Shown here: positions 1 to 64,000 of the stretch, in pieces | Layout: each line of letters begins with the position of its first letter | How positions within the stretch are numbered: the stretch's first letter is position 1 | Assembly: GCA_016125275.1 (NCBI GenBank) | Contig: WGMB01000015.1 | Location: 62,001 to 126,000, forward strand | Direction: 5' to 3' | DNA from: Acidobacteriota bacterium | GTDB lineage: Bacteria > Acidobacteriota > Terriglobia > Bryobacterales > UBA6623 | Length of the DNA stretch: 64,000 bases | The notes under the pieces: model-generated | The model's database searches: none | Told to the model about the DNA's origin: nothing | What the model saw: only the letters and a program-made list of their open reading frames with translations | Made by a program: the position numbers and the translations under genes

Positions 1-270
1 CTCAATGCGAACCGTTCCTCCGCAGCCCGTTCTCGCCAGCAGCTCGCGCGCGGCCCGCGCCGCCAGATTGTCGTCGGACTCGAGCGCTGGGTCCGAACAG
101 CGCAGCTCCACCCGCGCCTCGCCCCCCGGCTCGTGGCTCACCCGCAGCCGGTCGGCCAGCGAGATCGTCTGGAACACGGTCCGCAGCTCGTGGAAGCCGT
201 CCGGCCTCCGCTCGAGGATGCGCAATCCCAGATTGACCTTCGCAAAGGCCTTGCCCGACAGCGCCGGCAT
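1..270 (-). CDS. ispE: 4-diphosphocytidyl-2-C-methyl-D-erythritol kinase, N-terminal part
   Basis: This is the first 90 codons of a gene that runs off the left edge. The start is the ATG whose complement lies at 268-270, five bases after the stop of apt. IspE phosphorylates CDP-methylerythritol in the MEP pathway of isoprenoid synthesis, in the cytoplasm. The N-terminus reads AKVNLGLRILERRPDGFHEL, the GHMP-kinase opening with the Lys and Asn seen in IspE substrate sites, followed by TVFQTISLADRL, also typical of the family. The ATP-binding glycine-rich loop and the C-terminus are outside the window. The tight spacing suggests co-transcription with apt. Confidence 0.93.
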   Translation of the reverse strand, partial: MPALSGKAFAKVNLGLRILERRPDGFHELRTVFQTISLADRLRVSHEPGGEARVELRCSDPALESDDNLAARAARELLARTGCGGTVRIE

Positions 271-275
271 CGCCC

Positions 276-797
276 TTATTCGTCGTACGTCAACAGCGAG
301 AAGACGTCGTAGCCGTCCAGCGCCTTGCGCCCCGGCAGAAAGCTCAGCTCCACCACGAAGGCCAGCCCGTGCACCTTGCCGCCCAGCTCTTCCACCAGTT
401 GGCAGGTCGCCTTGGCGGTGCCGCCGGTCGCCAGCAAGTCGTCCACGATCAGCACTTTCTGGCCCGGCTCGACGGCGTCGGAGTGAATCTGCAGGGTATC
501 GTTGCCGTACTCGAGCGCGTAGGAGACCTGCGAGGTCTTGGCGGGCAGCTTGCCCGGCTTGCGCACCGGCACGAAGCCCTTCTCGAGCTTCGACGCCAGC
601 AGCGGCGCGAAGATGAAGCCGCGCGCTTCCACCCCGAGCACCACGTCCGGCGGGTCCTCGCGAAACCGATCGACCATCGCGTTGGTCAGCTCCTGGAATC
701 CCTTCGGGTCCTTCAGCAGCGTCGTGATGTCGTAGAAGAGAATCCCCGGCTTGGGGAAGTCCGGCACTTCCCGGATCAGTTTCTTGAGATGGTCCAT
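276..797 (-). CDS. apt: Adenine phosphoribosyltransferase
   Basis: The 173-residue protein has the usual Apt length. It converts adenine plus PRPP to AMP in purine salvage. The N-terminal segment [18 protein letters not shown] is the conserved Apt opening. The PRPP loop reads [14 protein letters not shown], with the adjacent acidic pair and the ATGGT turn of type I phosphoribosyltransferases at about residues 115-128. [10 protein letters not shown] is the conserved purine-side motif. It lies between acyP (16 bases) and ispE (5 bases) on the same strand, so the three probably form an operon. There is no clear Shine-Dalgarno sequence; a TACGCT hexamer sits 7 bases before the ATG. Confidence 0.96.
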
Positions 798-813
798 CGT
801 ACCCAGCGTACCC

Positions 814-1098
814 TCAACTGACGATCCGAAACACGCCGTCGCCGCCCGTCGTCGTCGGCGATTCGTGAATCGCGTCCACCCGCGACAGTGGCGGTCCCTT
901 CCCGAGCGCCTCGCGGAACGCCGCCAGCGCTTCCGGCGGCCCCTCGGCGTGCGCCTCGACCGAGCCGTCGGCCCGGTTTTTGACCCAGCCGCCCACCTTC
1001 AGCCGCGTTCCGGCCTGCTGCACGAAGTAGCGGAAGCCCACGCCCTGCACGCGCCCTCGAACGACGTAGCGCCGCGCCAAGTTGGTATATTCCGCCAT
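814..1098 (-). CDS. acyP: Acylphosphatase
   Basis: A 94-residue protein that hydrolyses acyl phosphates. The two catalytic residues are visible: Arg in [12 protein letters not shown] (about residues 15-26) and Asn in [14 protein letters not shown] (about residues 35-48). The length and the alpha/beta ferredoxin-like pattern match the family. It heads a short minus-strand group with apt and ispE. The region upstream contains TACAAC 8 bases before the ATG and no Shine-Dalgarno sequence. Confidence 0.95.
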
Positions 1099-1129
1099 GG
1101 TCCGGGGTTGTAATTCTTACACAATCGAG

Positions 1130-1481
1130 AAAGACTTACCCGGCCCCGACGCGGAATATTCCCACTCAAACGCCGATAAACCCTTTGTTTTCGGCGGACG
1201 CCGAGAATGGCCCGCCGAGTGCTAACGGCGTTGACGTGGATTTGCTGTGGTCGTTGGCGGCGACGGGCGGGCTCGCACTGGGCTCTTTCGCTCTGGCATT
1301 TTGGCTGGAGAGAGGAGCGCTGGAGTCGATCCTGTTCGCAATGTCGCGGTCACTGCCTCCATCCAACCGGCCCTCTACTGGAACGGAGGCCGGCTCCTCC
1401 TGCGATATGAGCCCCGCTGTCGACCCGACGGCCCATCGGTAAGACGCCTCCCCCCCCAAAAAAGCGGGGCTCATTTTTTTC
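1130..1481 (+). ncRNA. Unassigned 390-base gap with a possible structured small RNA
   Basis: The gap between acyP and the 50-residue protein gene (1099-1488) holds no recognisable protein. On the plus strand there are several hairpins: TCGGC/GCCGA near 1192-1206, an imperfect TCAAACGCCG/CGGCGTTGA pair enclosing it, and a perfect 12-bp stem at 1407-1474 followed by seven T. Since the genes to the left read the other way, a plus-strand terminator here implies a plus-strand transcript of about 300 nt. A plus-strand ORF at 1185-1442 (85 codons) contains a hydrophobic stretch (LLWSLAATGGLALGSFALAF), but its stop lies inside the terminator loop and it has no homology I recognise. Either a small RNA or a small membrane protein is possible. 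Confidence 0.3.
1407..1481 (+). terminator. Long-loop intrinsic terminator
   Basis: ATGAGCCCCGCT at 1407-1418 is perfectly complementary to AGCGGGGCTCAT at 1463-1474. The arms enclose a 44-base loop and are followed directly by a run of seven T. The loop contains a smaller CCGA/TCGG hairpin. It fits a rho-independent terminator for plus-strand transcription. Confidence 0.5.
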
Positions 1482-1488
1482 TTTCGAT

Positions 1489-1641
1489 CTAGCCGTGCCG
1501 ACGCCCGCGCTTCTGGCCGCCGTGGTGCACGCGCGACTCGCGGATCTTCGTCTTCTTGCGCTTCGGCTTGGTGATGCGGAAGGTGCCGCTGCCCAGGTAC
1601 TCCGCCTTGTAGAGATTCTCGTTGTTGGTCGTTTCAGCCAT
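1489..1641 (-). CDS. Small basic protein, 50 residues, function unknown
   Basis: The reading frame is open further upstream, but the ATG at 1641 is preferred. It has an AGGAA ribosome-binding site 5-9 bases upstream, and a promoter ends about 40 bases before it. The protein starts with a polar MAETTNNENLYKAEY segment, then GSGTFRITKPKRKK, then a strongly basic tail of Arg, Lys, His and Gly residues (HHGGQKRGRRHG). The charge pattern suggests binding to RNA, the ribosome or DNA. That is inference; I do not recognise a named family. It stands alone between the 390-base gap and a plus-strand sulfatase. Confidence 0.7.
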   Translation of the reverse strand: MAETTNNENLYKAEYLGSGTFRITKPKRKKTKIRESRVHHGGQKRGRRHG

Positions 1642-1680
1642 TTCGTTCCTGTCTTCCTCGTTTCGGACGCAAACCTTTCC

Positions 1681-1709
1681 AGTATAACCCGGTTGGCCGC
1701 CCGGGTCAG
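1681..1709 (-). promoter_or_regulatory. Sigma-70-like promoter of the small basic protein gene
   Basis: Reading the minus strand, CTGACC (1704-1709) and TATACT (1681-1686) are separated by 17 bases. They match 4 of 6 and 5 of 6 of the housekeeping consensus. The expected start of transcription lies about 35 bases before the ATG at 1641, leaving room for the AGGAA site. Confidence 0.55.
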
Positions 1710-1757
1710 CGGTGTTGCCCGCCGCGTCCCGCGCGCCTATCATGGCGGAGCACGGCC

Positions 1758-3161
1758 ATGTCGCAAACCCTCCACCGACGCACCTTCCTCTCGCGCCTGG
1801 GGTCCGCGGCCCTCGGCGCCGCCTCGCTGGCCTGCTCCGGCTCCTCCGAGCAGTCCCCCGCAGCCGACGCCAAGCCCAACATCGTCATCGTTTTCGCGGA
1901 CGACATGGGTTTTCAGGACGCCGGTTTTCAAGGCAGCCCCGATTGCGAAACCCCTCACCTGGACGCATTGGCTCGCGAAGGCGTGCGCTTTGACAACGGC
2001 TACGTCACGCACCCTTTCTGCAGCCCCAGCCGCGCCGCCCTGCTCACCGGCCGCTATCAGCAGCGCTTCGGGCATGAGAACAACATGGTCTTCGACCTGC
2101 AGGACCGCGAGACCGGCCTGCCGCTCAACGAGATCACCTTGGCGAACCTGTTGGGCGACGCCGGCTACACCACCGGCCTAGTCGGCAAGTGGCACCTCGG
2201 CGCCCACCCCATCTACCACCCCTTCCGCCGGGGCTTTCAGCACATGTACGGTTTCGTCGGCGGCGGCCACGACTACTTCGACCCCGGCGCGCCGGGCCAG
2301 ACCGAGCAGCACCTGATCCCCATCGAGCGCGACGGCGAAGTCGTGCCCGAGACCGAGTACCTCACCACCGCCCTGGGCCGCGAGGCCGCCTCGTTCGTCC
2401 GGCAACGCGCCGACGACGAGCCCTTCTTCCTCTACCTGGCCTTCAACGCGCCACACACGCCGCTGCAAGCGCCGGACGAGATGCTGGCCCGCTTCGCCTC
2501 CATCGAGGACCCCGGCCGCCGCACCTACGCCGCCATGGTCTGGGCTCTCGACGACGCCGTCGGCCGCCTCGAAGCCGCCCTCGCTGAAACCGGCCGCAAG
2601 GACAACACCTTGCTGTTCTTCCTCAACGACAACGGCGGCCCCGCCGGCAACAAGTCCAGCAACGCTCCCCTGCGCGGGACCAAGCGCACGCTCTACGAAG
2701 GCGGCGTGCGGGTGCCTTTCCTGGTGCGCTGGCCCGGCCATATCGAGCCCGGCTCCACCTACTCCCGGCCCGTCAGCTCCCTCGACGTGTTGCCGACGGC
2801 GCTGGCCGCGGCTGGCGTCGCCCCGCCCGCCGATCGCCCCCTCGACGGCGTCGACCTGCTGCCCTACCTCTCCGGAAACCAATCCGGCGTTCCGCACCAG
2901 CGGCTCTTTTGGCGCTGCTTCGACGGCGTGGAAGCGGCTGTGCGCGAAGGCGACTGGAAGTGGGTGCGGGTGGGACGCGAAGCCCGGCCGGAGCTCTACG
3001 ACCTCTCCACCGACCTCAGCGAGAAGTACGACGTCTCCGCTGACCACCCCGAGATCGTGGCCGAGCTGGGCGCGGCCTGGGAGCAGTGGAACGCCCAGAT
3101 GGTCCCGTCGCTGTGGCCGGACCACATCTTCCACGTCCGCGAAGGGAATCGCTGGCGCTGA
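1758..3161 (+). CDS. Exported sulfatase (arylsulfatase family)
   Basis: A 467-residue member of the formylglycine-dependent sulfatases, which hydrolyse sulfate esters. The signature CSPSR followed by AALLTGR begins at Cys88, the residue normally oxidised to formylglycine. The metal-binding opening NIVIVFADDMG is at residues 41-51, and GKWHLG and NDNGG motifs follow. The N-terminus has a twin-arginine motif (RRTFL) followed by LACS, a lipobox with Cys26, so the enzyme is probably a Tat-exported lipoprotein. No sulfatase-maturing enzyme is in the window. Substrate unknown; polysaccharide or sulfated organic desulfation is likely. TATCAT lies 14 bases before the ATG. Confidence 0.9.
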   Translation: MSQTLHRRTFLSRLGSAALGAASLACSGSSEQSPAADAKPNIVIVFADDMGFQDAGFQGSPDCETPHLDALAREGVRFDNGYVTHPFCSPSRAALLTGRYQQRFGHENNMVFDLQDRETGLPLNEITLANLLGDAGYTTGLVGKWHLGAHPIYHPFRRGFQHMYGFVGGGHDYFDPGAPGQTEQHLIPIERDGEVVPETEYLTTALGREAASFVRQRADDEPFFLYLAFNAPHTPLQAPDEMLARFASIEDPGRRTYAAMVWALDDAVGRLEAALAETGRKDNTLLFFLNDNGGPAGNKSSNAPLRGTKRTLYEGGVRVPFLVRWPGHIEPGSTYSRPVSSLDVLPTALAAAGVAPPADRPLDGVDLLPYLSGNQSGVPHQRLFWRCFDGVEAAVREGDWKWVRVGREARPELYDLSTDLSEKYDVSADHPEIVAELGAAWEQWNAQMVPSLWPDHIFHVREGNRWR

Positions 3162-3185
3162 TCCGCCCGCGGGGCCGCTGCGGCG

Positions 3186-4067
3186 TCAGCGGACGTCGAA
3201 CTTTTCCTGCGCCTGATAGGTCTTGCCGCCGACCTTGTCGCGCACTTCGATCAGGATCGTATAGGGTCCGCGCGGAATCGTGCGCTCCATGTCCAGGCGA
3301 AACTCAGCCGGCAGCCAGAGCCGGGGGTAGAACGGCGCGCCCTTCTCGCCTTGCGGCGGGAAGTCGATCATTTTCTCGCCCTTGTCGTTGAGCACGGACA
3401 TCTCCGACTCGACGTCGTAGCGGTTGTCCTCGCCGGTCTGGTAGCCGCTGATGTAGAACGAGGCGAACAGCGAGTCGCCCTGCCCCACCACCGGCGCCGC
3501 CAGCGGCGTCCCCCCCTTGGTGAGCGCGAACTGCAGGTTGCGGATCGATAGCGAATCGCTCAGCTCCACGTCCGTGCCCTCCACCCGGATCGGCACATCG
3601 CGGCTCAGCTTGGCTTCGGCCTTCTTGTCCTCGATCTGCAAGTGGATGGTGTAGACCCCCGAGCCTGCGTAGGGCGGCAGGGTCGCCACGTACTCCACGT
3701 AGGGCTCCCAGTTCTCGTCCTGCGGCGCCAGCTCCACGTTGAATTCGCCGCCCTCGGCGGGCGCGAACGGCGTTCCCTTCGGCCCCTCTGCGTCGGCGCG
3801 CCACGTCAGGTGGATGCGGTAGTCCTCATCCACGCGGTAGCCGGCCAGGTTGAACCCCACGTAGATCTTCTCGCCGGGGTAGAACACGCTGTCGGCGGGA
3901 ATCGCGTAGCCGCCGGCCGAATCCAGCAGATCCAGCCGCGCCAGCCGCAAGTCGCCCTCGTCGGGCGCGAGCTTCTTCTCGTCGTCGGCGGAAGCGACGG
4001 CGGCCAACAGCAGCAGCAGGAGGACGCCGGCCACTGACCCGCGCCTCAGGTTTCCAAAGAGTTGCAT
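3186..4067 (-). CDS. Secreted beta-sandwich protein, function unknown
   Basis: A 293-residue protein with a clear Sec signal peptide (GVLLLLLLAAVASA, cleavage near residue 27). The mature part looks like two similar immunoglobulin-like beta domains: each has a VFYPGEKIYVGFNLAGY- or DSLFASFYISGYQ-type strand, an Asp/Glu-rich turn and a final YTIHLQIEDK- or YTILIEVRDK-type strand. The repeat suggests an internal duplication. The start was chosen for the signal peptide and the promoter upstream; the longer open frame lacks codon support. It converges on the sulfatase with a 24-base gap. A role in substrate binding or surface structure is possible, but nothing shows it directly. Confidence 0.75.
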   Translation of the reverse strand: MQLFGNLRRGSVAGVLLLLLLAAVASADDEKKLAPDEGDLRLARLDLLDSAGGYAIPADSVFYPGEKIYVGFNLAGYRVDEDYRIHLTWRADAEGPKGTPFAPAEGGEFNVELAPQDENWEPYVEYVATLPPYAGSGVYTIHLQIEDKKAEAKLSRDVPIRVEGTDVELSDSLSIRNLQFALTKGGTPLAAPVVGQGDSLFASFYISGYQTGEDNRYDVESEMSVLNDKGEKMIDFPPQGEKGAPFYPRLWLPAEFRLDMERTIPRGPYTILIEVRDKVGGKTYQAQEKFDVR

Positions 4068-4071
4068 CACC

Positions 4072-4171
4072 CGGCGGCCGATCCGCCGGCCGCACCCCTC
4101 TAGATGCGCTCCCCGGCGGGCTCGTTTCCCGTCCCTGCGCTCATTATAGGTTCGCCGGCCCGGACCGAAAA
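4072..4171 (-). promoter_or_regulatory. Promoter and hairpin leader of the secreted beta-sandwich protein gene
   Basis: A perfect TATAAT lies on the minus strand at 4143-4148. The -35 position is only a weak match (TTTTCG at 4166-4171). Immediately before the ATG, CCGGCGG and CCGCCGG form a 7-bp hairpin that could cover the translation start. Confidence 0.45.
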
Positions 4172-4178
4172 GAGTTCC

Positions 4179-4463
4179 ATGTCGCGACGCCTCTTCCTGC
4201 TCGCCCTCGGCCTCGCCACGCGCCTGGCCGCCGCCGACCGGCCGGGCCTGTCCGCCCGGGAACTCCGCAGTGAAGAGCTGCGCGACGCCCGTGAGCGCAT
4301 CGAGTGCCGCCGGGAGGAGATGCGCGCGGCGGCGGCCCGGGTCCGGAGCCGCGCCCAGGATTCCTCCGCCAACGGCGAGGGCCCGGGAGACCGCTCGTCG
4401 CGGCCCCGGGCCCGGGTTTTGTCCGTGTCGTCCCGGCCGGAGCGTCCCCGGCCGCGGCCTTAG
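4179..4463 (+). CDS. Small putative secreted protein
   Basis: A 94-codon frame beginning with a plausible signal peptide ([18 protein letters not shown]). A charged helical stretch rich in Arg and Glu follows (about residues 28-60), then a low-complexity Arg/Pro/Ser tail. The tail is coded by a region that also contains GGGCCCGGG and CCCGGGCCC arms followed by TTTT, so part of it may really be a terminator. It overlaps the end of the DAHP synthase gene by four bases in convergent orientation. The AGAG sequence upstream is a weak ribosome-binding site. It may be a spurious or decaying gene. Confidence 0.35.
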
Positions 4464-5515
4464 GCCGGTTGCAGCGTCGCCGCCGGCGAAGCCGCGGGAC
4501 GGTGGTTCTTCCACAGCTCCAGGTAGGGCTTGAGGTCGTCCATCATCTGGGCGAACTCGTCGAAGGTCAACGACTGCTGACCGTCGCTCCAAGCCTTTTC
4601 CGGCTCCGGGTGCACTTCCACCATCATGCCGTCGGCGCCCACCGCGACCACCGCCCGCGCCAGCGGCGGAATCAGGGCGCGCTTGCCCGACGAGTGCGCC
4701 GGATCGAGGATCACCGGCAAGTGCGTGAGCTGGTTGAGCACCGGCACCGCCTGAATGTCCAACGTGTTCCGCGTGGAGGTCTCGAAGGTCCGGATGCCTC
4801 GCTCGCACAGCACCACGTTCGAGTTGCCGTGCGCCACGATGTACTCGGCCGACAGCAACAGCTCCTTGCAGGTCGTGCTCAGGCCGCGCTTGAGCAGGAT
4901 CGGGCGCTGCACGCGGCCCACTTCCTTGAGCAGCGGGAAGTTCTGCACGTTGCGGGCGCCGATCTGCAGCATGTCGGCGTACTCGGCCACCAAGTCCACG
5001 TTCGTCACGGTCATGACCTCGGTCACCACCGCCAGACCGGTGCGGTCCGCCGCCTTGCGCAGCAGCTTCAGCCCCTCTTCTTCCAAACCCTGGAAGCTGT
5101 AGGGGGAGCTGCGCGGCTTGTAGGCGCCTCCGCGCAGGAACTTCGCGCCGTGCGACGCCACGAACTCCGCCGTGGCCATGATCTGCTTCTCGGTCTCGAC
5201 CGAGCACGGGCCGGCGATCACGCCGAACTCCGCGCCGCCGAAGGAACGACCTTCGCCGACGGGGACGATCGTGTGCTCCTTCTTCACTTCGCGGCTCACC
5301 ATCTTGTAAGGGGCGGAAATGGGCACGGCGCTCTCCACGAATTCCGAGGACTCGAGCGACTCCAACGCGTGGGTGACGTCGCCGATTCCAACCGCGGCGA
5401 TGACGACCCTCTCATCGCCCTGGATCGAATGAACCTTGTAGCCGAAGTTTTCGATGCGCTCGCAGATATGGTCGATCTGCTCCTTCGTAGCGCCTCGCTT
5501 CATCGAGATGATCAT
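4460..5515 (-). CDS. aroF: 3-deoxy-7-phosphoheptulonate (DAHP) synthase, type I-beta
   Basis: It condenses phosphoenolpyruvate and erythrose 4-phosphate, the first step of the shikimate pathway. The 351-residue protein has an N-terminal ferredoxin-like regulatory domain (residues 1-70), as in the Thermotoga-type enzyme that responds to aromatic amino acids, followed by the barrel. Barrel motifs include [28 protein letters not shown], the metal and substrate segment [10 protein letters not shown], and DPAHSSGKR. The ATG at 5515 has an AGGTG site before it. A longer frame starting near 5545 would read through the upstream terminator hairpin and is rejected. Expression is probably set by the attenuator just upstream. 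Confidence 0.95.
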
Positions 5516-5530
5516 GGTTGCACCTGAAAC

Positions 5531-5560
5531 AAAAAACCCACCCAATTCAGCGTGGGCGGG
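5531..5560 (-). terminator. Attenuator terminator in the DAHP synthase leader
   Basis: On the minus strand, CCCGCCCA (5553-5560) pairs with TGGGTGGG (5537-5544) across an 8-base loop, with one G-U pair. Six T follow at 5531-5536. It ends 15 bases before the DAHP synthase ATG. No minus-strand gene lies upstream for it to terminate except the short leader frame, so it fits an attenuator. Confidence 0.75.
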
Positions 5561-5617
5561 TTCCTAAGCAGCTTCCGCGAAGCGCTCTATGCCGGAACGA
5601 CGCCACTGTCCGGGGCT

Positions 5618-5692
5618 TTAGCAGCCCGGAAATCGATAAACCCAGCGGTCGGCGTCGAGAGAGCGCATCGCGTAAGGCCTTATTTCTACCAT
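5618..5692 (-). CDS. Putative aromatic leader peptide upstream of DAHP synthase
   Basis: A 24-codon frame that ends 103 bases before the DAHP synthase start. A shorter version from the ATG at 5668 gives 16 residues and has AAGG 9-10 bases upstream, so it is the more likely start. The frame contains WVYRF, that is Trp, Tyr and Phe within five codons, a few codons before the stop. A hairpin at 5610-5629 (CCGGGCT with AGCCCCGG) covers the stop codon, and the terminator follows. This order of leader peptide, early hairpin and terminator is the classical ribosome-mediated attenuation layout. Confidence 0.55.
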   Translation of the reverse strand: MVEIRPYAMRSLDADRWVYRFPGC

Positions 5693-5826
5693 GGGGCCCG
5701 ATCCGCTGTAAAGCGCAAACCGAACCGCCGCCTTGGGAACGTTCGCCCGGCGAAAACGCCCTTCCCGAAACCCGCCCGCCCAACCGGACCGGCTCCGTGG
5801 ATGCCGCCGCCGCGCCGCGGACCGCC

Positions 5827-5832
5827 TACAAT
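5827..5832 (+). promoter_or_regulatory. -10-like hexamer directly before the hydantoinase A-like gene
   Basis: TACAAT matches 5 of 6 of the -10 consensus and ends 9 bases before the ATG at 5842. No Shine-Dalgarno sequence lies between them, so transcription would start at or next to the start codon. Confidence 0.4.
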
Positions 5833-5841
5833 CGGGTACGC

Positions 5842-7635
<1,794 letters not shown>

Positions 7636-7638
<3 letters not shown>

Positions 7639-7675
7639 GCCCGGTGGAGACGGGCAGTCCCGACCGTCGGGCTCA
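7636..7675. terminator. Stop-to-stop hairpin between convergent genes
   Basis: TGAGCCCG (7636-7643) and CGGGCTCA (7668-7675) form a perfect 8-bp stem whose ends are the stop codons of the two converging genes. An inner CGGG/CCCG pair can extend it. There is no T-run. It may work in both directions with little efficiency. Confidence 0.35.
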
Positions 7676-8032
7676 GCGCTTGTGCTGCCAGCAGTATTTC
7701 CCGCCGCTTTCCGCTTTTCTGGTGCAACGCGAGCCTTTTTTCGTCAAAGCCGTACATTGGCCCTCTGCGGAGCCGGCCGCGGCCGCGGCAAAGCCCGGCG
7801 GACGGGCCGCCGGAGCCGCCACGGAAGCCGTCGGCGGCGCCGTTCGCGCCTGGCGCAACTCCTCTTCCAGCCGGCTGACTTTGGCGCCGAGCGAAGCCAC
7901 TTCCACACGCAATTCCTGGACCGCGCGCATCAATTCGGCGTTGCTGACTTGTTCGGAATCCTGGCAGGCTGCGCTGCCGCACAACAGGCTCGCCAGGGCG
8001 ACGACCGCGAGCCCGCGACGGACGATTTGCAC
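7673..8032 (-). CDS. Lipoprotein with coiled coil and Cys3His tail
   Basis: A 119-residue protein from a GTG start at 8032. The N-terminus has two arginines, a hydrophobic stretch and a lipobox (LLCGSAACQ), so it is probably lipidated. Residues of about 33-60 (ELMRAVQELRVEVASLGAKV and following) have heptad character. An Ala/Pro linker follows. The C-terminus carries Cys-x9-Cys-x10-Cys-x2-His (CTALTKKGSRC, YCWQH), resembling a short motif seen in DUF5763-type proteins. The motif suggests metal binding or disulfides outside the cytoplasm. Function unknown. Confidence 0.7.
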   Translation of the reverse strand: MQIVRRGLAVVALASLLCGSAACQDSEQVSNAELMRAVQELRVEVASLGAKVSRLEEELRQARTAPPTASVAAPAARPPGFAAAAAGSAEGQCTALTKKGSRCTRKAESGGKYCWQHKR

Positions 8033-8072
8033 TCTGTGCAGAGCATGCCCTTTCCCCGCCGCGAAAGGCAAG

Positions 8073-8078
8073 TACAAT
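8073..8078 (+). promoter_or_regulatory. -10-like hexamer directly before the enolase-superfamily gene
   Basis: TACAAT, 5 of 6 to the consensus, ends 8 bases before the ATG at 8087, with no Shine-Dalgarno sequence. It fits a leaderless transcript. Confidence 0.4.
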
Positions 8079-8086
8079 AGCGCGTT

Positions 8087-9304
8087 ATGCTTCGTCGCGA
8101 CTTCTTTCCGGCCGCCGCCGCGGCCGCCACGGCCGGCCTCGCCGCCTGCGCCCCCGCACCCGCGCCCGATCGCAACGCCATGGCCATCAAGATCACCGGC
8201 GTGGAGATCTTCCGCATCGAGGTCAACAGCCGCGGCCCCTGGTGCGTCATCAGGGTCCAGACCGACGCCGGCCTCACCGGCATCGGCGACGCTTCGCACT
8301 CGGGCAAGGACGATCCGGCCATCGGCAAGATCAAAGAGTACGCCGAGGTCGTCAAGCGCGGCTCCATCTTCGACATCGAAGCGCTCCGCGCCTACGCCCA
8401 TCCCCAATACAAGGAAGGCGGCCGCGCCGTCTCCTGCGCCCTCAGCGCCCTCGAGCAGGCCCTCTACGACCTGCAGGGCAAGGCCATGGGCGTGCCCTGC
8501 TGGGCCCTGTTCGGCGGCAAGATGCGCGACCAGATCCGCAACTACGCCAACATCAACCGCTCCACCGACGACCGCGTGCCCGCCGGCTTCGCCGAGCGCG
8601 CCGGCCAAGCCATCGACGCGGGCTTCACGGCCATCAAGATGGCCTCGTTCGACGGCATGCCGCGCAACGGCTCCGCCGCCGAGATCGAAGCCCACACCAA
8701 GCTCGGCATCGAGTGCGCCCAAGCCGTGCGCGACCGCATCGGCCTGGCCAACGACCTGCTGGTGGACGCCCACAACAACTTCGACTACGAGCGCGGCCTC
8801 GACCTGATGAAGCGCATGGAGCCGCTGGAGCTGTTCTTCCTGGAAGAGATTTCGCGGCCCATCGACGTCTTCTCGCGGCTCAAGAAGCAGGCCACCATGC
8901 CCATCGCGGGCGGCGAGTCGCTATTCGGCGTCCAGGAGTACTGGCCCTATCTGGTGGCCGAGACCGTCAATATCGCCATGCCGGACGTGAAGTACTGCGG
9001 CGGCATGCTGGAGCTCAAAAAGATCGCCGCGATGGCGGAATCCAACGGCGTGCAGTGCTCGCCGCACGGCCCGGCCAGCCCGGTCGGCAACATGGCGGCG
9101 GCGCACGTCTGCGCCACCCTGCCGAACTTTCTGATCCTGGAGTACTCCTACGGAGACGCCGTGGAGTGGCGCGCCGAAATGACCAACCCGCCGGAGCCGC
9201 TCGAGAAAGGCGGCATGCTGCGCGTGCCCGACACGCCGGGCCTGGGCTACGAGCTCAACGACACGTTGGTCGAGAAGCGTCTGGTGGACAAGGCGACAGC
9301 GTAA
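8087..9304 (+). CDS. Exported mandelate racemase/muconate lactonizing-type enzyme
   Basis: A 405-residue enolase-superfamily protein. These enzymes abstract a proton alpha to a carboxylate, for example in sugar-acid dehydratases. The catalytic barrel shows IKMASFDG (candidate Lys near 183), the metal ligands Asp in LVDAHNN (about 226), Glu in FLEEIS (about 251) and Glu in GGESLFG, and His in CSPHGPASPVGN (about 326). Unusually, the N-terminus is a Tat-like signal (LRRDFF) with a lipobox (GLAAC) and an Ala/Pro linker, so the enzyme appears to be exported and lipid-anchored. An internal ATG at 8180 would give a cytoplasmic form, but it has no ribosome-binding site. It converges on the microcompartment operon. 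Confidence 0.88.
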   Translation: MLRRDFFPAAAAAATAGLAACAPAPAPDRNAMAIKITGVEIFRIEVNSRGPWCVIRVQTDAGLTGIGDASHSGKDDPAIGKIKEYAEVVKRGSIFDIEALRAYAHPQYKEGGRAVSCALSALEQALYDLQGKAMGVPCWALFGGKMRDQIRNYANINRSTDDRVPAGFAERAGQAIDAGFTAIKMASFDGMPRNGSAAEIEAHTKLGIECAQAVRDRIGLANDLLVDAHNNFDYERGLDLMKRMEPLELFFLEEISRPIDVFSRLKKQATMPIAGGESLFGVQEYWPYLVAETVNIAMPDVKYCGGMLELKKIAAMAESNGVQCSPHGPASPVGNMAAAHVCATLPNFLILEYSYGDAVEWRAEMTNPPEPLEKGGMLRVPDTPGLGYELNDTLVEKRLVDKATA

Positions 9305-9309
9305 GGGAA

Positions 9310-9388
9310 GTGAGCAGTGAGCAGTAAACAGTGAGCAGTGGGAAAACAGATCCTAACCACTGCTCACTGCTCACAGTTCACTGCTCAC
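9310..9388. repeat. Heptad-type inverted repeat between convergent genes
   Basis: Two 32-base arms (9310-9341 and 9357-9388) are near-perfect inverted copies separated by 15 bases. Each arm is itself built of GTGAGCAGT-type direct repeats. The stop codon of the last microcompartment gene lies inside the right arm. The resulting long hairpin could stop transcription from both sides. Its composition is unlike the surrounding coding DNA. Confidence 0.7.
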
Positions 9389-9669
9389 GAGTCTCCCCCC
9401 TCCACCTTCACCTCATCCACCACGCCCAGCACTGCACAATCAATCGGCGCCGGAAATCGGTCCACGGCCGTCATCGCGCCCCAGCCGTCCAGCGTCACCA
9501 GCACGCGGTCGCCCGCGCCGGCGCCCACCGAGTCCACGGCGATCAGCGGGGCGCCCGGCCGCTCCGTGCCGTCCAGCTCCAGAGTCTGCACCACAAGCAG
9601 CTTCAGCCCCTCGTGCGAGGAGCTCTTGTGCGTGGCGACCACTTCGCCCGTGACGCGGCCCAGCAGCAT
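9385..9669 (-). CDS. Microcompartment pentamer shell protein (EutN/CcmL, BMC-P), copy 1
   Basis: A 94-residue vertex protein of a bacterial microcompartment. The family pattern is clear: an opening GRVTGEVVATHK, a middle LLVVQTLELDG, the AVDSVGAGAGDRVLV turn and a final VLGVVDEVKV. Pentamers of this fold close the corners of the icosahedral shell. It is the last gene of the five-gene operon, three bases after copy 2, and its stop codon falls within the 9310-9388 inverted repeat. Confidence 0.92.
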   Translation of the reverse strand: MLLGRVTGEVVATHKSSSHEGLKLLVVQTLELDGTERPGAPLIAVDSVGAGAGDRVLVTLDGWGAMTAVDRFPAPIDCAVLGVVDEVKVEGGDS

Positions 9670-9672
9670 CGC

Positions 9673-9942
9673 CTACTCCGCCTGATTGACGCGGTCCACG
9701 ATGCCCACCACCGTCGCGTCCGAAGCCACTTGTTCGGGATAGAAAGGAATGCAGGCCTCGCGCCCGCGCACCCAGTAGACCGTCTCCCCCGCCCCTGCGC
9801 CGATGGCGTCCACGGCGACGAACTCTTCGCCTGCGTCGCCGCCGGCGGCGTCAATGGGTTGCACGACGAGAAAGCGCTTCCCGTCGTGCTCGGGGGTCTT
9901 GATGGTCGACCACAGCCGACCGGTCACGCGTCCCAGGCGCAC
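9673..9942 (-). CDS. Microcompartment pentamer shell protein (BMC-P), copy 2
   Basis: An 89-residue BMC-P paralog. The motifs are GRVTGRLWSTIKTPEHDG, FLVVQPID, FVAVDAIGAGAGETVYWV and VVGIVDRVNQ. It differs from the other two copies in the central loop (GREACIPFYPEQ), which faces the shell edge or pore in this family. It is spaced 3 bases from each neighbour, so translational coupling is likely. Confidence 0.92.
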   Translation of the reverse strand: MRLGRVTGRLWSTIKTPEHDGKRFLVVQPIDAAGGDAGEEFVAVDAIGAGAGETVYWVRGREACIPFYPEQVASDATVVGIVDRVNQAE

Positions 9943-9945
9943 CGC

Positions 9946-10224
9946 TCAAGCTCCCCCGTCGAGATCGACCTTGTCGACAATGCCGATCACGGCCGTATCG
10001 ACGGGGATGTCCTTGAGCCCATGCGCCATACGGGCCGAGCTGCCCTGGACCGCGATCACGGTCTCGCGCGTTCCCGCGCCGACCGTGTCCACGGCAACCA
10101 CATAGGAGCTCTTCTTGAGCTCCCCTTGCGGCGACACGGTCTGCAGAATGAGGAGCTTGCGCCCCTCCAGACGCGGGTCTTTCTTCGTCGCGACGACGTT
10201 GCCCACCACCCGCGCCAACAGCAT
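9946..10224 (-). CDS. Microcompartment pentamer shell protein (BMC-P), copy 3
   Basis: A 92-residue BMC-P paralog with ARVVGNVVATKKDPRLEG, LLILQTVSPQG, VVAVDTVGAGTRETVIAV and AVIGIVDKVDL. It is the first of the three pentamer genes, 10 bases after the BMC-H gene. Having three BMC-P types with one hexamer type is characteristic of planctomycete/verrucomicrobial-like shells, where the three may occupy different vertices. Confidence 0.92.
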   Translation of the reverse strand: MLLARVVGNVVATKKDPRLEGRKLLILQTVSPQGELKKSSYVVAVDTVGAGTRETVIAVQGSSARMAHGLKDIPVDTAVIGIVDKVDLDGGA

Positions 10225-10234
10225 CTTCGCAGCC

Positions 10235-10519
10235 CTACTTCGTCGCCGAGCCGATCTTGAAGATGTCGCCCAGGTTCGAGTGCGGCCTCGGGATCACGTG
10301 GACGGCGATGAGCTCGCCCACCCGACGGGCGGCGGCGGCGCCGGCGTCGGTGGCGGCCTTCACCGCGGCCACGTCGCCGCGCATCAGCACGGTCACGTAC
10401 CCGGAGCCGACCTTCTCCCAGCCCACCAGCGTGACGTTCGCAGCCTTCACCGAAGCATCCGCGGCTTCGATCAGCGCGGTCAGGCCGCGCGTCTCAATCA
10501 TTCCAAGCGATTCGCCCAT
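10235..10519 (-). CDS. Microcompartment hexamer shell protein (BMC-H)
   Basis: A 94-residue single-domain BMC protein, the main facet tile of the shell. It opens with [19 protein letters not shown] and contains [20 protein letters not shown] and [12 protein letters not shown], all canonical. The KVGSG turn lines the central pore of the hexamer and is of the small polar type seen in shells of sugar-degrading compartments. It lies 6 bases after the aldolase gene. It is the only hexamer gene in the window. Confidence 0.95.
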
Positions 10520-10525
10520 CGTCCG

Positions 10526-11326
10526 TTACCTCTTCTCCTCTCGGGCCCGCACGGCTTCTTCGACCATGGCGATCAGCTCTCCGCGGGTGACGTAGAAACC
10601 TTCTTCTCCGGACGCGCCCACCGCGCCGCCCGTGTAATCTTCCGCCGTCGTCGGGCAGCCCGGCACGGGCGTCGCCTTCGAGCGCACGCCGTAGCGGGTG
10701 CGCGAGTCGAACAGCTTGTCGACTTCGGCCTTCGGCAACGCCTTGGCGCCGCCCAGCATTTCCGCCACAAAGGCGATGCGCGCAAAGTGCTCCACCGTCT
10801 CCATGCGGAAGAACGCCTGCCAGACGTCCTTGCCGTAGGCCACGGCGCCGTGGTTGGCCAGCAGCAGCGCGTCGTACTTGGGGATCAGCGGCAGCATCGG
10901 GTCCGTCAGCGCCGGCGTCCCCGGCAGACCGTAGCTCGCCGTCGGCACGCAGCCCAGCCCGATGATCACCTCCGGCAGCAGAGCCTTGTTCAGCTCGCGA
11001 CCGGCCGAGGCGAACCCGGTGGCCGTCGGCGGATGCGCATGCACCACTGACATGATGTCGTCGCGCATCTTGTAGATCGTCATGTGCATGGCGATCTCCG
11101 AGGTGCGCTCCAGGCGGCCTTCCAGCTTGTTGCCTTCGTAGTCGCAGATGATCAGGTCGTCGGGCTTCATCATGCCCTTGGACACGCCGGTGGGCGTACA
11201 CAGAATCCGCTCCTCATCGAGCCGGATCGTGATGTTGCCGTCGTTGGCGGCGACCCATCCTTTCTGAAAAACGAGCCTGCCGATCTCGACAATGTCCTCT
11301 CGCAGCTCTCGTTCCGTCTTTGCCAT
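10526..11326 (-). CDS. Class II aldolase/adducin family protein, likely microcompartment cargo
   Basis: A 266-residue zinc aldolase of the fuculose/rhamnulose-1-phosphate aldolase family, which splits ketose 1-phosphates into dihydroxyacetone phosphate and an aldehyde. The zinc ligands are His-x-His in VHAHPPTATGFA (about 95 and 97) and His in LLANHGAVAYG (about 158). GWVAANDGNITIRL is the phosphate-site region. After the fold ends, a Pro/Gly-rich linker leads to a final amphipathic helix (YVTRGELIAMVEEAVRAREE), which resembles an encapsulation peptide. The ATG at 11326 begins the family homology; the longer frame does not. It leads the shell operon, so the cargo role is well supported, although the true sugar is unknown. 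Confidence 0.9.
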   Translation of the reverse strand: MAKTERELREDIVEIGRLVFQKGWVAANDGNITIRLDEERILCTPTGVSKGMMKPDDLIICDYEGNKLEGRLERTSEIAMHMTIYKMRDDIMSVVHAHPPTATGFASAGRELNKALLPEVIIGLGCVPTASYGLPGTPALTDPMLPLIPKYDALLLANHGAVAYGKDVWQAFFRMETVEHFARIAFVAEMLGGAKALPKAEVDKLFDSRTRYGVRSKATPVPGCPTTAEDYTGGAVGASGEEGFYVTRGELIAMVEEAVRAREEKR

Positions 11327-11429
11327 CGCGATCTCCAAGCGTATCGTAGCCCTCGGGCGGGTGTAAAGGAGCCCCCGAGTTGCCAACAGGCCCGTCCAAT
11401 CGAGAAGATGAGGGGCTCTCCCTCGCTCC

Positions 11430-12248
11430 ATGTCCAAGCCGCGCATGTGCCCGAACTGCCGGGCGTTCGTCGACCCGAAGGAGAAGATCTGTCCCTACTG
11501 CGACAACCCCTTGGGCGAAACCTACGCCAAGCGGGCCGCGCGCCAGGGCGGCGGCTTCGGCGGCATCATCCCGGACACCCACGTCACCACCTTCATCATC
11601 CTGTTCGTCAACCTGGCGATGTTCGTCGCCATGTTGCTGCTCAGCCAGAAGCTGGGCATGGCGTCGCTGTTCAGCATCGACGGCCGCGTGGCCGAGCTGT
11701 TCGGCGCCAAGGTCCGCTACAACATCCTGGTCGAGCACCAGTGGTGGCGGCTGGCGACGGCCGGCTTTCTGCACGCCGGGCTGTTCCACTTCGGCATGAA
11801 CAGTTGGGTGCTGTTCGACCTGGGAGCCGCCGCCGAGTACACTTACGGCACCTCACGCTATCTGGTGATCTACTTCGTCTCGAACGTCTTCGGCTTCTGG
11901 GCCAGCCTGTTCTGGACGCCGGCGCAGTCCCTGGGCGCTTCGGCCGCCCTGTGCGGCCTGATCGGCGCGCTGATGGCCGGCGCCAAGCGCACCGGCCAGA
12001 GCATGGCCTGGTCGTTCTACATGCGTTGGATGATCATCATCGTCGTGCTCGGCCTGATCGTGCCCTACATCGACCAAGCCGCGCACTTGGGAGGCTTCGT
12101 GGCCGGCTACGCTGTGGGCTGGATCGCTTCGTCGCCGCGCGTCAACCGCAACATCGAGTCGCTGTGGAAGGCCGCCGCCACGCTGGCCACGCTGGGCACG
12201 GTCGCCGCGCTGGCGATCGCCTACTCCAACGTGCTGCGCGCTCTGTAA
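11430..12248 (+). CDS. Rhomboid intramembrane serine protease with N-terminal zinc ribbon
   Basis: A 272-residue protein. It begins with a four-cysteine zinc ribbon (CPNC, CPYC; residues 7-27), then a multi-helix membrane domain. The rhomboid catalytic serine is in LGASAALCG (Ser171) and the partner histidine in DQAAHLGGFVAG (His219). HQWWRLATAGFLHAGLFHFGMN is the conserved loop-1 and helix-2 region of rhomboids. It would cleave transmembrane substrates within the lipid bilayer. It diverges from the microcompartment operon with about 100 bases between them. Confidence 0.92.
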   Translation: MSKPRMCPNCRAFVDPKEKICPYCDNPLGETYAKRAARQGGGFGGIIPDTHVTTFIILFVNLAMFVAMLLLSQKLGMASLFSIDGRVAELFGAKVRYNILVEHQWWRLATAGFLHAGLFHFGMNSWVLFDLGAAAEYTYGTSRYLVIYFVSNVFGFWASLFWTPAQSLGASAALCGLIGALMAGAKRTGQSMAWSFYMRWMIIIVVLGLIVPYIDQAAHLGGFVAGYAVGWIASSPRVNRNIESLWKAAATLATLGTVAALAIAYSNVLRAL

Positions 12249-12258
12249 GCCGCTCGCG

Positions 12259-13338
12259 CTACGGCTCGCACGGCCGCCGCAGCGCCCGCCACTGCGCGGG
12301 CGTCAGCGCCGGAGTCGGAGAGTCCGGGGCCGGCGCCGCCATCTCCTGCAACAGGCGAGCCCTCTCGGCGCTGTCGGGGTGCGTCGACAGGTAGACCAGC
12401 GACGCCGTGTCGCCCTCCATCGCCGCGAACCTCTCGAAGACGCGCGCCATCGCGTGGCCGTCGATGCCGGCCGCTTCGAGCATCCGCAGGCCCTGGGCGT
12501 CGGCCGCCGACTCGTCCCGCCGTGCAAACGCCAGCGACGTCAGCAGCGTGCCGCCGCTGGCCGTCCAGGACCCCTGTGCGCCCAGCGCGGCCAGCAAGGC
12601 TTCCAGGGTCATCTGCCGAAACAGGCTACGGGTGGAGTGGCGCAGCTCCACGTGCTGCATCTCGTGCGCCAGCACCGCCGCCAGCTCCTCCGGCGACTCC
12701 ACCATCGCCACCAGCTCGTCGAACACCACGATGTGGCCGCCCGGAGCAGCCAGCGCGTTCACCGGGCCGTGCACCATAGCGATCTCCCAGTGGTAGGGGC
12801 TTTCCGGCAGCGCGGCGCTGAGCCGCGCCGTCAACGCGTCGAGCGCCTCGCGCCGCCGCGGCTCCTCGCAGCGCCGCTCCGGCGGCGCCAGCTCCTGCAT
12901 CACCGAACGGCCCAGCCGATCCTCCCAAGCCGTCGGCAGAACCGCCGCCGCCAGCCCGGAGACCGCCTGCGCGCCCCACAGCCAGACGCCGCCCACGATC
13001 GCCGCCACCGCCAGGATCGCCAGCAGCCCTTGCCGAAACGAGACCGCCGCAAAACCTTCCCGCGGTCGCTCTCCGGCCGAGACCTGCCGCCAGGCCTCCA
13101 GAAAGCGCCGGTCTTCCACCACCACTGACTCCCTGCCGTGCTCCAGCCGAATCGGCTCGCCCGCGTACTGCCCCTGGGCCAGCTCGGTGGCGGCGTAGAG
13201 CCAGGCCAAGGCGTCCTCGGCGGCGGCCGTGCGGATCTCCAGGTGGTCTCCCCACAGCAGGATCTCGGCGTCATGCCGGCGCGGCGTCACGCCGTCGTAG
13301 AAGGCGCCCTGCCAGTGCTGCTGGGCCGGGGAGATCAT
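12259..13338 (-). CDS. M48 family metalloprotease
   Basis: A 359-residue zinc peptidase. HEMQH (residues 225-229) is the HExxH site, preceded by ELAAVLA, and a Glu ligand follows in SAADAQGLRMLEAAG. One hydrophobic segment at about residues 103-130 (GLLAILAVAAIVGGVWLWG) should anchor it in the membrane. The N-terminal 95 residues form a beta-rich domain of unknown type. It follows the TPR-DUF898 gene by 9 bases. Pairing of DUF898 (YjgN-like) membrane proteins with M48 peptidases is a recurrent gene neighbourhood, so the two probably act together in envelope protein handling. Confidence 0.88.
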   Translation of the reverse strand: MISPAQQHWQGAFYDGVTPRRHDAEILLWGDHLEIRTAAAEDALAWLYAATELAQGQYAGEPIRLEHGRESVVVEDRRFLEAWRQVSAGERPREGFAAVSFRQGLLAILAVAAIVGGVWLWGAQAVSGLAAAVLPTAWEDRLGRSVMQELAPPERRCEEPRRREALDALTARLSAALPESPYHWEIAMVHGPVNALAAPGGHIVVFDELVAMVESPEELAAVLAHEMQHVELRHSTRSLFRQMTLEALLAALGAQGSWTASGGTLLTSLAFARRDESAADAQGLRMLEAAGIDGHAMARVFERFAAMEGDTASLVYLSTHPDSAERARLLQEMAAPAPDSPTPALTPAQWRALRRPCEP

Positions 13339-13347
13339 CGCGCGCGC

Positions 13348-16002
13348 TCAGGCAAAAAAGCCCATGTCCAAGCCCAGAAAGTCCGCAAAGCCTTCTCCCA
13401 CGGCGGCGTCCTGCTGGGTCTGCTGCCGCACGCCTTCCAGGTCCAAGTCGCCGTCGATCTCGATCGATTCGAGCCAAACCTTCGTCCGCCGCGCCTGCAC
13501 CCAGGGCCAGGCCAGACCCAGGGTCAGCAGGATCAGCAGCGTGCCCACCCCGTCGATTTCGAACAGTTGTGAGCCGGTGATGGTCGAGCGGAAGCGCGCG
13601 CCCCGAAACGTCGTGCGCGACCAGTAATAGCGCTCGCGGTACGCCCGGTACCAGAAGCTGTACATCCCCAGCGTGGGAAAGAACAGCAGCCAGTTCAAGA
13701 AGTACCGGCCGAACAGGTCGCCGCCCTGCGCGTCGCAGGCGAACGGTGAATCGCCAAAGCGCATGTGGCCGATCAAAAAGCGCCGCTTGTGAGAGTTGAA
13801 GAACGGCGTCCACAGCCCGAACGTCAGCAGCCACAGCGGCCAGTTGAGCAGGTACAGGCCGAGGTAGCGCCAAGGGCTGCCATGAAACGAGAACCGCACG
13901 CCGCGCCAGGAGGTCCGCGTGAGCCGGTAGCGGTGCGCGCCCACCTCCGCGATCGGCCACAGCAGCAAGGCCAGCGCAAACGACGCCAGGACGATGCCCT
14001 GAACAGCCCCTTCGGCGGCCCCGGCCAACTGCGCGATCGTCGGCCCGTAGAGCACGAAGAGCAGCAGCGGCGCGCCCTTCAGCCAGCCCAGAAACAGCTC
14101 CCGCGCCGTCCCGTGGAAGGCGAAACGGTCTTCGGCCAGCCCGGCGTGCGCCCAGATGTAGCGGCGCATGCGCACCTTGCCCCAGAAGTGATAGAGGCCC
14201 AGCGTCACGATCGTCAGCAGCGTGTTGACGATCCAGATGCCGAACAGCTCCCCGCCCTGGCCCTCGAACGAGCCGTGCTGCGCCGGCGCCCGGTCGACCC
14301 CAAGAAGTTGAAAGCCCTCGACCGGGGCCGCCGGCGCCACAGGAACCTTTGCAGCCGCAGGGACGGCGACGGCGGGATCGGTGGGAACCCAGACCGAGAC
14401 CGCCGGCGCTTCCACCGGAGCCACATACGCCAGCCGGCGGCTCAAGGCGATCCCGCCCACCGCCACCGCGCCCCCTACTCCCACAAAGCCGACCAGCGCC
14501 ACCAGCCAGCCGGGCAGGCCGAACGGCCGGAACTCCGCCCAGCGCTCGGCGATCTTGTCACGCATCAGGAGGAGGCCGATGCCGGCGATGCGGGTGTTGG
14601 TCCGCTCGGCGTCCCTGGGGCGCCCCGCCGCCTGGTAGGCCTGCGCCAACTGGCTGAGCGGGAGAATCAGGTTCTGGCTGTCGGCGCCCCACTGGGCTTC
14701 GCGGATCGCCAAGGCCCTCTCGTAGGCGTCCACCGCCACGTCGTGCTCGCGGGTCTGGGAGGCGATCTCGCCGATCTTCTGCCAGACGTCGGCGGCCTCC
14801 AGGGAGTAGCCGTTGCCGGCCGCCTCCAGCGCTCCCAGCCGCTCCTTCTGCACCATGTGGCTGTCATAAGGGCGCCCGGCCAGCAAATAGGCCTCGGCCA
14901 GAAAACGCAAGGAGTCGCTCGAGACCCACTCGATCTCCGGATGCTCTCGCGCCAACGCGGCGGCGCGTTCGTAGCGCGCGATCGCCTCGTCGTGCATCTC
15001 CGCGTTCTGGAAGGCGTCGCCCGCCTCGTGCAGCAGGTCGATCAGGGTCTCCGGGTCGGCGTCGCCGGCCTCCTCCAGAGCGATCGCCTCGTCCAGCTCG
15101 CCGGCGGCCTCCACAGGATTGTCGAGAGAGGCCAAGGCCTCGCCCAGCCCCGCCCGCACTTGAGCCTCGCGCGCCGCGTCCGGCCGCCGCCCGAGCGCCC
15201 GCAAAGCCCTGCGGTAGATGCCCACGGCCTCCTCGTCGAGGCCTTGGTAGGCCAGCGAATCGGCCGCCTTGAGCAGGGCGTCCACGCGCTCGGGCGAGTC
15301 TTCGGGCGTCACCGTCACCCGCACCGAGAGCGCGTTGCGATAGTAGTCCGCTAGCTCCTCGGTCTCCAGCCAGGAGTCGGCGTAGTCGCCGATCAGATCC
15401 AGGCAGGCCGCCAGCTCCTCGCTTTCGCCAAAGTCTTCGCGGCACTCCCGCTCGATCGCCTCGACGACCTCGTCACAGCTCTCCCGCCGACCCGAATCCG
15501 CCAAGTCCCCGGCCAGCCACAACCGGCGCTCGACCGTCTCCGGGGCGCTACGGCCATACTCGGACGCATACACGGCAATGGCCTCGCCATAGAGCCGCCC
15601 GCACTCGTCCAGATCGTCCTCGAAGTAGGCGATCTCGGCCATGGAGATGACGGTGTCGGCGCCGTCGACGCGCAGGGAGGGGTCGGCGCTCTGGATCGCG
15701 AGGGCCTTGGCGTACTGCTCGCGAGCGCTCGCGTAGCTGCCGTTGCGCTCGAACATCTCGGCGTGGCGCCGGTGCAGGCCGGCCAGCTCGGCGGGGCCGT
15801 CGCCGGCCTTCTTGGCCGCCTCCAGCGCTTGCTCGTACCAGCTCGAAGCCTCGTCAAGGCGCTCGGCTTCGGCGGCGGCTTCGGCGGACTTCACAAAGCC
15901 GTCCCGCTGCGACGCCCAGTCCTCGGTTTGCCCGAAGAGGGCGCCGCAGCACAGCAGCATCGCGAGCGCGGCTAGGCGCCGGGATTTCGCGGGCGCTCGC
16001 AT
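13348..16002 (-). CDS. TPR repeat-DUF898 membrane fusion protein
   Basis: An 884-residue protein with three parts. A signal peptide is followed by many tetratricopeptide-type helical pairs (about residues 25-490; repeated AxxxYERAxxL patterns). A single membrane helix lies near 505-530 (GWLVALVGFVGVGGAVAVGG), then an Ala/Pro/Val linker. The C-terminal DUF898/YjgN-like multi-pass domain (about 580-855) contains two similar blocks, TLGLYHFWGKVRMRRYIWAH and TLGMYSFWYRAYRERYYWS. The TPR part would lie outside the cytoplasm. Fusion of an exported TPR array to DUF898 is unusual in my knowledge. It lies directly upstream of the M48 protease. Confidence 0.8.
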   Translation of the reverse strand: MRAPAKSRRLAALAMLLCCGALFGQTEDWASQRDGFVKSAEAAAEAERLDEASSWYEQALEAAKKAGDGPAELAGLHRRHAEMFERNGSYASAREQYAKALAIQSADPSLRVDGADTVISMAEIAYFEDDLDECGRLYGEAIAVYASEYGRSAPETVERRLWLAGDLADSGRRESCDEVVEAIERECREDFGESEELAACLDLIGDYADSWLETEELADYYRNALSVRVTVTPEDSPERVDALLKAADSLAYQGLDEEAVGIYRRALRALGRRPDAAREAQVRAGLGEALASLDNPVEAAGELDEAIALEEAGDADPETLIDLLHEAGDAFQNAEMHDEAIARYERAAALAREHPEIEWVSSDSLRFLAEAYLLAGRPYDSHMVQKERLGALEAAGNGYSLEAADVWQKIGEIASQTREHDVAVDAYERALAIREAQWGADSQNLILPLSQLAQAYQAAGRPRDAERTNTRIAGIGLLLMRDKIAERWAEFRPFGLPGWLVALVGFVGVGGAVAVGGIALSRRLAYVAPVEAPAVSVWVPTDPAVAVPAAAKVPVAPAAPVEGFQLLGVDRAPAQHGSFEGQGGELFGIWIVNTLLTIVTLGLYHFWGKVRMRRYIWAHAGLAEDRFAFHGTARELFLGWLKGAPLLLFVLYGPTIAQLAGAAEGAVQGIVLASFALALLLWPIAEVGAHRYRLTRTSWRGVRFSFHGSPWRYLGLYLLNWPLWLLTFGLWTPFFNSHKRRFLIGHMRFGDSPFACDAQGGDLFGRYFLNWLLFFPTLGMYSFWYRAYRERYYWSRTTFRGARFRSTITGSQLFEIDGVGTLLILLTLGLAWPWVQARRTKVWLESIEIDGDLDLEGVRQQTQQDAAVGEGFADFLGLDMGFFA

Positions 16003-16091
16003 GAATCTCAGAAAATACCACGGCGGCTCCCAAATACCACGGCGCCGCCCCGATCGAAACCCCGACTATGGCTTCGCGCGACAATGGATTC

Positions 16092-17036
16092 ATGCGAATT
16101 GCAATGGTCGGCGTGGGCGCCGTGGGCGGATATTTCGGCGGGAGATTGTTGCAGGCCGGGCACGACGTCCGATTCGTGGCGCGCGGAGCCACGCTCGAGG
16201 CCCTGCTATCCGACGGGCTCCGGGTGCAGAGCATCGCCGGCGATTTCCACATCGCGCAGCCGGCCGTCACCGACGACCCCTCCCGCATCGGCCCGGTGGA
16301 CTTGCTGCTGTTCTCCGTCAAGGCCTGGCAGGTGCGCGACGTGGCGCTCGCCGCCGCCGCCCTCGCCGGGCCGGACACGGTGATCGTGCCGCTCCAGAAC
16401 GGCCTGGAAGCTCCCACGCTGCTGGGCGAGGTCTTCGGTCCGCAGCGCGTGCTGGGCGGGCTGTGCCGCATCTTCGCCCAAAAGACCGGGCCGGCCACGA
16501 TCCTCCATAGCGGCCTGGAGCCCTCCATCGAGCTGGGCGAGCTGGACGGCTCCCGCTCGGAGCGCGTCGAGCGCATCCTCGCCGAGCTGGGCTCCACCGC
16601 CGGCATGAAGGTCGTCGCGCCGGAGAGCATCCGCGCCGCCATGTGGGAGAAGCTGCTCTACGTGGAGCCGATGGGCGTGGTCGGCGCCGCCTCACGGCAG
16701 CCCGCCGGCGTGGTCCGCACCCTGCCGGAGATGCGCCGCCTGCTGCGCGCCACGATGGTCGAGGTCGCCGAGCTCGCCGGCGTCCGCGGCGTGCCGCTCG
16801 ACCCGGCGCTGCCCGATCGCGTCATGGCCCGCCTGGACGTGCTGCCCGCCGAAGCCACCTCGTCGATGCACCGCGACATCGTCGCCGGCCTGCCCTCGGA
16901 GCTGGATTTCCAGACCGGAACGATCGTGCGCTACGCCCGCGAGTCCGGCTTTGCGGCGCCATGCCACGAGACGCTCTACGCCGCCCTGCTGCCCCTGGAG
17001 CTGCAAGCCCGAGGAACCCTGCCGGCCCCGGCCTAA
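16092..17036 (+). CDS. panE: 2-dehydropantoate 2-reductase (ketopantoate reductase) family
   Basis: A 314-residue NADPH-dependent reductase. The Rossmann loop GVGAVGGYFGGRL follows the first strand, and FVARG is the next conserved turn. KAWQV, LQNGLEAP and the catalytic Lys region WEKLLYVEPMG agree with ketopantoate reductases, which make pantoate for coenzyme A. Substrate specificity within this family varies, so PanE is the best guess. The ATG at 16092 starts the Rossmann strand exactly. GACAAT ends 6 bases before it and no Shine-Dalgarno sequence is present, which suggests a leaderless message. Confidence 0.85.
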   Translation: MRIAMVGVGAVGGYFGGRLLQAGHDVRFVARGATLEALLSDGLRVQSIAGDFHIAQPAVTDDPSRIGPVDLLLFSVKAWQVRDVALAAAALAGPDTVIVPLQNGLEAPTLLGEVFGPQRVLGGLCRIFAQKTGPATILHSGLEPSIELGELDGSRSERVERILAELGSTAGMKVVAPESIRAAMWEKLLYVEPMGVVGAASRQPAGVVRTLPEMRRLLRATMVEVAELAGVRGVPLDPALPDRVMARLDVLPAEATSSMHRDIVAGLPSELDFQTGTIVRYARESGFAAPCHETLYAALLPLELQARGTLPAPA

Positions 17037-17047
17037 CCCGAGCGGCC

Positions 17048-18331
17048 CTACCGGTAGAAAAAGCTCACCAAGCTCATCGGCAGCGCCGGCACATACGTCA
17101 TCAGCAACAGCACGAACAGCAGCACCGCGATGAACCAGACGTTCTCGCGCGTCACGTCCCAAATGTCGGTCTTGGCGACCGAGCAGGCCGTCACCAGCAC
17201 CGACGCCACCGGCGGCGTCTGCTGCCCCACGGCCAGGTTCAGCGTCACGATCAGCCCAAAGTGCACCGGGTCGATGCCGGCCGCGTTCACCAGCGGCATC
17301 ACGATCGGCACCACCAGGATGATCGCCGCCGCGGAGTGCAGGAACATCCCGATCAGCAGGAAGAAGATGTTGAGCAGCCCCAGGATCGCCCAGCGGTCCG
17401 AGGTCACGTCCATCAGCGTCGCGGCGAAGCGCTGCGGGGCCTGGACCTGCGTCAGGTAGTCGCCCAGCAAGCCCGAGGTGGTCACCAGCAGCATCACCAC
17501 CGCCGTCTGGATGCCGCCGGAGATCATCGCCTTGCGCAGCCGCGGCCAGTCGAGCTCGCGGTAGACCAAGCCGCCGATCAGCAGCGCCGCCAGCACCGCC
17601 AGCCCGGCGCCCTCTGTGGCCGTCACCCAGCCGGAGAAGATGCCGCCCAGCACGATCAGCGGCAGCAGCAGCGCCCAGGCGGCGTCCTTGAAGCTGGCCG
17701 CCACGCGCTTCCAGTCAAAAGCGTCCTCCACCGGATAGCCTCGCCGGCGGGCGATCCAATAGGCCGTCGCCATCATCAGCAGGCCGCCCACCACACCCGG
17801 CACGATGCCCGCCACGAACAGCTCCACCACCGAGCTGCCCGACATCACCGCGTACAGGATCATCGGCAGCGACGGCGGAATCACCACCGCCAGCGTCGAC
17901 GCCGACGACGTGACCGCGGCCGCGAACGGCGCCGGATAGCCCCGCTTGCGCATCGCCGGAATCAGGATCGACCCCAGCGCCGCCACCCCCGCCACCGCGG
18001 AGCCGGAAATCTCCGCCAGCAGCATCGACGAGCCGATCGTCACCATCGCCAATCCGCCCCGCACGAACCCCACCAGCGACGAGACAAAAGCCAAAAGCCG
18101 GCGCGAAATGCCGCCGGTATTCATGATCGCTCCCGCCAAAATGAACAGCGGAATCGCGATGAGGGTGAAGTTCGTGGCCGAATCCATCAGCGTCAGGCTG
18201 ATGTTCGGAATCACGTGCGGCCCCCAGGTCAGCGTCATCGCCGCCACGGCCACCAGCCCCAGCGCCACGCCGATCGGCACGTCGATCGCAATCATCGCCA
18301 GCATCGCGGCCAGCATCACGAGCAGGCTCAT
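17048..18331 (-). CDS. dctM: TRAP transporter large permease, DctM-like
   Basis: A 427-residue integral membrane protein of the DctM family, the ion-coupled channel subunit of tripartite periplasmic transporters. It has about 12 hydrophobic segments. The signature regions are PIGVALGLVA near the start, NFTLIAIPLFILAGAIMNTGG, SSASTLAVVIPPSLPMILYA and TQVQAPQRFA. The start was placed at MSLLVML because the previous residues lie within the upstream gene. It overlaps dctQ by four bases (ATGA), so the two are translationally coupled. Confidence 0.93.
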   Translation of the reverse strand: MSLLVMLAAMLAMIAIDVPIGVALGLVAVAAMTLTWGPHVIPNISLTLMDSATNFTLIAIPLFILAGAIMNTGGISRRLLAFVSSLVGFVRGGLAMVTIGSSMLLAEISGSAVAGVAALGSILIPAMRKRGYPAPFAAAVTSSASTLAVVIPPSLPMILYAVMSGSSVVELFVAGIVPGVVGGLLMMATAYWIARRRGYPVEDAFDWKRVAASFKDAAWALLLPLIVLGGIFSGWVTATEGAGLAVLAALLIGGLVYRELDWPRLRKAMISGGIQTAVVMLLVTTSGLLGDYLTQVQAPQRFAATLMDVTSDRWAILGLLNIFFLLIGMFLHSAAAIILVVPIVMPLVNAAGIDPVHFGLIVTLNLAVGQQTPPVASVLVTACSVAKTDIWDVTRENVWFIAVLLFVLLLMTYVPALPMSLVSFFYR

Positions 18332-18807
18332 TCCTCGGCCTCCTCCGCTTCGGTTTCGCCCTGCAGCCAGGCGGCGAAGGTCAACAGCTCGGCCACGATG
18401 AACAGCAACGAGCTCAGCGGAATCACCGAATGCGTGACCCTCGCCGGCAGCCACGCTAGGCTCACCAGCGAGGCGTCTTCGAGCACCAGCATCACTCGCC
18501 AGCCGGCCCAGGCCGCGATGGCGAAAAAGACCACGATGGCCAGCTCGCGCACCGCCATCATCGCCAGCCGCAGGCGCGGCGGAGCCTTCGCCACCAGTTT
18601 CGGAAAGCCGATGTGGGCTCGCCGCAGCGCCGCCAGGCAGGAGCCGTAGTAGGTCAGCCAGGCCAGCAGGATCGGCGCCACCTCGTCATACCAAGGCAGC
18701 GGCGCGCCGAACTTGCGGAACGCCACGCCCGCGATCACGACGAGCGCCATCGCCGCCATCAGAACGACGACGAGGTGTTCGAGAAACTTTTCCAGGGTGC
18801 GTCGCAA
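18328..18807 (-). CDS. dctQ: TRAP transporter small permease, DctQ-like
   Basis: A 159-residue protein with four hydrophobic helices. The pattern VVIAGVAFRKFGAPLPWYDE matches the DctQ hallmark, in which an Arg-containing loop leads into WxxE. The best start is a TTG at 18807 without a clear ribosome-binding site. It links the binding protein to the DctM permease. A TACAAT hexamer about 40 bases upstream may give dctQM its own promoter. Confidence 0.85.
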   Translation of the reverse strand: MRRTLEKFLEHLVVVLMAAMALVVIAGVAFRKFGAPLPWYDEVAPILLAWLTYYGSCLAALRRAHIGFPKLVAKAPPRLRLAMMAVRELAIVVFFAIAAWAGWRVMLVLEDASLVSLAWLPARVTHSVIPLSSLLFIVAELLTFAAWLQGETEAEEAEE

Positions 18808-18845
18808 GGGGGTTTTTCGGCGGGTTCGGCGAATGGGTTCGGAAG

Positions 18846-18851
18846 ATTGTA
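18846..18851 (-). promoter_or_regulatory. Possible -10 element of dctQM
   Basis: TACAAT on the minus strand begins 7 bases after the stop codon of the binding-protein gene and precedes the dctQ start by 38 bases. No convincing -35 hexamer is seen. Confidence 0.3.
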
Positions 18852-18858
18852 GCGTTTC

Positions 18859-19836
18859 TCAGTGAGAACCCAGAGCCAGCGCGCGTTCGATCCATTCCGC
18901 GCCGCCTTCGACTTCGGCTCCAAATTCCCGGTAAATCGTCTGGCTGGCCGCGACAAAGGCCTCGCGGTCGGCGGCGTTCACGGCCATGCCTTCGGTTTCG
19001 AGCTTCGCCAGCAGGTCCCGGTCGATCTGCGCCGCCGAGCTCAGCACCCAGTCCTGGGTCTCCAGAGCGGCTTCCACGATCGGGGCCCGTACGTCCTCGG
19101 GCAGGCTCTCCCAGCGCTCCACGCCCACGGCCAGAAACGCCGGCGAATAGACGTGATTGGTGAGGGATAGATACTTCTGCACTTCGTGCAGTTGCGAGCT
19201 GTAGATCTGGCTCAGCGGGTTCTCCTGCCCGTCGATCACGCCGGTTTGCAGCGCCACGAAGACCTCCGACAGCGACATCGGCGTGGGGCTGGCCCCGTAG
19301 GACTGGAACAGCCGTAGCCGCCAGCGGCCCCGCGGCGTGCGCAGCTTGATGCCCGCCAAGTCCTCGGGCCGCACGATCGGGTGGCGGTTGTTGGTGATCT
19401 GCCGGAAGCCGTTCTCCCAAACCGCCAGCATGCGGTAGCCCTTCGGCTCGGCCCGCGGCGCGATCGAAGACCAGAAGATCTCCTCGCGGATGCGCTTCAG
19501 GTGCTCCCGGTCCTCCACCAGGTACGGCATCTCGAAGAACCCAAAGGCGTCCACGGCGGTCGACATGACCGTCGAAGGCACCGAGAAGTCCACCGTGCCG
19601 AGCTTGAGCTTGAGCAGCAGCGTCTGGTCGTCGCCCAACTGGCTGGAGCCGAAAACGTTGATGTGCGCGCGGCCGGCCAGCTTGGCGTTGGCGCGGCGCG
19701 CGAACTCCTGCGCGGAGTCGTCGGTCAACGACCCGGGGTTGGCGACATGACCGAGCTGCAACTGCAACGGCCCGCGGGTTTCGAGGCCGCAGGAGCCCAG
19801 CAGCAGGAGCGCGACGATCGGCAGGGAGCGCAGCAC
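18859..19836 (-). CDS. dctP: TRAP transporter solute-binding protein, DctP-like
   Basis: A 325-residue periplasmic receptor from a GTG start, chosen because a Leu-rich signal with lipobox (ALLLLGSC) follows at once; a TTG seven codons earlier is possible. GTVDFSVPSTVM, FEMPYLVEDREHLKRI and GYRMLAVWENGFRQITNN are typical of the family. The substrate-contact arginine region reads GIKLRTPRG, and FVALQTGVIDGQENPLSQIY is the strongest hallmark. Such proteins bind organic acids, including sugar acids. With dctQ and dctM it makes a complete transporter. Confidence 0.92.
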   Translation of the reverse strand: MLRSLPIVALLLLGSCGLETRGPLQLQLGHVANPGSLTDDSAQEFARRANAKLAGRAHINVFGSSQLGDDQTLLLKLKLGTVDFSVPSTVMSTAVDAFGFFEMPYLVEDREHLKRIREEIFWSSIAPRAEPKGYRMLAVWENGFRQITNNRHPIVRPEDLAGIKLRTPRGRWRLRLFQSYGASPTPMSLSEVFVALQTGVIDGQENPLSQIYSSQLHEVQKYLSLTNHVYSPAFLAVGVERWESLPEDVRAPIVEAALETQDWVLSSAAQIDRDLLAKLETEGMAVNAADREAFVAASQTIYREFGAEVEGGAEWIERALALGSH

Positions 19837-19899
19837 CGACGGGCCATCATCGCACAAGCGCGGGCGCCGCCGGGCGCCGCCGCGCTAGAGTAGCCAGTC

Positions 19900-21351
19900 A
19901 TGCGCCGCCCGTTCCGCGCCCTGCTGCCGGCCCTTGCTCTCTGGCTCGCCTGGGCCGCCGCCGCCCCGGCCGCCGATCGGCCCAACATCCTGCTCATCCT
20001 CTCCGACGACCACAGCGTGCCGCACCTGGGCGCCTACGGCTGCCGGGACTGCAAGCGCTTCGACATCACGCCCAATCTGGACCGGCTGGCCGCCGAGGGC
20101 ATGCGCTTTGACCGAGCCTATACCGCGGCGCCGCAGTGCGCGCCGTCGCGCATCTCGATCTTCACGGGCCGCTCGCCGGTCGGCATCGGCGTCACCCGCT
20201 TCGCCCAGCCGGCCCGGCCGGACGTGCCCTTCTTCACCGACGTGCTGCGCGCCAACGGCTACTGGGCGGGCCTCGACGGCCGCCACCAGCACCTCGACGG
20301 CCGCATCAGCGACGCCGAGCACATCCAAGAAGCCTTGCGGCAGGCCGGCATGCGCAGCCTCGATCAGCGCTTCGACCACTTCGTGCGGTCCGCCAGCACC
20401 AAGGGCGCCAACTTGGCCAAGGTCGGCGAGAAGTTCTCGGCCATCCTCGACGAGGTCCCCGCCGGCAAGCCTTTCTTCCTCTACTTCGGTTTCAACCAGC
20501 CGCACAGGGCCTTCGGCGACGACCACGAGAACATCGACCCGGCCGCTCTGGAGCTGCCGCCGGACTGGCCCGACCTGCCCGAGGTGCGCGTCGACTACGC
20601 CCGCTTCCTCGACGAGGTCCGCGACCTGGACGCCGGTTTCGGCCTCATCGACCAGGAGCTCGAGCGGCGCGGGATCAAGGACGACACGCTGCTGATCTTC
20701 ATGGGAGACAACGGCGAGTCGCTGCTGCGCGGCAAGGGCTCGCTGTGGGACCGGGGCACGCACGTGCCGCTGCTGGTCCGCTGGCCGGGCAAGATCCGGG
20801 CCGGTTCGGTGACCGACGCCATGGTCAGCGGCATCGACCTGGGCGCCACCATGCTGGCCGCCGCCGGACTCGAGCCGCCCAACGGCGCCGAAGGCCTCAG
20901 CTTCCTGCCCGCCCTGCTCGGCGAACCCTTCCCCGGCCGCGAATACGTCTTCGCCGAGCGCGGCTGGCACGCCGGCCCCATCACGCGCACCGACGGCCTG
21001 GACCTTTCGCGGTCGATCACCTCCCGCCGCTACCGCTTCATCTACAACGCCCTGCCGGAGCGCACCTACACGCCGGTGGACATGCCCGACAAGGAAGCCT
21101 GGCTGGCCGTCCAAGCCGCCCATCGCGACGGCAAGCTCTCCAGCCTCCACGAACGGCTGTTCTTCCAGAACCCTCGCCCGCTCGTCGAGCTCTACGACCT
21201 CCAGGAAGATCCCTACGAGCTGCGCAACCTGGCCGGCGACGACTCGCTGAAGCTCATCGAGCATCAACTGCAGGTGGAGCTCGAGCGCTGGATGATCCTC
21301 GAGAACGACTACCTCCCCCTGCCGACGCACGTCCGCGGCCGCGCCAAGTAG
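19900..21351 (+). CDS. Secreted sulfatase
   Basis: A 483-residue sulfatase with a Sec signal peptide (residues 1-24, cleavage after APAA). NILLILSDDHSVPH carries the metal-binding Asp pair. CAPSR followed by ISIFTGR contains the formylglycine cysteine (Cys80). MGDNGES and VPLLVRWPGKI are further family motifs. It differs from the sulfatase at 1758-3161 in lacking a Tat motif and lipobox. It is divergent from the TRAP operon, with only about 60 bases between the starts, so sulfate-ester removal followed by uptake of the product is a reasonable but unproven link. TAGAGT ends 8 bases before the ATG. Confidence 0.9.
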   Translation: MRRPFRALLPALALWLAWAAAAPAADRPNILLILSDDHSVPHLGAYGCRDCKRFDITPNLDRLAAEGMRFDRAYTAAPQCAPSRISIFTGRSPVGIGVTRFAQPARPDVPFFTDVLRANGYWAGLDGRHQHLDGRISDAEHIQEALRQAGMRSLDQRFDHFVRSASTKGANLAKVGEKFSAILDEVPAGKPFFLYFGFNQPHRAFGDDHENIDPAALELPPDWPDLPEVRVDYARFLDEVRDLDAGFGLIDQELERRGIKDDTLLIFMGDNGESLLRGKGSLWDRGTHVPLLVRWPGKIRAGSVTDAMVSGIDLGATMLAAAGLEPPNGAEGLSFLPALLGEPFPGREYVFAERGWHAGPITRTDGLDLSRSITSRRYRFIYNALPERTYTPVDMPDKEAWLAVQAAHRDGKLSSLHERLFFQNPRPLVELYDLQEDPYELRNLAGDDSLKLIEHQLQVELERWMILENDYLPLPTHVRGRAK

Positions 21352-21503
21352 CGCCGCGGCCCGCCGGCCCCCAACCGCCAACGTCCGTACCAGGCCGCCG
21401 GTACTTTGGGTCCATTGTCGGGGCGCACGGCGTCGGGGAGGATAGAGCTGAAGAACGAGAGTCGTTCCCGCCTGCCAGGACGCCGCGGGAGGAGAAGAAA
21501 CCT

Positions 21504-22007
21504 TTGATCGGCATCTGCATTCTGCTCGCTTTGGCCTTTTTCGTCGCCGTCGGCATGGCGGCGCTGTTGCTCAACCAGCCTCCGGCCCCGGATCTCTCGG
21601 AGCTCAACGTCGAGGGCTCCCAGGCCTCCTATCGGGCGATGGAGCGCCTGTTCAGCCGGGCTGACTTCGAGTCGCTGGCCGGTCAGCCGGCGTTGCAGAA
21701 GAGGCTGATCGCCGCGCGCCGCCTGGTGCTGAAGTCGTACCTGCAGCAGTTGCGCACGGACTACTTGCAGGTGTGGGCGATCTGCCGCCTGCTGGCGCCG
21801 GTGAGCAACGATCCGGCCTACCTGCCCGAGCTGTTCCAGTCCTACGCGGCCTTCCACTGGCGCTACGCACTGCTGCGGCTGCACTGCGCCACGGGCCTGA
21901 ACCCGCACATTCTCGAATCGGTCCAGCAGACCATGGCCCCGCTGACGGCCCTGCGCCAACAGGCCACCGGCTTGATCCACGCCGTCGACCCGCAGCGCGG
22001 CTCCTGA
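21504..22007 (+). CDS. Membrane-anchored protein, function unknown
   Basis: A 167-residue protein from a TTG start with a strong GGAGGAG site upstream. One hydrophobic segment follows the start (IGICILLALAFFVAVGMAAL, residues 2-21) and the rest is a helical, Leu- and Arg-rich domain outside or inside the membrane. No family is recognised. Its last codons (VDPQRGS and stop) form the first unit of a 27-base tandem repeat that continues past the gene. Confidence 0.65.
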   Translation: MIGICILLALAFFVAVGMAALLLNQPPAPDLSELNVEGSQASYRAMERLFSRADFESLAGQPALQKRLIAARRLVLKSYLQQLRTDYLQVWAICRLLAPVSNDPAYLPELFQSYAAFHWRYALLRLHCATGLNPHILESVQQTMAPLTALRQQATGLIHAVDPQRGS

Positions 22008-22089
22008 ACCGTCGACCCGCGGCGCGACGCCTGAACCGTCGACCCGCGGCGCGACGCCTGAACTGTCGACCCGCAGCGCGGCGCCTGAT
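21982..22089 (+). repeat. 27-base tandem repeat, four units
   Basis: Four head-to-tail copies at 21982-22008, 22009-22035, 22036-22062 and 22063-22089. The two central units are identical; the outer ones differ by a few bases. Each unit contains a SalI-type GTCGAC palindrome and a TGA. The first unit overlaps the 3' end of the preceding gene, including its stop, so the array grew from the gene end outward or inward by slippage. Confidence 0.85.
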
Positions 22090-22120
22090 CCCTTGGGCCC
22101 CCTTTTCGAGCCTCGCGCAG

Positions 22121-22144
22121 AAAATCCGCCTCCGGGCGGATTTT
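22121..22144. terminator. Bidirectional intrinsic terminator
   Basis: AAAATCCGCC and GGCGGATTTT form a perfect 10-bp stem around a TCCG tetraloop. The T-run lies in the stem on either strand, the usual shape of a terminator that works both ways. It separates the tandem repeat from the next gene cluster. Confidence 0.75.
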
Positions 22145-22315
22145 CCATCTCCCGATAAACCGATATCGCGATTACAATTGCTGGACGGGTTCGCCGGCGA
22201 TGCGACCCCTGACCTCGTCCCGGCCGATGGGGTCCGCCGGCGCCGGTAACTCCTCCCGAGCCGCCGAGCGCGCCGTTGCGCCCAGGCTCACGGAGCGTCA
22301 CCCTCGAGGCCAGCC

Positions 22316-23557
22316 ATGAATCGCCGTCACTTTCTCGCCGCCACTCTCGCCGCCCCGGCCGCAGCCGGCGCCGCGGACGACTTCAGCCGCCTGCGTGCGG
22401 ACTTTCCGCGGGCGCTCAACGAGACCTACTTCAACAGCGCCGCCCAGCACCCGCTGGGCAACCACACCGTGGCCGGCATGCAGCGCTACATGGACTACCT
22501 GCACAAGGGCCCCGGCGAAGGCCGCGAGGACTTTTGGGAGACCGGCCTCGGCGAAGTGAAGCCGATGTTCGCCCGGCTCATCGGCGCCAAGCCCGACGAG
22601 ATCGCCTTCGCCGGCAGCACCACCGTCGGCGAGAACTTCGTGGTCAACGGGCTGAATCTGCGCGGCGGCAACGTCGTCACCAACGACCTGCACTACAGCG
22701 CCTCGCTGGCCAACTACCTCTCGCGCGCCGAGCGCGGCCTCGACGTGCGCATCGTCAAGCACACTGACTGGCACACCGACCCACGGGCGATGGAGCGGGT
22801 CGTCGACAAGAAGACCAAGCTCATCGCCGTCTCCTGGATCTCCTCGGTCAACGGACACGCCGAGGACCTCAAGGCCCTCAGCGACCTGGCGCACGCCCAC
22901 GGCGCCTATCTCTATGCCGACATCATCCAGGGGACCGGCGCCACGCCGCTGGACGTGCACGCCGCCGGCGTGGACTTCGCCTCCTGCGCCATGTACAAGT
23001 GGCTGCAAGGCGAACACGGCTGCGGCTTCCTGTACGTCCGCGAGGGCTTGGCCGAGAGCGTGCTCAAGCCCACCGAGCTCACCGGCCACCCGGACCTGAA
23101 CTATTCGCCCTGGACCGCCGCCCCCCAGAAAGGGCAGCCCGAGTTCATCAATCACGCCCCGCACGGCGCGGGAGCGTTCGAGGTCGGCACGCCTTCGGTG
23201 ATCACCTACGCCGGCCAGCACGCCTCGTTCCGATACATGGAGAAGCTCGGCGTGGACCGCATTCACGCCCACGCCGCTGGGTTGCTGGGGCGGCTGCGCA
23301 AGGAGCTCGGGCAGTTGGGCTACACGCCGATCACACCCGACCCGGCCCCGGCCTCGATCCTCACCGTGCTGTGCCCTGACCCCGCCGCCACGCGCGCGAA
23401 GATCGAGGCGGCGATCGCGGCCAAGAAGATCCGCATGTCCCTCCGCGGGCCCAATTCCGCCCTCACTCTGGGCCGTTTCGGCAATCACATGCGGTTCTCG
23501 GTCTCCGTGTTCAACAACCAGGACGACGTGGACCAAATTCTTTCCGTTCTGAGTTGA
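22316..23557 (+). CDS. Tat-exported class V aminotransferase-like PLP enzyme, copy 1
   Basis: A 413-residue member of the aminotransferase class V fold (cysteine desulfurase/isopenicillin N epimerase group). PLP should bind Lys228 in CAMYKWLQGE, and the preceding YLYADIIQGTGATPLDV contains the conserved Asp that holds the pyridine ring. AGSTTVGENFVVNGL is the cofactor phosphate-binding region. The N-terminus is a Tat signal (NRRHFLAATLAAPAAAGAA), so the folded, cofactor-loaded enzyme is likely exported. A TACAAT hexamer lies at 22173-22178, upstream. Reaction unknown; an amino-group, lyase or epimerase reaction on a periplasmic substrate is possible. It is a paralog of the gene at 26995-28203. 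Confidence 0.85.
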   Translation: MNRRHFLAATLAAPAAAGAADDFSRLRADFPRALNETYFNSAAQHPLGNHTVAGMQRYMDYLHKGPGEGREDFWETGLGEVKPMFARLIGAKPDEIAFAGSTTVGENFVVNGLNLRGGNVVTNDLHYSASLANYLSRAERGLDVRIVKHTDWHTDPRAMERVVDKKTKLIAVSWISSVNGHAEDLKALSDLAHAHGAYLYADIIQGTGATPLDVHAAGVDFASCAMYKWLQGEHGCGFLYVREGLAESVLKPTELTGHPDLNYSPWTAAPQKGQPEFINHAPHGAGAFEVGTPSVITYAGQHASFRYMEKLGVDRIHAHAAGLLGRLRKELGQLGYTPITPDPAPASILTVLCPDPAATRAKIEAAIAAKKIRMSLRGPNSALTLGRFGNHMRFSVSVFNNQDDVDQILSVLS

Positions 23558-23583
23558 CACATCGCAAGCTCTCGATTTAGATT
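23554..23583 (+). promoter_or_regulatory. Sigma-70 promoter of the receptor gene at 23766
   Basis: A perfect TTGACA (23554-23559) overlaps the stop codon of the preceding gene. It is followed after 18 bases by TAGATT (23578-23583, 4 of 6). The predicted leader is about 175 bases and contains a 10-bp hairpin (TCTATGATCC/GGATCGTAGA with a TCGT loop) at 23599-23622. Confidence 0.6.
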
Positions 23584-23765
23584 ATCGATTCCCTTTTGTC
23601 TATGATCCTCGTGGATCGTAGAGCTTGTCGCCCGGCGAGGCCCTGCCATCGGCTTCTCGACCGGGCGCCCAAGCGGGTCCCTGCGCTCCGCCGCGCTGCT
23701 GTCTAGAGCAGGTTTCTACCGTTTGTTCGGGCGTTTGTGTTCCGTTCGTGCGCGAGGTGGATTCG

Positions 23766-26700
23766 ATGTCAACTGCAAGGTGCGCAGCCGCGCTCCTCTT
23801 CTTCACTTTTTCCGTAGGCCTTTTCGGCCAGTCGCGATCGGTCATTCTGGGCACGGTCGTCGATGAGTCCGGTGCGCCGATTCCCGGCGCGGAAGTCAAG
23901 ATCCTCAATACGGGGACGCAACAACAGCGGACGACCGCCACGTCCGAGCGCGGCGACTACGAGGTGACCTCTCTCGACGTAGGCGTCTACGAGGTCACCG
24001 TGCAGTCGCCCGGATTCGCCGTCTTCGTCGTGCGGAACCTGCAACTGGAAGTCGACCAGAGGGCCCGCGTCGACGCCAGCCTCAAGGTCGGCGACCTGAC
24101 CCAAGAGATCACCGTCACGGCCTCGACGGCGACGATCCAGACCGACGACGCGACTCTGTCCACCGTCATCGACGCCGCCAAGATCCGGCAGCTCCCCCTG
24201 CCCGGCAACCGCAACCTGTTTCGCCTGGCCCTGCTGGCGCCGGGCATGAGCCGCGGACCGGCCTCGTCGGTCACCACCAGCGGCTTCGGCCCGGGCTTCG
24301 GCATCGCCGCCATGGGGCAGAAGGTGCACAACAACGCCATCCTGCTCGACGGCGCGCCGCTGAAGACGGCCATCCACGGCGCGGTGCGCATGCGGCCTTC
24401 GGTGGAAGCCATCGAGGAGTTCCGTGTGGAAGCCGGCTGGTACTCGGCGCAGTACGGCACCCAGTCCGGCGCCCAGATCGTGGCGACCATCCGCCCGGGC
24501 ACCAACGAGTTCCACGGGACGCTGTTCCACTTCTTGCGCAACCAGGTCTTCGACGCCAAGAACTTCTTCGAGTCGCCGACGGCGGACAAGAAGCCCCTGC
24601 GGCGCAACACCTTCGGCGGCGTGATCAGCGGCCCGATCATCCCCAACCGCACCTTCTTCACCTTCAACGCCGAGCTCTACCGCGAGCGGCGCTCGACCCA
24701 GACTTTTGCGGTGTATCCCTCGGCCTCCATGCGCACCGGAACGCTCACCGAGCAGTACTTCCAGCGCGCCGATGGCAGCCTGCTCCCGATTCTCGACCTG
24801 CAATCCGGATCGCCGTTCCCGAACAACCAGATCCCGTCGTCGCGGATAGCCCCCCAGGCCACGGCCCTGATGAAGTTCTACCCCAGCCCGAACATCGCGC
24901 AGTCGAGCTTTGACGGCACCCAGAACTACACCGGCGCCACCCGCAACGCCGACAACGACGACCAGTACTTCGTGCGCATCGACCACAACTTCACCGAGAA
25001 GGACCGGCTGTTCGGCCGCTACGGCATCCAAACGGTCAACCTGCCGGTGTTCCCGATCAACCCGAACCCGTTCTTCGTGCAGCGGCGGCCCCGCCGGCAG
25101 CAGAACGCCACGCTCACCTACACCCGCATCCTGAAGCCGACGATGCTCAACGATCTGCGGGTCTCCTTCAATCGGGACGTCTTCAAGGCCGTGGACGACG
25201 TCAGCGGCACGGACTTCAACATCCTGCGCGACCTCGGCATTCCGGGGCAGACCGACAACCCCATCGACACCGGCCTGCCGTCGATCTCCATCACCGGCGT
25301 GGCCTCGCTCGGCAACACTGACATCAACACCATCTGGGACGAGTCCCGCCAGATCGCCGACACCTTCACCTGGACCAAGGGCAGCCACACCATCAAGCTC
25401 GGCTCGGAGTACACCCGGCTGCGCGTGGACCGGCGCACGGTCTCGTTCGTCAAGGGCGCCTTCAACTTCACCGGCATCCACTCCGGCAACATCGCGGGCG
25501 TGACGGCGACCGAACGCGGCCGGCTGGCCTGGGCGGACTTCCTGCTCGACGAGCCGCAGCAGGTGCGGTTGGGCTTTACGCCGAATCTCCCTCCCGGCGC
25601 CGACCCGGGCACCTATCCCCGGATGCGCTTCTGGCGCTTCCACAACTTCATCAACGACGACTGGAAGCTCAGCTCCAAGCTGACCATGAACATCGGCCTG
25701 CGCTATGAGTACAACTCCTCAATCGTCGACAGCGGCGGACAGTCCCGCAACTTCGACTTCGAGAAGCAGGACCTCTACCCCGCCCCGCTGACGCCCGGCC
25801 CGCTCAACAACCCCAGCCGGAAGCTGTTCGCGCCCCGCATCGGCCTGGCCTGGCGCCCCTTCGGCGGCTCCTCGACGGTCGTACGGGCCGGCTACGGCCT
25901 CTTCTACAACGTGAACATGATGAACATGTTCATGCCGGCGCTGGCGGCGAATCCGCCCAACAACCTCAACATCAACGAGCTCAACTCGGCCGGCAACGTG
26001 CGCATCCACATGGCCAACGCCGACCAGGCCAGCGCCCTCTCGATCAACAGCGAGATCAACTCGGCCGACACGGCGCGCGGCGTCAGCGACGTGCACCAGT
26101 GGAACCTCAACGTCCAGCGCGCGCTGCCGGGCTCGCTGACGATGGAGCTGGCCTACGTCGGCTCGAAGTCCGCGCACTTCGACTCCCCGCGCACGGTCAA
26201 CCCCTACGTGCAAGGCACCACCACTCGCGTCTACCCGGACTGGGGCCCGATCGAGAACATCTCGCTCGACACGGCCGGAACCTACCACGGCCTGCTGGCC
26301 AAGCTCGAGCGGCGCATGAGCAACGGCATGACCTTCCTGCAGACCTACACCTGGTCCAAGACCATGTTCGGCTCGTTCGCCTGCTGCGGCGCCCAGCGCC
26401 ACAACGATCCCTACAACTGGAGCCTCGAAAAGGGCCTGGCGGAAACCGACCAGCGCCACCGCGCCACCACGGCCTTCCTGTGGGAGCTGCCATTCCTCAA
26501 GGGCCACGACACTTGGAAGAAGAAGCTGCTGGGCGGCTGGCAGGTCAACGGCTCTCTGACGCTCGAAACCGGCCTGCCGATGCATCCCACGCAGTCGCTC
26601 AAGCCCATCGACGACGGCTGCCCGCGCTGCACCCATCGCCCGGACCGCATCGCCGACGGCCGTCTGGACAGCTCCCAGCGGACGCTGCAGGAGTTCTTTG

Positions 26701-26975
26701 ACACCTCCGCCTTCGCCACGGCCCGGGGCCACTACGGCAACGCCGGCCGCAACATTCTGTGGGCGCCGGGGCTGGTGAGCTTCGACTTCGCCGTGTTCAA
26801 GAACTTCCACATCTCCGAGCAGAAGAATGTGCAACTGCGCTGGGAGAACTACAATTTCACCAACACTCCGCCGTTCAATCCGCCGACGCTCGAGATCAGC
26901 TCGGGCCAGTTCGGCCAAGTGACGAGCGCGGGGCTGGGCCGGGAGATGCAGTTCGCGCTGCGCTTCCAGTTCTGA
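23766..26975 (+). CDS. TonB-dependent receptor with carboxypeptidase-regulatory domain (Oar-like), copy 1
   Basis: A 1069-residue outer-membrane protein. Order: signal peptide (ending LFGQ, about residue 21); a carboxypeptidase-regulatory-like beta domain (VILGTVVDESGAPIPGAEVK, residues 24-110); a plug (RNLFRLALLAPGM, NNAILLDGAPLK, FRVEAGWYSAQYG); and a large beta-barrel ending in an aromatic residue (ALRFQF). NEFHGTLFHFLRNQVFDAKN is typical of the acidobacterial receptor family. It probably imports a large or scarce substrate using TonB energy. It starts the operon with the class V enzyme copy 2, a CehA fusion and a PD40 protein, and is therefore the likely entry gate for their substrate. 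Confidence 0.93.
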   Translation: MSTARCAAALLFFTFSVGLFGQSRSVILGTVVDESGAPIPGAEVKILNTGTQQQRTTATSERGDYEVTSLDVGVYEVTVQSPGFAVFVVRNLQLEVDQRARVDASLKVGDLTQEITVTASTATIQTDDATLSTVIDAAKIRQLPLPGNRNLFRLALLAPGMSRGPASSVTTSGFGPGFGIAAMGQKVHNNAILLDGAPLKTAIHGAVRMRPSVEAIEEFRVEAGWYSAQYGTQSGAQIVATIRPGTNEFHGTLFHFLRNQVFDAKNFFESPTADKKPLRRNTFGGVISGPIIPNRTFFTFNAELYRERRSTQTFAVYPSASMRTGTLTEQYFQRADGSLLPILDLQSGSPFPNNQIPSSRIAPQATALMKFYPSPNIAQSSFDGTQNYTGATRNADNDDQYFVRIDHNFTEKDRLFGRYGIQTVNLPVFPINPNPFFVQRRPRRQQNATLTYTRILKPTMLNDLRVSFNRDVFKAVDDVSGTDFNILRDLGIPGQTDNPIDTGLPSISITGVASLGNTDINTIWDESRQIADTFTWTKGSHTIKLGSEYTRLRVDRRTVSFVKGAFNFTGIHSGNIAGVTATERGRLAWADFLLDEPQQVRLGFTPNLPPGADPGTYPRMRFWRFHNFINDDWKLSSKLTMNIGLRYEYNSSIVDSGGQSRNFDFEKQDLYPAPLTPGPLNNPSRKLFAPRIGLAWRPFGGSSTVVRAGYGLFYNVNMMNMFMPALAANPPNNLNINELNSAGNVRIHMANADQASALSINSEINSADTARGVSDVHQWNLNVQRALPGSLTMELAYVGSKSAHFDSPRTVNPYVQGTTTRVYPDWGPIENISLDTAGTYHGLLAKLERRMSNGMTFLQTYTWSKTMFGSFACCGAQRHNDPYNWSLEKGLAETDQRHRATTAFLWELPFLKGHDTWKKKLLGGWQVNGSLTLETGLPMHPTQSLKPIDDGCPRCTHRPDRIADGRLDSSQRTLQEFFDTSAFATARGHYGNAGRNILWAPGLVSFDFAVFKNFHISEQKNVQLRWENYNFTNTPPFNPPTLEISSGQFGQVTSAGLGREMQFALRFQF

Positions 26976-26994
26976 GGCCGCAACGAGAGAGGAC

Positions 26995-28203
26995 ATGAGC
27001 ATCAATCGACGACAATTCTTCGTCTCGAGCGCGGCGGCGAGCGCCGCCGCGCTCAGCGCCTCGGGTTTCTCCGGGGTGCGGAGCCAGTTTCCGCGGGCGG
27101 AAAGCACGGTCTACCTGGACGCCGCCGCGCACATGCCGCTGTCCACCTACACGGCGGAGGGCGTCCGCAAGTACAACGACTTCCACATGTACGGCCCCGG
27201 CGAGGGCCGCGGCGAGTACGCCTCGCAGATCCAGCGCGAGATCCGGCCGCTGTTCGCCAAGCTCATCAACGCCAAACCCTCGGAGATCGGGCTGGTCGTA
27301 TGCACCAAGGCCGGCGAGGCGGCGGTCGTCAACGGGCTCGGCATCCAGGAGTCCGGCGGCAACCTCGTCACCAACGACTTCCACTACGCCGGCTCGATCC
27401 ACGACTACGTCGGCCGCCGCAAGGCGGGCATGGACGTGCGCATCGTCCGCCACCGCGATTGGCGGATCGACCTGAAGGATATGGAGAAGGCCATCGACGC
27501 CAAGACCAAGCTGGTCTCCATCACCCTGGTCTCCAACGTCACCGGCTGGGTGGAAGACGCCAAGGCCATCAGCGACCTGGCGCACGCCCACGGCGCGTAC
27601 GTCTACGCCGACATCATCCAGGCCGCCGGCAGCGTTCCGGTGGACGTAAAGGCGCTGGGGCTCGACTTCGCCGCCTGCTCGAACTACAAGTGGCTCCAGG
27701 GCGTGCGCGGCGCCGGCTTCCTGTACGTGCGCGAGGAGTTGCAGGGCTCCAAGGTCCACGACCTCAGCTTCCCCGGCTACGTGCACTTCAACTACGCACC
27801 CTGGGTGAGCCACGCGAGCTCCGGCGGCGACATGCCCTACGAGGCCCCCGACGACGGCCGCCGCTATGAGCCCGGCAACGTGAACTGGGCCGGGTACGCC
27901 GGCCAGTACGAAGCCCTCAAACGCATGCTCGACTGGGGCGTCGACAAGATGTACGCCTCGGTCAAGCCCCTCGCCGACAAGCTCAAGAAGGAGCTGCCGT
28001 CGATGGGCTACACCATGCTCACGCCGCCCGACGCGGAGAGCCTGCTGGTGGTCGTCCAGGTCAAGGACCTGGAGAAGACCCTCGGCGTGCTGCGCAAGGC
28101 CAACATCCAAGTGACCTCGGCGGGCGAGAATCGGCTGCGCTTCTCCCCGGCCATCTACAACAACATGAGCGACGTCGACCGTCTGCTCGACGCGCTGGCT
28201 TGA
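26995..28203 (+). CDS. Tat-exported class V aminotransferase-like PLP enzyme, copy 2
   Basis: A 402-residue paralog of the gene at 22316-23557, with the same order of motifs: a Tat signal (NRRQFFVSSAAASAAALSA), CTKAGEAAVVNGL for the cofactor phosphate, YVYADIIQAAGSVPVDV for the ring Asp, and Lys232 in CSNYKWLQGV as the PLP-binding residue. It follows the receptor gene by 19 bases with GAGAGGA as ribosome-binding site. Two divergent copies flanking one receptor suggest that they process different forms of the same substrate, or form a heteromer. Both ideas are inference. Confidence 0.85.
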   Translation: MSINRRQFFVSSAAASAAALSASGFSGVRSQFPRAESTVYLDAAAHMPLSTYTAEGVRKYNDFHMYGPGEGRGEYASQIQREIRPLFAKLINAKPSEIGLVVCTKAGEAAVVNGLGIQESGGNLVTNDFHYAGSIHDYVGRRKAGMDVRIVRHRDWRIDLKDMEKAIDAKTKLVSITLVSNVTGWVEDAKAISDLAHAHGAYVYADIIQAAGSVPVDVKALGLDFAACSNYKWLQGVRGAGFLYVREELQGSKVHDLSFPGYVHFNYAPWVSHASSGGDMPYEAPDDGRRYEPGNVNWAGYAGQYEALKRMLDWGVDKMYASVKPLADKLKKELPSMGYTMLTPPDAESLLVVVQVKDLEKTLGVLRKANIQVTSAGENRLRFSPAIYNNMSDVDRLLDALA

Positions 28204-28280
28204 TCGGGCGAGACAACGCCCGGGCGCAGGGGTCCGCCGGTCCGTACGGCGCACCCCTGCGCGCTCCCAGGATCGTTCCC

Positions 28281-30800
28281 ATGAAGACTCCGCACACCTT
28301 GCCGGCCGCCCGTCGCGGCCGCCGCTGGCTGGCCCTCGCCGCCGCGGCGGCGCTGACGGCGACCCTCGCCCTCGGCCAGGGCCAGCGACGCATCTTCTCC
28401 CGCATCATGACGGGCGAGCCCTACACGCTCGAATGCTACCTGCCGCAAATCACCAACGGCCCCAACTTCCCCACTTGGTCGCCCGACGGAACCCAGCTCG
28501 CCTTCGCCATGAAGGGCTCCATCTGGCGCATCCGGCTCGGCGAGACCACCGCGCACGAGCTCACCAGCGGCCCCGGCTACGACTCCATGCCGGCCTGGTC
28601 GCCCGACGGCAAGTGGATCGTCTACACCTCCGACCGCAATGAGACCATCCACCTGCGCCTGCTGAACCTCGCCGACGGCTCCACCCGTGAGCTGACCTCC
28701 GGCAACTCCATCAACGTGGAGCCGGAATGGTCGCCCGACGGCTCCAAGATCGCCTACGTCTCCACCTGGCCCAACGGCAACTACAACATCTACGTGATGC
28801 CGCTGCGCGACGGCGCCGCCGGCGAGCCGACGGCCCTCACCCAAGACTTCGAGCTGATTCCCCCCACGGTCTACTACGGCAAGTGGGCGCTGCACATCCA
28901 CCCCACCTGGACCCGCGACGGCTCCGAGCTGATCCTGGTCTCCAACCGCGACAACAAGCACGGCTCCGGCGGCCTCTACCGCATGAAGGCCGAGCCCGGC
29001 GCCAAGCTGCGGCGCTTCCACTACGAGGAGACCACCTGGAAGGCCCGGCCGACGCTCTCGCCCGACGGCGCCAAGCTCGTCTACAGCTCCTACCTCGGCC
29101 GCCAGTGGCAGCAGCTCTGGGCCATGCCGCCGAACGGAGGCGACGCCTTTCCGCTCACCTACGGCGACTTCGACCGCACCACGCCGCGCTGGTCTCCGCA
29201 GGGCGACCGCATCGCCTTCATCTCCAACGAGACCGGCGACACCAGCCTGTGGCTTTGGCACTGGTTCGGCGGACGCATGGAGCGCGTGCCGATCGACAAG
29301 CTGGCCTACCGACGGCCCATGAGCTCGCTGCGCGTGCGCGTGCTCGACAAGCAAACCAAGAAGCCCATGCGCGCCCGGGTCCACCTCAAGGCCGCCGACG
29401 GCCGGGCCTACGCGCCGACCGAGAGCTGGTTTCGCGCCGACTGGCTGATGTTCGACCACATGGACCAGGAGGGCGAGTACCACTACTTCCACACCGACGG
29501 GTCGTTCGAGATCGAGCTGCCCCCGGGCCTCACCCGCCTGAGCGTCTCGCGCGGCTTCGAATACCTGCCGGTCGACCGCGAGATCACCGTCAGCGGCGAC
29601 GCCCCGGCCAGTCTCGACATCGAGCTCGAGCGCATCGAGAACATGGCCGCCAAGGGCTGGTGGGACGGCGACAACCACTTCCACATGAACTACGCCGGGG
29701 TCTACTTCAACACCCCGAAACGGCTGATGGAGCAGGCCGAGGCCGAAGATATCCACGTGCTCAACAACCTCATCTGCAACAAGGAGCAGCGGCTGCCCGA
29801 CGTGGCGCACTTCTCGGGCCGCCCGGACCTTGTCAGCGTCGCCGACCGCATCCTGTTCCACAACCAGGAGTATCACCCGCCCTTCTGGGGTCACGCCGCC
29901 TATCTGAACCTCAAGCAGCACTTGGTGATCCCGGACTACGTCGGCTACCAGAACACCATCGTCGCCAGCCTTTCCCCCACCAACACCACGCCGGCCCGCT
30001 CCGCCCGCGCCCAGGGGGGCCTGGCCGGCTACGCCCACGGCGCCGGCAGCCACTTTCCGGTGGACCTGGCGCTGGAGAACGTGGACTTCGTGGAAGCCAA
30101 CAACATCGACTCCATGCAGCCTCTCTACCGCGCCTGGAACTGCGGCTACAAGGTCGTCGCCTCCGCCGGCGAGGACGCTTTTCCGAACTTCTACCGCAGC
30201 TACATCCTCGGCTCCAACCGCGTCTACGTGCGTTCCGGCCGAAAGCTCGACTATGACCAGTGGATCGCCGACTTCCAAGCCGGCAAGGCCTTCGTCACCA
30301 GCGGCCCCCTGGTCCGCCTGACGGTGGACGGCAAGGAACCCGGCGACGCCATCCGGCTCTCCCCGGGCGCCCACGAGCTGACCGTGCAGGTGGAGGTCTC
30401 TTCCATCACCCCGGTCGAGAAGATCGAGATCCTGCGCAACGGCCAAGCGGTGGAAACCATCGAGCCCGAGCCCGGCTCGCGCCATGTGAAGGTCGCCCGC
30501 AAGGTCTCCGTCGACGGGAGCAGTTGGATCGGGACGCAGGTCCGGGCCCAGTACAAGCGCGACCCCATCCGGCGGCCGTTTCCCTTCGCCGCCACCATGC
30601 CCGTCTGGGTCCTGCTCGGAGACCAGCCGGTGCGCTCCAAAGAGGACGCCGAGTACTTCGCCGGCCTGATCACCCAAACCCTCGAACGCGCCATGACGAC
30701 CGGGCCCTGGAACAACGACGAGGAGCGCGAGCAGACCCGAGCGCTCTATGAGCAAGCGCTGCAAGAGATGAACGCACGCGCGGCGGAGGCCTCCCGATGA
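28281..30800 (+). CDS. PD40 beta-propeller fused to CehA/McbA-type metallohydrolase, copy 1
   Basis: An 839-residue exported protein (signal peptide to about residue 35). Residues of about 55-335 hold repeated WSPDGTQLAFA-, WSPDGKWIVYT- and WSPDGSKIAYV-type blades of the TolB/PD40 propeller. Near residue 460 starts a PHP-like hydrolase region with DGDNHFHMNYAG, whose clustered Asp and His residues would bind metal; LEIDF- and HGAGSHFPVDLALE-type strands and a final beta domain follow. CehA hydrolyses the aryl carbamate carbaryl, but most homologs are uncharacterised. The start was placed at the signal peptide rather than at the longer frame. It overlaps the next gene by four bases. Confidence 0.83.
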   Translation: MKTPHTLPAARRGRRWLALAAAAALTATLALGQGQRRIFSRIMTGEPYTLECYLPQITNGPNFPTWSPDGTQLAFAMKGSIWRIRLGETTAHELTSGPGYDSMPAWSPDGKWIVYTSDRNETIHLRLLNLADGSTRELTSGNSINVEPEWSPDGSKIAYVSTWPNGNYNIYVMPLRDGAAGEPTALTQDFELIPPTVYYGKWALHIHPTWTRDGSELILVSNRDNKHGSGGLYRMKAEPGAKLRRFHYEETTWKARPTLSPDGAKLVYSSYLGRQWQQLWAMPPNGGDAFPLTYGDFDRTTPRWSPQGDRIAFISNETGDTSLWLWHWFGGRMERVPIDKLAYRRPMSSLRVRVLDKQTKKPMRARVHLKAADGRAYAPTESWFRADWLMFDHMDQEGEYHYFHTDGSFEIELPPGLTRLSVSRGFEYLPVDREITVSGDAPASLDIELERIENMAAKGWWDGDNHFHMNYAGVYFNTPKRLMEQAEAEDIHVLNNLICNKEQRLPDVAHFSGRPDLVSVADRILFHNQEYHPPFWGHAAYLNLKQHLVIPDYVGYQNTIVASLSPTNTTPARSARAQGGLAGYAHGAGSHFPVDLALENVDFVEANNIDSMQPLYRAWNCGYKVVASAGEDAFPNFYRSYILGSNRVYVRSGRKLDYDQWIADFQAGKAFVTSGPLVRLTVDGKEPGDAIRLSPGAHELTVQVEVSSITPVEKIEILRNGQAVETIEPEPGSRHVKVARKVSVDGSSWIGTQVRAQYKRDPIRRPFPFAATMPVWVLLGDQPVRSKEDAEYFAGLITQTLERAMTTGPWNNDEEREQTRALYEQALQEMNARAAEASR

Positions 30801-31738
30801 AGCCCTTGCGGCGACTCCTTCTCGCCGGGGCGGCCGTCGCCCTGGCCGCCTCGGCCCAACAGCCCGGCCCGCGGGACATGCCGCAGGAGATGGTCTGGGT
30901 GGACCGTAGCGGCGAAGTCCTCGGACGCGTCGGCGCGGTCCAGAACTCGATGTTCTTCCCCGAAATTTCGCCCGACGGCCGCTACATCGCCGTCTCGGCC
31001 CGCGACGGCGAGGTCAACGACCGCGACATCTGGATTCACGAGGTCGCCACAGGGAAGAAGCGTGCGCTGGCGCCGGCCAAGGGCAACGACAACTTCCCGC
31101 TGTGGCTGCACCACGAAGCCGCCATCGTCTTTACCAGCACCCGCGGCGGCAACTACGACCTCTACCGCGTGGCGCTCGACGGCGCCGCCGAGCCGCAACC
31201 GGTACTGCAAACGCCGGACTCGCAGTATCCTCGCGCGCTCTCGCCCGACGACCGTCTACTGGTGCTGACCCACGCCAAGCCCGCAGGCCGCAAGCTTCTG
31301 CTTCTGACGCTCGACAGCGGCGAGCAGCGCGAGCTGCTGCCTTCCGGCGCCGCCTGGGCCGACGGCGTGCGCTACTCCCCCGACGGCCGCTGGATCGCCT
31401 GGTCGGCCAACCCCGAGGGGCTGTGGGAGGTCTTTGTCGCGCCGGCCTCGGACCCGAGCGCGGCCGTGAAGGTCACTCGCGACCTGGCGCAAGGCTGGGC
31501 CGGCGGCGGCGGGCAGGTCCGCTGGCGCGCCGACGGCAAGGAGCTGTTCTATCTGATGGGAGACGCCGTGATGGCGATGCCCGTGGTCGACGGCGAGATC
31601 CCCAAACCCGAAACCGCCAAGAAGCTCTTCTCCGCCGACGGCTTCCGCGGCAACTTTCCCGACGAAGCGCCCTGGCTCACGCAGTACGACGTCACCGCCG
31701 ACGGCCAAAAGTTCGTCTTCGTGCGGACCGTGCGATGA
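30797..31738 (+). CDS. Exported PD40/TolB-like beta-propeller protein
   Basis: A 313-residue protein with a signal peptide (VALAASAQ, cleavage near residue 22). At least four propeller blades are visible: ISPDGRYIAVSARDG, FTSTRGGNYDLYRV, YSPDGRWIAWSANPEG and VTADGQKFVFV. No catalytic domain is present. It resembles the propeller half of the preceding fusion and overlaps it by ATGA, so it is translated with it. A binding or scaffold role is likely. Confidence 0.8.
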   Translation: MKPLRRLLLAGAAVALAASAQQPGPRDMPQEMVWVDRSGEVLGRVGAVQNSMFFPEISPDGRYIAVSARDGEVNDRDIWIHEVATGKKRALAPAKGNDNFPLWLHHEAAIVFTSTRGGNYDLYRVALDGAAEPQPVLQTPDSQYPRALSPDDRLLVLTHAKPAGRKLLLLTLDSGEQRELLPSGAAWADGVRYSPDGRWIAWSANPEGLWEVFVAPASDPSAAVKVTRDLAQGWAGGGGQVRWRADGKELFYLMGDAVMAMPVVDGEIPKPETAKKLFSADGFRGNFPDEAPWLTQYDVTADGQKFVFVRTVR

Positions 31739-31742
31739 CCGC

Positions 31743-32588
31743 TCAGGCTTCCGGCTCGATATGCGGAAACCAGGCGCGCCGCGCCGTCTCGCCCAGGATC
31801 CAGCGCTTCTCCTCGTCGGAGAGGCGCAGCGCCTGCTGGAAGATCTTCAAATGCTCGCTGTAGCTCAGCTTGGGAGTCCAGACGGCGTTGGGGTAGTTGC
31901 TGCCCCACACGCACCGGTCCGGCCCGAAGGCCCGTATGACTTGGCGCGCGGCGTCGTGCAGATCGCTCGAGGGATATCCCATTTGCGTGCCGGTCGAAAT
32001 GAAATCGACCTTCGCGATTAAATTCGGAAAACGGGCCATGCCGCACACCAGCGCCGTATTTTCCTCGAGATCGGGTCCCACCTTCAGGTCCATGCAATGG
32101 CAAAACCCGACCGTCACGGAGTCGAACTCAGCCAGCAGCTTGGAGGCGCTCTCGATCATCTTCGGCTGCATCAGAAAGATGTCGATCGTGGCCCCTTCCT
32201 CGCGGCAAATCGTCCACAGCGCGCGCACCCCGGCCGAGTCGAAGGTATCTTCGCGGCGGGACGGGATGCTGCGTAGCGTCTTGACGTTGAATTCCCTGAG
32301 CAATTGGCGGAGAGTATCGGGCGCATGCGGTTGATCCGGATCCAGTGTGCAAACGCCGGCCAGCCAAGGGTCCGCCCGCTTGGCCACGTCGGCCAGATAG
32401 CGGTTGTCGTAGTCGTAGAACGACACCGTATGGACCGCCCGCACGCAGTGGACTCCATTGGCCAGGCTCTCATGCCGCAGATCCTCCACCGAACCCTTGC
32501 CGGCCGGCGGCCGCATCGGCTCCGCGCGCGGCGGATAGCGCCGCTCATCGGGGGAATAGATGTGCGCGTGGCAGTCGATGACCAACAT
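31743..32588 (-). CDS. Amidohydrolase 2 family TIM-barrel hydrolase
   Basis: A 281-residue protein without signal peptide. It begins with LVIDCHAHIYSPDE, the His-x-His metal motif after the first strand. FCHCMDLKVG and FGPDRCVWGSNYP (the usual Gly-Ser/Thr-Asn/Asp-x-Pro ending of the family, here with Asn) follow. Members hydrolyse or decarboxylate cyclic and aromatic acids, lactones and similar compounds. The sequence is on the minus strand between the PD40 gene (4 bases away) and the second CehA fusion (24 bases between the starts). Its cytoplasmic location would place it after uptake. Confidence 0.82.
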   Translation of the reverse strand: MLVIDCHAHIYSPDERRYPPRAEPMRPPAGKGSVEDLRHESLANGVHCVRAVHTVSFYDYDNRYLADVAKRADPWLAGVCTLDPDQPHAPDTLRQLLREFNVKTLRSIPSRREDTFDSAGVRALWTICREEGATIDIFLMQPKMIESASKLLAEFDSVTVGFCHCMDLKVGPDLEENTALVCGMARFPNLIAKVDFISTGTQMGYPSSDLHDAARQVIRAFGPDRCVWGSNYPNAVWTPKLSYSEHLKIFQQALRLSDEEKRWILGETARRAWFPHIEPEA

Positions 32589-32612
32589 GCCTACCCAGAA
32601 TAGACAACGACC

Positions 32613-35114
32613 ATGAAGAACGGAATCGCCCTTTTTCTCGCCCTGCTCGCCGTCGCTCCGCTCGCCGGCCAACCCCGCCATTTCGTGCGCGGCAACGGCG
32701 CCGGCGGCTATGTCTACAGCTACTATCTGCCGCAGACCGCGTCCACGCCGTGGCGGCCCGCCTGGTCTCCCGACGGCAAGGAGATCGCCTTTGCGATGTC
32801 CGGCTCGATCTGGAAGATCGGCGTCCACGACGACGTCGCCTACGAGCTCACCGCCTCGGCGACCTACGACTCCTCGCCCTCCTGGTCGCCCGACGGCCGC
32901 TGGATCGCCTACACCGCCGAGGACGCCGACGGCATCGACCTGAAGCTGCTGAACGTCGCCACCGGCGAGAGCGAGACGATTCGGACCGAGGGCCAGAGCT
33001 TCGACCCCACCTGGTCGCCCGACGGCAAGCGGCTCGCCTTCGTCCGCACGGCGGCCAAGGGCGAATACGAGGTCCGCATGCTGCCGTTCGACAACGGCAA
33101 ATTCGGCGCTCCCGTCGACGTGACGACCGAGAACAGCTTCGGCCGCTCGCGGCTGTACTTCAAGCCCTACGACGACCACATCCAGCCCACCTGGTCGCCC
33201 GATTCCCAGGAGATGATCCTAGTCTCGAACCGTGGCATCCCGCTGGGCTCCGGAGCGATGTGGCGCGTGCCGGTGAAGGCCGGCGGCATGGCCGAAGCGA
33301 AGATGCTGCTGCGCGAGGAGACCCTCTACCGCACCAGCCCGCAGTGGTCCCACGACGGCAAGCGCGTGCTCTACGCCTCGCACCGCGGTAGCCAACACGT
33401 GAACCTCTACGTCCTGCCGGTGGCGGGCGGCGAGCCCTACCAGCTCACCTTCGGACGCTATGACCACTTCGACCCGCGCTGGTCTCCTGACGGCGAATGG
33501 ATCGCCTACATCGCCAACGAGCCCGGCGTGAGCGAGCTGCGCATTCTGCGGACCTTCGGCGGCGGCGAGCGCAAGGTCGAGATCCGCCGGCGCGTCTACC
33601 GCCGGCCGATGGGCTCGCTCGAAGTGGTCGTCAAGAACCAGGGCGAACCCGGCGCGGCCCGCCTCTACGTGACCGGTTCCGACGGCAAGGCCTACGCCCC
33701 GCCCACGGCCTACCAGCGCGTGGAAGGCCGCGCGGCGCACCGCGACTTCTTCCACGCCGAAGGGCGCTTCACCGTCGACCTGCCGGCGGGCCAAGCCCTG
33801 GTGGACGCCGCCAAGGGCGTCGAGTACCTGCCCTTCTCCCAAACCGTCACGATCGAGCCCGGCAAGGTCTCGCTGCTCGAAGTCGACCTCCAACGGTTCA
33901 CCAGCATGAACGCCGCCGGCTGGTACTCCGGCAGCGACCACGTCCACATGAACTACGGCGGCAACCTCCACAACACGCCGAAAAACCTGATGATGATGGC
34001 CCGCGGCGAGGACCTCGACGTCGTCGGGCAGAAGGTCGCCAACAAGGACAACCGCATCTTCGACCCCGACCAGTACACCGGCAAGCCGCACCCGCTCTCG
34101 TCGCCCGAAGCCCTGCTGTTCTTCGACCAGGAGTACCGGCCGCCCTTCTACGGCCACCTCAACTTCATCAACCTCACCCAGCACCTGCTCTCGCCGTTCC
34201 TGACCGGCTACGAGGGCACCGCCATTGACAGCCTCTACCCCAGCAATACGGACATGTTCCGGCTCGGCCGCGCCCAAGGGGCCCTCGGCGGCTACGTCCA
34301 CCCCTTCTCCCGCGACCCCAAATCGGCCGGCTATGCGGTGGCGCGCGGCTTCCCCGTGGACCTGGCGCTCGAAACCCTGGACTACATGGAAGTGCTCACC
34401 AGCGCCGGCCACTTCCGATTCACCGCGCCGGTCTGGCACCGGGCGCTGAACTGCGGCTTCCGGGTGACAGCCACGGCCGGCGAGGACTCCATCCTCAGCC
34501 TGCACGCGACGCCCATCCTCGGCTCTTCCCGCCTCTACGCCTACCTCGGCGAAAAGCTCGAGTGGCCGGCCTGGGTGGACGCGATCCGCAAAGGCCGCAC
34601 CTTCGTCACCAACGGCCCCCTGGTGCGCACCACCGTCAACGGCGAGATCCCCGGCGGCGAGATCCATCTGCCGGCCGGCGGCGGCGAGGTCCTGCTGGAG
34701 GGTCGCGTGGATTCCGTCACGCCCCTCGACAAGATCGAGATCTTCCGCAACGGCAAGGTCGTCGAGACGCTGCCCTGGCCCCAAGGCGAACGCGGCGTCA
34801 GCTTCTCGCGCCGGATTCCGGTCGACGAGAGCTCCTGGATCACGGTTCGCGCCTCGGCCGACCGGATGATCCACCCCATCGACGACTCCTTCGTGGTCGG
34901 CGAGACCGGCCCCACCTACATCCTCTGCGGCGACCAAAAGATCCGGTCGCGCACCGACGCGCAGTACTTCGTGGAATGGATCGACGACATCACCGAGCAG
35001 GCCAAGGCGCACCCCGGCTGGCGCTCGGAGAAGGAAAAGACCCACGTGCTCGACCAGTTCGCCGAAGCGCGGCGCATCCTGGTCCGGCGCGCCGAAGAAG
35101 CCCCGGCGCGCTAG
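32613..35114 (+). CDS. PD40 beta-propeller fused to CehA/McbA-type metallohydrolase, copy 2
   Basis: An 833-residue paralog of the gene at 28281-30800, with signal peptide (LLAVAPLAGQ), PD40 blades (WSPDGKEIAFAMSG, WSPDGRWIAYTAED, WSPDGKRLAFVRT) over residues 45-320, and a hydrolase part starting with SGSDHVHMNYGGN near residue 438. The first metal-site Asp/Asn pair of copy 1 (DNHFH) is SDHVH here. AGEDSI, HPFSRD and FVTNGPLVRTTVNGEIPGG agree with copy 1. It is separately transcribed and ends before a long-loop terminator. The two copies may act on related substrates. Confidence 0.83.
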   Translation: MKNGIALFLALLAVAPLAGQPRHFVRGNGAGGYVYSYYLPQTASTPWRPAWSPDGKEIAFAMSGSIWKIGVHDDVAYELTASATYDSSPSWSPDGRWIAYTAEDADGIDLKLLNVATGESETIRTEGQSFDPTWSPDGKRLAFVRTAAKGEYEVRMLPFDNGKFGAPVDVTTENSFGRSRLYFKPYDDHIQPTWSPDSQEMILVSNRGIPLGSGAMWRVPVKAGGMAEAKMLLREETLYRTSPQWSHDGKRVLYASHRGSQHVNLYVLPVAGGEPYQLTFGRYDHFDPRWSPDGEWIAYIANEPGVSELRILRTFGGGERKVEIRRRVYRRPMGSLEVVVKNQGEPGAARLYVTGSDGKAYAPPTAYQRVEGRAAHRDFFHAEGRFTVDLPAGQALVDAAKGVEYLPFSQTVTIEPGKVSLLEVDLQRFTSMNAAGWYSGSDHVHMNYGGNLHNTPKNLMMMARGEDLDVVGQKVANKDNRIFDPDQYTGKPHPLSSPEALLFFDQEYRPPFYGHLNFINLTQHLLSPFLTGYEGTAIDSLYPSNTDMFRLGRAQGALGGYVHPFSRDPKSAGYAVARGFPVDLALETLDYMEVLTSAGHFRFTAPVWHRALNCGFRVTATAGEDSILSLHATPILGSSRLYAYLGEKLEWPAWVDAIRKGRTFVTNGPLVRTTVNGEIPGGEIHLPAGGGEVLLEGRVDSVTPLDKIEIFRNGKVVETLPWPQGERGVSFSRRIPVDESSWITVRASADRMIHPIDDSFVVGETGPTYILCGDQKIRSRTDAQYFVEWIDDITEQAKAHPGWRSEKEKTHVLDQFAEARRILVRRAEEAPAR

Positions 35115-35289
35115 CAAGCGCCCGATTATTTGCCACGTAGTTGCATCTATAGACCGAAACCAGTAACATTTACTTTCGAGACCGCCTCCGAGCTGCAATC
35201 CAAAGACCGGAACAGCAACGAGGCGGGCTCTGTTCGATCCCGTTGTCCATTTCGCTCCGGCGCCGTTTGACCTCCGGCGCATGGGGCAA

Positions 35290-35370
35290 AGCAGCCGCGA
35301 GGAGGGCATCCTCTCTACGCAACCAGCTACGCCGGTCATCCGGTTTCCCTCGCGGCTGCTCCTTTTTTCT
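35290..35370 (+). terminator. Long-loop intrinsic terminator
   Basis: AGCAGCCGCGAGG (35290-35302) pairs perfectly with CCTCGCGGCTGCT (35348-35360) across 45 bases, followed by CCTTTTTT. A CCGG-TCAT-CCGG hairpin sits in the loop. It lies 176 bases after the second CehA fusion, so it probably ends that transcript. The rest of the 600-base gap up to the next gene holds the promoter and leader listed below; nothing else was seen in 35115-35289. Confidence 0.6.
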
Positions 35371-35494
35371 CTTCCCCTCCCAAATGTAGCGTCCGGCACG
35401 GATGCGGCCGTCGCCGGCTCACGCCATATCTCTTTGCCTACAGCAGTTTCCGCCCGGCGCCTCCCTCCGGCCGGCCCCGCGTCGGCCAACATGA

Positions 35495-35523
35495 TTGACA
35501 CTCAGTTGCAGATCGCTTAGACT
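35495..35523 (+). promoter_or_regulatory. Strong sigma-70 promoter of the receptor gene at 35717
   Basis: A perfect TTGACA (35495-35500), a 17-base spacer and TAGACT (35518-35523, 4 of 6). This is the best housekeeping promoter in the window. Transcription would start near 35530, giving a leader of about 187 bases. Confidence 0.7.
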
Positions 35524-35540
35524 GGCGATCGTTTACCCCA

Positions 35541-35640
35541 ACCCGGCCGGCGGCTCGCAAAGCGCGCCGCCGCCGGGTCGAGACAAAAAGCGAAAGCCCC
35601 GCCTGACGCGAACTCTTGGCGGAGAACGTCAGACGGGGCT
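35541..35640 (+). promoter_or_regulatory. Structured 5' leader of the receptor gene at 35717
   Basis: Two stable hairpins in the leader. ACCCGGCCGGCGGC (35541-35554) pairs with GCCGCCGCCGGGT (35566-35578) with one bulge. AGCCCCGCCTGACG (35595-35608) pairs with CGTCAGACGGGGCT (35627-35640) with one G-U pair. On the opposite strand the second is followed by TTTCGCTTTTT and could act as a terminator. The structure suggests post-transcriptional control, but no known riboswitch core was recognised. Confidence 0.45.
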
Positions 35641-35716
35641 CGGATCGACGACGGTATGCCGTAGACCGCTTCAATTCTACGGCTGCCGGCTTGAACAAGA
35701 CAAGCGAGGTGAGCCG

Positions 35717-38152
35717 ATGGATTGGCGGCAACTTGGGCGGGCTTCAGCCCGCCGCGCGCTCGTGCGGGACTGGACGTCCTGCTTCAGCGAGCCCTTTCGA
35801 AAGCCCTGGCGGCGCGGCGTTTTGGCGGCGCTGCTGCTGGCCGCTTCCCTGCCCGCGACGGAGCTCGACGGAACGATCCGCGACCCGCAGGGCTTCGTGA
35901 TCGTGGAGGCGCGGGTCCTGCTGCGGCAAGGCGCGCGCGAGACCGCCCCGACCCGCTTCGCGTCCTCGGACAGCCAAGGGCGGTTCCGCTTCACGGACCT
36001 GCCGCCGGGCCCCTACCGCCTGGAAGCCTACGCGGCCGGTTTCGAGCGCCGCACCGCCGAGGTGGAGATCGACGGCCCCCGCGTCACCGCCGACCTCGAG
36101 CTGCAACCGGCCGGCCTGCACGAAGGCGTGGTCGTCACGGCCTCCCGCCAGGAGGCCGACACCGAGAGCTCGCCGCTGCCCACCTCCGTGTTCTCCGGGC
36201 AGCGGCTGCGCGAGCAGATGCCCACGAACCTGGCGCAGGCCCTGTTCGAGGCGCCCGGCGTGAGCTGGGTCAACGCCGGAGCCTTTCGCGGCCGGCCGGT
36301 CATCCGCGGGCTCGACAGCAACCGCATCCTCGTGCTGGTCGACGGCGAGCGGCTCAACAACAATCGCACCTCCACCGGCCAGGGCGGCATCGAGACGGCC
36401 CTGGTCGACGTCTCCGACATCGAGCAAGCCGAGGTCGTCCGCGGCCCGGGTTCGGTGCTCTACGGCAGCGACGCCTTCGGCGGCGTAATCAACATCCGCA
36501 CCCACAGCGGCCGGCGCCGGGACGGGCTGGGCGTAGGCGCTCGGCTCGGGGCCACGGCGCTGCCCAACAGCGACGGCCGGCGCGCCCACGCTGAGCTCTC
36601 GGCGGGCAACCGTTGGTTCAGCGTACGCGGCCGCGGCTCAGTCGGCGCGCTGCAGAACTACCGCACACAAGACGCGACGGTGTATTTCTCCGGCGCGGAC
36701 GAGAGCGGCGCCCTCGGCGAGCTGAAGATCTTTCCCTCTTCCGACCAGAGCTTCTCGTTCAAGTTCCTGCACCACGGCGGATACAACTTCGGCCTGCCCA
36801 GCCTGGACCCCAACCCGGTCTTTCTGGCCGAGTTCCCCTTCAGCAAGCTCAACAAGTACAGCGGCGGATACCAGAAGAGCTTCGACTCGTCCGCCCTGTC
36901 CTCGATCCGCGCCAACGTCTACAGCCAGAGCCAGACGCGCTCGTTCTTCAACCGGATCGCCGCCGGTCCCGGCATGGAGATTCTCAGCGACACGATCACG
37001 GACGTGGGAAGCGCCGGCTTCGACGTCCAGGCGACCTCGCTGCCCTCGTCCCGCCACGTGCTCACCTACGGCGTCACCCACTACCGCGACCGCAACCGAG
37101 ACTTCCGGCTCCAGACGATGGTGGGCGCCGGACCGTCTCCGATCGTGCTCGACGCCGCGCCCAGCGTCCCCAACTCCAGCTTTTCGGGCTCGGGAATCTT
37201 CTTGCAGGACCAGTTCCAGGCCACCCGGCGGCTCCGCATCACCGGCGGCCTGCGGGGCGACCGCTTCGTGCTCGAGACGTCTGACACGCCCGGCTTCGAC
37301 CCCGGCGTGAGCGCCGTCCTGCCCGCTCGGCAGACCGACAGCGCGGTCAGCGGCAACCTCGGCGCCAGCGTCGACGCCGGCGGCGGCTGGCTGTTCAGCG
37401 CCAACCTCGGGCGAGCCTTCCGGGCGCCCAACCTGTTCGAACGCTTCTTCTTCGGCCGCGGATCAGTGGGCGGATTCATCGTCCCCAACGCCAACCTGGA
37501 GCCCGAGACATCGTTGCAGCTCGATACGGGCGTGCACTTCCGCAGCGGCCCGGCGAAGGTCTCCGTCAACTACTTCCGCAACCGCCTGGACAACCTGATC
37601 AGCTCGGCGGCCGGCACATTCCAGGGCCAGCCGACGCTCGCGGGCCAGCCGATTTACCAGAACATCAACATCGAGGAAGCCCGCATCCAGGGCGTGGAAT
37701 CCAGCGCGGAGTTTTCGGCCCAGGCGCTGGATTCACAGTGGAGGCCCACCTTCAGCGTCGCCTGGCAGCGCGGCGACAACCTCGTCACCGGCCAGGCCTT
37801 GCCGTTGATCGCCCCGCTGGTCGCCCAAGCTCGCCTGCGCTGGTCGCCCCAAAGATCTCGGCTGTGGAGCGAGCTCGGCATGGTCGCCGTTCCCGGCAGC
37901 CAACGCGTTCCCGAGGGCTTCACGCCCATCAAGGCCTACACCGTCTTCACCTGGCGCGCCGGCTACGAGCTGATCCGCGGCGAGAGCGGCTTGGGCGCGC
38001 ATCTGCCCGCCGGCGTCTCCTCGGTCAACCTCTACGCCGGGCTCGAAAACCTGGGCGGCCGCACCTACTACGGCTTGTTCGAGACCGTTCCCCAACCGGG
38101 CCGCGACTTCCGCTTCGGCGTCGAGCTGAGCCTCGACAGCAGCGCCCGCTAG
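35717..38152 (+). CDS. TonB-dependent receptor (BtuB/Oar-like), copy 2
   Basis: An 811-residue outer-membrane receptor. A long charged N-terminus precedes the signal core (GVLAALLLAASLPAT). A short carboxypeptidase-regulatory domain (ELDGTIRDPQGFVIVEARVL) is followed by a canonical plug: VVVTASRQEADTESSPLPTS, VSWVNAG, GRPVIRGLDSNRILVLVDG and VRGPGSVLYGSDAFGGVINI. This plug is closer to siderophore, cobalamin and metal receptors than the other two receptors here. The barrel ends in DFRFGVELSLD. It is followed 30 bases later by the DUF4198-Kelch gene, so uptake of a metal complex is likely. GAGGTG precedes the ATG. Confidence 0.93.
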   Translation: MDWRQLGRASARRALVRDWTSCFSEPFRKPWRRGVLAALLLAASLPATELDGTIRDPQGFVIVEARVLLRQGARETAPTRFASSDSQGRFRFTDLPPGPYRLEAYAAGFERRTAEVEIDGPRVTADLELQPAGLHEGVVVTASRQEADTESSPLPTSVFSGQRLREQMPTNLAQALFEAPGVSWVNAGAFRGRPVIRGLDSNRILVLVDGERLNNNRTSTGQGGIETALVDVSDIEQAEVVRGPGSVLYGSDAFGGVINIRTHSGRRRDGLGVGARLGATALPNSDGRRAHAELSAGNRWFSVRGRGSVGALQNYRTQDATVYFSGADESGALGELKIFPSSDQSFSFKFLHHGGYNFGLPSLDPNPVFLAEFPFSKLNKYSGGYQKSFDSSALSSIRANVYSQSQTRSFFNRIAAGPGMEILSDTITDVGSAGFDVQATSLPSSRHVLTYGVTHYRDRNRDFRLQTMVGAGPSPIVLDAAPSVPNSSFSGSGIFLQDQFQATRRLRITGGLRGDRFVLETSDTPGFDPGVSAVLPARQTDSAVSGNLGASVDAGGGWLFSANLGRAFRAPNLFERFFFGRGSVGGFIVPNANLEPETSLQLDTGVHFRSGPAKVSVNYFRNRLDNLISSAAGTFQGQPTLAGQPIYQNINIEEARIQGVESSAEFSAQALDSQWRPTFSVAWQRGDNLVTGQALPLIAPLVAQARLRWSPQRSRLWSELGMVAVPGSQRVPEGFTPIKAYTVFTWRAGYELIRGESGLGAHLPAGVSSVNLYAGLENLGGRTYYGLFETVPQPGRDFRFGVELSLDSSAR

Positions 38153-38182
38153 CCCGCCATTCCCCACAAGGAGACATCCGCA

Positions 38183-39808
38183 ATGATCCACAGAGCCATG
38201 TTTTCGAGAGCCGCCGGCGCGGTCGCGCTGCTGCTGACGGCCTGCCTGGCGCAGGCCCACTTCACCTTCATCGTTCCGCGGCACGACGGGGCCGCCGCCT
38301 CCGTGTTCCTCAGCGAGACGATTCAGCCGGACCCCAACGTGGACGTCGGCATGGTCGCCGGCTCCAAGCTCTTCCTCCGCGACGCCGCCGGTCACGAGAC
38401 GCCTTTGACGCTCACGCTGGACGGCGACGTCTACGCCACGCCCCTGCCGGGCGGCGGCAACCGCCTCGTCCACGGGATCAGTGATCTCGGGGTCATGAAT
38501 CGCGGCAAGGCGCACCTGCTGCTCTACTACCCGAAGGCGATCGTTGGCGACGCCTTCGAGGCGAGCTCCCGGGTCGGCGACGACGCGGCCGTCGAGATCG
38601 TGCCCGAAGGCGAGCCCGGCGCCGTGAAGCTGCTGCTGCTGGGGCGCGGCAAGCCGCTCGGCTCGGCCGAAATCACCGTCCTGCTGCCGGACGGCTCCTC
38701 CCAGGTCCTGAAAACCGGCCCCGACGGCCGCACCCAGCCGCTGACCCAGAAAGGGCGCTTTGGAGCCTGGGCTCGCTACTGGGAAGACGCGCCCGGCGAG
38801 CGCGACGGCGCCCGCTACGAGCAGGTTCGCCACTACGCCACGCTCGTCTTTGACGCGCCCTCGTCGAGCGTCCAGGCCGCCGGCCCCGAAACCCCGCCCG
38901 CCGAAGGCGTCCTGACTCTGCCCGAGCCGACCTCGAGCTTCGGCGCGATCGAGTCCGACGGCTGGCTGTACATCTACGGAGGCCACATCGCTCCCACCCA
39001 CGTCTACTCCACCGAAGCCGTCTCCGGCCGCTTCCACCGCGTGCGCCTCCAAGGCGAGCCGCGGTGGGAGGAGTTGCCCTCCGGCCCCGCGCTACAGGGC
39101 ATGAACCTCGCCGCCCACGACGGTCTGATCTATCGCGTGGGCGGCATGGAGCCGCGCAACGCCCCTGGCCAGCCCGCGGACAACCACTCCGTGGCGGACT
39201 GCGCCCGCTTCGACCCGGCCTCCAATCGCTGGGAACCGATCCCGCCCTTGCCCGCGCCGCGCTCCTCGCATGATCTGGTCGTGTTGGGCGATTCCCTGCT
39301 GGTGGTGGGCGGCTGGACGATGCTCGGCAACCGCGAGGAGTGGGCCGAGGACCTGTTGGAGATGGACCTGTCCGCCAAGGAGCCCGCTTGGCGCAGCATC
39401 CCGGCGCCGTTCCAGCGCCGGGCGCTGATGGCGGCGGCCTTCCAGGGGAAGCTCTACGTCGTGGGCGGCTTCAACGACCACAACCAGATCCAGCGCGCCG
39501 TCTCCATCTACGATCCGCGCACGCAGCAATGGAGCGACGGGCCGGAGCTGCCCGAAGGCCCCGGACCGGTGGGCTTCGCCCCGGCCGTGGGCGTCCATCG
39601 CGGGCGCCTCTACGTCAGCGTCTCCGACGGCGCGCTCTGGCGGCTCGACGAGGCCGGCCATGCCTGGGAGAAGGCCGGCCAAGGGGCGCCCCGCGTGGCC
39701 CACCGGCTCGCCTTCCAGCCGGACGCCGTGTTGATCCTCGGCGGAGCCGCCGGAGGCGGCAACCTCGACACGGTGGACGTCGTACCGCTCGGCGCAACCG
39801 GCTCCTGA
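38183..39808 (+). CDS. DUF4198 domain fused to Kelch beta-propeller, exported
   Basis: A 541-residue protein. After a signal peptide (LLLTACLAQA) the mature chain would begin HFTFIVPRHDG, an exposed N-terminal histidine as seen in periplasmic nickel/cobalt-type DUF4198 proteins. The DUF4198 domain covers residues 26-235. The rest is a Kelch propeller with blades such as LYIYGGHIAPTHVYS, LIYRVGGMEPRN, LLVVGGWTMLG, LYVVGGFNDHN and VLILGGAAGGG. It is the second gene of the operon with the receptor at 35717. Both the exposed His and the neighbour suggest a metal-handling role. The function of the Kelch part is unknown; the fusion looks unusual. Confidence 0.75.
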   Translation: MIHRAMFSRAAGAVALLLTACLAQAHFTFIVPRHDGAAASVFLSETIQPDPNVDVGMVAGSKLFLRDAAGHETPLTLTLDGDVYATPLPGGGNRLVHGISDLGVMNRGKAHLLLYYPKAIVGDAFEASSRVGDDAAVEIVPEGEPGAVKLLLLGRGKPLGSAEITVLLPDGSSQVLKTGPDGRTQPLTQKGRFGAWARYWEDAPGERDGARYEQVRHYATLVFDAPSSSVQAAGPETPPAEGVLTLPEPTSSFGAIESDGWLYIYGGHIAPTHVYSTEAVSGRFHRVRLQGEPRWEELPSGPALQGMNLAAHDGLIYRVGGMEPRNAPGQPADNHSVADCARFDPASNRWEPIPPLPAPRSSHDLVVLGDSLLVVGGWTMLGNREEWAEDLLEMDLSAKEPAWRSIPAPFQRRALMAAAFQGKLYVVGGFNDHNQIQRAVSIYDPRTQQWSDGPELPEGPGPVGFAPAVGVHRGRLYVSVSDGALWRLDEAGHAWEKAGQGAPRVAHRLAFQPDAVLILGGAAGGGNLDTVDVVPLGATGS

Positions 39809-39935
39809 TCCCCCTGGCGCCCTCGGCGCGGCCGTTCCGCCCTCGGCCGCGCCGCCCGATGGGCCGTCTCCGCCCCGGCCGGACGCGTCACGTCGTTGTA
39901 ACGGGACTGCGCTAGTCTGGCCTTGAAACGCGGAG

Positions 39936-41243
39936 ATGGCCACGGCATCCACACGTTCGTCCGAGGAGCCTTCGTTTCACCCCGACGACCCGGCCCAGCG
40001 CCGGGCGTTGATCGAGCGAGTGCTCCAGTCCCATACCCTCGGCCGCTCCACGCGGCTGCGCGAGCTGCTGGCGTACCTCAGCGCGGCCACGTTCGACGAC
40101 CCGTCAGGCCTCAAGGAGCCGGCCGTGGGCTGCGCCGTTTACGGCCGGCCGGCCGGCTACAACACCAACGACGACAACGTGGTGCGCATGGGCGTCACCC
40201 AGCTCCGCCGCAAGCTCGCCGAGTACTTCGAGGGCGAGGGCCGCGACGAACCCTTGCGCGTGGAGATCCCCAAAGGCAACTACGCCCTGGTGTTTCGCAC
40301 CGCCCGGCCCGAAGCCGCGGAGCCGGAACCGGCCCCATCAGCCCCGCCCGCGCCCCCAAACAGCGGTAGTCTCCGCAGGCTCCTGGCGGTGGCGGCTTTG
40401 CTGGCGGTCGGGTTCCTGCTGGGGTCTTCCCGCGACTGGCTAACCGGCGATCCGTTGGCCTCCGGGGCGGCCCGCTCGCAGTTCTGGGAAGGCGTCGCCG
40501 GAGGCGGAGCGACCACCTGGTTCGTTTCTGAAGACATCGAGTTTCTGGCGGCGGCGACGGCCGCCAAGCGCACGCCGAGCCTGGAGGCCTACGCCAACGA
40601 TCGCGGCCGCACGCTGGCTGCCGGCGGCGTGGCGGAGGGCTCCCCGGTGCCCGCCACCACCCAGCTCTCCCTGCAGATCGCCACCCGCCTGATCAGCGCC
40701 CAGCCGGATCGCTTCAGCCAGGTCCGCTTCGTAGCCTCCCGCGACATGCGCATCGAGGGCTTCAAGCAAGGCAACGTGATTCTGGTCGGCAGCCCCCGCG
40801 CCTGCCCCTGGCTGAGCCTATTCGAGGACCGCTTGAACTTCCAGTTCGAGCACGACCCGGTGCGCAGGGTTTCCGCGTTCCGCAACCGACGCTCCCTGCC
40901 CGGCGAGGCCGCGACCTACCCGGCCGCGCCGTCGAACTCGGTCGGCGGCAACGTCTACTCCCTGGTGGCGCTGGCCTCGAACCTCACCCACACCGGCCGC
41001 GTGCTGATTCTGATGGGCACGCGCAGCGAAGGCACCCAGGCCGCCGCCGAAGCCGTCACCAGCCCGGTCATCCTCGACAGCATCCTCCAACAAGTGGGCT
41101 CCACCGACAGCGGCGCCATTCCCGACTTCGAGGCTTTGCTCGAATCCAAGGTGATGGGCTCCTCCACCACGCCCCCCAAGCTCATCGCCGTCCGCCGTCA
41201 CGAGTCCGGCGAAATCGACACGCTGGCCTCCAGCGGCTTCTGA
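39936..41243 (+). CDS. Membrane-anchored winged-helix regulator with extracytoplasmic domain
   Basis: A 435-residue protein without signal peptide. Residues 15-125 look like a DNA-binding domain of the OmpR/CadC winged-helix type: NVVRMGVTQLRRKLAEYFEG is the recognition-helix region and VEIPKGNYALVF the wing and terminal strand. An Ala/Pro linker leads to one membrane helix at about 149-165 (LLAVAALLAVGFLLG). The remaining 265 residues are outside and include alpha/beta strands such as NVILVGSPRACPWL and GRVLILMGTRSEG, which may sense a ligand. It lies 147 bases upstream of a receptor and CehA gene and probably controls them. Function inferred from domain order only. Confidence 0.75.
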   Translation: MATASTRSSEEPSFHPDDPAQRRALIERVLQSHTLGRSTRLRELLAYLSAATFDDPSGLKEPAVGCAVYGRPAGYNTNDDNVVRMGVTQLRRKLAEYFEGEGRDEPLRVEIPKGNYALVFRTARPEAAEPEPAPSAPPAPPNSGSLRRLLAVAALLAVGFLLGSSRDWLTGDPLASGAARSQFWEGVAGGGATTWFVSEDIEFLAAATAAKRTPSLEAYANDRGRTLAAGGVAEGSPVPATTQLSLQIATRLISAQPDRFSQVRFVASRDMRIEGFKQGNVILVGSPRACPWLSLFEDRLNFQFEHDPVRRVSAFRNRRSLPGEAATYPAAPSNSVGGNVYSLVALASNLTHTGRVLILMGTRSEGTQAAAEAVTSPVILDSILQQVGSTDSGAIPDFEALLESKVMGSSTTPPKLIAVRRHESGEIDTLASSGF

Positions 41244-41285
41244 CTTCGCGCAGCGAAACCCCCGCGCCGCCCGCCCTTCTTCTCA

Positions 41286-41315
41286 CTGAAAACACAGCAT
41301 TTCTTACCGTAATAT
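41286..41315 (+). promoter_or_regulatory. Possible promoter of the receptor gene at 41391
   Basis: CTGAAA (41286-41291) and TAATAT (41310-41315) are 18 bases apart, each 4 of 6 to consensus. An AGAAGG/CCTTCT hairpin lies just before the ribosome-binding site. Confidence 0.4.
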
Positions 41316-41390
41316 CACGTTCCGAGGCCCTCCCGGCCGACCCTATCCTGGCTCCAGAAGGCCCCTTTCCCGCCTTCTTGGAGGAATACA

Positions 41391-44300
41391 TTGAACGTGA
41401 AACTCAGCAGTGCAATCCCACTGCTCCGCACGATCGGAGCACTCGCGATCGCGCTCGCGCTCGTCAGCCCCGCCCAGGCGCAGGTGCTCTACGGCACTCT
41501 GCTCGGCAACGTCACGGACCCCTCGGGCTCGTCGGCCCCCGGCGCCGAGGTCGTGGTGCGCAGCCTGTCCACCGGACGCGAACGCACGGTCCAGACCGAC
41601 GGACAAGGGTTCTACGCCTTGCGCGATCTGCAGGGCGGCGAGTACGACGTAGCGGTGACGGCCCCCGGCTTCAGCCTCTCCGAGCGCTCCTCGGTCGAGA
41701 TCCGGGCGAACGTCGAGACCCGCGTTGATTTTCAGCTCGCCTTGGAATCCTCGGCGACCACCGTCGAGGTCTCGGCCTACGCCTCGGCGCTGCAGACCGA
41801 CCGCGCCGACACCCATAGCGACATCTCCAGCCGCCAGATCCAGAACCTGCCCCTGTCCGGCTACCGCAACTACCAGAGCCTGCTCGACACCGTTCCCGGC
41901 GCCACCCCCACCAAGTTCCAGAACGCCATGATCGACAGCCCGGCGCGGTCGCTCACCACCAACATCAACGGCTCCTCGCGCAACACCAACAACACGCGCA
42001 TCGACGGCGCCACCAGCACCTTCCCCTACCTGCCGCACCACACCCTCTACAACCCGCCCGCCGAAGCCATCGAGACGGTCAACGTTACCACCAACAGCTT
42101 CGCCGCCGAGCAGGGCATCGCGGGCGGAGCGGCCATCACCGTCATCACCAAGTCGGGCACGAACGACCTGCACGGCGTGGCCTTCGAGCACCACAACAAC
42201 GCCACCATGAACGCCCGCAACTTCTTCTACCTCAAGCCCGACCGCCAGAAGAACATCCTCAACCAGTTCGGCGGCACGCTGGGCGGACCGATCGTGCGCA
42301 ACAAGCTCTTCTACTTCGGCAGCTACGAGGGCATGCGCCAGCGGCAGGAGTACTCCACGATCACCTCCGTCCCCACCCCCGGCTACCGCGCGGGCGACTT
42401 CAACGGCCTCGCCTCCATCTACGACCCGCTCACCGGCGACGCCTCGGGCCGCAACCGCCAGGCCTTCGCCAACGACACGATCCCCACCACCCGGCTGGAC
42501 CCCGCCGCGCTCCGCCTGCAGGAGCTGTTGCCGCTGCCCAACCTCTCCGGCACGGCCAACAACTACTTCGTCTCCGGCGGCGTGCCCTTTGACCGCCACA
42601 ACGTCGACGCCAAGGTCAACTGGAACGTCGACGACCGCTCCACTCTGTTCGGCAAGTACAGCGTCATGGACGCCACGGTGCAAGGCGAGCCCAGCCTCGG
42701 CGCGGCCTTCGGCTCCGGCCTGGTGCCGGGCGGCGGCTCCGGCAAGGGCCACACGCTGGTGCAGGTGGTCGGCGTGGGCTTTACGCGCGCCTTCACCCCG
42801 GCCTGGATGTTCGACGCCAACTTCGGCTTCAGCCGCCTGGGCCAGAACGTTCTGGAGCAGGACTACGGCGTCAACTACGGCCTGGACCTGCTGGGCATCC
42901 CCGGGACCAACGGCCCCACGCCGCGCGAGAGCGGCATGCCGTCGTTCGCCGTCTCCGGCTTCCCCACCTTCGGCAACCCGGACGCCTGGACGCCGGCCTT
43001 CCGCAACGACAACGTCTTCACCTATGTCGCCAACGTGGCCTACTCGAGCAACGGCCACAACCTGCGCTTCGGCATGGACCTCAACAACACGTCGATGAGC
43101 GACTACCAGCCCCAACGCGGCTTCGGCCCGCGCGGCGGCTTCACCTTCGCCGGCGGCGTGACGGGCCTCAACGGCGGCGCCGCCCCGACCCAGGCCAACT
43201 CCTATGCGGCCTATCTGCTCGGCCTGCCGGCCTCGCTCGGCAAGAGCTACCAGAACTTCAACCCCATGACCGTGCGCGAGTGGCAGTCCGGCCTCTACGC
43301 CCAGGATCAGTGGCAGGCCACCCGCACGCTGACGATCACGCTCGGCCTGCGCTGGGAGTACTACCCGATCATCCGCCGGGCCGACGGACGCGGCATCGAG
43401 CGCTACGACCTGACCAACAACATGGTCTACCTGGGCTGCATCGGCGGCGTTCCTTGCAACGCCGGCACCCAGCCCGGCAAGAACCAGTGGGCGCCGCGCG
43501 CCGGCCTGGCCTGGCGCATGAACCCCAAGAGCGTCGCCCGCGCCGGCTTCGGCATCAGCCGCGACCCCTACCCGTTCTCCCGCGCCATGCGTGACCCCTA
43601 CCCGGTCACCATCGCCCAAACCATCAACTCTTCGAGCTCCTACACCGCCGCCGGCACGCTGGCCGAAGGCATCCCGGCGCTCGATCCCATCGACCTCTCC
43701 AGCGGCGTGGTCGAGCTGCCGCTCGACGCCTACACTAAGACGCTGCTGCCGGGGAACTACAACCGCGGCTACGTGGAGAGCTTCAACTTCACCCTCGAGC
43801 GGCAGTTGCCCGGCTCCTTCGTCGCCTCCGCCGCCTACGTCGGCACGCGCAGCATCCGCCAGACGGCCTACCTCGAGATGAACGCCGGTCAGGTCCCCGG
43901 CGCCGGTTCCGCCGGACGCCCGCTCAACGTGCTGTTCGGCCGCAACGCCTCCACCCAAGCGATCGTTCCGTTCCAAACCGCGAACTACAACTCGCTGCAG
44001 GCCACCCTCAACCGCCGCTACGCCAACGGCGTGGTGCTGACCACCTCCTACACCTACTCCAAGTCGATCGACTACAACACCGACGGCGACAGCGGCCTCA
44101 TGTTCAACGCCCAGTCGGCCCTGGAACGCAACCGGGCGGTCAGCAACTTCGACCGAACCCACATGTTCGTGACCAGCATCGCCGCCGAGCTGCCGTTCGG
44201 CAAGGGCAAGCCCTGGCTCAACCAGCCCGGCGTGGCCCGGGCCGTGCTCGGCGGCTGGCAGGTCAACAGCATCTTCTCGGCCTACACCGGCCTGCCCTAC

Positions 44301-44702
44301 ACGGTCACGGCTTCGGCCACCTCCCTCAACGCCCCCGGCAACACCCAGGTCGCCGATCAGGTCAAGGCCGAAGTCGCCACCCTGGGCGGCGTCGGCAGCA
44401 ACCCCTGGTTCGACACCTCGGCCTTCGCCGCCGTGCGCGACGTGCGTTTCGGCAACTCCGGCCGCAACACCCTGCGCGGACCGCACATGGTCAACCTCAA
44501 CCTGGGCCTCTTCCGCCGCTTCACCTTCGCGGAGAAGTACAACCTGGAGCTGCGCGGAGAGCTGTTCAACCTCACCAACACGCCGCCGTTCAACAATCCC
44601 AACGCCAGCGTCGGGAGCGGCTCCTACGGCTACATCACCTCCACCGTCGGCGGCCCCGCCGATTCCCGGGTGATCCGCGTGTCGGGCCGGTTGAGCTTCT
44701 AG
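41391..44702 (+). CDS. TonB-dependent receptor with carboxypeptidase-regulatory domain (Oar-like), copy 3
   Basis: A 1103-residue outer-membrane receptor from a TTG start with GGAGG 6-10 bases upstream. Signal peptide (ALALVSPAQAQ), then YGTLLGNVTDPSGSSAPGAE as regulatory-like domain, then a plug with LPLSGYRNYQSLLDTVPGA, NNTRIDGATS and VNVTTNSFAAEQGIAGGAAI, then a large barrel with several YVGTRSIR-, LQATLNRRYANG- and TYTYSKSIDYN-type strands. It ends VIRVSGRLSF. It is closer to copy 1 than to copy 2. The CehA-type gene follows after 2 bases, so the two are translationally coupled. Substrate unknown. Confidence 0.93.
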   Translation: MNVKLSSAIPLLRTIGALAIALALVSPAQAQVLYGTLLGNVTDPSGSSAPGAEVVVRSLSTGRERTVQTDGQGFYALRDLQGGEYDVAVTAPGFSLSERSSVEIRANVETRVDFQLALESSATTVEVSAYASALQTDRADTHSDISSRQIQNLPLSGYRNYQSLLDTVPGATPTKFQNAMIDSPARSLTTNINGSSRNTNNTRIDGATSTFPYLPHHTLYNPPAEAIETVNVTTNSFAAEQGIAGGAAITVITKSGTNDLHGVAFEHHNNATMNARNFFYLKPDRQKNILNQFGGTLGGPIVRNKLFYFGSYEGMRQRQEYSTITSVPTPGYRAGDFNGLASIYDPLTGDASGRNRQAFANDTIPTTRLDPAALRLQELLPLPNLSGTANNYFVSGGVPFDRHNVDAKVNWNVDDRSTLFGKYSVMDATVQGEPSLGAAFGSGLVPGGGSGKGHTLVQVVGVGFTRAFTPAWMFDANFGFSRLGQNVLEQDYGVNYGLDLLGIPGTNGPTPRESGMPSFAVSGFPTFGNPDAWTPAFRNDNVFTYVANVAYSSNGHNLRFGMDLNNTSMSDYQPQRGFGPRGGFTFAGGVTGLNGGAAPTQANSYAAYLLGLPASLGKSYQNFNPMTVREWQSGLYAQDQWQATRTLTITLGLRWEYYPIIRRADGRGIERYDLTNNMVYLGCIGGVPCNAGTQPGKNQWAPRAGLAWRMNPKSVARAGFGISRDPYPFSRAMRDPYPVTIAQTINSSSSYTAAGTLAEGIPALDPIDLSSGVVELPLDAYTKTLLPGNYNRGYVESFNFTLERQLPGSFVASAAYVGTRSIRQTAYLEMNAGQVPGAGSAGRPLNVLFGRNASTQAIVPFQTANYNSLQATLNRRYANGVVLTTSYTYSKSIDYNTDGDSGLMFNAQSALERNRAVSNFDRTHMFVTSIAAELPFGKGKPWLNQPGVARAVLGGWQVNSIFSAYTGLPYTVTASATSLNAPGNTQVADQVKAEVATLGGVGSNPWFDTSAFAAVRDVRFGNSGRNTLRGPHMVNLNLGLFRRFTFAEKYNLELRGELFNLTNTPPFNNPNASVGSGSYGYITSTVGGPADSRVIRVSGRLSF

Positions 44703-44704
44703 GC

Positions 44705-46699
44705 ATGACTCGGCGAACCTCTTTCGAGACCGCCTCCCTCTGGCTGGCCGCGGCGGCGCTTGCAACCGCCGGGGCCGCCCGCGGCGCGGACACTTGCCAA
44801 GGGACGCATTCCCTGCGAGCCCTGGCCGGTCCTCCGGAGTGGAGCGACTCCTCGCCGGAGGCTTCGCCGAGCCTGCTCTGCCGTCTGGACGCCGGGCCCT
44901 CCCAGGGTCCGGCCGTCCTGCGGCTGCGGCAAAACGACGTCAAGCGCCCCGACTGGGGCGTCTTCCTCAACGGCTCGTCCCTCGGCGCCCTGCCGGCGGA
45001 CGAGCATCTCCAAGTCCAAGCCTTCGAGGTCCCCGCCGGCCTCCTCCGCCCCTCAGGCAATGAGCTGCGCATCGCACCGCTACGCCAGGGCGGCGGACCG
45101 GACGACATTCGCGTCGACGACGTGGAGTTGCTGCCCGGCCCCTTGGCGCAGTGGCTCGACGCCGGCCGTATCCGAGTCCGCGTCGTGGACGAGCGCGGCC
45201 AGGCCCTTCCGGCTCGGATCACCCTCACCCACCACGACGCCCTGCTGCCCGTCGGGACCCCCGCCGGCGCGGACTTGGCCGTCCGCACCGGCGTGGTCTA
45301 CACGGCGTCCGGGACGGCGGAGTTCACCGCGCCCGCCGGCGACCTGGTCGTTTGGGCCAGCCGGGGCTTCGAGTACGGCTACGCCCGGCGGGCGCTGCGC
45401 GTGGAGCGCGGCTCCCGCCACGACCTCGAGCTGCGCCTCGAGCGCGAGGTCCGCATTCCCGGCTGGGCCGCCGGAGACACCCATCTGCACACCCTGGAGT
45501 TTTCCGGCCACGGCGACGCCACCGCCGCCGAACGGTCCGTCACCGTCGCCGGCGAAGGCCTGGCCTGGGCGGTCAGCACCGAGCACAACCGCCTGGAGAC
45601 GATCCACGACCGCGGCGGCGCTTTCGTTTCGATCCGCGGCGTCGAGTTCACCACCCGGCACGGCCACTTCAACCTCTTCCCGTGGCCTGCGGGCCTCGCA
45701 CTGCCCAGCCCCTCTCTGCCTTGGGAGGAGCTCTGGCGGGCCTTGCCGGGCGGAAACGCCGTTGTGGCCGTCTGGAACCACCCGCGCGACACCCACGGCG
45801 GCTACAGGCCCTTCGACCCCTCGCACTATGACGAGCTCACGGCGCGGTCGCTCGACGGGCGGGTCTTTCCCGGCGACGCCTTGGAGGCGGTCAACTCCGG
45901 CGCCATGTACTCCGAGCCCCTCCGGCTGGTCGCCGACTGGATGCGCCATCTCAACCGCGGCGCGCGCCTCAACGCCGTCGGAAGCAGCGACTCCCACACG
46001 GTCACTACCACTCTGGTCGGACAAGCCCGCACCTACGTCCACGTCGGCGACGAGGCCCTGACCCCACAGTCGGTGGCGGCGGCCTTCTCCCGCGGCGAAA
46101 CCGCGGTCAGCTACGGGCTGGCGGCCTTCCTCGAGCGCCGCGGCGACCGCCTGGTCGCCCGTGTCTACGGCCCCTCCTGGAACCGCGCGCGGCGTCTGGT
46201 CGTGTTCTCCAACGGAGAAACGATCGCCGAGATCGCCATCGACGGGCCCGCGGCCGGCGGCCTCCAGTGGGAAGGCGAGATCGAGCCGCCCCGGCTCCGC
46301 CACGACGCCTGGTTGGCGGTGGCGGCGCTCGGCGACGACCCGGCCGTCCCGTTCTGGCCCCTGAACCGGCCCTATCAGCCCGTCACGCCGCAGTGGACGC
46401 CCGCCACGCTGGGAATCTCCCCCGCCCTCGCCTGGGACGGCGATGGCGACGGCCGCTTCGAGACCGCCAAGGAGCTGGCCGAAGGCCTCCTGCGCGGCGC
46501 CGCCGAGCCCGCCGCCGTCGCAGAGGCTCTGCGCTCCTTTGACGCCGCCGTGGCCGCGCAGGCCGCCGCTCTGCTGGCCGAACAGGGCAGGCTGGAGGCC
46601 GTCCTCAGCGCGTCTGACGCCCTGGGCCCCCATCCCACCGCCCAGGTCTTGCGCACGTTCCGAGACCAAGCGGCGAAACGCCAACGGCCGGCGCGCTAA
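44705..46699 (+). CDS. Exported CehA/McbA-type metallohydrolase
   Basis: A 664-residue protein with a signal peptide (LAAAALATAGAARG). Residues of about 30-150 form a beta-sandwich like a galactose-binding domain (WGVFLNGSSLGALPADEHLQ). After a short beta domain the PHP-like hydrolase begins at residue 257 with GDTHLHTLEFSGHGDA; VSTEHNR, VWNHPRDTHGG and NAVGSSDSH supply the further His and Asp ligands. No PD40 propeller is present, in contrast with the two fusions in 28-35 kb. It is coupled to the receptor at 41391. The gene overlaps the end of the selenoprotein gene by four bases on the other strand. Confidence 0.85.
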   Translation: MTRRTSFETASLWLAAAALATAGAARGADTCQGTHSLRALAGPPEWSDSSPEASPSLLCRLDAGPSQGPAVLRLRQNDVKRPDWGVFLNGSSLGALPADEHLQVQAFEVPAGLLRPSGNELRIAPLRQGGGPDDIRVDDVELLPGPLAQWLDAGRIRVRVVDERGQALPARITLTHHDALLPVGTPAGADLAVRTGVVYTASGTAEFTAPAGDLVVWASRGFEYGYARRALRVERGSRHDLELRLEREVRIPGWAAGDTHLHTLEFSGHGDATAAERSVTVAGEGLAWAVSTEHNRLETIHDRGGAFVSIRGVEFTTRHGHFNLFPWPAGLALPSPSLPWEELWRALPGGNAVVAVWNHPRDTHGGYRPFDPSHYDELTARSLDGRVFPGDALEAVNSGAMYSEPLRLVADWMRHLNRGARLNAVGSSDSHTVTTTLVGQARTYVHVGDEALTPQSVAAAFSRGETAVSYGLAAFLERRGDRLVARVYGPSWNRARRLVVFSNGETIAEIAIDGPAAGGLQWEGEIEPPRLRHDAWLAVAALGDDPAVPFWPLNRPYQPVTPQWTPATLGISPALAWDGDGDGRFETAKELAEGLLRGAAEPAAVAEALRSFDAAVAAQAAALLAEQGRLEAVLSASDALGPHPTAQVLRTFRDQAAKRQRPAR

Positions 46700-47439
46700 T
46701 CCTCGCGCCGCGCCGCCGCCTCAGCCCCGCCGCCCAGGGTCTTCACCAGCGCCTTCTCCATCTCGGCCGGGTGGAACCCGAACGGGCCGGGCTGGCTCTT
46801 GAACGTCACGCGCCCGTCCTTGTCGATCACGTAAAGGCGATCCGGCCAGCCGGTGTAGTCCTGCTCGGCGCCGTCGGCGATCCCGTCGATCAGCGCCGGA
46901 ATCTTGATCCCCAGCTTGCGCACGCAGGCCGTCGCCAGGTCGATGCGTTCGGCGTCCGTCTTGGGGCTGGCGAACACCACCTCGTCGCGCACGTTCGCCT
47001 GCACCTGCCACAGATCGCTGGGGTGCGCTTCCTGGATGTACACCACGAAGAACGCGGCCTGGTCGCCATATTGCTCGTAGAGACGATTGAGCTCGGGAAC
47101 CTCCCGGCGAAAGGGCGGTCAAGTGTAGCTGCCGAAGACCAGCACCACCGGCCTCGACCCGCGAAAGTCGCTCAGCCGCACCATCCCGCTCTTGTCATAC
47201 TTGGGCAGCTCGAAATCCGGAGCGGCGTCGCCGACGGAAAGATCGCCCGCCCGCGCCGCCTTCCACAGCGGACGGAACGGCAGAATCGCCATCAGCGGCT
47301 TCGGCGTTTGCTTGACGATCAGCCCGAACTCATCCGGCGGCTGGCTCATCGCCCAGAAGAAGAACCCGCAGAACAAGGCGTAGAGCCCCGCGAGCAGCCC
47401 CGCCGCCGCCAACAACTTGCCTCCCAGCCCCCGCCTCAT
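46696..47439 (-). CDS. Iodothyronine deiodinase-like selenoprotein (in-frame TGA read as selenocysteine)
   Basis: A 247-residue thioredoxin-fold protein if the TGA at 47119-47121 is read as selenocysteine (residue 107). Two frames that look separate are in phase across it. The joined sequence reads PVVLVFGSYT-Sec-PPF and then VVYIQEAHPSDLW, matching the deiodinase active site (FGSCT-Sec-P-x-F) and its YIEEAH region with catalytic His. A membrane anchor lies at residues 8-30. ATG 47439 has GAGGAGG upstream. Animal homologs remove iodine from thyroid hormones; the bacterial role is unknown and may be reductive dehalogenation or peroxide reduction. The sel genes are not in the window. Confidence 0.88.
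47094..47121 (-). promoter_or_regulatory. Selenocysteine TGA and bacterial SECIS-like hairpin
   Basis: Immediately after the TGA (47119-47121), CGGGA (47102-47106) and TCCCG (47094-47098) form a 5-bp stem closing a GGT loop. The loop starts 18 bases after the TGA. Bacterial SECIS elements need a short apical stem with G at the loop start about 16-37 bases downstream, so it fits well. Confidence 0.75.
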
Positions 47440-47552
47440 GCCGCCATCCTCCTCGCCCCAATCGCCCGCGCCGCCGGAACCCACACCAACGCAGCGGCGG
47501 TGTTCATACAGTCTAGCCCGCCGGGATCAAATCTCTTCACAAGCCCCGTGGC

Positions 47553-47749
47553 GCACGCCTCCGGCGTGCCGGGTCGTCGGTCCCCGACGACCCTCCGAAC
47601 CGGCAACCACAAAGCTTGACACCCCGCGTTACCCTAATACCAACAAGGCCGCCGCAAGGCGGCCTTCCCCATGCTGAGGCCAACCCATCCCAGCCGGCGG
47701 GAACCCCGCGCTGAAAGTCGCCGCCAACGGCAATCCGCCGGCGACTTTC
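47553..47749. repeat. Cluster of four hairpins upstream of the selenoprotein gene
   Basis: Within a 423-base non-coding gap (47440-47862) lie four perfect palindromes: GCACGCC/GGCGTGC (47553-47569), GGGTCGTCGG/CCGACGACCC (47571-47593), AAGGCCGCC/GGCGGCCTT with a GCAA loop (47645-47666), and GAAAGTCGCCG/CGGCGACTTTC (47713-47749). None has a T-run. They resemble REP-like elements or factors that slow transcription from the gene at 47863. No open frame in the gap is convincing. Confidence 0.6.
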
Positions 47750-47790
47750 GACCCACAACCGCCGCCAAGCCCGCCAAACCGGGCCGCGGA

Positions 47791-47830
47791 TGGCTCACTT
47801 TGGCTCAGTTTGGCTCACTCTGGCTCACTT
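47791..47830 (+). repeat. 10-base tandem repeat, four units
   Basis: TGGCTCACTT, TGGCTCAGTT, TGGCTCACTC and TGGCTCACTT follow one another exactly. The period is close to one helical turn, so a protein could bind every unit on the same face. The array ends 32 bases after the stop of the gene at 47863 in that gene's direction. Confidence 0.85.
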
Positions 47831-47862
47831 TTTGAGAAAAACTAAGGTCGCCACCGCGCCAA

Positions 47863-49428
47863 TCATTCGATCGCCAGCACTTCGCGGATCGTGTGGGCGT
47901 AGATCCTAACGCCGTCGGTGGTGACGCTGGCGCGGGTGAACGCCTGGCCCAGCGGGCCCAGGTCGTTGATGGCCAGCACAGCCCCTTCGTCGAGCGTCTC
48001 GGCCGAAGCGTCGATCACGAAGACCAAGCCCGACAGGATCGGGACATACAGCCGGTCGCCGAAGGCCGTCGGGATCGGCGACGCCGTGTGCCCCCAGCCG
48101 TTGCCGATCGCGCGGTCGTCTCCCATCACCCGCAATCCCCGCGAGTTGCGGACCTCGTTGTGCCGCAGCGACGTGTAGGCGATGTTGCCGCGGAACCGCT
48201 TCTGTTCCAGCGGAGCCAGCTTCCCCTCCCCCTGGGCGGCGCTCCACAGCGTCTGCTCGGGCTTGCCGGGCTCGCGCAACACCTGCAGCGGCAGCTCCAC
48301 ATACTCCACCGCCCCGCTTCGCGCATCCACGCGGCCCAGGTAGTTGCGGTCGTAGGCGCGGAAGTAGTGGTACGGCCCCACCAGCAGGTTCGACTGCTGG
48401 GTGATGGGCCGGGCGTGCTCCTCCAGGGTCTCGCGGACCGTGCGGCGGCCCTCCGGCGTCCAGCGCCGCACCGGAACGTCCTTCGTCACCGAAACCCGTT
48501 TGGTGATCTTGCCCGTCCGCTCGTCCACCCACAGGTGCTCGCTCTCGTGGAAGACCAGCGCCTGCCCGTCGAACAGCGGGTAGGTCTGGGTGGACATGAA
48601 GCCCTCCAACGGCAAGGTCCAGAGCGTCTTGCCGTTGTCGGCGCGGATCATCGAAACGCCTTCGGGCTTCTCCGGCGGGCCGTGGCCCCCGCCGCGCCCA
48701 ACCACCAGCACCTCCAGTCCGTCCTTGCGCCGCTGGACCAGCGGCAGCGCCCCCATATTGACGCCGCACTCGCTCAGCCAGCGCGGTTCGCCCGTAGCAG
48801 CGTCCAGGGCTTGCAGTTGGGTCCAGCGCTCGCGCGGGGCGTCGACGTTCTCCGCCGTAAAGTGGCCCACGTCGTCCGGCAGATACTCCTGCCGGTGGAA
48901 CAGCAGCAGGCCGTTGTGGAGGACCGGGCGCGTCCGCACCACTGACACGGACTTGCGGCTCCAGACCAGCTTGCCGTCCATATCGAAGCAGGCGAGCCGG
49001 CCGGCGGGGTTGAGCGCCCACACGTGCTTGCCGTCGGTGACGGGCGCCGGCGAGCTGGCGTCGCCGAACGGCGCGCTGAGCTGCGTCGCGTACTCGCCCT
49101 CCACCTCCTGCTTCCACACGACCGCGCCGGTCTTGGCGGACAGCCGCCACACCACGATGTCCGAGCCGATCTCGGCATCGGCGGAGACCGGCTTCATCGT
49201 GGTCACGAACAAGGCGTCGCCCCACACGACCGGAGAGGACTGCCCGGTCTCGGGCAGCTCAGTGCGCCAAGCGATGTGGCGGTCCAGCGAGACGCTCCAT
49301 TCGACCGAAGCCTGCGTGGGGCCGGCGGTGAAATCGCCCTGCGGGCCGGGACCTTGCGGCCAGGGCTGGCCGGCCGCGAGCGGGGCGCCGGCGAGAACCA
49401 ACAGAAAGACGAGCTGACGAACGGACAT
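47863..49428 (-). CDS. Exported PQQ-like beta-propeller protein
   Basis: A 521-residue secreted protein from an ATG at 49428 that begins a good signal peptide (LVFLLVLAGAPLAAGQ). Propeller blades of the PQQ-enzyme repeat type are clear: VVWRLSAKTGAVVWKQEVEG, ALNPAGRLACFDMDGKLVW, LQALDAATGEPRW and MIRADNGKTLWTLPL. No PQQ-binding or catalytic residues of alcohol dehydrogenases are evident, so it is probably a binding or scaffold protein rather than a quinoprotein. Such proteins accompany sulfatases and other exported enzymes in this group. It lies upstream of the selenoprotein gene but is separated by the repeat-rich gap. Confidence 0.82.
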   Translation of the reverse strand: MSVRQLVFLLVLAGAPLAAGQPWPQGPGPQGDFTAGPTQASVEWSVSLDRHIAWRTELPETGQSSPVVWGDALFVTTMKPVSADAEIGSDIVVWRLSAKTGAVVWKQEVEGEYATQLSAPFGDASSPAPVTDGKHVWALNPAGRLACFDMDGKLVWSRKSVSVVRTRPVLHNGLLLFHRQEYLPDDVGHFTAENVDAPRERWTQLQALDAATGEPRWLSECGVNMGALPLVQRRKDGLEVLVVGRGGGHGPPEKPEGVSMIRADNGKTLWTLPLEGFMSTQTYPLFDGQALVFHESEHLWVDERTGKITKRVSVTKDVPVRRWTPEGRRTVRETLEEHARPITQQSNLLVGPYHYFRAYDRNYLGRVDARSGAVEYVELPLQVLREPGKPEQTLWSAAQGEGKLAPLEQKRFRGNIAYTSLRHNEVRNSRGLRVMGDDRAIGNGWGHTASPIPTAFGDRLYVPILSGLVFVIDASAETLDEGAVLAINDLGPLGQAFTRASVTTDGVRIYAHTIREVLAIE

Positions 49429-49535
49429 CAGGTACACGATACGGGATTGCGCCCACGCGGCGCGGCCCACAGGCATTCAGCCGGGGGCGGGAACGAACAC
49501 GCCACGGTCCCCGCGCCCGGCCTTTCGAGCTCGAT

Positions 49536-51038
49536 CTACTGGCCTTGGCCCAGCGAGAAGCCGGGCTTGCCGTCAAAGGTGTAGAGGTTCTCCGTCTTGA
49601 TGAAGTCCAGACCGCGGGCGTCGATCCGCTGCATCAGCGCCAGCAGCTCGGCATGCTCCACACCCCCTTCGGGAGCCTGGAACCGGCAGCGCCAGTGGTC
49701 GGTGCAGAAGGTCTCCGGCTGTCCGTCCGGAAAGACCTTCACACCGCGGTTGGTGATCATCTGCAGCGGCAGGCGGGGCTCGGCGAGCGAGCGCAGCAGC
49801 AGGCCCAGGTCGTCCGGGCCGCCCTCGGACCAATCCAGGAATACATCCACTCCCACCAGCTCCTTCTTCTCGATGGACTTTCGCGTCTCAGCGGTCTCGA
49901 TCCGCGGACCCGGGACGTAGGCCGGCGCCTTGAGCTGCTCCGGCCCCTGCCCCAGCCGCTCGATCACCGCGTCTCCGAACTCCTGCGTACCGACCCTGCG
50001 GCGGCTCGAGCCCGCGTCGAAGATGTCCGCGGTATGCACGCCGTCCTCGATGGTCTTCAGCCAGGCGCTGTGCACCAACTCCGCCGCCTCCGTTTGCCCC
50101 AGATGGGCCAGCATCTTCACGCCCGCCAGCAGCAAGCCCGACGGGTTCGCAATGCCCTGGCCCGCGATGTCCGGAGCCGAACCGTGGATGGCTTCGAACA
50201 TCGAGGCATGCTCGCCGATGTTCGCCGAGCCTGCCAGCCCGACCGAGCCGGAGATCTCGGCGGCGATGTCGGAGAGGATGTCGCCGTAGAGGTTCGGCAG
50301 CACGATCACGTCGAAGCGCTCCGGATGGGCCGCCACCCGCGCCATGCCGATGTCGACGATCAGCCGCTCGGTCTCGACATCGGGGTACTCGGCCGCGATC
50401 TCCTCGAAGACCCTCCAGAACAGGCCGTCGGTGATCTTCATGATGTTGTCCTTGACCAGGCAGGACAGCTTGCGCCGAGACCGGCGGCGAGTGTACTCGA
50501 AGGCGTAGCGCACAATGCGCTCACAGCCGGGCCGGGTGATGAGCTTGAGGCACTGGGTGACCTGCCGCGTCTGGCGGTGCTCGATGCCGGCGTAGAGGTC
50601 CTCTTCGTTCTCGCGGATCACAACCAAGTCCATGTTGGCGTGGTGGGTGGCGACGAACGGGTGGTAGCTGCGGCACGGGCGCACGTTGGCGTAGAGACCG
50701 AGAGTCTTGCGGAGGCTGACGTTCACACTCTTCCAGCCGCCGCCGGGCGGCGTGGTCACCGGCCCTTTCAGCAGCACCCGAGTGCGCCGGATGGATTCCC
50801 AGAGCTGAGGGTCGATGCCGGACGTGAGGCCGCGGCGGTAGACCTGCTCGCCAATCTCGACGGGCTCCACGCCGATGGCGGCGCCGGCTGCGCTCAGCAC
50901 GCGCAGGGTGGCGTCCATGATTTCGGGGCCGATGCCGTCGCCCGGAGCGACGCTGACGGGAGCGCGCTCCGGCTCTAGACGGCGTTGAGTGGCGGAAGCG
51001 GCCTGCTGGTCGGTTTCAGAGGATGCGGTGAACGTCAA
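49536..51038 (-). CDS. icd: Isocitrate dehydrogenase (NADP-type, extended C-terminus)
   Basis: A 500-residue enzyme that oxidises isocitrate to 2-oxoglutarate in the citric acid cycle. The start is a TTG at 51038 with GGAGAA about 9 bases upstream. VAPGDGIGPEIM is the N-terminal hallmark; VVIRENEEDLYAGIEHRQ, and the metal-binding segment VLPNLYGDILSDIAAEISGS with its conserved Asp residues, are the active site. EAIHGSAPDIAGQGIANPSG ends the catalytic domain. A further 150 residues form the extension found in Thermus- and Rickettsia-type enzymes (about 480-500 residues). It stands alone. Confidence 0.94.
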   Translation of the reverse strand: MTFTASSETDQQAASATQRRLEPERAPVSVAPGDGIGPEIMDATLRVLSAAGAAIGVEPVEIGEQVYRRGLTSGIDPQLWESIRRTRVLLKGPVTTPPGGGWKSVNVSLRKTLGLYANVRPCRSYHPFVATHHANMDLVVIRENEEDLYAGIEHRQTRQVTQCLKLITRPGCERIVRYAFEYTRRRSRRKLSCLVKDNIMKITDGLFWRVFEEIAAEYPDVETERLIVDIGMARVAAHPERFDVIVLPNLYGDILSDIAAEISGSVGLAGSANIGEHASMFEAIHGSAPDIAGQGIANPSGLLLAGVKMLAHLGQTEAAELVHSAWLKTIEDGVHTADIFDAGSSRRRVGTQEFGDAVIERLGQGPEQLKAPAYVPGPRIETAETRKSIEKKELVGVDVFLDWSEGGPDDLGLLLRSLAEPRLPLQMITNRGVKVFPDGQPETFCTDHWRCRFQAPEGGVEHAELLALMQRIDARGLDFIKTENLYTFDGKPGFSLGQGQ

Positions 51039-51462
51039 GGTCTCGATTCTCCTGCAAGGGTTGAAGAGCCGTTCTGGTCGAGGCCGCCTTACCGGCAGCC
51101 GTTTGTGGCGGCTCCGCGGGCGGCGCTCGCCAAGCCACCACAACTACGTGGGGCTCTTCCCTAGTGAACAGCGCCGAACAAGCGGGCGCAACCCAGAAAT
51201 GTCCACCGGGTTACATTCAACATTTCTATAGATCGCCAAGCGGCGCCGGTTTGAACCGAACGGCCGACGCCCCCCCGCTCCCGCCGGACGCCCACTGGGA
51301 AGCGGCCTCCGCGGTCGACGCGCAATAATGCAGCCTGCGGCCACAAGCCCGGGGGAACAAATCGGAGACGTCTCCGTTGATATCCCCTGGGGCTGGGATC
51401 GCGTTCCGGCCGGCTAACCGGACCGGGGTTCGCGCGTCCCTTACGGAAATCGACGGGAGAGT
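51039..51462. other. Non-coding divergent region between icd and the ABC ATPase
   Basis: No convincing frame is present in these 424 bases. A 14-base perfect palindrome (CGGAGACGTCTCCG, 51363-51376) lies 87 bases before the ABC gene and could be an operator. An A+T-rich stretch near 51213-51235 (with TATAGA) is a candidate core promoter, but no good -35 was found at the right distance on either strand. Confidence 0.4.
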
Positions 51463-52167
51463 GTGTCTGTGATTCAGCTTCGCGACTTGACCAAGTCCTA
51501 CCGCGCCGGCTTCGGCCAGACGTTCGTGCTGCGGCAGGTGAACCTCGACGTCCAGGAAGGCGAGTTCGTCACCATCATGGGGCCTTCCGGGGCCGGCAAG
51601 TCGACGATCCTCGCCATCCTCGGGATGCTCGACGGCGAGTTCTCCGGCGAGTACCACTTCCTGCACGAGCCCGTGCACCGGCTCAAGCCCAAGCTGCGCG
51701 TGGAGCTCAACAAGAGCTACATCGGGTTCGTCTTCCAGGCCTACCACCTCATTGACGATCTGACGGTCTACGAGAACATCGAGGTCCCGCTCACCTACCG
51801 CAACGTGCCTCGCAAGGAGCGCGAGGCGATCGTGGCCGACACGCTCGACCGCTTCCGCATCGTCGGCAAGAAGGACCTGTTCCCCAGCCAGCTCTCCGGC
51901 GGGCAGCAGCAGTTGGTGGGCGTGGCCCGCGCGGTCATCGCCAAGCCCCGCCTGCTGTTGGCCGACGAGCCCACCGGCAACCTGCACAGCGCGCAGGGCG
52001 AGGAGATCATGGAGCTGTTCGCCAAGCTCAACCGCGAAGGCACGACGATCATCCAAGTGACCCACTCGGAGAAGAACGCCGCCTACGGCAGCCGCGTGAT
52101 CACCCTCAAGGACGGCTGGGTGGAGAGCGACACACAATTGCACGAGACCGTCACGCGCACCGAATAG
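51463..52167 (+). CDS. ABC transporter ATP-binding protein, LolD/MacB type
   Basis: A 234-residue ATPase from a GTG start with GGGAGAG upstream. The Walker A is GPSGAGKST (residues 41-49), the Q-loop region FVFQAYHLIDDLTVYENIEV, the ABC signature LSGGQQQ and the Walker B LLLADEPTGNLH; the switch His is in VTHSEKN. The sequence belongs to the group that powers lipoprotein release or MacB-type export. No permease gene is adjacent, so it is an orphan ATPase here. It converges on the FMN glutamate-synthase-like gene. Confidence 0.92.
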   Translation: MSVIQLRDLTKSYRAGFGQTFVLRQVNLDVQEGEFVTIMGPSGAGKSTILAILGMLDGEFSGEYHFLHEPVHRLKPKLRVELNKSYIGFVFQAYHLIDDLTVYENIEVPLTYRNVPRKEREAIVADTLDRFRIVGKKDLFPSQLSGGQQQLVGVARAVIAKPRLLLADEPTGNLHSAQGEEIMELFAKLNREGTTIIQVTHSEKNAAYGSRVITLKDGWVESDTQLHETVTRTE

Positions 52168-52197
52168 CTCTCCTCCCCTGCCGCCCGATCGCCTCGT

Positions 52198-53664
52198 TCA
52201 CTCCTTGGCGGCTTGCGCGCCGTGAATGAACATCTCCGGGTGGAACTGCCCAAGGTCTGTGACGCCGCAGGAGGCCATCAGGTCCAGCACGGCCTCGAGC
52301 GTGTTGTGGTGGAACTTGGCGACCTGCGTCTTCTTGTCCTCCACTGACAGACCCTTCACGAGCATCGGGTCCTGCGTCGCCACGCCCGTCGGGCATTTGT
52401 TCGTATCGCAGCGCTGCGCCTGGATGCAGCCGACGGACAGCATGAAGGCCCGCGCCGAGTTGCACAGGTCGGCGCCGTAGGCCACGCGCTCGATGATCGA
52501 CACGGCCGTCAGGGCCTTGCCGCTCGCGATCACGCGCACCCTGTCCCGCAGATCGAAGTCCCGCAGCGTCCGGTCGACGAATGCCAGCGCCGGCATCAGC
52601 GGCAGCCCCACCGAATCGGAGTACTCCAGCGGCGCGGCGCCCGTGCCGCCCTCGGCCCCGTCCACGGTGATGAAGTCCGGAGCGGTTCCCGCCGACTGCA
52701 TCGCCCGGCAAAGCTCCACGAGCTCGTCCTTCCGGCCGACGCAGAGCTTGATTCCCACCGGCTTGCCGCCGCAGAGCTCTCGTAGGCGTTGGATCAACTC
52801 GAGCATTCCCTGGGCGTCGGAGAACTCGGGGTGGCCGGGCGGCGAGACGACCATCGTGTGGGGCTGGAGGATTCGGATGCGTGCAATCTCGGGCGTGTTC
52901 TTGACCGCCGGCAGCACGCCGCCGTGCCCGGGCTTGGCGCCCTGCGAAAGCTTCAGCTCGATCATCTTCACCTGCGCCTTGTTGGCCTGTTCCTCAAAGG
53001 GTTTCGGGTCGAAGCGCCCGTCCTTGGTGCGGCAACCGAAGTAGGCCGTGCCGATCTGCCACACAAGGTCTCCCCCGCCCCGCAGGTGGTAGTCGCTGAG
53101 GCCGCCTTCACCGGTGTTGTGGTAGAAGCCGCCCATCTTGGCCCCGTTGCTCATCGCCAGGATGGCGTGGGAGCTGATCGCGCCGAAGCTCATCGCCGAG
53201 ATGTTCAACAGCGACGCCGAGTAGGGTTGGCGGCACTCCGGTCCGCCGATCGTCACACGCGGCGGCTCCTCGAGCCGCTTGGCGGGATACATCGAATGCC
53301 GCAGGGCTACGTGGCGTTCGTCGTACAGGTCCAGCTCGGTCCCGAAAGGATGCGTGGCGCCGCTGTGGCGGCTCCGCTCGAAGACGATGCGGCGGTGGTT
53401 TCGCGACAGGGGCGTGCCGTCGGTGTTGCGCTCGATGAAGTACTGCTGAATCTCCGGCGAGACGAACTCGAAGAAGTACCGAAAATGCCCCAGCACGGGA
53501 AAGTTGCGCAGGATGGAGTTGTGGCTTTGGACCATGTCGTAGATCCCGAGCAAGCCGAGCGGAGCCACCACCACCATCGCCCAGTACGCGCCGGGATAGC
53601 GCAGCCCGACTAGCACGGTGAGAGCGATGGCGAGGGCGAGCGAGAGTTGAAAGAGCCGTCGCAT
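52198..53664 (-). CDS. FMN-binding glutamate synthase-like membrane protein
   Basis: A 488-residue protein. Two hydrophobic segments at residues 5-42 anchor it; the rest is the FMN-binding barrel of the glutamate synthase large subunit. Visible motifs are ISAMSFGAISSHAILAMSNG, NTGEGGLSDYH, PGHGGVLPAVK, ITVDGAEGGTGAAPLEYSDS and the cysteine-containing CIQAQRCDTNKCPTGVATQD that would hold an iron-sulfur cluster. The glutaminase and central domains of true GltB are absent, so it probably does not make glutamate from glutamine. Family members of this short type are uncharacterised oxidoreductases. It follows the PoxB-like gene by 6 bases. Confidence 0.88.
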   Translation of the reverse strand: MRRLFQLSLALAIALTVLVGLRYPGAYWAMVVVAPLGLLGIYDMVQSHNSILRNFPVLGHFRYFFEFVSPEIQQYFIERNTDGTPLSRNHRRIVFERSRHSGATHPFGTELDLYDERHVALRHSMYPAKRLEEPPRVTIGGPECRQPYSASLLNISAMSFGAISSHAILAMSNGAKMGGFYHNTGEGGLSDYHLRGGGDLVWQIGTAYFGCRTKDGRFDPKPFEEQANKAQVKMIELKLSQGAKPGHGGVLPAVKNTPEIARIRILQPHTMVVSPPGHPEFSDAQGMLELIQRLRELCGGKPVGIKLCVGRKDELVELCRAMQSAGTAPDFITVDGAEGGTGAAPLEYSDSVGLPLMPALAFVDRTLRDFDLRDRVRVIASGKALTAVSIIERVAYGADLCNSARAFMLSVGCIQAQRCDTNKCPTGVATQDPMLVKGLSVEDKKTQVAKFHHNTLEAVLDLMASCGVTDLGQFHPEMFIHGAQAAKE

Positions 53665-53670
53665 GCCGAG

Positions 53671-55344
53671 TCACACTCCCACCAACTCTCGGAGCTTGGC
53701 GAGCCCGAACCCCAGCGCTTGCGAAGGCTGAATCTTCGGCGGCCAAGTGATCTCGTCCGGCGAGACAGGGACGTCCAGCAGGGTCGGGCCGTCAGTCTCG
53801 AGGGCCCAGGTCAGCTTCTGCCTGAGCTCGCTCGGGCCGTTGACGCGGAAGCCCTTGCCGCCCATGGCGTCCGCCAACGCGGCATAGTCCGGGTTGCGGA
53901 GGTCTGTCTCTGACTCCGGGTAGCCCTCGGCGGCCTGCTCCATCTTGATCAGCCCCAGCTTCCCGTTGTTGAAGACCACGACCGTGATGGCCAGCTCGTA
54001 TTTGACGGCGGTCAGGAAGTCGCCCATCAGCATGTTGAAGCCGCCGTCCCCGGACAGCGAGATCACCTGCCGCCCGGGAAACGCCAGTTGGGCTCCGAGG
54101 GCCGCGGGCATGGCGTAAGCCATGGAAGCGAGGTTGAACGACAGGGAGAACCGCTGGCCGGGCCGTAAGCGCAGATGCCTGGCGCACCATACCGTCACCT
54201 CTCCGGTATCGCACGTGAAGATGGCGTCGTCGCGCGCCAGGTCCCCGACGAGCCTCGCCAGCCCCTGCGGGTGGATGACGTCCGAGGACCGCCCGAGGTC
54301 TTCCAGCCGGTCCATCCGCTCGTTCCAAGACGCCTTGCTCGACCGCATCGCCTCCAGCAACGACGAGTCCTGCTTCGCCTTCACGTGCTCCAGCAGCCAG
54401 GGCGCCACCATGGCCACGTCCGCATGGACGGCCAGGGCGCCCGGACGGCGCTTGCCGAGCGTGGCGGCCCGGGTGTCGACCTGCACCGCCTCGCAGTCGT
54501 CGTTCAACCATTCCTTGTATGGGAAGTCCGTCCCCAGCATCAGCAGCAGGTCGCAGCCCTCCATGGCCGCCACGCCGGCCTTGCTCCCCAACAAGCCGAG
54601 CCCGCCGGCCACGAATTCGCTCTCGCAGGGCAGCAAGTCCTTGGCCTTGAGCGTCAGAACGATCGGCGCCGCCAGATGGCGCGCCAGCGGCGCCAGCAAC
54701 TCCCGGGCGGAACGGCAGCCTTCCCCCACGAGCAAGCAGATGCGCTCGGCCCGGTCCAGAGCTTGGCCCGCTTTGCGCAGGACCTCCGGCGAGGCCGTGA
54801 GCCGGCCCGCTTCGCTCGCCTCGAAAGCCGTGACCGGAAAGTCCGCCACCGCACCGGAGCCCACGTCATGGGGCACGATGACGACGGACACGCCGCCGTT
54901 CGCCACGGCCGCATTGCAGGCTTCCGTAAAGGCCTGCGGGGCTTGCGCCGGATCGTTGATCTGCACCAGATAGTCCGCGACGTCGCTGAACAGGCGGTGC
55001 AGGTCCACCTCTTGGTGGTAGGAGCTGCCGATGTATTCGCCGGCCACCTGGCCCACGATCGCCAACACCGGCGCCCGGTCCTTCTTGGCGTCATACAGCC
55101 CGTTGAGCAAGTGAATCGCGCCCGGCCCCACGGTTCCGGCACAGACTTGCGGCCGTCCGGTCAGCTTGGCCGCGGCGCTCGCGGCGAACGCCCCGGCCTC
55201 CTCGTGAGACACGTGGATGTAGCGGATGGCGTCCAGCTCCCGGATCGCTTCGATCAGGGGGTTGATGGCGTCGCCGGGAACTCCGAAGATGTGGCGCACC
55301 TGATGGGCTTCGAGAACTTGCAACAGTTTGGTGTAGATCTTCAT
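53671..55344 (-). CDS. Thiamine-diphosphate enzyme, pyruvate oxidase/dehydrogenase (PoxB) type
   Basis: A 557-residue protein of the acetolactate synthase/pyruvate oxidase superfamily. The start ATG 55344 begins with the family opening YTKLLQVLEAHQVRHIFGVP. The catalytic Glu is in HVSHEEAGAFAASAAAKLTG, the FAD-type central domain spans residues 190-330, and the TPP motif reads GDGGFNMLMGDFLTAVKYEL followed by VVVFNNGKLG. It would decarboxylate pyruvate or a similar 2-oxo acid and pass electrons on, at the membrane surface if PoxB-like. It shares a transcript with the membrane FMN protein, which could be its redox partner. Confidence 0.88.
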   Translation of the reverse strand: MKIYTKLLQVLEAHQVRHIFGVPGDAINPLIEAIRELDAIRYIHVSHEEAGAFAASAAAKLTGRPQVCAGTVGPGAIHLLNGLYDAKKDRAPVLAIVGQVAGEYIGSSYHQEVDLHRLFSDVADYLVQINDPAQAPQAFTEACNAAVANGGVSVVIVPHDVGSGAVADFPVTAFEASEAGRLTASPEVLRKAGQALDRAERICLLVGEGCRSARELLAPLARHLAAPIVLTLKAKDLLPCESEFVAGGLGLLGSKAGVAAMEGCDLLLMLGTDFPYKEWLNDDCEAVQVDTRAATLGKRRPGALAVHADVAMVAPWLLEHVKAKQDSSLLEAMRSSKASWNERMDRLEDLGRSSDVIHPQGLARLVGDLARDDAIFTCDTGEVTVWCARHLRLRPGQRFSLSFNLASMAYAMPAALGAQLAFPGRQVISLSGDGGFNMLMGDFLTAVKYELAITVVVFNNGKLGLIKMEQAAEGYPESETDLRNPDYAALADAMGGKGFRVNGPSELRQKLTWALETDGPTLLDVPVSPDEITWPPKIQPSQALGFGLAKLRELVGV

Positions 55345-55440
55345 GGCGCGGTTAGCGGGCCTCAAACGTGCTCGGAACGACGAACGCCCGCCGGCGCATC
55401 GAGCGCGGCGGACGTCCAAAAGGCGAAGCCGGCAGCGGGG

Positions 55441-55977
55441 CTAGTCATCCGACGCGTCCTTCAGGTCTTGGATCAGGTCCGACCAGGCTTCGACGGTATC
55501 GGCGTGCGCCGCGATCTCGTCCGCGTTGTCGTAGATGCCGTTCACGGCCTTCTCATAGTCCGGGCTGGCGACGCGAAGCTTTTCCTTGTGGGTGTTGAGG
55601 ATCTTGATGGCGTTCTGGGCGGCGTCGGAGGCCTTGGCCGAAGAGGTCACGACCTGGTTGAAGGCTGCGGACTGGCGGAGCGTCATGTTCGGTTCGAGCG
55701 CTTTGAGGTCCTTGATCAGCCCGGCGAGTCGGTCCAACTCACCGCGCACGCGGTTGAGCTCATCGGCGTGGAGCTCCCAACTGTAGAGGTCCGGGGTGCG
55801 GTTGTAGCTGCGGAGACGGCCGGCCTGCTCGCGAATGTCGACCGCGTTGGATTTGACGCGAGACATCAGGTTGGAGACTTGGGCGGCTTTGTGAAAGTCG
55901 GTGTGGGTTCCAGCGTGCAGGGCCGGCGCGATCAGCGCCATGGCGAGCGTGCAAGCTGTGGCTATTCGGATCAGCAT
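55441..55977 (-). CDS. Small secreted helical protein, function unknown
   Basis: A 178-residue protein with a signal peptide (LAMALIAPALHA, cleavage near residue 22). The mature chain looks fully helical and polar (VSNLMSRVKSNAVDIREQAG, LNRVRGELDRLAGLIKDLKA), compatible with a four-helix bundle or coiled coil. No cysteines, haem sites or named domain were seen. It lies 96 bases upstream of the PoxB-like gene in the same direction, but a functional link is not shown. Confidence 0.7.
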   Translation of the reverse strand: MLIRIATACTLAMALIAPALHAGTHTDFHKAAQVSNLMSRVKSNAVDIREQAGRLRSYNRTPDLYSWELHADELNRVRGELDRLAGLIKDLKALEPNMTLRQSAAFNQVVTSSAKASDAAQNAIKILNTHKEKLRVASPDYEKAVNGIYDNADEIAAHADTVEAWSDLIQDLKDASDD

Positions 55978-56110
55978 GATTTCTTCCTCTGGACGGCGGA
56001 CTCGGTCGTTTCGGAACCGCCGTCACCCGGTAGAGGAGCGAGCGGCGGTTTTGTTACCCTCCGGCCCCGTCCGGCGGCTTGTTCCGTGGGGTAGTAGACT
56101 GGCTTCAGTC

Positions 56111-56920
56111 ATGAAACGCACCGCTCAGGTTGGGATCGCCCTCGTTGCAGTCGGAGCGTGGGTCGCTTGCTCCTCCCCAGCTCCGGAGCAGCCGGCGCCG
56201 GCGGGGTTCGACCTGTCCAAGGCCGAGGTCGTGGACCTGACGCATTCCTTTGACGCCGACACGATCTACTGGCCGACCGGCGGGCCGTTTAGCCACGAGC
56301 AGAGCGCCTGGGGCGTCAACGAGAAGGGCTTCTTCTACAGCTCCTTCGACTACGCCTCGGCCGAGCACCTGGGCACGCACGCCGACGCTCCCATCCACTT
56401 CGGCGAAGGCAAGCGCGCCGTGGACGAGGTGCCCATCAGCCAATGGGTCGGCCGGGCCGCCGTGCTCGATGTGGCCGCCGCCTGCGCCTCGAACCCGGAC
56501 TATCTGATCAACGCGGCCGACATCGCCGCCTACGAGGGCAAGCACGGGCCGATTCGCGCCGGCGACATCGTACTGGCGCGGACGGACTGGAGCCGCTTCT
56601 GGCCCGACACCAAGAAGTACATGGGCGACGACACGCCCGGAGCGACCGACAACCTGCACTTCCCCGGCTTCGGCGAAGACGCCGCCCGAGCGCTGGCCGA
56701 GCGCGGCGTCCACGCCGTGGGCATCGACACGGCCAGCATCGACCACGGCCCTTCGACGGAGTTCCTGAGCCACCGCGCCCTGGCGGCGGCTCAGATCCCG
56801 CTGCTCGAAAACCTGACGGGCCTCGATCAAGTCCCCGCCGAGGGCGCCTGGATCATTGCCTTGCCGATGAAGATCGGCGGCGGCTCGGGCGCCCCGCTGC
56901 GCATCGTGGCCCTGAAGTAA
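56111..56920 (+). CDS. Exported cyclase-family (kynurenine formamidase-like) metallohydrolase
   Basis: A 269-residue lipoprotein (lipobox AVGAWVACSS, Cys near residue 20). The HLGTHADAPIHF motif is the metal-binding HxGTHxDxPxH signature of the cyclase/kynurenine formamidase family. VDLTHSFDADTIYWPTG is the conserved N-terminal strand and IDTASIDHGPS the second active-site segment. Family members hydrolyse formyl-amides or related compounds such as isatin. TAGACT ends 10 bases before the ATG and no Shine-Dalgarno sequence is present, which suggests a leaderless transcript. Confidence 0.87.
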   Translation: MKRTAQVGIALVAVGAWVACSSPAPEQPAPAGFDLSKAEVVDLTHSFDADTIYWPTGGPFSHEQSAWGVNEKGFFYSSFDYASAEHLGTHADAPIHFGEGKRAVDEVPISQWVGRAAVLDVAAACASNPDYLINAADIAAYEGKHGPIRAGDIVLARTDWSRFWPDTKKYMGDDTPGATDNLHFPGFGEDAARALAERGVHAVGIDTASIDHGPSTEFLSHRALAAAQIPLLENLTGLDQVPAEGAWIIALPMKIGGGSGAPLRIVALK

Positions 56921-56969
56921 GCGCTACCGCGGCTCCGATGGGCGAATTGCCTGCCCTTTACCGAACCGC

Positions 56970-59900
56970 TCACGGCCTCTGATACCGGATATTGATGCGC
57001 GCATCAGGCGTTTCCGCCTCGCCGGCGTAGATCCGAACCAATGACTCGCTGGCGAGTGCGGAGGGGATACGAACGTTTACCTGCCACACGCCTTGAACCA
57101 AACCGGGCGCCGGACCGGCGTACCGCACTTCAGCCGGAAGTCCCGCAATCGTAGCGGTCACGGAACTGTCGGTCGGCTTCGCATCCAGCGGATTGACAGC
57201 GCCATCCGGTAGCGGCTGGTCGGGCAGTCCCAAGCCGGTCGCGAAGAGGGAGATCACGCTCCCGGCGTCCGCGGGGTTCGACCCGTTGATCTTGCCGTCG
57301 TCGTTGAGCGCCAAGGCGAAACCGGATTGCGAGTCGACGAAGATCGCTGGGGACGTCGGGGCCGCTCGACGACGCACCGCTCGGGTTCGCTCACCGAGGC
57401 GCTCTACCGCAATTGAAGTCTCCTCTCGACCAGACACGGCTTGCGGAACGATGGCATTGATCTGCGCGTCGCTGACGAAGAGCAGGGGCGCCTCGACGCC
57501 GTCGAATAGGACGCGGGTCCCGCCGAGCGATCGCGGCGCGCGCCCTTCGTCGTCCAACTGAAAAGCGATTGGTTGAGCGGGGCCGAGCCCGGCTCCGAAC
57601 AGCGTGACAATTTCGCCGGGGGCGATGGCGGTTGAGCGAAGGCTGGCAGCGTTGGCTATGCAATCGACCGAGAATGAGCGGTCAGCCGCCGGAGCATCGA
57701 GATCGAATGCAGTGACGAACACGTCATGCCCCGAGCGTTGTGCTCCCAGATAGCCGCGCGGACCTGTGACAAAGTCGCTGGACTTAGTCCAGCCGGCGAC
57801 GGCCACTCCGAATGGCGCGCGAAACGCCATTGCCGAGGCCCGGTCATCAAGCTCGCCTCCGAAGAGGATGGAACGTTCGAATCGATCACCCTGCGCACTG
57901 AGACGAAATACGAAGGCGCTGTCGCGCGAGTCCGTTGGATTGCCCACGCAAGGAACAAAGGGTCGGTCGGTTACGGCAAAGTCGGGGCCGTTCGCATAAC
58001 CCGAAAGATAAGCTCGTCCCAAGGCATCAACGGCAAATCCTCCGAACTCTTCATAGCCCGCGCCGCCGAGAAACGTTGAGTACTCCGCCCGGCCTACATC
58101 CAAATCGAAGCGAGTGACGAAGAGGTCTCGCCCGGGTTGAAGCGTATCTTGCATGGGGCTGACAAGGGGAAAATCCGTCGAGTAGGTCCAGCCTGCTATA
58201 TAGATACGGTCTTCCATGTCGACGGCCACGCCCCCCGCGCCGTCGTCTGATCTCCCGCCCCAATACGTGCTGCGAACGATCGAGTCCCCTGTCTCGTCGA
58301 GTTGGAGGACGAAGCCGTCAGCGGAGGGGCCGACGTCAGCCAGTTCGGGCTGCAGAGCTTTCTTCACGGGAAAGTCGATGGAGTTGGTGCGGCCCGTGAC
58401 GACGAGTTGGTGATCAGAACGAACTGCTATACCGTGCGCGACGTCATCGTCCGCCCCTCCGAACAACACGGAATAGAGCACGCCCGAACCATCGCCCGCG
58501 ATCTTGGCTGCGAAAGCGTCCGAGTAAGGGCCGTCGTCAACAGATGTCATTCCCACCCAAATTCGATTCGCATCAAAGGGGTCGAGCGCCGCTCCGCCCA
58601 AGGAAAGGCCGCGCAGTCGTTCGCTCGCCAGCCGCCAAGAGCGCCCGCCGTCATTGCTCAGGTAGAGGGTCTCGCCGGTCGCAACGACCAGATCGGGGTC
58701 TTCCGGGCTAACGATGCAGTGCCGAATGCCGAGATCGGCTGATATTCCGGAATCGGAGGGATGCCACGTGAGGCCGCCGTCTTCGGACTTCCTCAGAGCG
58801 GCTTCGTCGTCGGAACTACCGGCAAAGATGATATCGGCGGAAGACGGATCACCGCACAGGACGGCGACTGAGGGAATTGCCGATTCGCCAATATGCGTCC
58901 ACGTGTCGCCTCCGTCGGCTGACTTCCACAGAACGCCGCCCGAAGAGCTGCCTGCGTACACAATGTGAGGATCGGCTGGAGGAACCCAGAGGCGATCAAT
59001 GAGGCCTTGAGCGGGATCTGGCGCAAGAATCGTCCCGGTCCAGGTTTCGGCGCCGTCCTCGCTTCTGTAAACGCCGTCTCGGGAGGCGGCAAAGACCTTT
59101 CCGGGCGTCGCTGGATCGACGGCCAGCGCCGACGGACGCCATTGTTGCCGGGGCAACTCGAACCAAGTCCGTCCTTCGTCGGTCGTCCTATAGAGGGCGC
59201 CCGCGGCCAGCAGCACGTACGCTATTCCCGGTTCGGCCGGAGAGGCCCACACACCGTATGCTGTCGGAACTCCGGCTCTCCGGCTGAAGGAGAGGGTCCA
59301 GGAGGCGCCGCCGTCCTGACTTCTGAAAAGCCCCACTGAAGTGGCTGCGTAAAGCAGATTTGGGAGGTTCGGCGCAGGTTCGATCTTCACCACGCGAACG
59401 GCAGGCAAACCATCGTCGGACCGGCGCCACGTTTCGCCCCGATCGTCCGATCGGATGAGCGCCGCCCCTCTCAGACCTGCTCGCGTGTCGTTTAGAAATC
59501 GAGCAGTCGCGGGAAAACTGGAGGCTTGCGTCGTGAACCCCGCCGCGTAGATATCGCCCCGGTCGTCGATCTCGAGGGCGTGTGCTGCGCCTATGCCAAG
59601 GCTTGTTTTGAACTCGATCGCCGACCCGTCAGAAGACAACTTCTCGACGAAACCGTCACCGCCCGCCGACCCCGCGACGACGGCAGACCCGTCGGAGGTC
59701 ACGGCGACGGCATAGACGTTTGTGTCCTGGTCGAAGAACGTGGAATAGATGATGTCGGAGCCGGTGGGGTCGAGCTTGGTTAAAAAGCTGCTGCCTGTCC
59801 CCACCCGGCTCGTCGTTGTCGGGAACTCCTCCGGATTCGCCGAACCTACGATGTAGATGGACCCGTCATCGCCGTATGCGATGTCGGTTGGGTATCCCGT

Positions 59901-60569
59901 ACCGAGAATCGAAGAGAATTCGATAACGGGGTCGATGATGAGCGGTCGTGTCTTGTCGTACGAGCCGACAACAAACTGAACGCTGCTCGTGCCGATGATG
60001 TAGCCGGCCGAAACATATTCTCGACGTCCATTGGCGTCTTGATAGGCGACCGGCCTCCGCTGCCGAATCTCATCCGCTGCTGACCGGATCAGAAGGTCAC
60101 CTTGGAGAGTGAGGCGCTTCGACACGCTGCCGGGGAATTTCAGGGCGATGGCCGAAGGGTCGGCGCCGGGCTGGACAATGAAGTCAAACTCCAAGCCTCC
60201 TTCGCTGGCGTAGAACACGGCGTCAATGCCGGGGCAGACGTTTCGATAGCGTAGCTTGCCGTAGTGCCCGACGTTTCGCCGACCCGATTCGGCGCCGCCT
60301 TCCACGAGATAGTGGCTGCGTCCTGCGAGGGGGCTCTCTGGTTCCGGCCGCAATACAGCGAAGGGGCAGGCGAATCGCAGTTCGACGGAGTCAGGCAAGA
60401 CCACGCCACGATGATTGAACTCCACCACTCCGGAGCCGGTGAGTGCCGTGAATAGAGACTGACTCGCGTCCTTTTCGGCGGGCTCAAAGTGAATTGCAGG
60501 AGATGCGACGCCAAGTCGCAATGCCAGGATTGAGAGTGCGGCGACACGAGCGGGCTTTCGAGGAAGCAT
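56970..60569 (-). CDS. Large secreted SBBP/BNR beta-propeller protein with TIGR03437-type C-terminus
   Basis: A 1199-residue protein from an ATG at 60569 with signal peptide (LSILALRLGVASP). Order: an N-terminal beta domain (GVVEFNHRGVVLPDSVELRF); SBBP repeats (FLTKLDPTGSDIIYSTFFD, YSTFLGGAGYEEFGGFAVDA); photosystem-like BNR blades (SDDRGETWRRSDDGLP, RSQDGGASWTLSF, STDEGRTW type); and a C-terminal pair of domains (SLRSTAIAPGEIVTLFGAGL, ISLFATGLG, VQGVWQVNVRIPSAL) of the type known as TIGR03437, strongly linked to Solibacter. Its G+C content looks lower than that of its neighbours. It is probably a surface or extracellular protein; function unknown. Confidence 0.85.
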   Translation of the reverse strand: MLPRKPARVAALSILALRLGVASPAIHFEPAEKDASQSLFTALTGSGVVEFNHRGVVLPDSVELRFACPFAVLRPEPESPLAGRSHYLVEGGAESGRRNVGHYGKLRYRNVCPGIDAVFYASEGGLEFDFIVQPGADPSAIALKFPGSVSKRLTLQGDLLIRSAADEIRQRRPVAYQDANGRREYVSAGYIIGTSSVQFVVGSYDKTRPLIIDPVIEFSSILGTGYPTDIAYGDDGSIYIVGSANPEEFPTTTSRVGTGSSFLTKLDPTGSDIIYSTFFDQDTNVYAVAVTSDGSAVVAGSAGGDGFVEKLSSDGSAIEFKTSLGIGAAHALEIDDRGDIYAAGFTTQASSFPATARFLNDTRAGLRGAALIRSDDRGETWRRSDDGLPAVRVVKIEPAPNLPNLLYAATSVGLFRSQDGGASWTLSFSRRAGVPTAYGVWASPAEPGIAYVLLAAGALYRTTDEGRTWFELPRQQWRPSALAVDPATPGKVFAASRDGVYRSEDGAETWTGTILAPDPAQGLIDRLWVPPADPHIVYAGSSSGGVLWKSADGGDTWTHIGESAIPSVAVLCGDPSSADIIFAGSSDDEAALRKSEDGGLTWHPSDSGISADLGIRHCIVSPEDPDLVVATGETLYLSNDGGRSWRLASERLRGLSLGGAALDPFDANRIWVGMTSVDDGPYSDAFAAKIAGDGSGVLYSVLFGGADDDVAHGIAVRSDHQLVVTGRTNSIDFPVKKALQPELADVGPSADGFVLQLDETGDSIVRSTYWGGRSDDGAGGVAVDMEDRIYIAGWTYSTDFPLVSPMQDTLQPGRDLFVTRFDLDVGRAEYSTFLGGAGYEEFGGFAVDALGRAYLSGYANGPDFAVTDRPFVPCVGNPTDSRDSAFVFRLSAQGDRFERSILFGGELDDRASAMAFRAPFGVAVAGWTKSSDFVTGPRGYLGAQRSGHDVFVTAFDLDAPAADRSFSVDCIANAASLRSTAIAPGEIVTLFGAGLGPAQPIAFQLDDEGRAPRSLGGTRVLFDGVEAPLLFVSDAQINAIVPQAVSGREETSIAVERLGERTRAVRRRAAPTSPAIFVDSQSGFALALNDDGKINGSNPADAGSVISLFATGLGLPDQPLPDGAVNPLDAKPTDSSVTATIAGLPAEVRYAGPAPGLVQGVWQVNVRIPSALASESLVRIYAGEAETPDARINIRYQRP

Positions 60570-60794
60570 GGCGGAAAGCAAAGCTATGCAAGAGGCTGTC
60601 CATTCCAAAAGGACGGGCGGAAACACAGAGCGGGTTCGGTGACAGGCAAGCCAATTCATGCAACAGAGCCGCAACCGTCAGGTTGCGACCACGAAGGCCT
60701 CGAAACCGCCGTGGTCGCTGGCCTCCCAGCCCTTGGCAAGCATCAATGCGTTGGGCCAACGCTGCCGCACGACGAGATTGAAGGAGTCAGCCCC

Positions 60795-61571
60795 TCAGTC
60801 GTGAATGTCGAGCTCGGCGATCAGCGGCAAATGGTCGCTGGCCACCCGCGCCGCGATGACTTGGCTGGTGGCCGCCGAGATCAGCCGCAACGGGCCGCGG
60901 TAGTACAGCCGGTCCAGCCCGCCCCGCGGAGAGAACGACGGGAACGTCCGCAGCTTGCTCACGTGCGAGCCCGGTTCGTGGGTCACGCTGTGGAAGCCCA
61001 ACACATCGGCGAAGGTCGGGTGCAGCAGCGACCGCCAGTCGTTGAAATCGCCCCCGACCACGCAGGCCTCGGACTCGCTCAGGTCGCGGAACTCCTTGGA
61101 CTTGGCGAGCTCGCCCACCTGCCGCGCCCTCTCCTGGGCCGACAGGCCGAGATGCAGGTTGAAGACCTCTAAGCGATGGGGGTTCGCGCCGGGCTTTTCG
61201 ATCTCGATGGTCGTGTGCTGGCAGCCGCGGCGCTTGCGGGTGTCGATCGTCAGGTCGATGTTGCGCTCCCGCTCAATGGGATAACGGCTGAGGGTGGCGT
61301 TGCCGTAGCGCCCCTTGCGCAGCGAGACGTTGTGGCCGACGGCTTTGTGAGCATAGCCCAGCAGCTCGGCGAGCTCGTGCGCCAAATCGAGATGGCGAGA
61401 GCGCGGAGCGCCGTCGTCCACCTCCTGCAACAGCACGATGTCCGGGTCGTGGTGGGCGATGATCTCCCCCACGCGGTCCAGCCGAAACCGCCGATCGAGC
61501 CCGATCGCGCGGTGGATGTTATAGCTCATCAACCGGAGGCGCAAGCGATCAGCTCCTGGACGTTCCGTCAC
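60795..61571 (-). CDS. Endonuclease/exonuclease/phosphatase (EEP) family protein
   Basis: A 258-residue protein from a GTG start. The EEP metal site is complete: Asn in MSYNIHRAIG, Glu in IVLLQEVDDG, GGDFNDW and SDHLPLIAELD, with His in FNLHLGLS. There is no signal peptide. Substrates in this family range from nucleic acids to phosphoinositides. Its neighbour on the other strand is a cardiolipin-synthase-like protein; the pairing of an EEP protein with a PLD-type lipid enzyme is common in bacteria and suggests a role in phospholipid metabolism. Confidence 0.88.
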   Translation of the reverse strand: MTERPGADRLRLRLMSYNIHRAIGLDRRFRLDRVGEIIAHHDPDIVLLQEVDDGAPRSRHLDLAHELAELLGYAHKAVGHNVSLRKGRYGNATLSRYPIERERNIDLTIDTRKRRGCQHTTIEIEKPGANPHRLEVFNLHLGLSAQERARQVGELAKSKEFRDLSESEACVVGGDFNDWRSLLHPTFADVLGFHSVTHEPGSHVSKLRTFPSFSPRGGLDRLYYRGPLRLISAATSQVIAARVASDHLPLIAELDIHD

Positions 61572-61645
61572 ACTCGGGCGACGCGGAGGATCGAAGGGAT
61601 AGAATGGTCGCTCCCGGCCTGGGCTCAGCGTTGGGGTGGGGTTGA

Positions 61646-62908
61646 ATGGACATTGGGCTGTGGATCATTGCCGGCTTGCTGGCCTTGGTGGAGCTGAGTC
61701 GCCTAGCCGCCGCGCTGGCCCGACCGGAACCGCCGTACAGGGTATTGGGAGATGCTCCGCCGGAGCGCTTGGTTACGCTGCTGAGCTCGATGCTCGATAC
61801 GCCGGTGCACCATGCGGCCTCGGTGGAAGGCTTCCGCGGCGGCGACGCCTTCTATCCGGCGCAGCTCGAGGCGATCCGCCGAGCGCAGCGCAGCATCCAC
61901 CTCAACGTATACATCTTCCACCCTTGTATGATGGCGGATCGCTACGTCGAGGAGTTGACCCGCCAAGCCGAAGCGGGCCTGGAAGTGCGGGTGCTGCTGG
62001 ACGCCTTCGGCAGCCTGCGGATGACGAAACGGCGCTTCCGCAGATTGATGGCGGCCGGCGGGCAAGTGGAATTCTACCACCCGCTGCGCTGGCATAGCTG
62101 GCCGCTGGTCAATCACCGCAATCACCAGAACGTGCTGGTGCTCGACGGCGAGACGGCCTTCGTGGGCGGCGCGGGCGTCTCCGACTACTGGGACGGCGGA
62201 CGCGGCAAGAGGCCGCCATGGAACGACACGATGTTCCGCATCACCGGCGGCGCAGTGACCGGCTTGCAGGCCGCCTTCGCCGAGAACTGGCTGGAGGCCA
62301 CCGGCGAGTTGCTGGGCCGCGAGCGCGACTACCCTGAGCCTGACGGCGACGGCGCGCCCACACTGACCGTCAACAGCTCGCCGACGCACGGGGGCTCCAC
62401 CCGGGCCCGTGTGCTGTTCCAGCGGCTGCTGCGCGCCTCGCGCGAGTCCGTGCTGATCACCACGCCGTACTTCCTGCCCGACGGTTCGGCGCGCGCGGAG
62501 ATGATCCGCGCCATGCGCGAGCGCGGCGTGAAGATCGAGGTGCTTGCGCCGGGGCGGTCGTCGGTGCCCTTCTTCACCCGCCGTTGCAGCCGCCGCCACT
62601 ACGGCGAGCTGCTGCAAGCCGGGGCGAAGATCCACGAGTACGGCCCGGCGATGATGCACGCCAAGGCCATGGTGGTGGACGGCGTGTGGACGGCGATCGG
62701 CTCCACGAACTTCGATCCGCGCTCGTTCGGCATCAACGACGAGATCAACGTGGCGGTCTACGGCCCGGAGCTGGCCCAGACGGTCGAAGGCTGGTTCCGC
62801 GAAGACCTTCGCCGCAGCCGCAACATCGAGTACGCCCAGTGGCGCCGGCGGCCTTTGACCGAGCGGCTGACGGAGCTGATGAGCTCCATCTTCGAGCGCC
62901 AGCAGTAG
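61646..62908 (+). CDS. Cardiolipin synthase-like phospholipase D family protein
   Basis: A 420-residue protein with one N-terminal membrane helix (IIAGLLALVELSRLAAAL). The second PLD motif is canonical: HAKAMVVDGVWTAIGSTNFD near residue 338. The first reads NHQNVLVLDGETAFVGGAGV near residue 155, that is His-x-Asn instead of His-x-Lys. The rest of the fold (YIFHPCMMADRYVEEL, ITTPYFLPDG) is normal. It would join phosphatidyl groups to form cardiolipin, but the missing lysine may alter activity. GGGTGGGG precedes the ATG. Confidence 0.85.
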   Translation: MDIGLWIIAGLLALVELSRLAAALARPEPPYRVLGDAPPERLVTLLSSMLDTPVHHAASVEGFRGGDAFYPAQLEAIRRAQRSIHLNVYIFHPCMMADRYVEELTRQAEAGLEVRVLLDAFGSLRMTKRRFRRLMAAGGQVEFYHPLRWHSWPLVNHRNHQNVLVLDGETAFVGGAGVSDYWDGGRGKRPPWNDTMFRITGGAVTGLQAAFAENWLEATGELLGRERDYPEPDGDGAPTLTVNSSPTHGGSTRARVLFQRLLRASRESVLITTPYFLPDGSARAEMIRAMRERGVKIEVLAPGRSSVPFFTRRCSRRHYGELLQAGAKIHEYGPAMMHAKAMVVDGVWTAIGSTNFDPRSFGINDEINVAVYGPELAQTVEGWFREDLRRSRNIEYAQWRRRPLTERLTELMSSIFERQQ

Positions 62909-62932
62909 CCTCGCGTCGGCTAAGATAGGCCG

Positions 62933-63904
62933 ATGCGAACGACCCGTCGTGAATGCCTCGCCCTGATGGGCGCCGCGGCCCTGGGGGCCTGCGCCGACGC
63001 CCCGGAGCCGGAGGCGGAAACACAGCCCGCGGGCGACGGGCTCGACGGACGCATCATCGACGGGCACGTCCACGTATGGACCTCCGACGTGGCGGCCTAC
63101 CCCCTGCCCGAGGGGCGCGACCCGGCCGCGATGAAGCCGCCCAGCTTCACGCCCGAAGAGCTGTTCGCCCACTGCAAGCCGGTCGGGGTCAACCGCATCA
63201 ACCTCATCCAGATGTCGTTCTACGGCAGCGACCACAGCTATATGCTGGCAGCGATCGAGAAGTATCCCGAAAACTTCGCCGGCACGGGGCTCCTGTTGGG
63301 AATCACCGACGAGGGCTCGACGCCGGTGGAGACGATGCTCGACCTCGCCCGCCACAAGGTTTCGGCCTTCCGCATCGGCGGCGGACAGTACAGCAAGGAC
63401 GGCGCCGGCGAGTGGATGGACCATCCGAAGTTCGAGGCGATCTACAAGGCCGGAACGGAGCACAACCTGGCGCCGAGCTTTCTGGTCGGGCCCGAGCACC
63501 TGCCGGAGATCGGCCGGATGAGCGAGCGCTTTCCGGACACGCCGGTGATCATCGACCACATCGCGCGCATCGGCGCCGGCGGCAAGCCCCCGGACCCGGC
63601 GCACATCGACGCCCTCACGGCTCTGGCGAAGCATCCGCGGATTCTGCTCAAGCTCGGCGCCTTCTACGCCCTGTCGAGCGAGGGGCCGCCGTACACGGAC
63701 CTGCTGCCGCTGATCCGCCGCATGGTGGAAGCCTTCGGGCCCGAGCGGTGCATGTGGGAGACCGACTGCCCTTACCAAGTGCAGCCGCCGCACACCTACG
63801 CCGCCTCACTGGCCCTGATCCGCGAGCGCGCGGACTTCCTGAGCGCCTCCGACAAGGAAAACATCCTCGTACGGACGGCCGAGAAGTTCTTCTTCGAGCG
63901 GTAG
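62933..63904 (+). CDS. Tat-exported amidohydrolase 2 family lipoprotein
   Basis: A 323-residue TIM-barrel hydrolase. The N-terminus has a twin arginine (TTRREC) and a lipobox (ALGAC), then the metal motif IIDGHVHVWTSD. PVIIDHIAR supplies a later His, and FGPERCMWETDCPYQ the final Asp of the family. It is related in fold to the cytoplasmic hydrolase at 31743-32588 but is exported. TAAGAT ends 6 bases before the ATG, which fits leaderless transcription. Substrate unknown. Confidence 0.85.
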   Translation: MRTTRRECLALMGAAALGACADAPEPEAETQPAGDGLDGRIIDGHVHVWTSDVAAYPLPEGRDPAAMKPPSFTPEELFAHCKPVGVNRINLIQMSFYGSDHSYMLAAIEKYPENFAGTGLLLGITDEGSTPVETMLDLARHKVSAFRIGGGQYSKDGAGEWMDHPKFEAIYKAGTEHNLAPSFLVGPEHLPEIGRMSERFPDTPVIIDHIARIGAGGKPPDPAHIDALTALAKHPRILLKLGAFYALSSEGPPYTDLLPLIRRMVEAFGPERCMWETDCPYQVQPPHTYAASLALIRERADFLSASDKENILVRTAEKFFFER

Positions 63905-63910
63905 CCGCTC

Positions 63911-64000
63911 TCAACGCAGGTAGAACAGGCTCAGCCGCGGCAGGGCCGCCTTCTCGAACAGGGCTCGCTGCAGGTACTGCTGCTGCAGCAGGGCGATCTG
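63911..64000 (-). CDS. C-terminal end of an unidentified protein
   Basis: The last 29 codons and TGA of a minus-strand gene entering from the right edge. The segment (QIALLQQQYLQRALFEKAAL) is helical. It is too short to assign. The gene converges on the amidohydrolase with a gap of 6 bases. Confidence 0.55.
   Translation of the reverse strand, partial: QIALLQQQYLQRALFEKAALPRLSLFYLR

Follow-up and report, generated by a model that had tools for sequence, protein, structure and literature searches.

Does the short minus-strand stretch ahead of the DAHP synthase gene in this Acidobacteriota genome act as a transcription attenuator, and which amino acids would it read? We analyzed this leader in the window, by which we mean the whole 64-kb stretch of DNA, and in related and more distant genomes. 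We conclude that it is very probably a transcription attenuator of the ribosome-mediated kind, sensing Trp, Tyr and Phe and acting on the one DAHP synthase gene that the genome has.

Layout of the leader in the window

An earlier note had described three elements here, and all were recovered: a leader peptide with W-V-Y-R-F, a stop-codon hairpin, and a T-tailed terminator 15 bases ahead of the DAHP synthase ATG. The minus-strand open reading frame 5692..5618 translates as MVEIRPYAMRSLDADRWVYRFPGC followed by a stop, with TGG GTT TAT CGA TTT at 5644-5630. The terminator is a 10-bp stem (5562-5535, -16.5 kcal/mol) followed by six T (5536-5531) and a 15-base spacer (5530-5516), after which the DAHP synthase ATG stands at 5515. 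The features, as they are now assigned, are as follows.

5707..5712, minus strand: -35-like hexamer TTTACA, 18 nt ahead of the -10-like hexamer
5683..5688, minus strand: -10-like hexamer TAGAAA, assigned on the basis of relatives, with a gap of 14 nt to the leader ATG
5618..5668, minus strand: leader peptide frame, MRSLDADRWVYRFPGC and stop codon (16 aa), with the second ATG as start
5651..5656, minus strand: region 1 (GACGCC), immediately 5' of the control codons
5630..5644, minus strand: control codons TGG GTT TAT CGA TTT (W V Y R F)
5610..5629, minus strand: stop-codon hairpin CCGGGC-TGCTAAA-GCCCCGG, sitting inside the 1:2 loop
5594..5607, minus strand: region 2 (AGTGGCGTCGTTCC), partner of region 1 or region 3
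5552..5564, minus strand: region 3 (GGAACCCGCCCAC), 3' arm of the antiterminator and 5' arm of the terminator
5531..5544, minus strand: region 4 and T run (TGGGTGGGTTTTTT), which give the intrinsic terminator its 3' arm and tail
4460..5515, minus strand: type I DAHP synthase carrying an N-terminal ferredoxin-like domain, the putative regulated gene

A simple consensus scan called neither a promoter nor a terminator at the leader, so both assignments rest on comparison and on other analyses. As a whole the leader folds more stably than 200 of 200 shuffles (z -3.68). Starts of short frames with three aromatics in six codons number 35 in the whole 64-kb window, and a terminator within 110 nt follows just one aromatic-rich frame (two of its start codons), that of the DAHP leader. 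Ownership of the terminator by an upstream gene was ruled out, the upstream neighbour being a divergent hydantoinase gene (PF01968 and PF05378) on the plus strand; the leader thus occupies a divergent intergenic stretch.

The earlier reading had placed the start of the frame at 5692, and here it had to be corrected to the second ATG at 5668, which gives a peptide of 16 residues. The first ATG lies in the promoter, between TTTACA (5712-5707) and TAGAAA (5688-5683), and is very unlikely as a start because relatives have their -10 box directly before the second ATG; an ATG at 5692 would not be transcribed. Among leaders with a called peptide, 80 of 90 (shuffle mean 5.3) have a TAnnnT -10 box that ends 7-12 nt upstream of the leader ATG, with a peak at 8-9 nt, which would leave almost no 5' untranslated region before that ATG. 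Transcription in most species would thus begin 0-5 nt ahead of it. The -10 of the window itself is weak and stands 14 nt away, and transcription there probably starts near 5676, about 8 nt upstream of this codon. A Shine-Dalgarno-like 4-mer precedes the leader ATG in 6 of the 90 leaders, against 22 of 35 for the DAHP synthase ATG, which suggests that ribosomes load at the leader ATG without a Shine-Dalgarno site. Three hits of the covariance model described below (L212, L214 and L229) had no called peptide and were left out of the peptide set.

Competing helices and control codons

Alignment of 35 leaders from relatives defined four regions: region 1 before the control codons, region 2 after the stop codon, and regions 3 and 4 flanking the terminator loop. 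The window pairs GACGCC with GGCGTC as 1:2 and GTGGCGTCGTTCC with GGAACCCGCCCAC as 2:3. RNAalifold on the plain alignment sees the terminator alone, since 2:3 and 3:4 are mutually exclusive; we therefore used a swap test, which compares duplex energies of native pairs with those of pairs exchanged between species. Native 1:2, 2:3 and 3:4 were better among the 35 leaders, with 0 of 5000 permutations each, and with one leader per genus (n=18) the values were 0, 14 and 0 of 5000, respectively. Pairings outside the model (1:3 and 2:4) gave no signal in the same test. The terminators of L036, L044 and L046 had been assigned by pattern before the folding tests. All three helices thus covary between species, and the alternative antiterminator fold that the earlier note had suggested looking for was found as 2:3.

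With region 1 hidden, nascent RNA pairs region 3 back onto region 2 in 32 of the 35 leaders, and stepwise folding of the window leader forms 1:2 and 2:3 at the right stages of transcription. The stop-codon hairpin is more stable than shuffles across the leader set (mean -8.3 vs -5.4 kcal/mol, z -8.2), falling singly below z -1 in 26 of 35. In the window, the antiterminator segment shows no gain in stability over shuffles (z +0.8), and at equilibrium the terminator still leads by about 13 kcal/mol when region 1 is hidden (-22.7 vs -35.6). In only two of the 35 leaders does the antiterminator come within 3 kcal/mol of the most stable fold, the terminator winning by more in 33. With the terminator so favoured at equilibrium, the outcome must be settled kinetically, while the RNA is being made, in line with the usual view of attenuators.

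Among the called leader peptides, Phe occurs in 90 of 90, Tyr in 89 and Trp in 84, and all three occur together in 84. Peptide calling demanded at least three aromatics, not all three kinds, so the aromatic share (31% in leader peptides vs 5% in the genes downstream) is partly selected, and the presence of three kinds is not. Phe is encoded by TTT at 200 of 246 positions in leaders vs 169 of 595 in genes, and Arg by CGA at 77 of 235 vs 109 of 1312; both biases would reflect selection for slow decoding. Aromatic codons are thus kept in all 90 called leaders, and together with the three covarying helices they bear out the earlier claim of a classical attenuation architecture at the first shikimate step. 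Within the control codons, a CGA-TTT pair (Arg-Phe; in the window at 5635-5630) is conserved and has a pairing role in none of the named helices.

The spacing of these parts fits attenuation. Region 1 ends 6 nt before TGG and region 2 starts 10 nt past the stop codon, distances that would let a stalled ribosome cover region 1 and let one that has arrived at the stop codon reach region 2. In the proposed mechanism, transcription would start a few nucleotides from the leader ATG, where a ribosome would load without a Shine-Dalgarno site. Given ample Trp-, Tyr- and Phe-tRNA, the ribosome would proceed to the stop codon and cover region 2, and the 3:4 terminator would form before the gene. A shortage of any one of these would stall the ribosome at W-V-Y-R-F, where it would cover region 1; 2:3 would then pair before region 4 is made, and RNA polymerase would continue into the DAHP synthase gene. 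A transcript with no ribosome would pair 1:2 and then form the terminator. The sequence, the helices and their covariation are direct observations; the behaviour of the ribosome and the response to amino acids are deduced from them.

Other explanations were weighed against this attenuator. TnaC-like arrest by the peptide sequence itself, at its Arg-aromatic end and with a free aromatic amino acid as a possible ligand, would put the terminator under the control of arrest and not of hungry codons. It would account for an Arg followed by Phe or Tyr in 31 of the 35 peptides, and for CGA at 27 of 41 such positions, neither of which any helix explains. We regard it as very unlikely, however: nearby residues exchange freely among Trp, Phe and Tyr, the skew of Phe toward TTT points to decoding, and ligand-induced arrest that frees the antiterminator has the wrong sign for a biosynthetic gene. 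Control of the terminator by an RNA-binding protein or directly by tRNA, as in a T-box, with an incidental reading frame, is scarcely credible. Terminator switches of such kinds exist, and nothing more speaks for it; Rfam gave no match at the gathering level in the 64-kb window, where no T-box or other family model matched and the single sub-threshold match at E up to 5 was anti-hemB (13.8 bits vs 49.5), and the aromatic codons are conserved throughout the called leaders. Ten loci from named genomes and elsewhere, several Desulfuromonadales among them, likewise matched no Rfam family except a tRNA.

The remaining explanations concern what the switch does in the cell. The window copy might be a decayed attenuator that terminates constitutively and has lost its response, as its unremarkable antiterminator stability, the large energy advantage of its terminator, and the loss of the element from a sister genus could suggest. 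Such decay appears improbable, since every part is present, 1:2 and 2:3 form in the proper order, and energy gaps as large are also found among the 35 relatives. Slightly less improbable, though still unlikely, is action of the terminated leader RNA or peptide in trans, besides or instead of the cis switch, like the Sinorhizobium meliloti trp leader. Once terminated, the leader RNA would be a short mRNA that is nearly leaderless in the way of rnTrpL, which begins at its ATG according to the accessible part of PMC7298713; against this, the conserved parts serve the cis switch and the peptide is variable outside its aromatic block.

Occurrence in Acidobacteriota and in other phyla

Named relatives, such as genome bins of Bryobacterales and Bryobacteraceae, place the window in the order Bryobacterales of the class Terriglobia. 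The protein search found a match in 60 of 61 genomes. Upstream of the main-type orthologous loci of the order Bryobacterales, the full element is present in 35 of 51 and missing in 16. All 11 loci of genus g5 (L008-L018) lack it, as do L022, L026, L040, L041 and L047; g5 belongs to the same family as the window and is the sister genus of g15. L019, whose start was not found, was left out, the same locus being counted as L049. L040 (genome G034) keeps a terminator and a promoter-like box and is missing the leader frame, and it looks like a deletion remnant of the attenuator. As an internal control, a second DAHP paralog, which follows an apparent chorismate mutase gene, had such a terminator at 0 of 18 loci. 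Within genus g16, the loci L031, L044 and L046 carry a conserved TCTTTCGAGGCAGAAG between terminator and gene; its complement, CTCGAAAGAG, lies in the terminator loop and arm 4, and the arrangement resembles a fifth region.

A covariance model built from the 35 leaders matched its own genome once, at the DAHP leader, and found no second attenuator there. At E 0.01 it matched 164 of 299 genomes of the class, weak matches including bare terminators. Hits that were fetched precede a DAHP synthase in 58 of 68 cases (56 of 56 at 33.5 bits or more, 2 of 12 below). A further 13 loci yielded eight leaders, all beyond the first 35 and all with DAHP synthase as the next gene (8 of 8). The element thus occurs in at least six families of the class Terriglobia, f1, f2 and f3 within the order and f6, f7 and f8 elsewhere. 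A sample of the phylum gave matches in 19 of 396 genomes at 1e-5, and divergent leaders precede DAHP synthase outside the class but within this sample (L251-L254). In the genome of the window, no aromatic leader was found upstream of trpE.

Aromatic-rich short frames also lie upstream in 40 of 80 loci from named genomes, a raw count in which three look like chance. Among them, the Desulfuromonadales peptides read like MNSNRFYIAFSFYFWFGFYFRPSARVEV; their end carries GTCTGCCC, and the 5' terminator arm contains its pairing partner GGGCAGAC. Both a peptide and a hairpin were found in 22 of 24 Desulfuromonadales-type loci, arm 3 pairing back over at least half of its length; in this count L136 has no terminator, L133 has no ATG peptide, and L140 was scored on a second hairpin. 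These leaders are similar to those of Acidobacteriota, a likeness in layout that need not imply kinship. Aromatic leaders before the same type of DAHP synthase occur at L136-L176 (Desulfuromonadales), L141, L158, L169, L178 and L122, which represent other phyla and another Acidobacteriota group; the antiterminator differs there, being mostly GTCTGCCC with GGGCAGAC.

A broader interpretation is possible, which we put forward tentatively and hold to be somewhat less probable than its opposite. An old all-aromatic attenuator may travel across phyla with the ferredoxin-domain DAHP synthase, in several Acidobacteriota classes, Desulfuromonadales and other former deltaproteobacteria, and Methylomirabilota. 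It would combine the three amino acids in an OR gate; leaderless loading would let the sensor work from the first RNA nucleotides onward, a conserved slow-decoding brake (CGA-TTT, often then TGG) would set its sensitivity, and the attenuator could replace or outlive feedback on the enzyme.

Known attenuators and the putatively regulated enzyme

The classical leader-peptide attenuators are those of trp and pheA in enterobacteria. With these the DAHP leader shares end-product codons in the leader peptide, three mutually exclusive helices and an intrinsic terminator before the gene; it differs in reading Trp, Tyr and Phe at the first shared step, in having no Shine-Dalgarno site, and in an extra stop-codon hairpin. 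The ilvGMEDA and thr leaders sense several amino acids, so that one peptide reads several end products as here, but for the branched-chain or threonine pathways. Escherichia coli and similar bacteria handle the first aromatic step with separate isozymes and repressors. The ribosome-mediated attenuator class is described in PMC7298713, the accessible part of which reports that the S. meliloti attenuator RNA rnTrpL starts at its own leader ATG and is translated leaderless. The DAHP leader would resemble trpL/rnTrpL in a transcript start at or near the leader ATG, whereas, so far as that part goes, trpL reads Trp alone and precedes trpE(G); the two are likened by layout and not by sequence kinship. 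Leader peptides, antiterminators and terminators of trp, leu and ilv attenuators in Actinobacteria were predicted by comparison (PMC1262725, accessible part), an approach common to both studies, but aroF, aroG, aroH and DAHP have 0 occurrences in that part.

According to the accessible part of a 2010 terminator survey (PMC2965389), the attenuators predicted in Acidobacteria were nearly all without an associated function, and leader-peptide systems were known only from Proteobacteria, Actinobacteria and, newly, Firmicutes. A full-text literature search found no DAHP synthase leader like this in Acidobacteriota or Geobacter, although subscription journals may hold an earlier mention. The mechanism is textbook knowledge; as far as was searched, what is new is the DAHP synthase leader itself, the sensing of all three aromatics and how widely the element occurs. 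Acidobacteriota thereby gain a concrete attenuator case with sensor, switch and target, in which one leader covers three aromatic amino acids at their shared first step. The leader also offers a test of attenuation without a Shine-Dalgarno site on the leader peptide.

The gene downstream, DAHP synthase, serves synthesis of the very amino acids that are sensed. Its product combines PF00793 with an N-terminal ferredoxin-like PF18152, in keeping with the earlier claim of an N-terminal regulatory domain, and matches the 1rzm/3pg9 structure type (E 1.5e-109), which we take to be the Thermotoga maritima DAHP synthase. That enzyme is of the same type, but its control lies in the enzyme itself and not in a leader RNA. 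The genome of the window holds no second close DAHP synthase, the other protein match being distant (33% identical), and no class II DAHP synthase (PF01474). Double control, by the leader and by the enzyme domain, is plausible.

Related genera have parted with one or the other component. Genus g15 has lost the ferredoxin-like domain (L260 without PF18152; L258 of 266 aa) and kept the leader (L068-L070), whereas in genus g5 the enzyme is full-length and the leader has been lost; the pair offers a test of how leader control and enzyme feedback substitute for each other. In the last 40 nt before the DAHP synthase ATG, several of the g5 loci (L008-L018) carry a small inverted repeat (e.g. GGATTTTCTATCC) followed by AAGG, and this repeat near the start may represent a replacement control.

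Follow-up and report, generated by a model that had tools for sequence, protein, structure and literature searches.

A conserved gene cluster is found at positions 22316-35114 of the window, the 64,000 nucleotide stretch of DNA analyzed here, which comes from a soil member of the Acidobacteriota of Bryobacterales type. The cluster includes genes for two class V PLP enzymes (PLPa and PLPb), an Oar-like TonB receptor, two fusions of a PD40 propeller to a CehA/McbA hydrolase (CehA1 and CehA2), a small PD40 protein, and an Amidohydro_2 hydrolase. All the genes that an earlier note on this DNA had named are in place and belong to the families proposed, including those flanking the operon (the second PLP gene, the second PD40-CehA fusion, the amidohydrolase gene). 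The features are the following:

22316..23557, plus strand: PLPa, class V (fold-type I) PLP enzyme with a Tat-type leader (Aminotran_5, 137 bits, 8e-40)
23554..23583, plus strand: candidate sigma-70-like promoter TTGACA-N18-TAGATT, upstream of the receptor operon (consensus scan, 10/12)
23766 (best start)..26975, plus strand: Oar-like TonB-dependent receptor (OMP_b-brl_4, 703 bits, 8e-211; CarboxypepD_reg)
26995..28203, plus strand: PLPb, second class V PLP enzyme with a Tat-type leader (Aminotran_5, 135 bits, 3e-39)
28281 (best start)..30800, plus strand: CehA1, exported fusion of a PD40 beta-propeller and a CehA/McbA metallohydrolase (PD40, 5e-36; NF038032, 167 bits)
30797..31738, plus strand: small exported PD40 (TolB-like propeller) protein (PD40, 50 bits)
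31743..32588, minus strand: Amidohydro_2 family hydrolase (PF04909, 119 bits)
32613..35114, plus strand: CehA2, second exported PD40-CehA/McbA fusion (NF038032, 181 bits)

The receptor, PLPb, CehA1 and PD40 genes follow each other in this order, with gaps of 19 bp and 77 bp and then a 4-bp overlap, as in the operon previously described. That the operon is promoter-led is plausible but weak, as the candidate site matches the consensus at 10 of 12 positions, and 3 promoter-like sites were found in the region vs 1.2 expected. The Amidohydro_2 gene (PF04909 cut-off, 26.4 bits) is on the minus strand, hence outside the transcript of the operon, and no signal peptide was detected in its product, which is probably cytoplasmic. 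The gene adjoins the cluster, and a 54-63% identical orthologue resides beside CehA2 (or PLPa) in 10 loci, but the enzyme would rather catalyze a cytoplasmic follow-on step than take part in the envelope pathway to which it had been assigned. The domains of the receptor (OMP_b-brl_4; CarboxypepD_reg, 76 bits) are those of Oar-like TonB-dependent transporters (PF25183), with which it shares the CarboxypepD_reg extension and the large barrel. In several MAGs, the same cluster contains a 68-75% identical orthologue. By itself, a neighbouring receptor is weak evidence, because this genome encodes at least 65 proteins of the family.

PLPa and PLPb both score above the Aminotransferase class V cut-off (PF00266, 21.5 bits). 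They are 43% identical, and the 'second copy' of the earlier note is thus a paralogue rather than a near-copy. Both start with a twin-arginine motif (MNRRHFLA in PLPa, INRRQFF in PLPb), and Tat-like starts were found in 84 of 95 related PLP genes, vs 128 of 746 control genes (17%). Judging from these leaders, both enzymes appear to be Tat-exported; some homologous enzymes carry lipoprotein-type leaders. To our knowledge, few periplasmic PLP enzymes have been described, each having one specialised substrate. The conserved leaders are in line with the proposed export, while the rarity attributed to it has to be tempered by the precedents of PvdN, PtaA and BsrV. PvdN and PtaA, which take part in pyoverdine maturation in Pseudomonas, are Tat-exported enzymes that receive PLP in the cytoplasm; in the periplasm they act on a glutamate residue, in company with an Ntn hydrolase and a TonB receptor (PMC6206403). 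The Tat leader is common to the enzymes described here, which differ in being coupled to PD40-CehA hydrolases in a cluster devoid of pyoverdine genes. Membership of the PvdN family was rejected, as PLPa and PLPb score 40.6 and 41.0 bits against the NF051467 model (cut-off, 650).

The catalytic machinery of the PLP enzymes is conserved. Lys232, Asp206, His130, Gln209 and Arg382 (PLPb numbering) are invariant in 20 of 20 sequences, and the catalytic Lys of PLPa is located within the motif CAMYKWLQG. Alignment with SufS identifies K232 as the Schiff-base Lys, D206 as the Asp contacting the PLP nitrogen, and R382 as the carboxylate-binding Arg. The conservation of the latter suggests that the substrate is not a simple amine but carries an alpha-amino-acid moiety. 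The AF2 model of PLPb (pLDDT 82) matches the SufS/C-DES fold (Z 39), and the closest solved structures are the SufS/CsdA cysteine desulfurases and the C-DES cystine lyase (Z about 39, 19-25% identity). The likeness to desulfurases is restricted to the fold. No invariant Cys was found in the PLP enzymes, the C-terminal loop which hosts the catalytic Cys being absent or Cys-free; the enzymes have export leaders, and fall far under every desulfurase cut-off (97.6 and 101.5 bits with the SufS model, NCBIfam cut-off 475). A cysteine desulfurase (SufS/CsdA/IscS) identity was accordingly discarded.

The CehA/McbA family is known mainly from pesticide breakdown. CehA1 and CehA2 both exceed the family cut-off (NF038032, 80 bits). 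The putative metal ligands of CehA1 (H466, H468, E530, H538, H586, E605, D632) are invariant in 28 sequences, as are the ligand residues of CehA2, and the set HxH/E/H/H/E/D is found also in the McbA carbaryl hydrolase of plasmid pXWY. The carbaryl and carbofuran hydrolases are exported members of the same domain family, but CehA1 and CehA2 are only about 23-24% identical to McbA, and feature a TolB-like propeller in place of the CehA/McbA N-terminal region. The propeller of CehA1 matches TolB (Z 27.6, 2.2 A, 249 residues); in a structure search with the whole model, which looked for a PHP-superfamily fold, the TolB-like propeller filled the match list, and a sequence search retrieved no solved structure for the CehA domain. 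Four His residues are important in CehA of CFD-1, and a TonB receptor gene is located upstream of cehA in Sphingomonas CDS-1 (PMC8292978). No PLP enzyme gene flanks mcbA or cehA in the plasmids examined. Homologues of the small PD40 protein (51-63% identity) adjoin CehA or PLP genes in 12 loci.

Recurrent side-by-side partners mark this cluster in 24 genomes. A PD40-CehA gene lies within 3 kb of 48 of 95 related class V PLP genes, in 24 of 43 assemblies (0.6-4% by chance); counts are approximate, since gene calling missed some PLP genes (as in L144, beside CehA1) and shortened some starts. PLPa orthologues adjoin PD40-CehA in 13 of 18 cases. Near-complete sets at 59-75% identity are found in about eight MAGs. 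The set receptor-PLPa-CehA2-AH2-(PD40)-CehA1-PLPb, AH2 being the Amidohydro_2 gene, is kept at this identity in loci L085, L086, L087, L089, L118 (AH2 not called), L122 and L128, is nearly complete in L124, and lacks the receptor, within the DNA stretch examined, in L111. Paralogous PLP-CehA pairs recur next to other receptors, either as receptor-PLP-CehA-PD40 operons (L099, L103, L104, L105) or as receptor-PLP-CehA sets (L101, L110). The two genes abut or overlap in L099, L110 and L125, and CehA1 is head-to-head with a PLP partner even where the latter belongs to another subfamily (L130, L133, L140, L157). Distances among PLP enzymes correlate with those among the adjacent CehA proteins (Mantel r 0.76, p 1e-4). 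Linkage statistics and co-variation led us to reject a chance neighbourhood; a scattering of the genes in relatives, which would have spoken against the earlier note, was not found, and the co-occurrence that it anticipated holds in Bryobacterales. It is very likely, on these genomic grounds, that PLP, CehA and partners work together.

Genes recruited next to the PLP-CehA pair encode C45 Ntn hydrolases (beside PLP in 7 loci), RraA-like proteins (5 loci), formamidase-like, GGT and isochorismatase-like proteins, and DgaE-like PLP lyases, all with C-N bonds or 2-oxo acids as predicted targets. The association is not obligate. In 12 relatives of the family, CehA2 orthologues lack a PLP partner, which shows CehA to be able to work on its own, and PLPb orthologues are found alone in several loci (L083, L088, L091, L115). 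The single pathway originally envisaged is thus better described as a recurrent set. Close PLP homologues are present in 4 of 18 genomes of the family, with several paralogous sets per genome. No contig carrying both PLP and CehA homologues was found in other families of the phylum, linkage being lost outside Bryobacterales. In a phylum sample, 13 genomes had both vs 3.3 expected (p 2e-6), a result given little weight, as the best 2-4 candidates per genome were scored and the genomes cluster in few families; the two hits shared a contig in none of the 12 non-window genomes.

The linkage of PLP with PD40-CehA is strong; what the enzymes act on, and by which reaction, is inferred. The reading we lean towards, with slightly less than even confidence, is that of a lineage-specific periplasmic module for the catabolism of an amino-acid-containing conjugate. 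The Oar-like receptor would capture or import the compound, and the PD40-CehA metallohydrolases, as suggested by family and ligands, would hydrolyse one of its bonds (ester, carbamate or amide) in the periplasm. The class V enzymes, with PLP inserted before they leave the cytoplasm by the Tat route, would then transaminate, eliminate or epimerise the freed alpha-amino-acid part, their cofactor machinery being conserved. The small PD40 protein might aid assembly or binding; products would reach the cytoplasm, where the Amidohydro_2 enzyme may act, and paralogous PLP-CehA pairs may each handle a different, though related, substrate. The first proposal, that a compound with an amine or ester group is broken down, fits the CehA ligands and the C-N hydrolase neighbours, but the invariant Arg disfavours a simple amine. 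The cluster has no linked regulator, importer of the inner membrane or downstream pathway from which a substrate could be named.

Receptor and PD40-CehA might alternatively form a scavenging unit, the PLP genes being a separate duplicated family kept nearby only by shared regulation. The loci in which CehA2 or PLPb lack the partner, and, at window positions 41484-46699, a receptor next to another CehA protein with no PLP gene, fit this view; yet PLP and CehA subfamilies co-vary, CehA1 loci retain the PLP partner slot, and some pairs abut or overlap, making loose coexistence rather unlikely. An Oar-like protein could also serve to export the enzymes instead of importing a substrate, as PopC secretion in Myxococcus needs Oar (PMC6434023). 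We regard this as very improbable, as the expansion of the receptor family is typical of nutrient receptors, and the lipoprotein-type leaders of some PLP homologues would hold them in the cell envelope.

Two other explanations draw on the known periplasmic PLP enzymes. In one, the PLP enzymes would act in the periplasm to modify a peptide-like metabolite, such as a siderophore or a signal, on its way out of the cell, a CehA or C45 hydrolase being the deacylase, as PvdQ, and the receptor mediating re-uptake. The gene company of PvdN and PtaA and the C45 genes next to PLP speak for such tailoring, judged improbable in view of the low PvdN scores, and because the gene list of the window and the conserved neighbourhoods revealed no biosynthetic genes, peptide synthetases included. 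In the other, the module would edit cell-wall or surface polymers, for example the stereochemistry of peptidoglycan amino acids. PD40 domains are TolB-like, and wall editing by periplasmic PLP enzymes has a precedent in BsrV, which is not part of a receptor-hydrolase set and has a different PLP fold, of the alanine-racemase type. The patchy spread of the module and its several paralogous sets per genome are also unlike housekeeping functions, and a role in envelope maintenance seems more improbable still. BsrV is a broad-spectrum racemase working in the periplasm of Vibrio (PMC7890096).

In the literature library that was searched, no paper combines these components, in keeping with the claim that no characterised system has this composition. 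If the catabolic reading is true, amino-group chemistry outside the cytoplasm would be a routine nutrient strategy of widespread soil Acidobacteriota, the CehA/McbA family would gain a natural context, and the role of large receptor sets becomes testable at a named locus. A broader possibility, which we hold with more reserve, is that Bryobacterales run a whole pathway for amino compounds outside the cytoplasm, by substrate-specific sets of receptor, PD40-CehA and at least one Tat-exported PLP enzyme. Such sets would be duplicated much as polysaccharide-utilisation loci are, though their targets would be C-N-bonded compounds; DgaE-like PLP lyases and exported RraA-like aldolases would join them in some genomes.

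The locus spans seven genes in the window. A TonB receptor, two PLP enzymes, PD40-CehA fusions, a PD40 protein and an amidohydrolase had been named in an earlier note on this DNA; all were found, and their families were confirmed by profile matches:

22316-23557, PLPa, class V PLP enzyme with a Tat-like leader
23766-26975, Oar-like TonB receptor
26995-28203, PLPb, class V PLP enzyme with a Tat-like leader
28281-30800, CehA1, PD40-CehA/McbA fusion
30797-31738, small PD40 protein
31743-32588 (-), AH2, Amidohydro_2 enzyme
32613-35114, CehA2, PD40-CehA/McbA fusion

The receptor gene lies 19 bp from PLPb, PLPb lies 77 bp from CehA1, and CehA1 overlaps the small PD40 gene by 4 bp; the four genes, spaced this tightly, are read as a single transcript. 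Upstream, PLPa is separated from the receptor start by 208 bp, and its stop codon marks the beginning of a TTGACA-N18-TAGATT site. The AH2 gene is antisense and meets the PD40 gene tail to tail; 24 bp separate it from CehA2, which is transcribed divergently. The AH2 product (N-terminus MLVIDCHAHIYS) features no leader, and on these grounds is putatively placed in the cytoplasm.

Scanning one genome per species (84,980 species) yielded 76 loci, which were annotated with a simple gene caller. The relatives of the window genome (7.55 Mb) are Bryobacterales/Bryobacteraceae MAGs. Scattered neighbourhoods in relatives, named in the earlier note as the refuting result, are not what the annotated loci feature: partners recur together. 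The set receptor-PLPa-CehA2-AH2-(PD40)-CehA1-PLPb resides in L085, L086, L087, L089, L118 (no AH2 called), L122 and L128. L111 has the full set minus the receptor within the stretch examined, L124 the full set minus PLPb, an orthologue of which is found on another contig (L084) of the same assembly. Genes of the conserved set are mostly 59–75% identical to those of the window. The window order, PLPa-receptor-PLPb-CehA1-PD40-AH2-CehA2, is unlike that of relatives, and the set has thus been kept together through rearrangement. In genome G003 four PLP genes in tandem are grouped with the receptor and CehA2, and CehA1 is located ~5 kb past the receptor on that contig. Paralogous receptor-PLP-CehA(-PD40) operons (L099, L101, L103, L104, L105, L110) and CehA-(C45)-PLP arrangements (L106, L108, L113, L114, L126, L142, L148) were also identified.

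A PD40-CehA gene resides within 3 kb of 48 of the 95 PLP genes, in 24 of 43 assemblies; chance would account for 0.6–4% of genes, as calculated from the CehA-domain matches in 7.55 Mb (5 close ones, or 32 in total). Over 44 pairs, the distances between PLP enzymes correlate with those between the CehA proteins adjacent to them (Mantel r 0.76, p 1e-4); shared organismal descent accounts for part of this correlation, but several of the paralogous pairs share an assembly. In L130, L133, L140 and L157 a CehA1 orthologue (72–75%) has a head-to-head PLP partner of a different subfamily (39–45%), as if the PLP slot beside CehA1 matters more than the PLP lineage. We consider it very likely that the PLP enzymes are functionally linked with PD40-CehA proteins. 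Of 18 genomes in the family, 4 have close PLP homologues and 16 have CehA2 orthologues, and 12 genomes therefore have the CehA orthologue without a PLP partner. PLPb orthologues are solitary in L083, L088, L091 and L115. Across the other families of the phylum, PLP and CehA are co-present in 13 genomes versus 3.3 expected, but among these no contig outside the window genome carries both. This makes the module a trait of Bryobacterales, and not an obligate one.

The AF2 model of PLPb has a SufS-like fold (pLDDT 82, pTM 0.82), the best match to a solved structure having Z 39 and 24% identity. Lys232, Asp206, Gln209, His130, Tyr131 and Arg382 (PLPb numbering) are invariant in close homologues; the desulfurase Cys is absent from the PLP enzymes when aligned with SufS. 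Arg382 aligns with the SufS Arg which holds the substrate carboxylate, and hence points to an alpha-amino acid as probable substrate. CehA1 combines a TolB-like propeller (Z 27.6 in structure comparison) with a CehA/McbA domain detected by profile match. Seven residues of CehA1 (H466, H468, E530, H538, H586, E605, D632) are invariant in 28 homologues, and common to the McbA carbaryl hydrolase (plasmid pXWY) and its CFD-2 relative; according to a review, four His are important in a related CehA (PMC8292978).

A twin-arginine motif marks the start of all 20 close PLPa/PLPb homologues from the family. A lenient rule assigns a Tat-like start to 84 of the 95 homologues in the wider set, and also to 128 of 746 other genes in these loci. 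Five of the 11 negatives are those of Latescibacterota, Handelsmanbacteria and a MAG labelled Gemmatimonas, and lack a CehA neighbour too. Several homologues in G003-G005 have a Cys at the leader end (e.g. SQLGC, MFFGC, ALTGC), and are probable Tat lipoproteins. CehA proteins have ordinary signal peptides, as judged by eye.

The leaderless homologues of Latescibacterota, Handelsmanbacteria and the Gemmatimonas-labelled MAG (L129, L131, L132, L135) lie next to putative HpcH-like aldolase-type and CocE-like hydrolase-type genes (by eye) in place of CehA. The label Gemmatimonas phototrophica is doubtful, since the neighbourhood closely resembles the Latescibacterota ones.

Exported PLP enzymes have precedents. 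PvdN and PtaA bind PLP before their Tat export, and their periplasmic target is a glutamate residue of pyoverdine (PMC6206403); the BsrV racemase is periplasmic as well (PMC7890096). CehA-type hydrolases, known from carbamate-pesticide degraders, are exported; in one case a TonB receptor lies upstream (PMC8292978). No description of the PLP-CehA pairing, its duplication into several sets or its conservation in one soil-bacterial order was found in the literature searched.

Additional genes have been recruited next to PLP or CehA in relatives. C45-family Ntn acyltransferase/hydrolases, similar to acyl-CoA:6-APA acyltransferase and in some copies Tat-like at the start, lie directly upstream of PLP genes in 7 of 7 loci (L106, L108, L113, L123, L138, L142, L148), an association which recalls PvdQ beside PvdN. 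RraA-like proteins, kin of 4-carboxy-4-hydroxy-2-oxoadipate aldolase/oxaloacetate decarboxylase, adjoin PLP or CehA in 5 loci; other neighbours are acetamidase/formamidase-like, gamma-glutamyltransferase and isochorismatase-like proteins. DgaE/SelA-like PLP lyases flank the same receptor and PLP genes (L063:16991-19567, L092, L095, L124, L143); several of these DgaE-like ammonia lyases have Tat-like leaders, and the lyases represent a second family of apparently exported PLP enzymes. What the recruited genes have in common is the cleavage of C-N or ester bonds and, after it, amino-acid or 2-oxo-acid chemistry. On this basis a catabolic mechanism is tentatively proposed, in which substrates would be captured by the receptor and hydrolyzed in the periplasm by CehA, and the freed amino-acid part processed there by the PLP enzymes. 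Family, fold, residues and leaders are observed; the specific mechanism is possible, at slightly less than even chances. The locus would be a receptor-linked catabolic locus using periplasmic PLP enzymes.

OMP_b-brl_4 receptors number at least 65 in the window genome, which also has 32 matches to the CehA/McbA domain. At 41484-46699 only 2 bp separate a second Oar-like receptor (OMP_b-brl_4, 732 bits) from a downstream CehA/McbA-domain protein (102 bits); the latter has no PD40 match and no PLP enzyme alongside, and the two are an independent receptor-CehA pair. A haem/siderophore-type TonB receptor and a Kelch-repeat protein (35762-39808), preceded by their own TTGACA-N17-TAGACT site, are outside the module. 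Upstream of an exported sulfatase (19900-21351) lies a gene trio (17048-19836, -), by size and order a putative TRAP transporter (large and small membrane subunits, binding protein). Three EutN/CcmL vertex proteins, one BMC shell protein and a class II aldolase (9385-11326, -) form a small bacterial microcompartment locus; a similar one resides in G017 (L078, 18538-19939), with the CehA2 orthologue of that genome ~7 kb upstream.

Follow-up and report, generated by a model that had tools for sequence, protein, structure and literature searches.

A deiodinase-like gene of Acidobacteriota with a probable selenocysteine codon and bacterial SECIS hairpin

Work on the Sargasso Sea and GOS metagenomes has described deiodinase-like selenoproteins from bacteria, with 4 selenocysteine (Sec)-containing marine metagenome sequences of the family in 2005 and 22 in 2008 (PMC1088965, PMC2398784). 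Two later reviews give the family as UxxC. In the animal deiodinases (DIOs), a relay of Ser, Thr, Tyr, Glu and His is proposed to supply protons (PMC11592359, PMC9141512), and a proximal Cys resolves the Sec in DIO1 (PMC9141512). Searching the literature on the family, we found no function for any bacterial deiodinase-like protein, 20 years after these became known.

We analyzed a gene of this type in a 64-kb stretch of acidobacterial DNA (the window). The gene occupies 46696..47439 on the minus strand, from an ATG at 47439 to a TAG stop at 46696-46698, and a single TGA interrupts its frame at codon 107 (47119..47121). With the TGA translated as Sec, the product has 247 residues. A ribosome-binding site (AGGAGG, 47448..47453, minus strand) lies 8 nt upstream of the ATG. 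A reading made earlier from the sequence alone (the sequence-only reading) had joined two frames across this TGA. Its coordinates and length were exact, the two conserved deiodinase motifs that it named, FGSYT-U-PPF and VYIQEAHPSDLW, are both present in the joined protein, and ORF calling with table 11 does split the gene into two ORFs, as it had warned. A convergent gene on the plus strand (44705-46699), encoding a metallohydrolase of the CehA/McbA family, overlaps the end of the selenoprotein gene by 4 bases.

The joined protein is most similar to deiodinases. It matched the Pfam profile T4_deiodinase (PF00837) with 101.8 bits (4.6e-29; cut-off 27), the search that the sequence-only reading had proposed. 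The profiles AhpC-TSA (48.7 bits, 8.7e-13, weaker than T4_deiodinase) and Redoxin were also above cut-off. The nearest PDB sequences were mouse DIO3 (1.7e-19) and DIO2 (1.2e-16), followed by a DsbE-like protein (5.8e-8). An AlphaFold2 model built with 49 homologues had a pLDDT of 95.1. DIO2 and DIO3 were the top two fold matches of this model with Foldseek and also with VIA-align (Z of 22.0 and 21.4), and the next was AhpE (18.5).

Prediction and sequence show that a membrane helix at the N-terminus precedes a domain of the thioredoxin/peroxiredoxin type. The predicted membrane helix covers residues 9-31 (47347..47415, minus strand), within a model helix of residues 3-31. A hydrophobic N-terminal segment is general in the family (97/103), and the charge bias favors N-in over N-out (83 vs 7). 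The greater positive charge before the helix suggests that the protein is N-in and that its catalytic domain lies outside the cytoplasm, probably facing the periplasm.

We found that the TGA is conserved. A genome scan gave 303 relatives, and the best 80 of these were all from Acidobacteriota. In each of these 80 best homologues, all from other genomes, the equivalent codon was TGA (80/80), the frame was open on both sides, and the surrounding motif was FGS[YH]TUP. A second copy in the same genome (G000, 97.6% complete) is 72% identical to the window gene and also contains one TGA. Three distant homologues (L012, L013 and L170) have Cys at the Sec position and no stop there. Position 107 was thus TGA or Cys and never another sense codon. 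The comparison shows that UGA-107 is kept as what would be a Sec codon. The three Cys-containing proteins (FGSYSCPNF) have a separate acidobacterial architecture, in which the deiodinase-like domain is C-terminal to TPR repeats (Pfam check in L012).

The genome contains the machinery needed to decode Sec. The sequence-only reading had called for selA, selB, selC and selD, and we found selA, selB, selD and tRNA-Sec (selC) in G000. The tRNA-Sec scored 72 bits, and ARAGORN called it tRNA-SeC with anticodon UCA. selD is fused to a pyridine-nucleotide oxidoreductase domain (Pyr_redox_2); this FAD/NAD(P) oxidoreductase domain is on the N-terminal side (L187:2845-5277). Many relatives of G000 in the same order have a separate selD that itself contains one in-frame TGA. 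In a sample of the phylum, selA was present in 18/19 genomes with the TGA-bearing gene and in 2/18 genomes without the gene, a comparison not controlled for phylogeny because the genomes without the gene all belong to one family. The single genome with the TGA-bearing gene and no selA was G399 (97% complete). The profile match, the sel genes with tRNA-Sec, and the TGA or Cys in homologues all support the selenoprotein reading, and we put the probability that 46696-47439 (minus strand) encodes a selenoprotein of the deiodinase family at roughly 0.93.

The hairpin that the sequence-only reading had placed after the TGA is present (47091..47108, minus strand). Its core, CGGGA-GGU-UCCCG, is at 47094-47106 with the GGU loop at 47099-47101. 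The stem begins at the 13th base past the TGA and the loop follows after 17 nt. If one bulged A is allowed, the 5-bp core can be lengthened to 7 bp. Published limits for a bacterial SECIS (bSECIS) are a loop of 3-9 nt with G in the first two loop positions, a stem of 4-16 bp, a spacing of 16-37 nt, and an energy of -7.5 kcal/mol or lower (PMC13188914). The window hairpin is inside all of them, with an energy of -9.8 kcal/mol (27 nt folded). This energy was unremarkable compared to shuffled sequences (z of -1.76 for 27 nt, and of 0.29 for 42 nt, where another fold wins). Because it is not significant alone, we did not take it as proof of a SECIS. Rfam gave no match on the 64-kb window or on the hairpin region.

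In contrast to the folding energy, comparison with homologues shows that the predicted hairpin is under selection at the level of RNA. In 97/111 TGA-bearing homologues, a stem of 4 bp or more was at exactly the same place, compared to a mean of 3 (maximum 8) in synonymous recodings, indicating that the hairpin is more than chance. A bSECIS-like rule identified 105/111 TGA-bearing sequences, where synonymous recoding predicts 18.8, and 2/6 Cys forms; many of the sequences in these counts are akin and do not represent independent events. Codons +5 to +8 are nearly always CGG GAG GTT CCC among 83 clade members. Their synonymous entropies are 0, 0, 0.24 and 0.50 bits, compared to 0.7-2.0 for most other conserved codons. 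We also measured covariation, with 87 distinct sequences aligned without gaps. In the 7-bp hairpin, 87.5% of cells were paired, 6/7 pairs had changed on both sides, and the covariation score was 0.172 compared to 0.062 for shuffled alignments (0/500). A control in which the pairing partner was slid by +1 was imperfect; it gave a similar score (0.198), but only 55.5% of its cells were paired. In distant members the stem is wholly replaced and the G-rich loop kept: GGUCCCA[GGU]UGGGGCC, GAAGAUC[GGU]GAUCUUC and GGAUGGC[GGC]GCCAUCC. These wholesale replacements are the strongest single evidence that the hairpin would function as a SECIS. We also considered fossil SECIS elements in the Cys homologues L012 and L013, and rejected them since synonymous recoding gives such hairpins (P of 0.07 and 0.32).

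These results bear on whether the TGA is a true stop, either in a decayed gene or between two separate small proteins. Mechanical ORF calling does produce two ORFs, and both starts are plausible. However, a true stop is hard to reconcile with a TGA in all 80 best homologues with the frame open on either side, with Cys-containing homologues that read through uninterrupted, with the covariation in the hairpin, and with a confident model of a single domain that spans the TGA site. We consider a true stop highly improbable and treat the gene below as encoding a selenoprotein.

The likely active site contains most of the deiodinase relay. All 109 bacterial sequences had Ser104, Sec/Cys107, Tyr134, Glu137 and His139, and 106/109 had Thr106. 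Ser104, Thr106, Tyr134, Glu137 and His139 match the proton-relay residues of DIOs. Tyr134, Glu137 and His139 are in VYIQEAH (residues 133-139; 47023..47043, minus strand), the edge of the deiodinase loop-D, and these three residues are also present in DIO2 and DIO3. DIOs have a second relay His (His219 in DIO3, His182 in DIO2), but this position is Pro159 here and is His in just 4/109 sequences, and the position of the proximal Cys of DIO1 and DIO3 is Tyr105. Because of these two replacements, the catalytic cycle would not be identical to that of DIOs.

Cys172 (46924..46926, minus strand) is a candidate resolving residue. It is the sole Cys of the catalytic domain, and this position is Cys in 94/109 sequences. 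In 92/111 aligned rows there was exactly one catalytic-domain Cys, at 172; other subclades have a single Cys at 105, 155, 173 or 110. The simplest reading is that there is one resolving Cys, placed differently between lineages. In the cycle that we propose, the Sec selenolate would accept an oxidizing group from the substrate, either a halogen, taken as X+, or a peroxide oxygen, aided by the deiodinase-type proton relay (Ser104, Thr106, Tyr134, Glu137 and His139) and Arg201. Cys172 would then resolve the oxidized Sec to form a selenenyl sulfide, which a cellular thiol would recycle. We somewhat favor this cycle with Cys172 as the resolving residue.

Thyroid hormone is not expected to be the substrate of the bacterial enzyme. 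We regard a small halogenated aromatic as about as likely a substrate as an organic peroxide. The protein could be a periplasmic Sec-dependent thiol peroxidase or disulfide reductase, deiodinase-like in sequence, that acts on organic peroxides or on selenenyl or sulfenyl groups and never on organohalides. We give this an even chance. It is consistent with the AhpC-TSA and Redoxin scores, with the 1-Cys peroxiredoxin AhpE as the next fold match, with a single candidate resolving Cys as in peroxiredoxins, and with the general redox role proposed by the discoverers of the family (PMC1088965). Arg201 also appears to occupy the place of the peroxiredoxin active-site Arg. The peroxiredoxin motif is PxxxT/SxxC. 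Ser104 at -3 from the Sec fits this motif, but the Pro at -7 is replaced by Leu100. In addition, nearly all homologues have the DIO-type loop-D sequence EAH..D.W, which is outside the peroxiredoxin motif, and DIOs outscored peroxiredoxins in both sequence and fold matches.

The protein could also be a reductive dehalogenase. Its Sec would attack a halogen on an aromatic substrate, such as the organohalogens that occur naturally in soil and peat, in the way that the animal DIOs act on iodothyronines. We regard this as a serious possibility at somewhat less than even odds. The conserved relay described above argues for it, and metagenome-assembled genomes (MAGs) of peat and soil are the source of many homologues. 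The missing second relay His argues against it, and we saw no halogen-related gene recurring nearby. Among 55 loci there was no universal partner gene and no conserved neighborhood that names a substrate. In 8/55 loci, an Oar-like TonB-dependent receptor gene is directly upstream on the same strand, which would suggest an imported substrate, but this link is limited to a minority of loci. The second copy also has one such receptor gene, ~0.6 kb upstream (L184:3138-6395). The receptor near the window copy (41391-44702, plus strand) is not the same paralogue and is encoded on the opposite strand. In addition, G000 has 116 matches to such receptors, so the link stays a lead. Receptors resembling that of the second copy (55-56% identity) adjoin a deiodinase-like gene in L122, L123 and L090.

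The family was above cut-off in 30/396 sampled Acidobacteriota genomes, and a search of plasmids found no homologue. The sequence-only reading had guessed at a marine or host-associated organism. This guess was not supported, as the relatives are Acidobacteriota, mostly MAGs from soil, peat and groundwater. In a tree, the UPPF/REVP group, which includes the window gene, is split from an FGSFTU/FGSCTU group, and two animal DIOs fall with the latter on a long branch. We rejected descent of the animal DIOs from near these FGSFTU/FGSCTU subclades (92/98 support), because it rests on two sequences and a very long branch. The acidobacterial sequences L160, L164 and L167 carry the exact DIO1/DIO3 motif FGSCTUPPF. 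We think it unlikely that the whole acidobacterial family consists of envelope-anchored Sec reductive dehalogenases with an animal-type proton relay and a single resolving Cys moved between subclades (105, 110, 155, 172 and 173), from within which the animal DIOs derived.

The window gene is part of a large and apparently undescribed branch of the bacterial deiodinase-like selenoproteins known since 2005. We found no open-access paper joining deiodinase-like proteins to Acidobacteriota, and the acidobacterial clade therefore seems undescribed in the open literature searched. The clade is large, its genomes contain complete Sec machinery, and standard ORF calling splits such genes. With one Sec and one catalytic-domain Cys, these proteins offer clean targets for asking whether deiodinase chemistry predates thyroid hormone.

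Like the window gene, the Sargasso Sea and GOS proteins match PF00837 and have an in-frame UGA, a bacterial SECIS right behind it, and Cys homologues. They differ in being from marine metagenomes, in a family listed as UxxC, whereas the window clade is acidobacterial and has UPPF with no Cys at +3 and one distal Cys172. Among the acidobacterial sequences examined, only L182 has UxxC. NCBIfam NF038285 ("deiodinase family protein") matches residues 68-234 (2.4e-62), but its score of 211.4 bits is below the 250-bit cut-off, and ~170 extra N-terminal positions of the model are unmatched. Animal DIO1-3 (4tr3, 9h48) share FGSxTUPPF, Y..EAHPSD.W, the Ser/Thr/Tyr/Glu/His relay residues, the N-terminal membrane anchor, and the fold (Z of 21-22). 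In contrast, identity to them is 26-29%, Tyr105 replaces the proximal Cys of DIO1 and DIO3, Pro159 replaces the second His, Cys172 is not common to DIOs, and the bacterial SECIS is inside the gene. The AhpE peroxiredoxins and the ResA/TlpA thioredoxins share the thioredoxin fold and have the active residue at the start of the same helix, and ResA is similarly anchored to the membrane. The window protein differs from both in having UPPF instead of CxxC, no peroxiredoxin Pro at -7, and the deiodinase loop.
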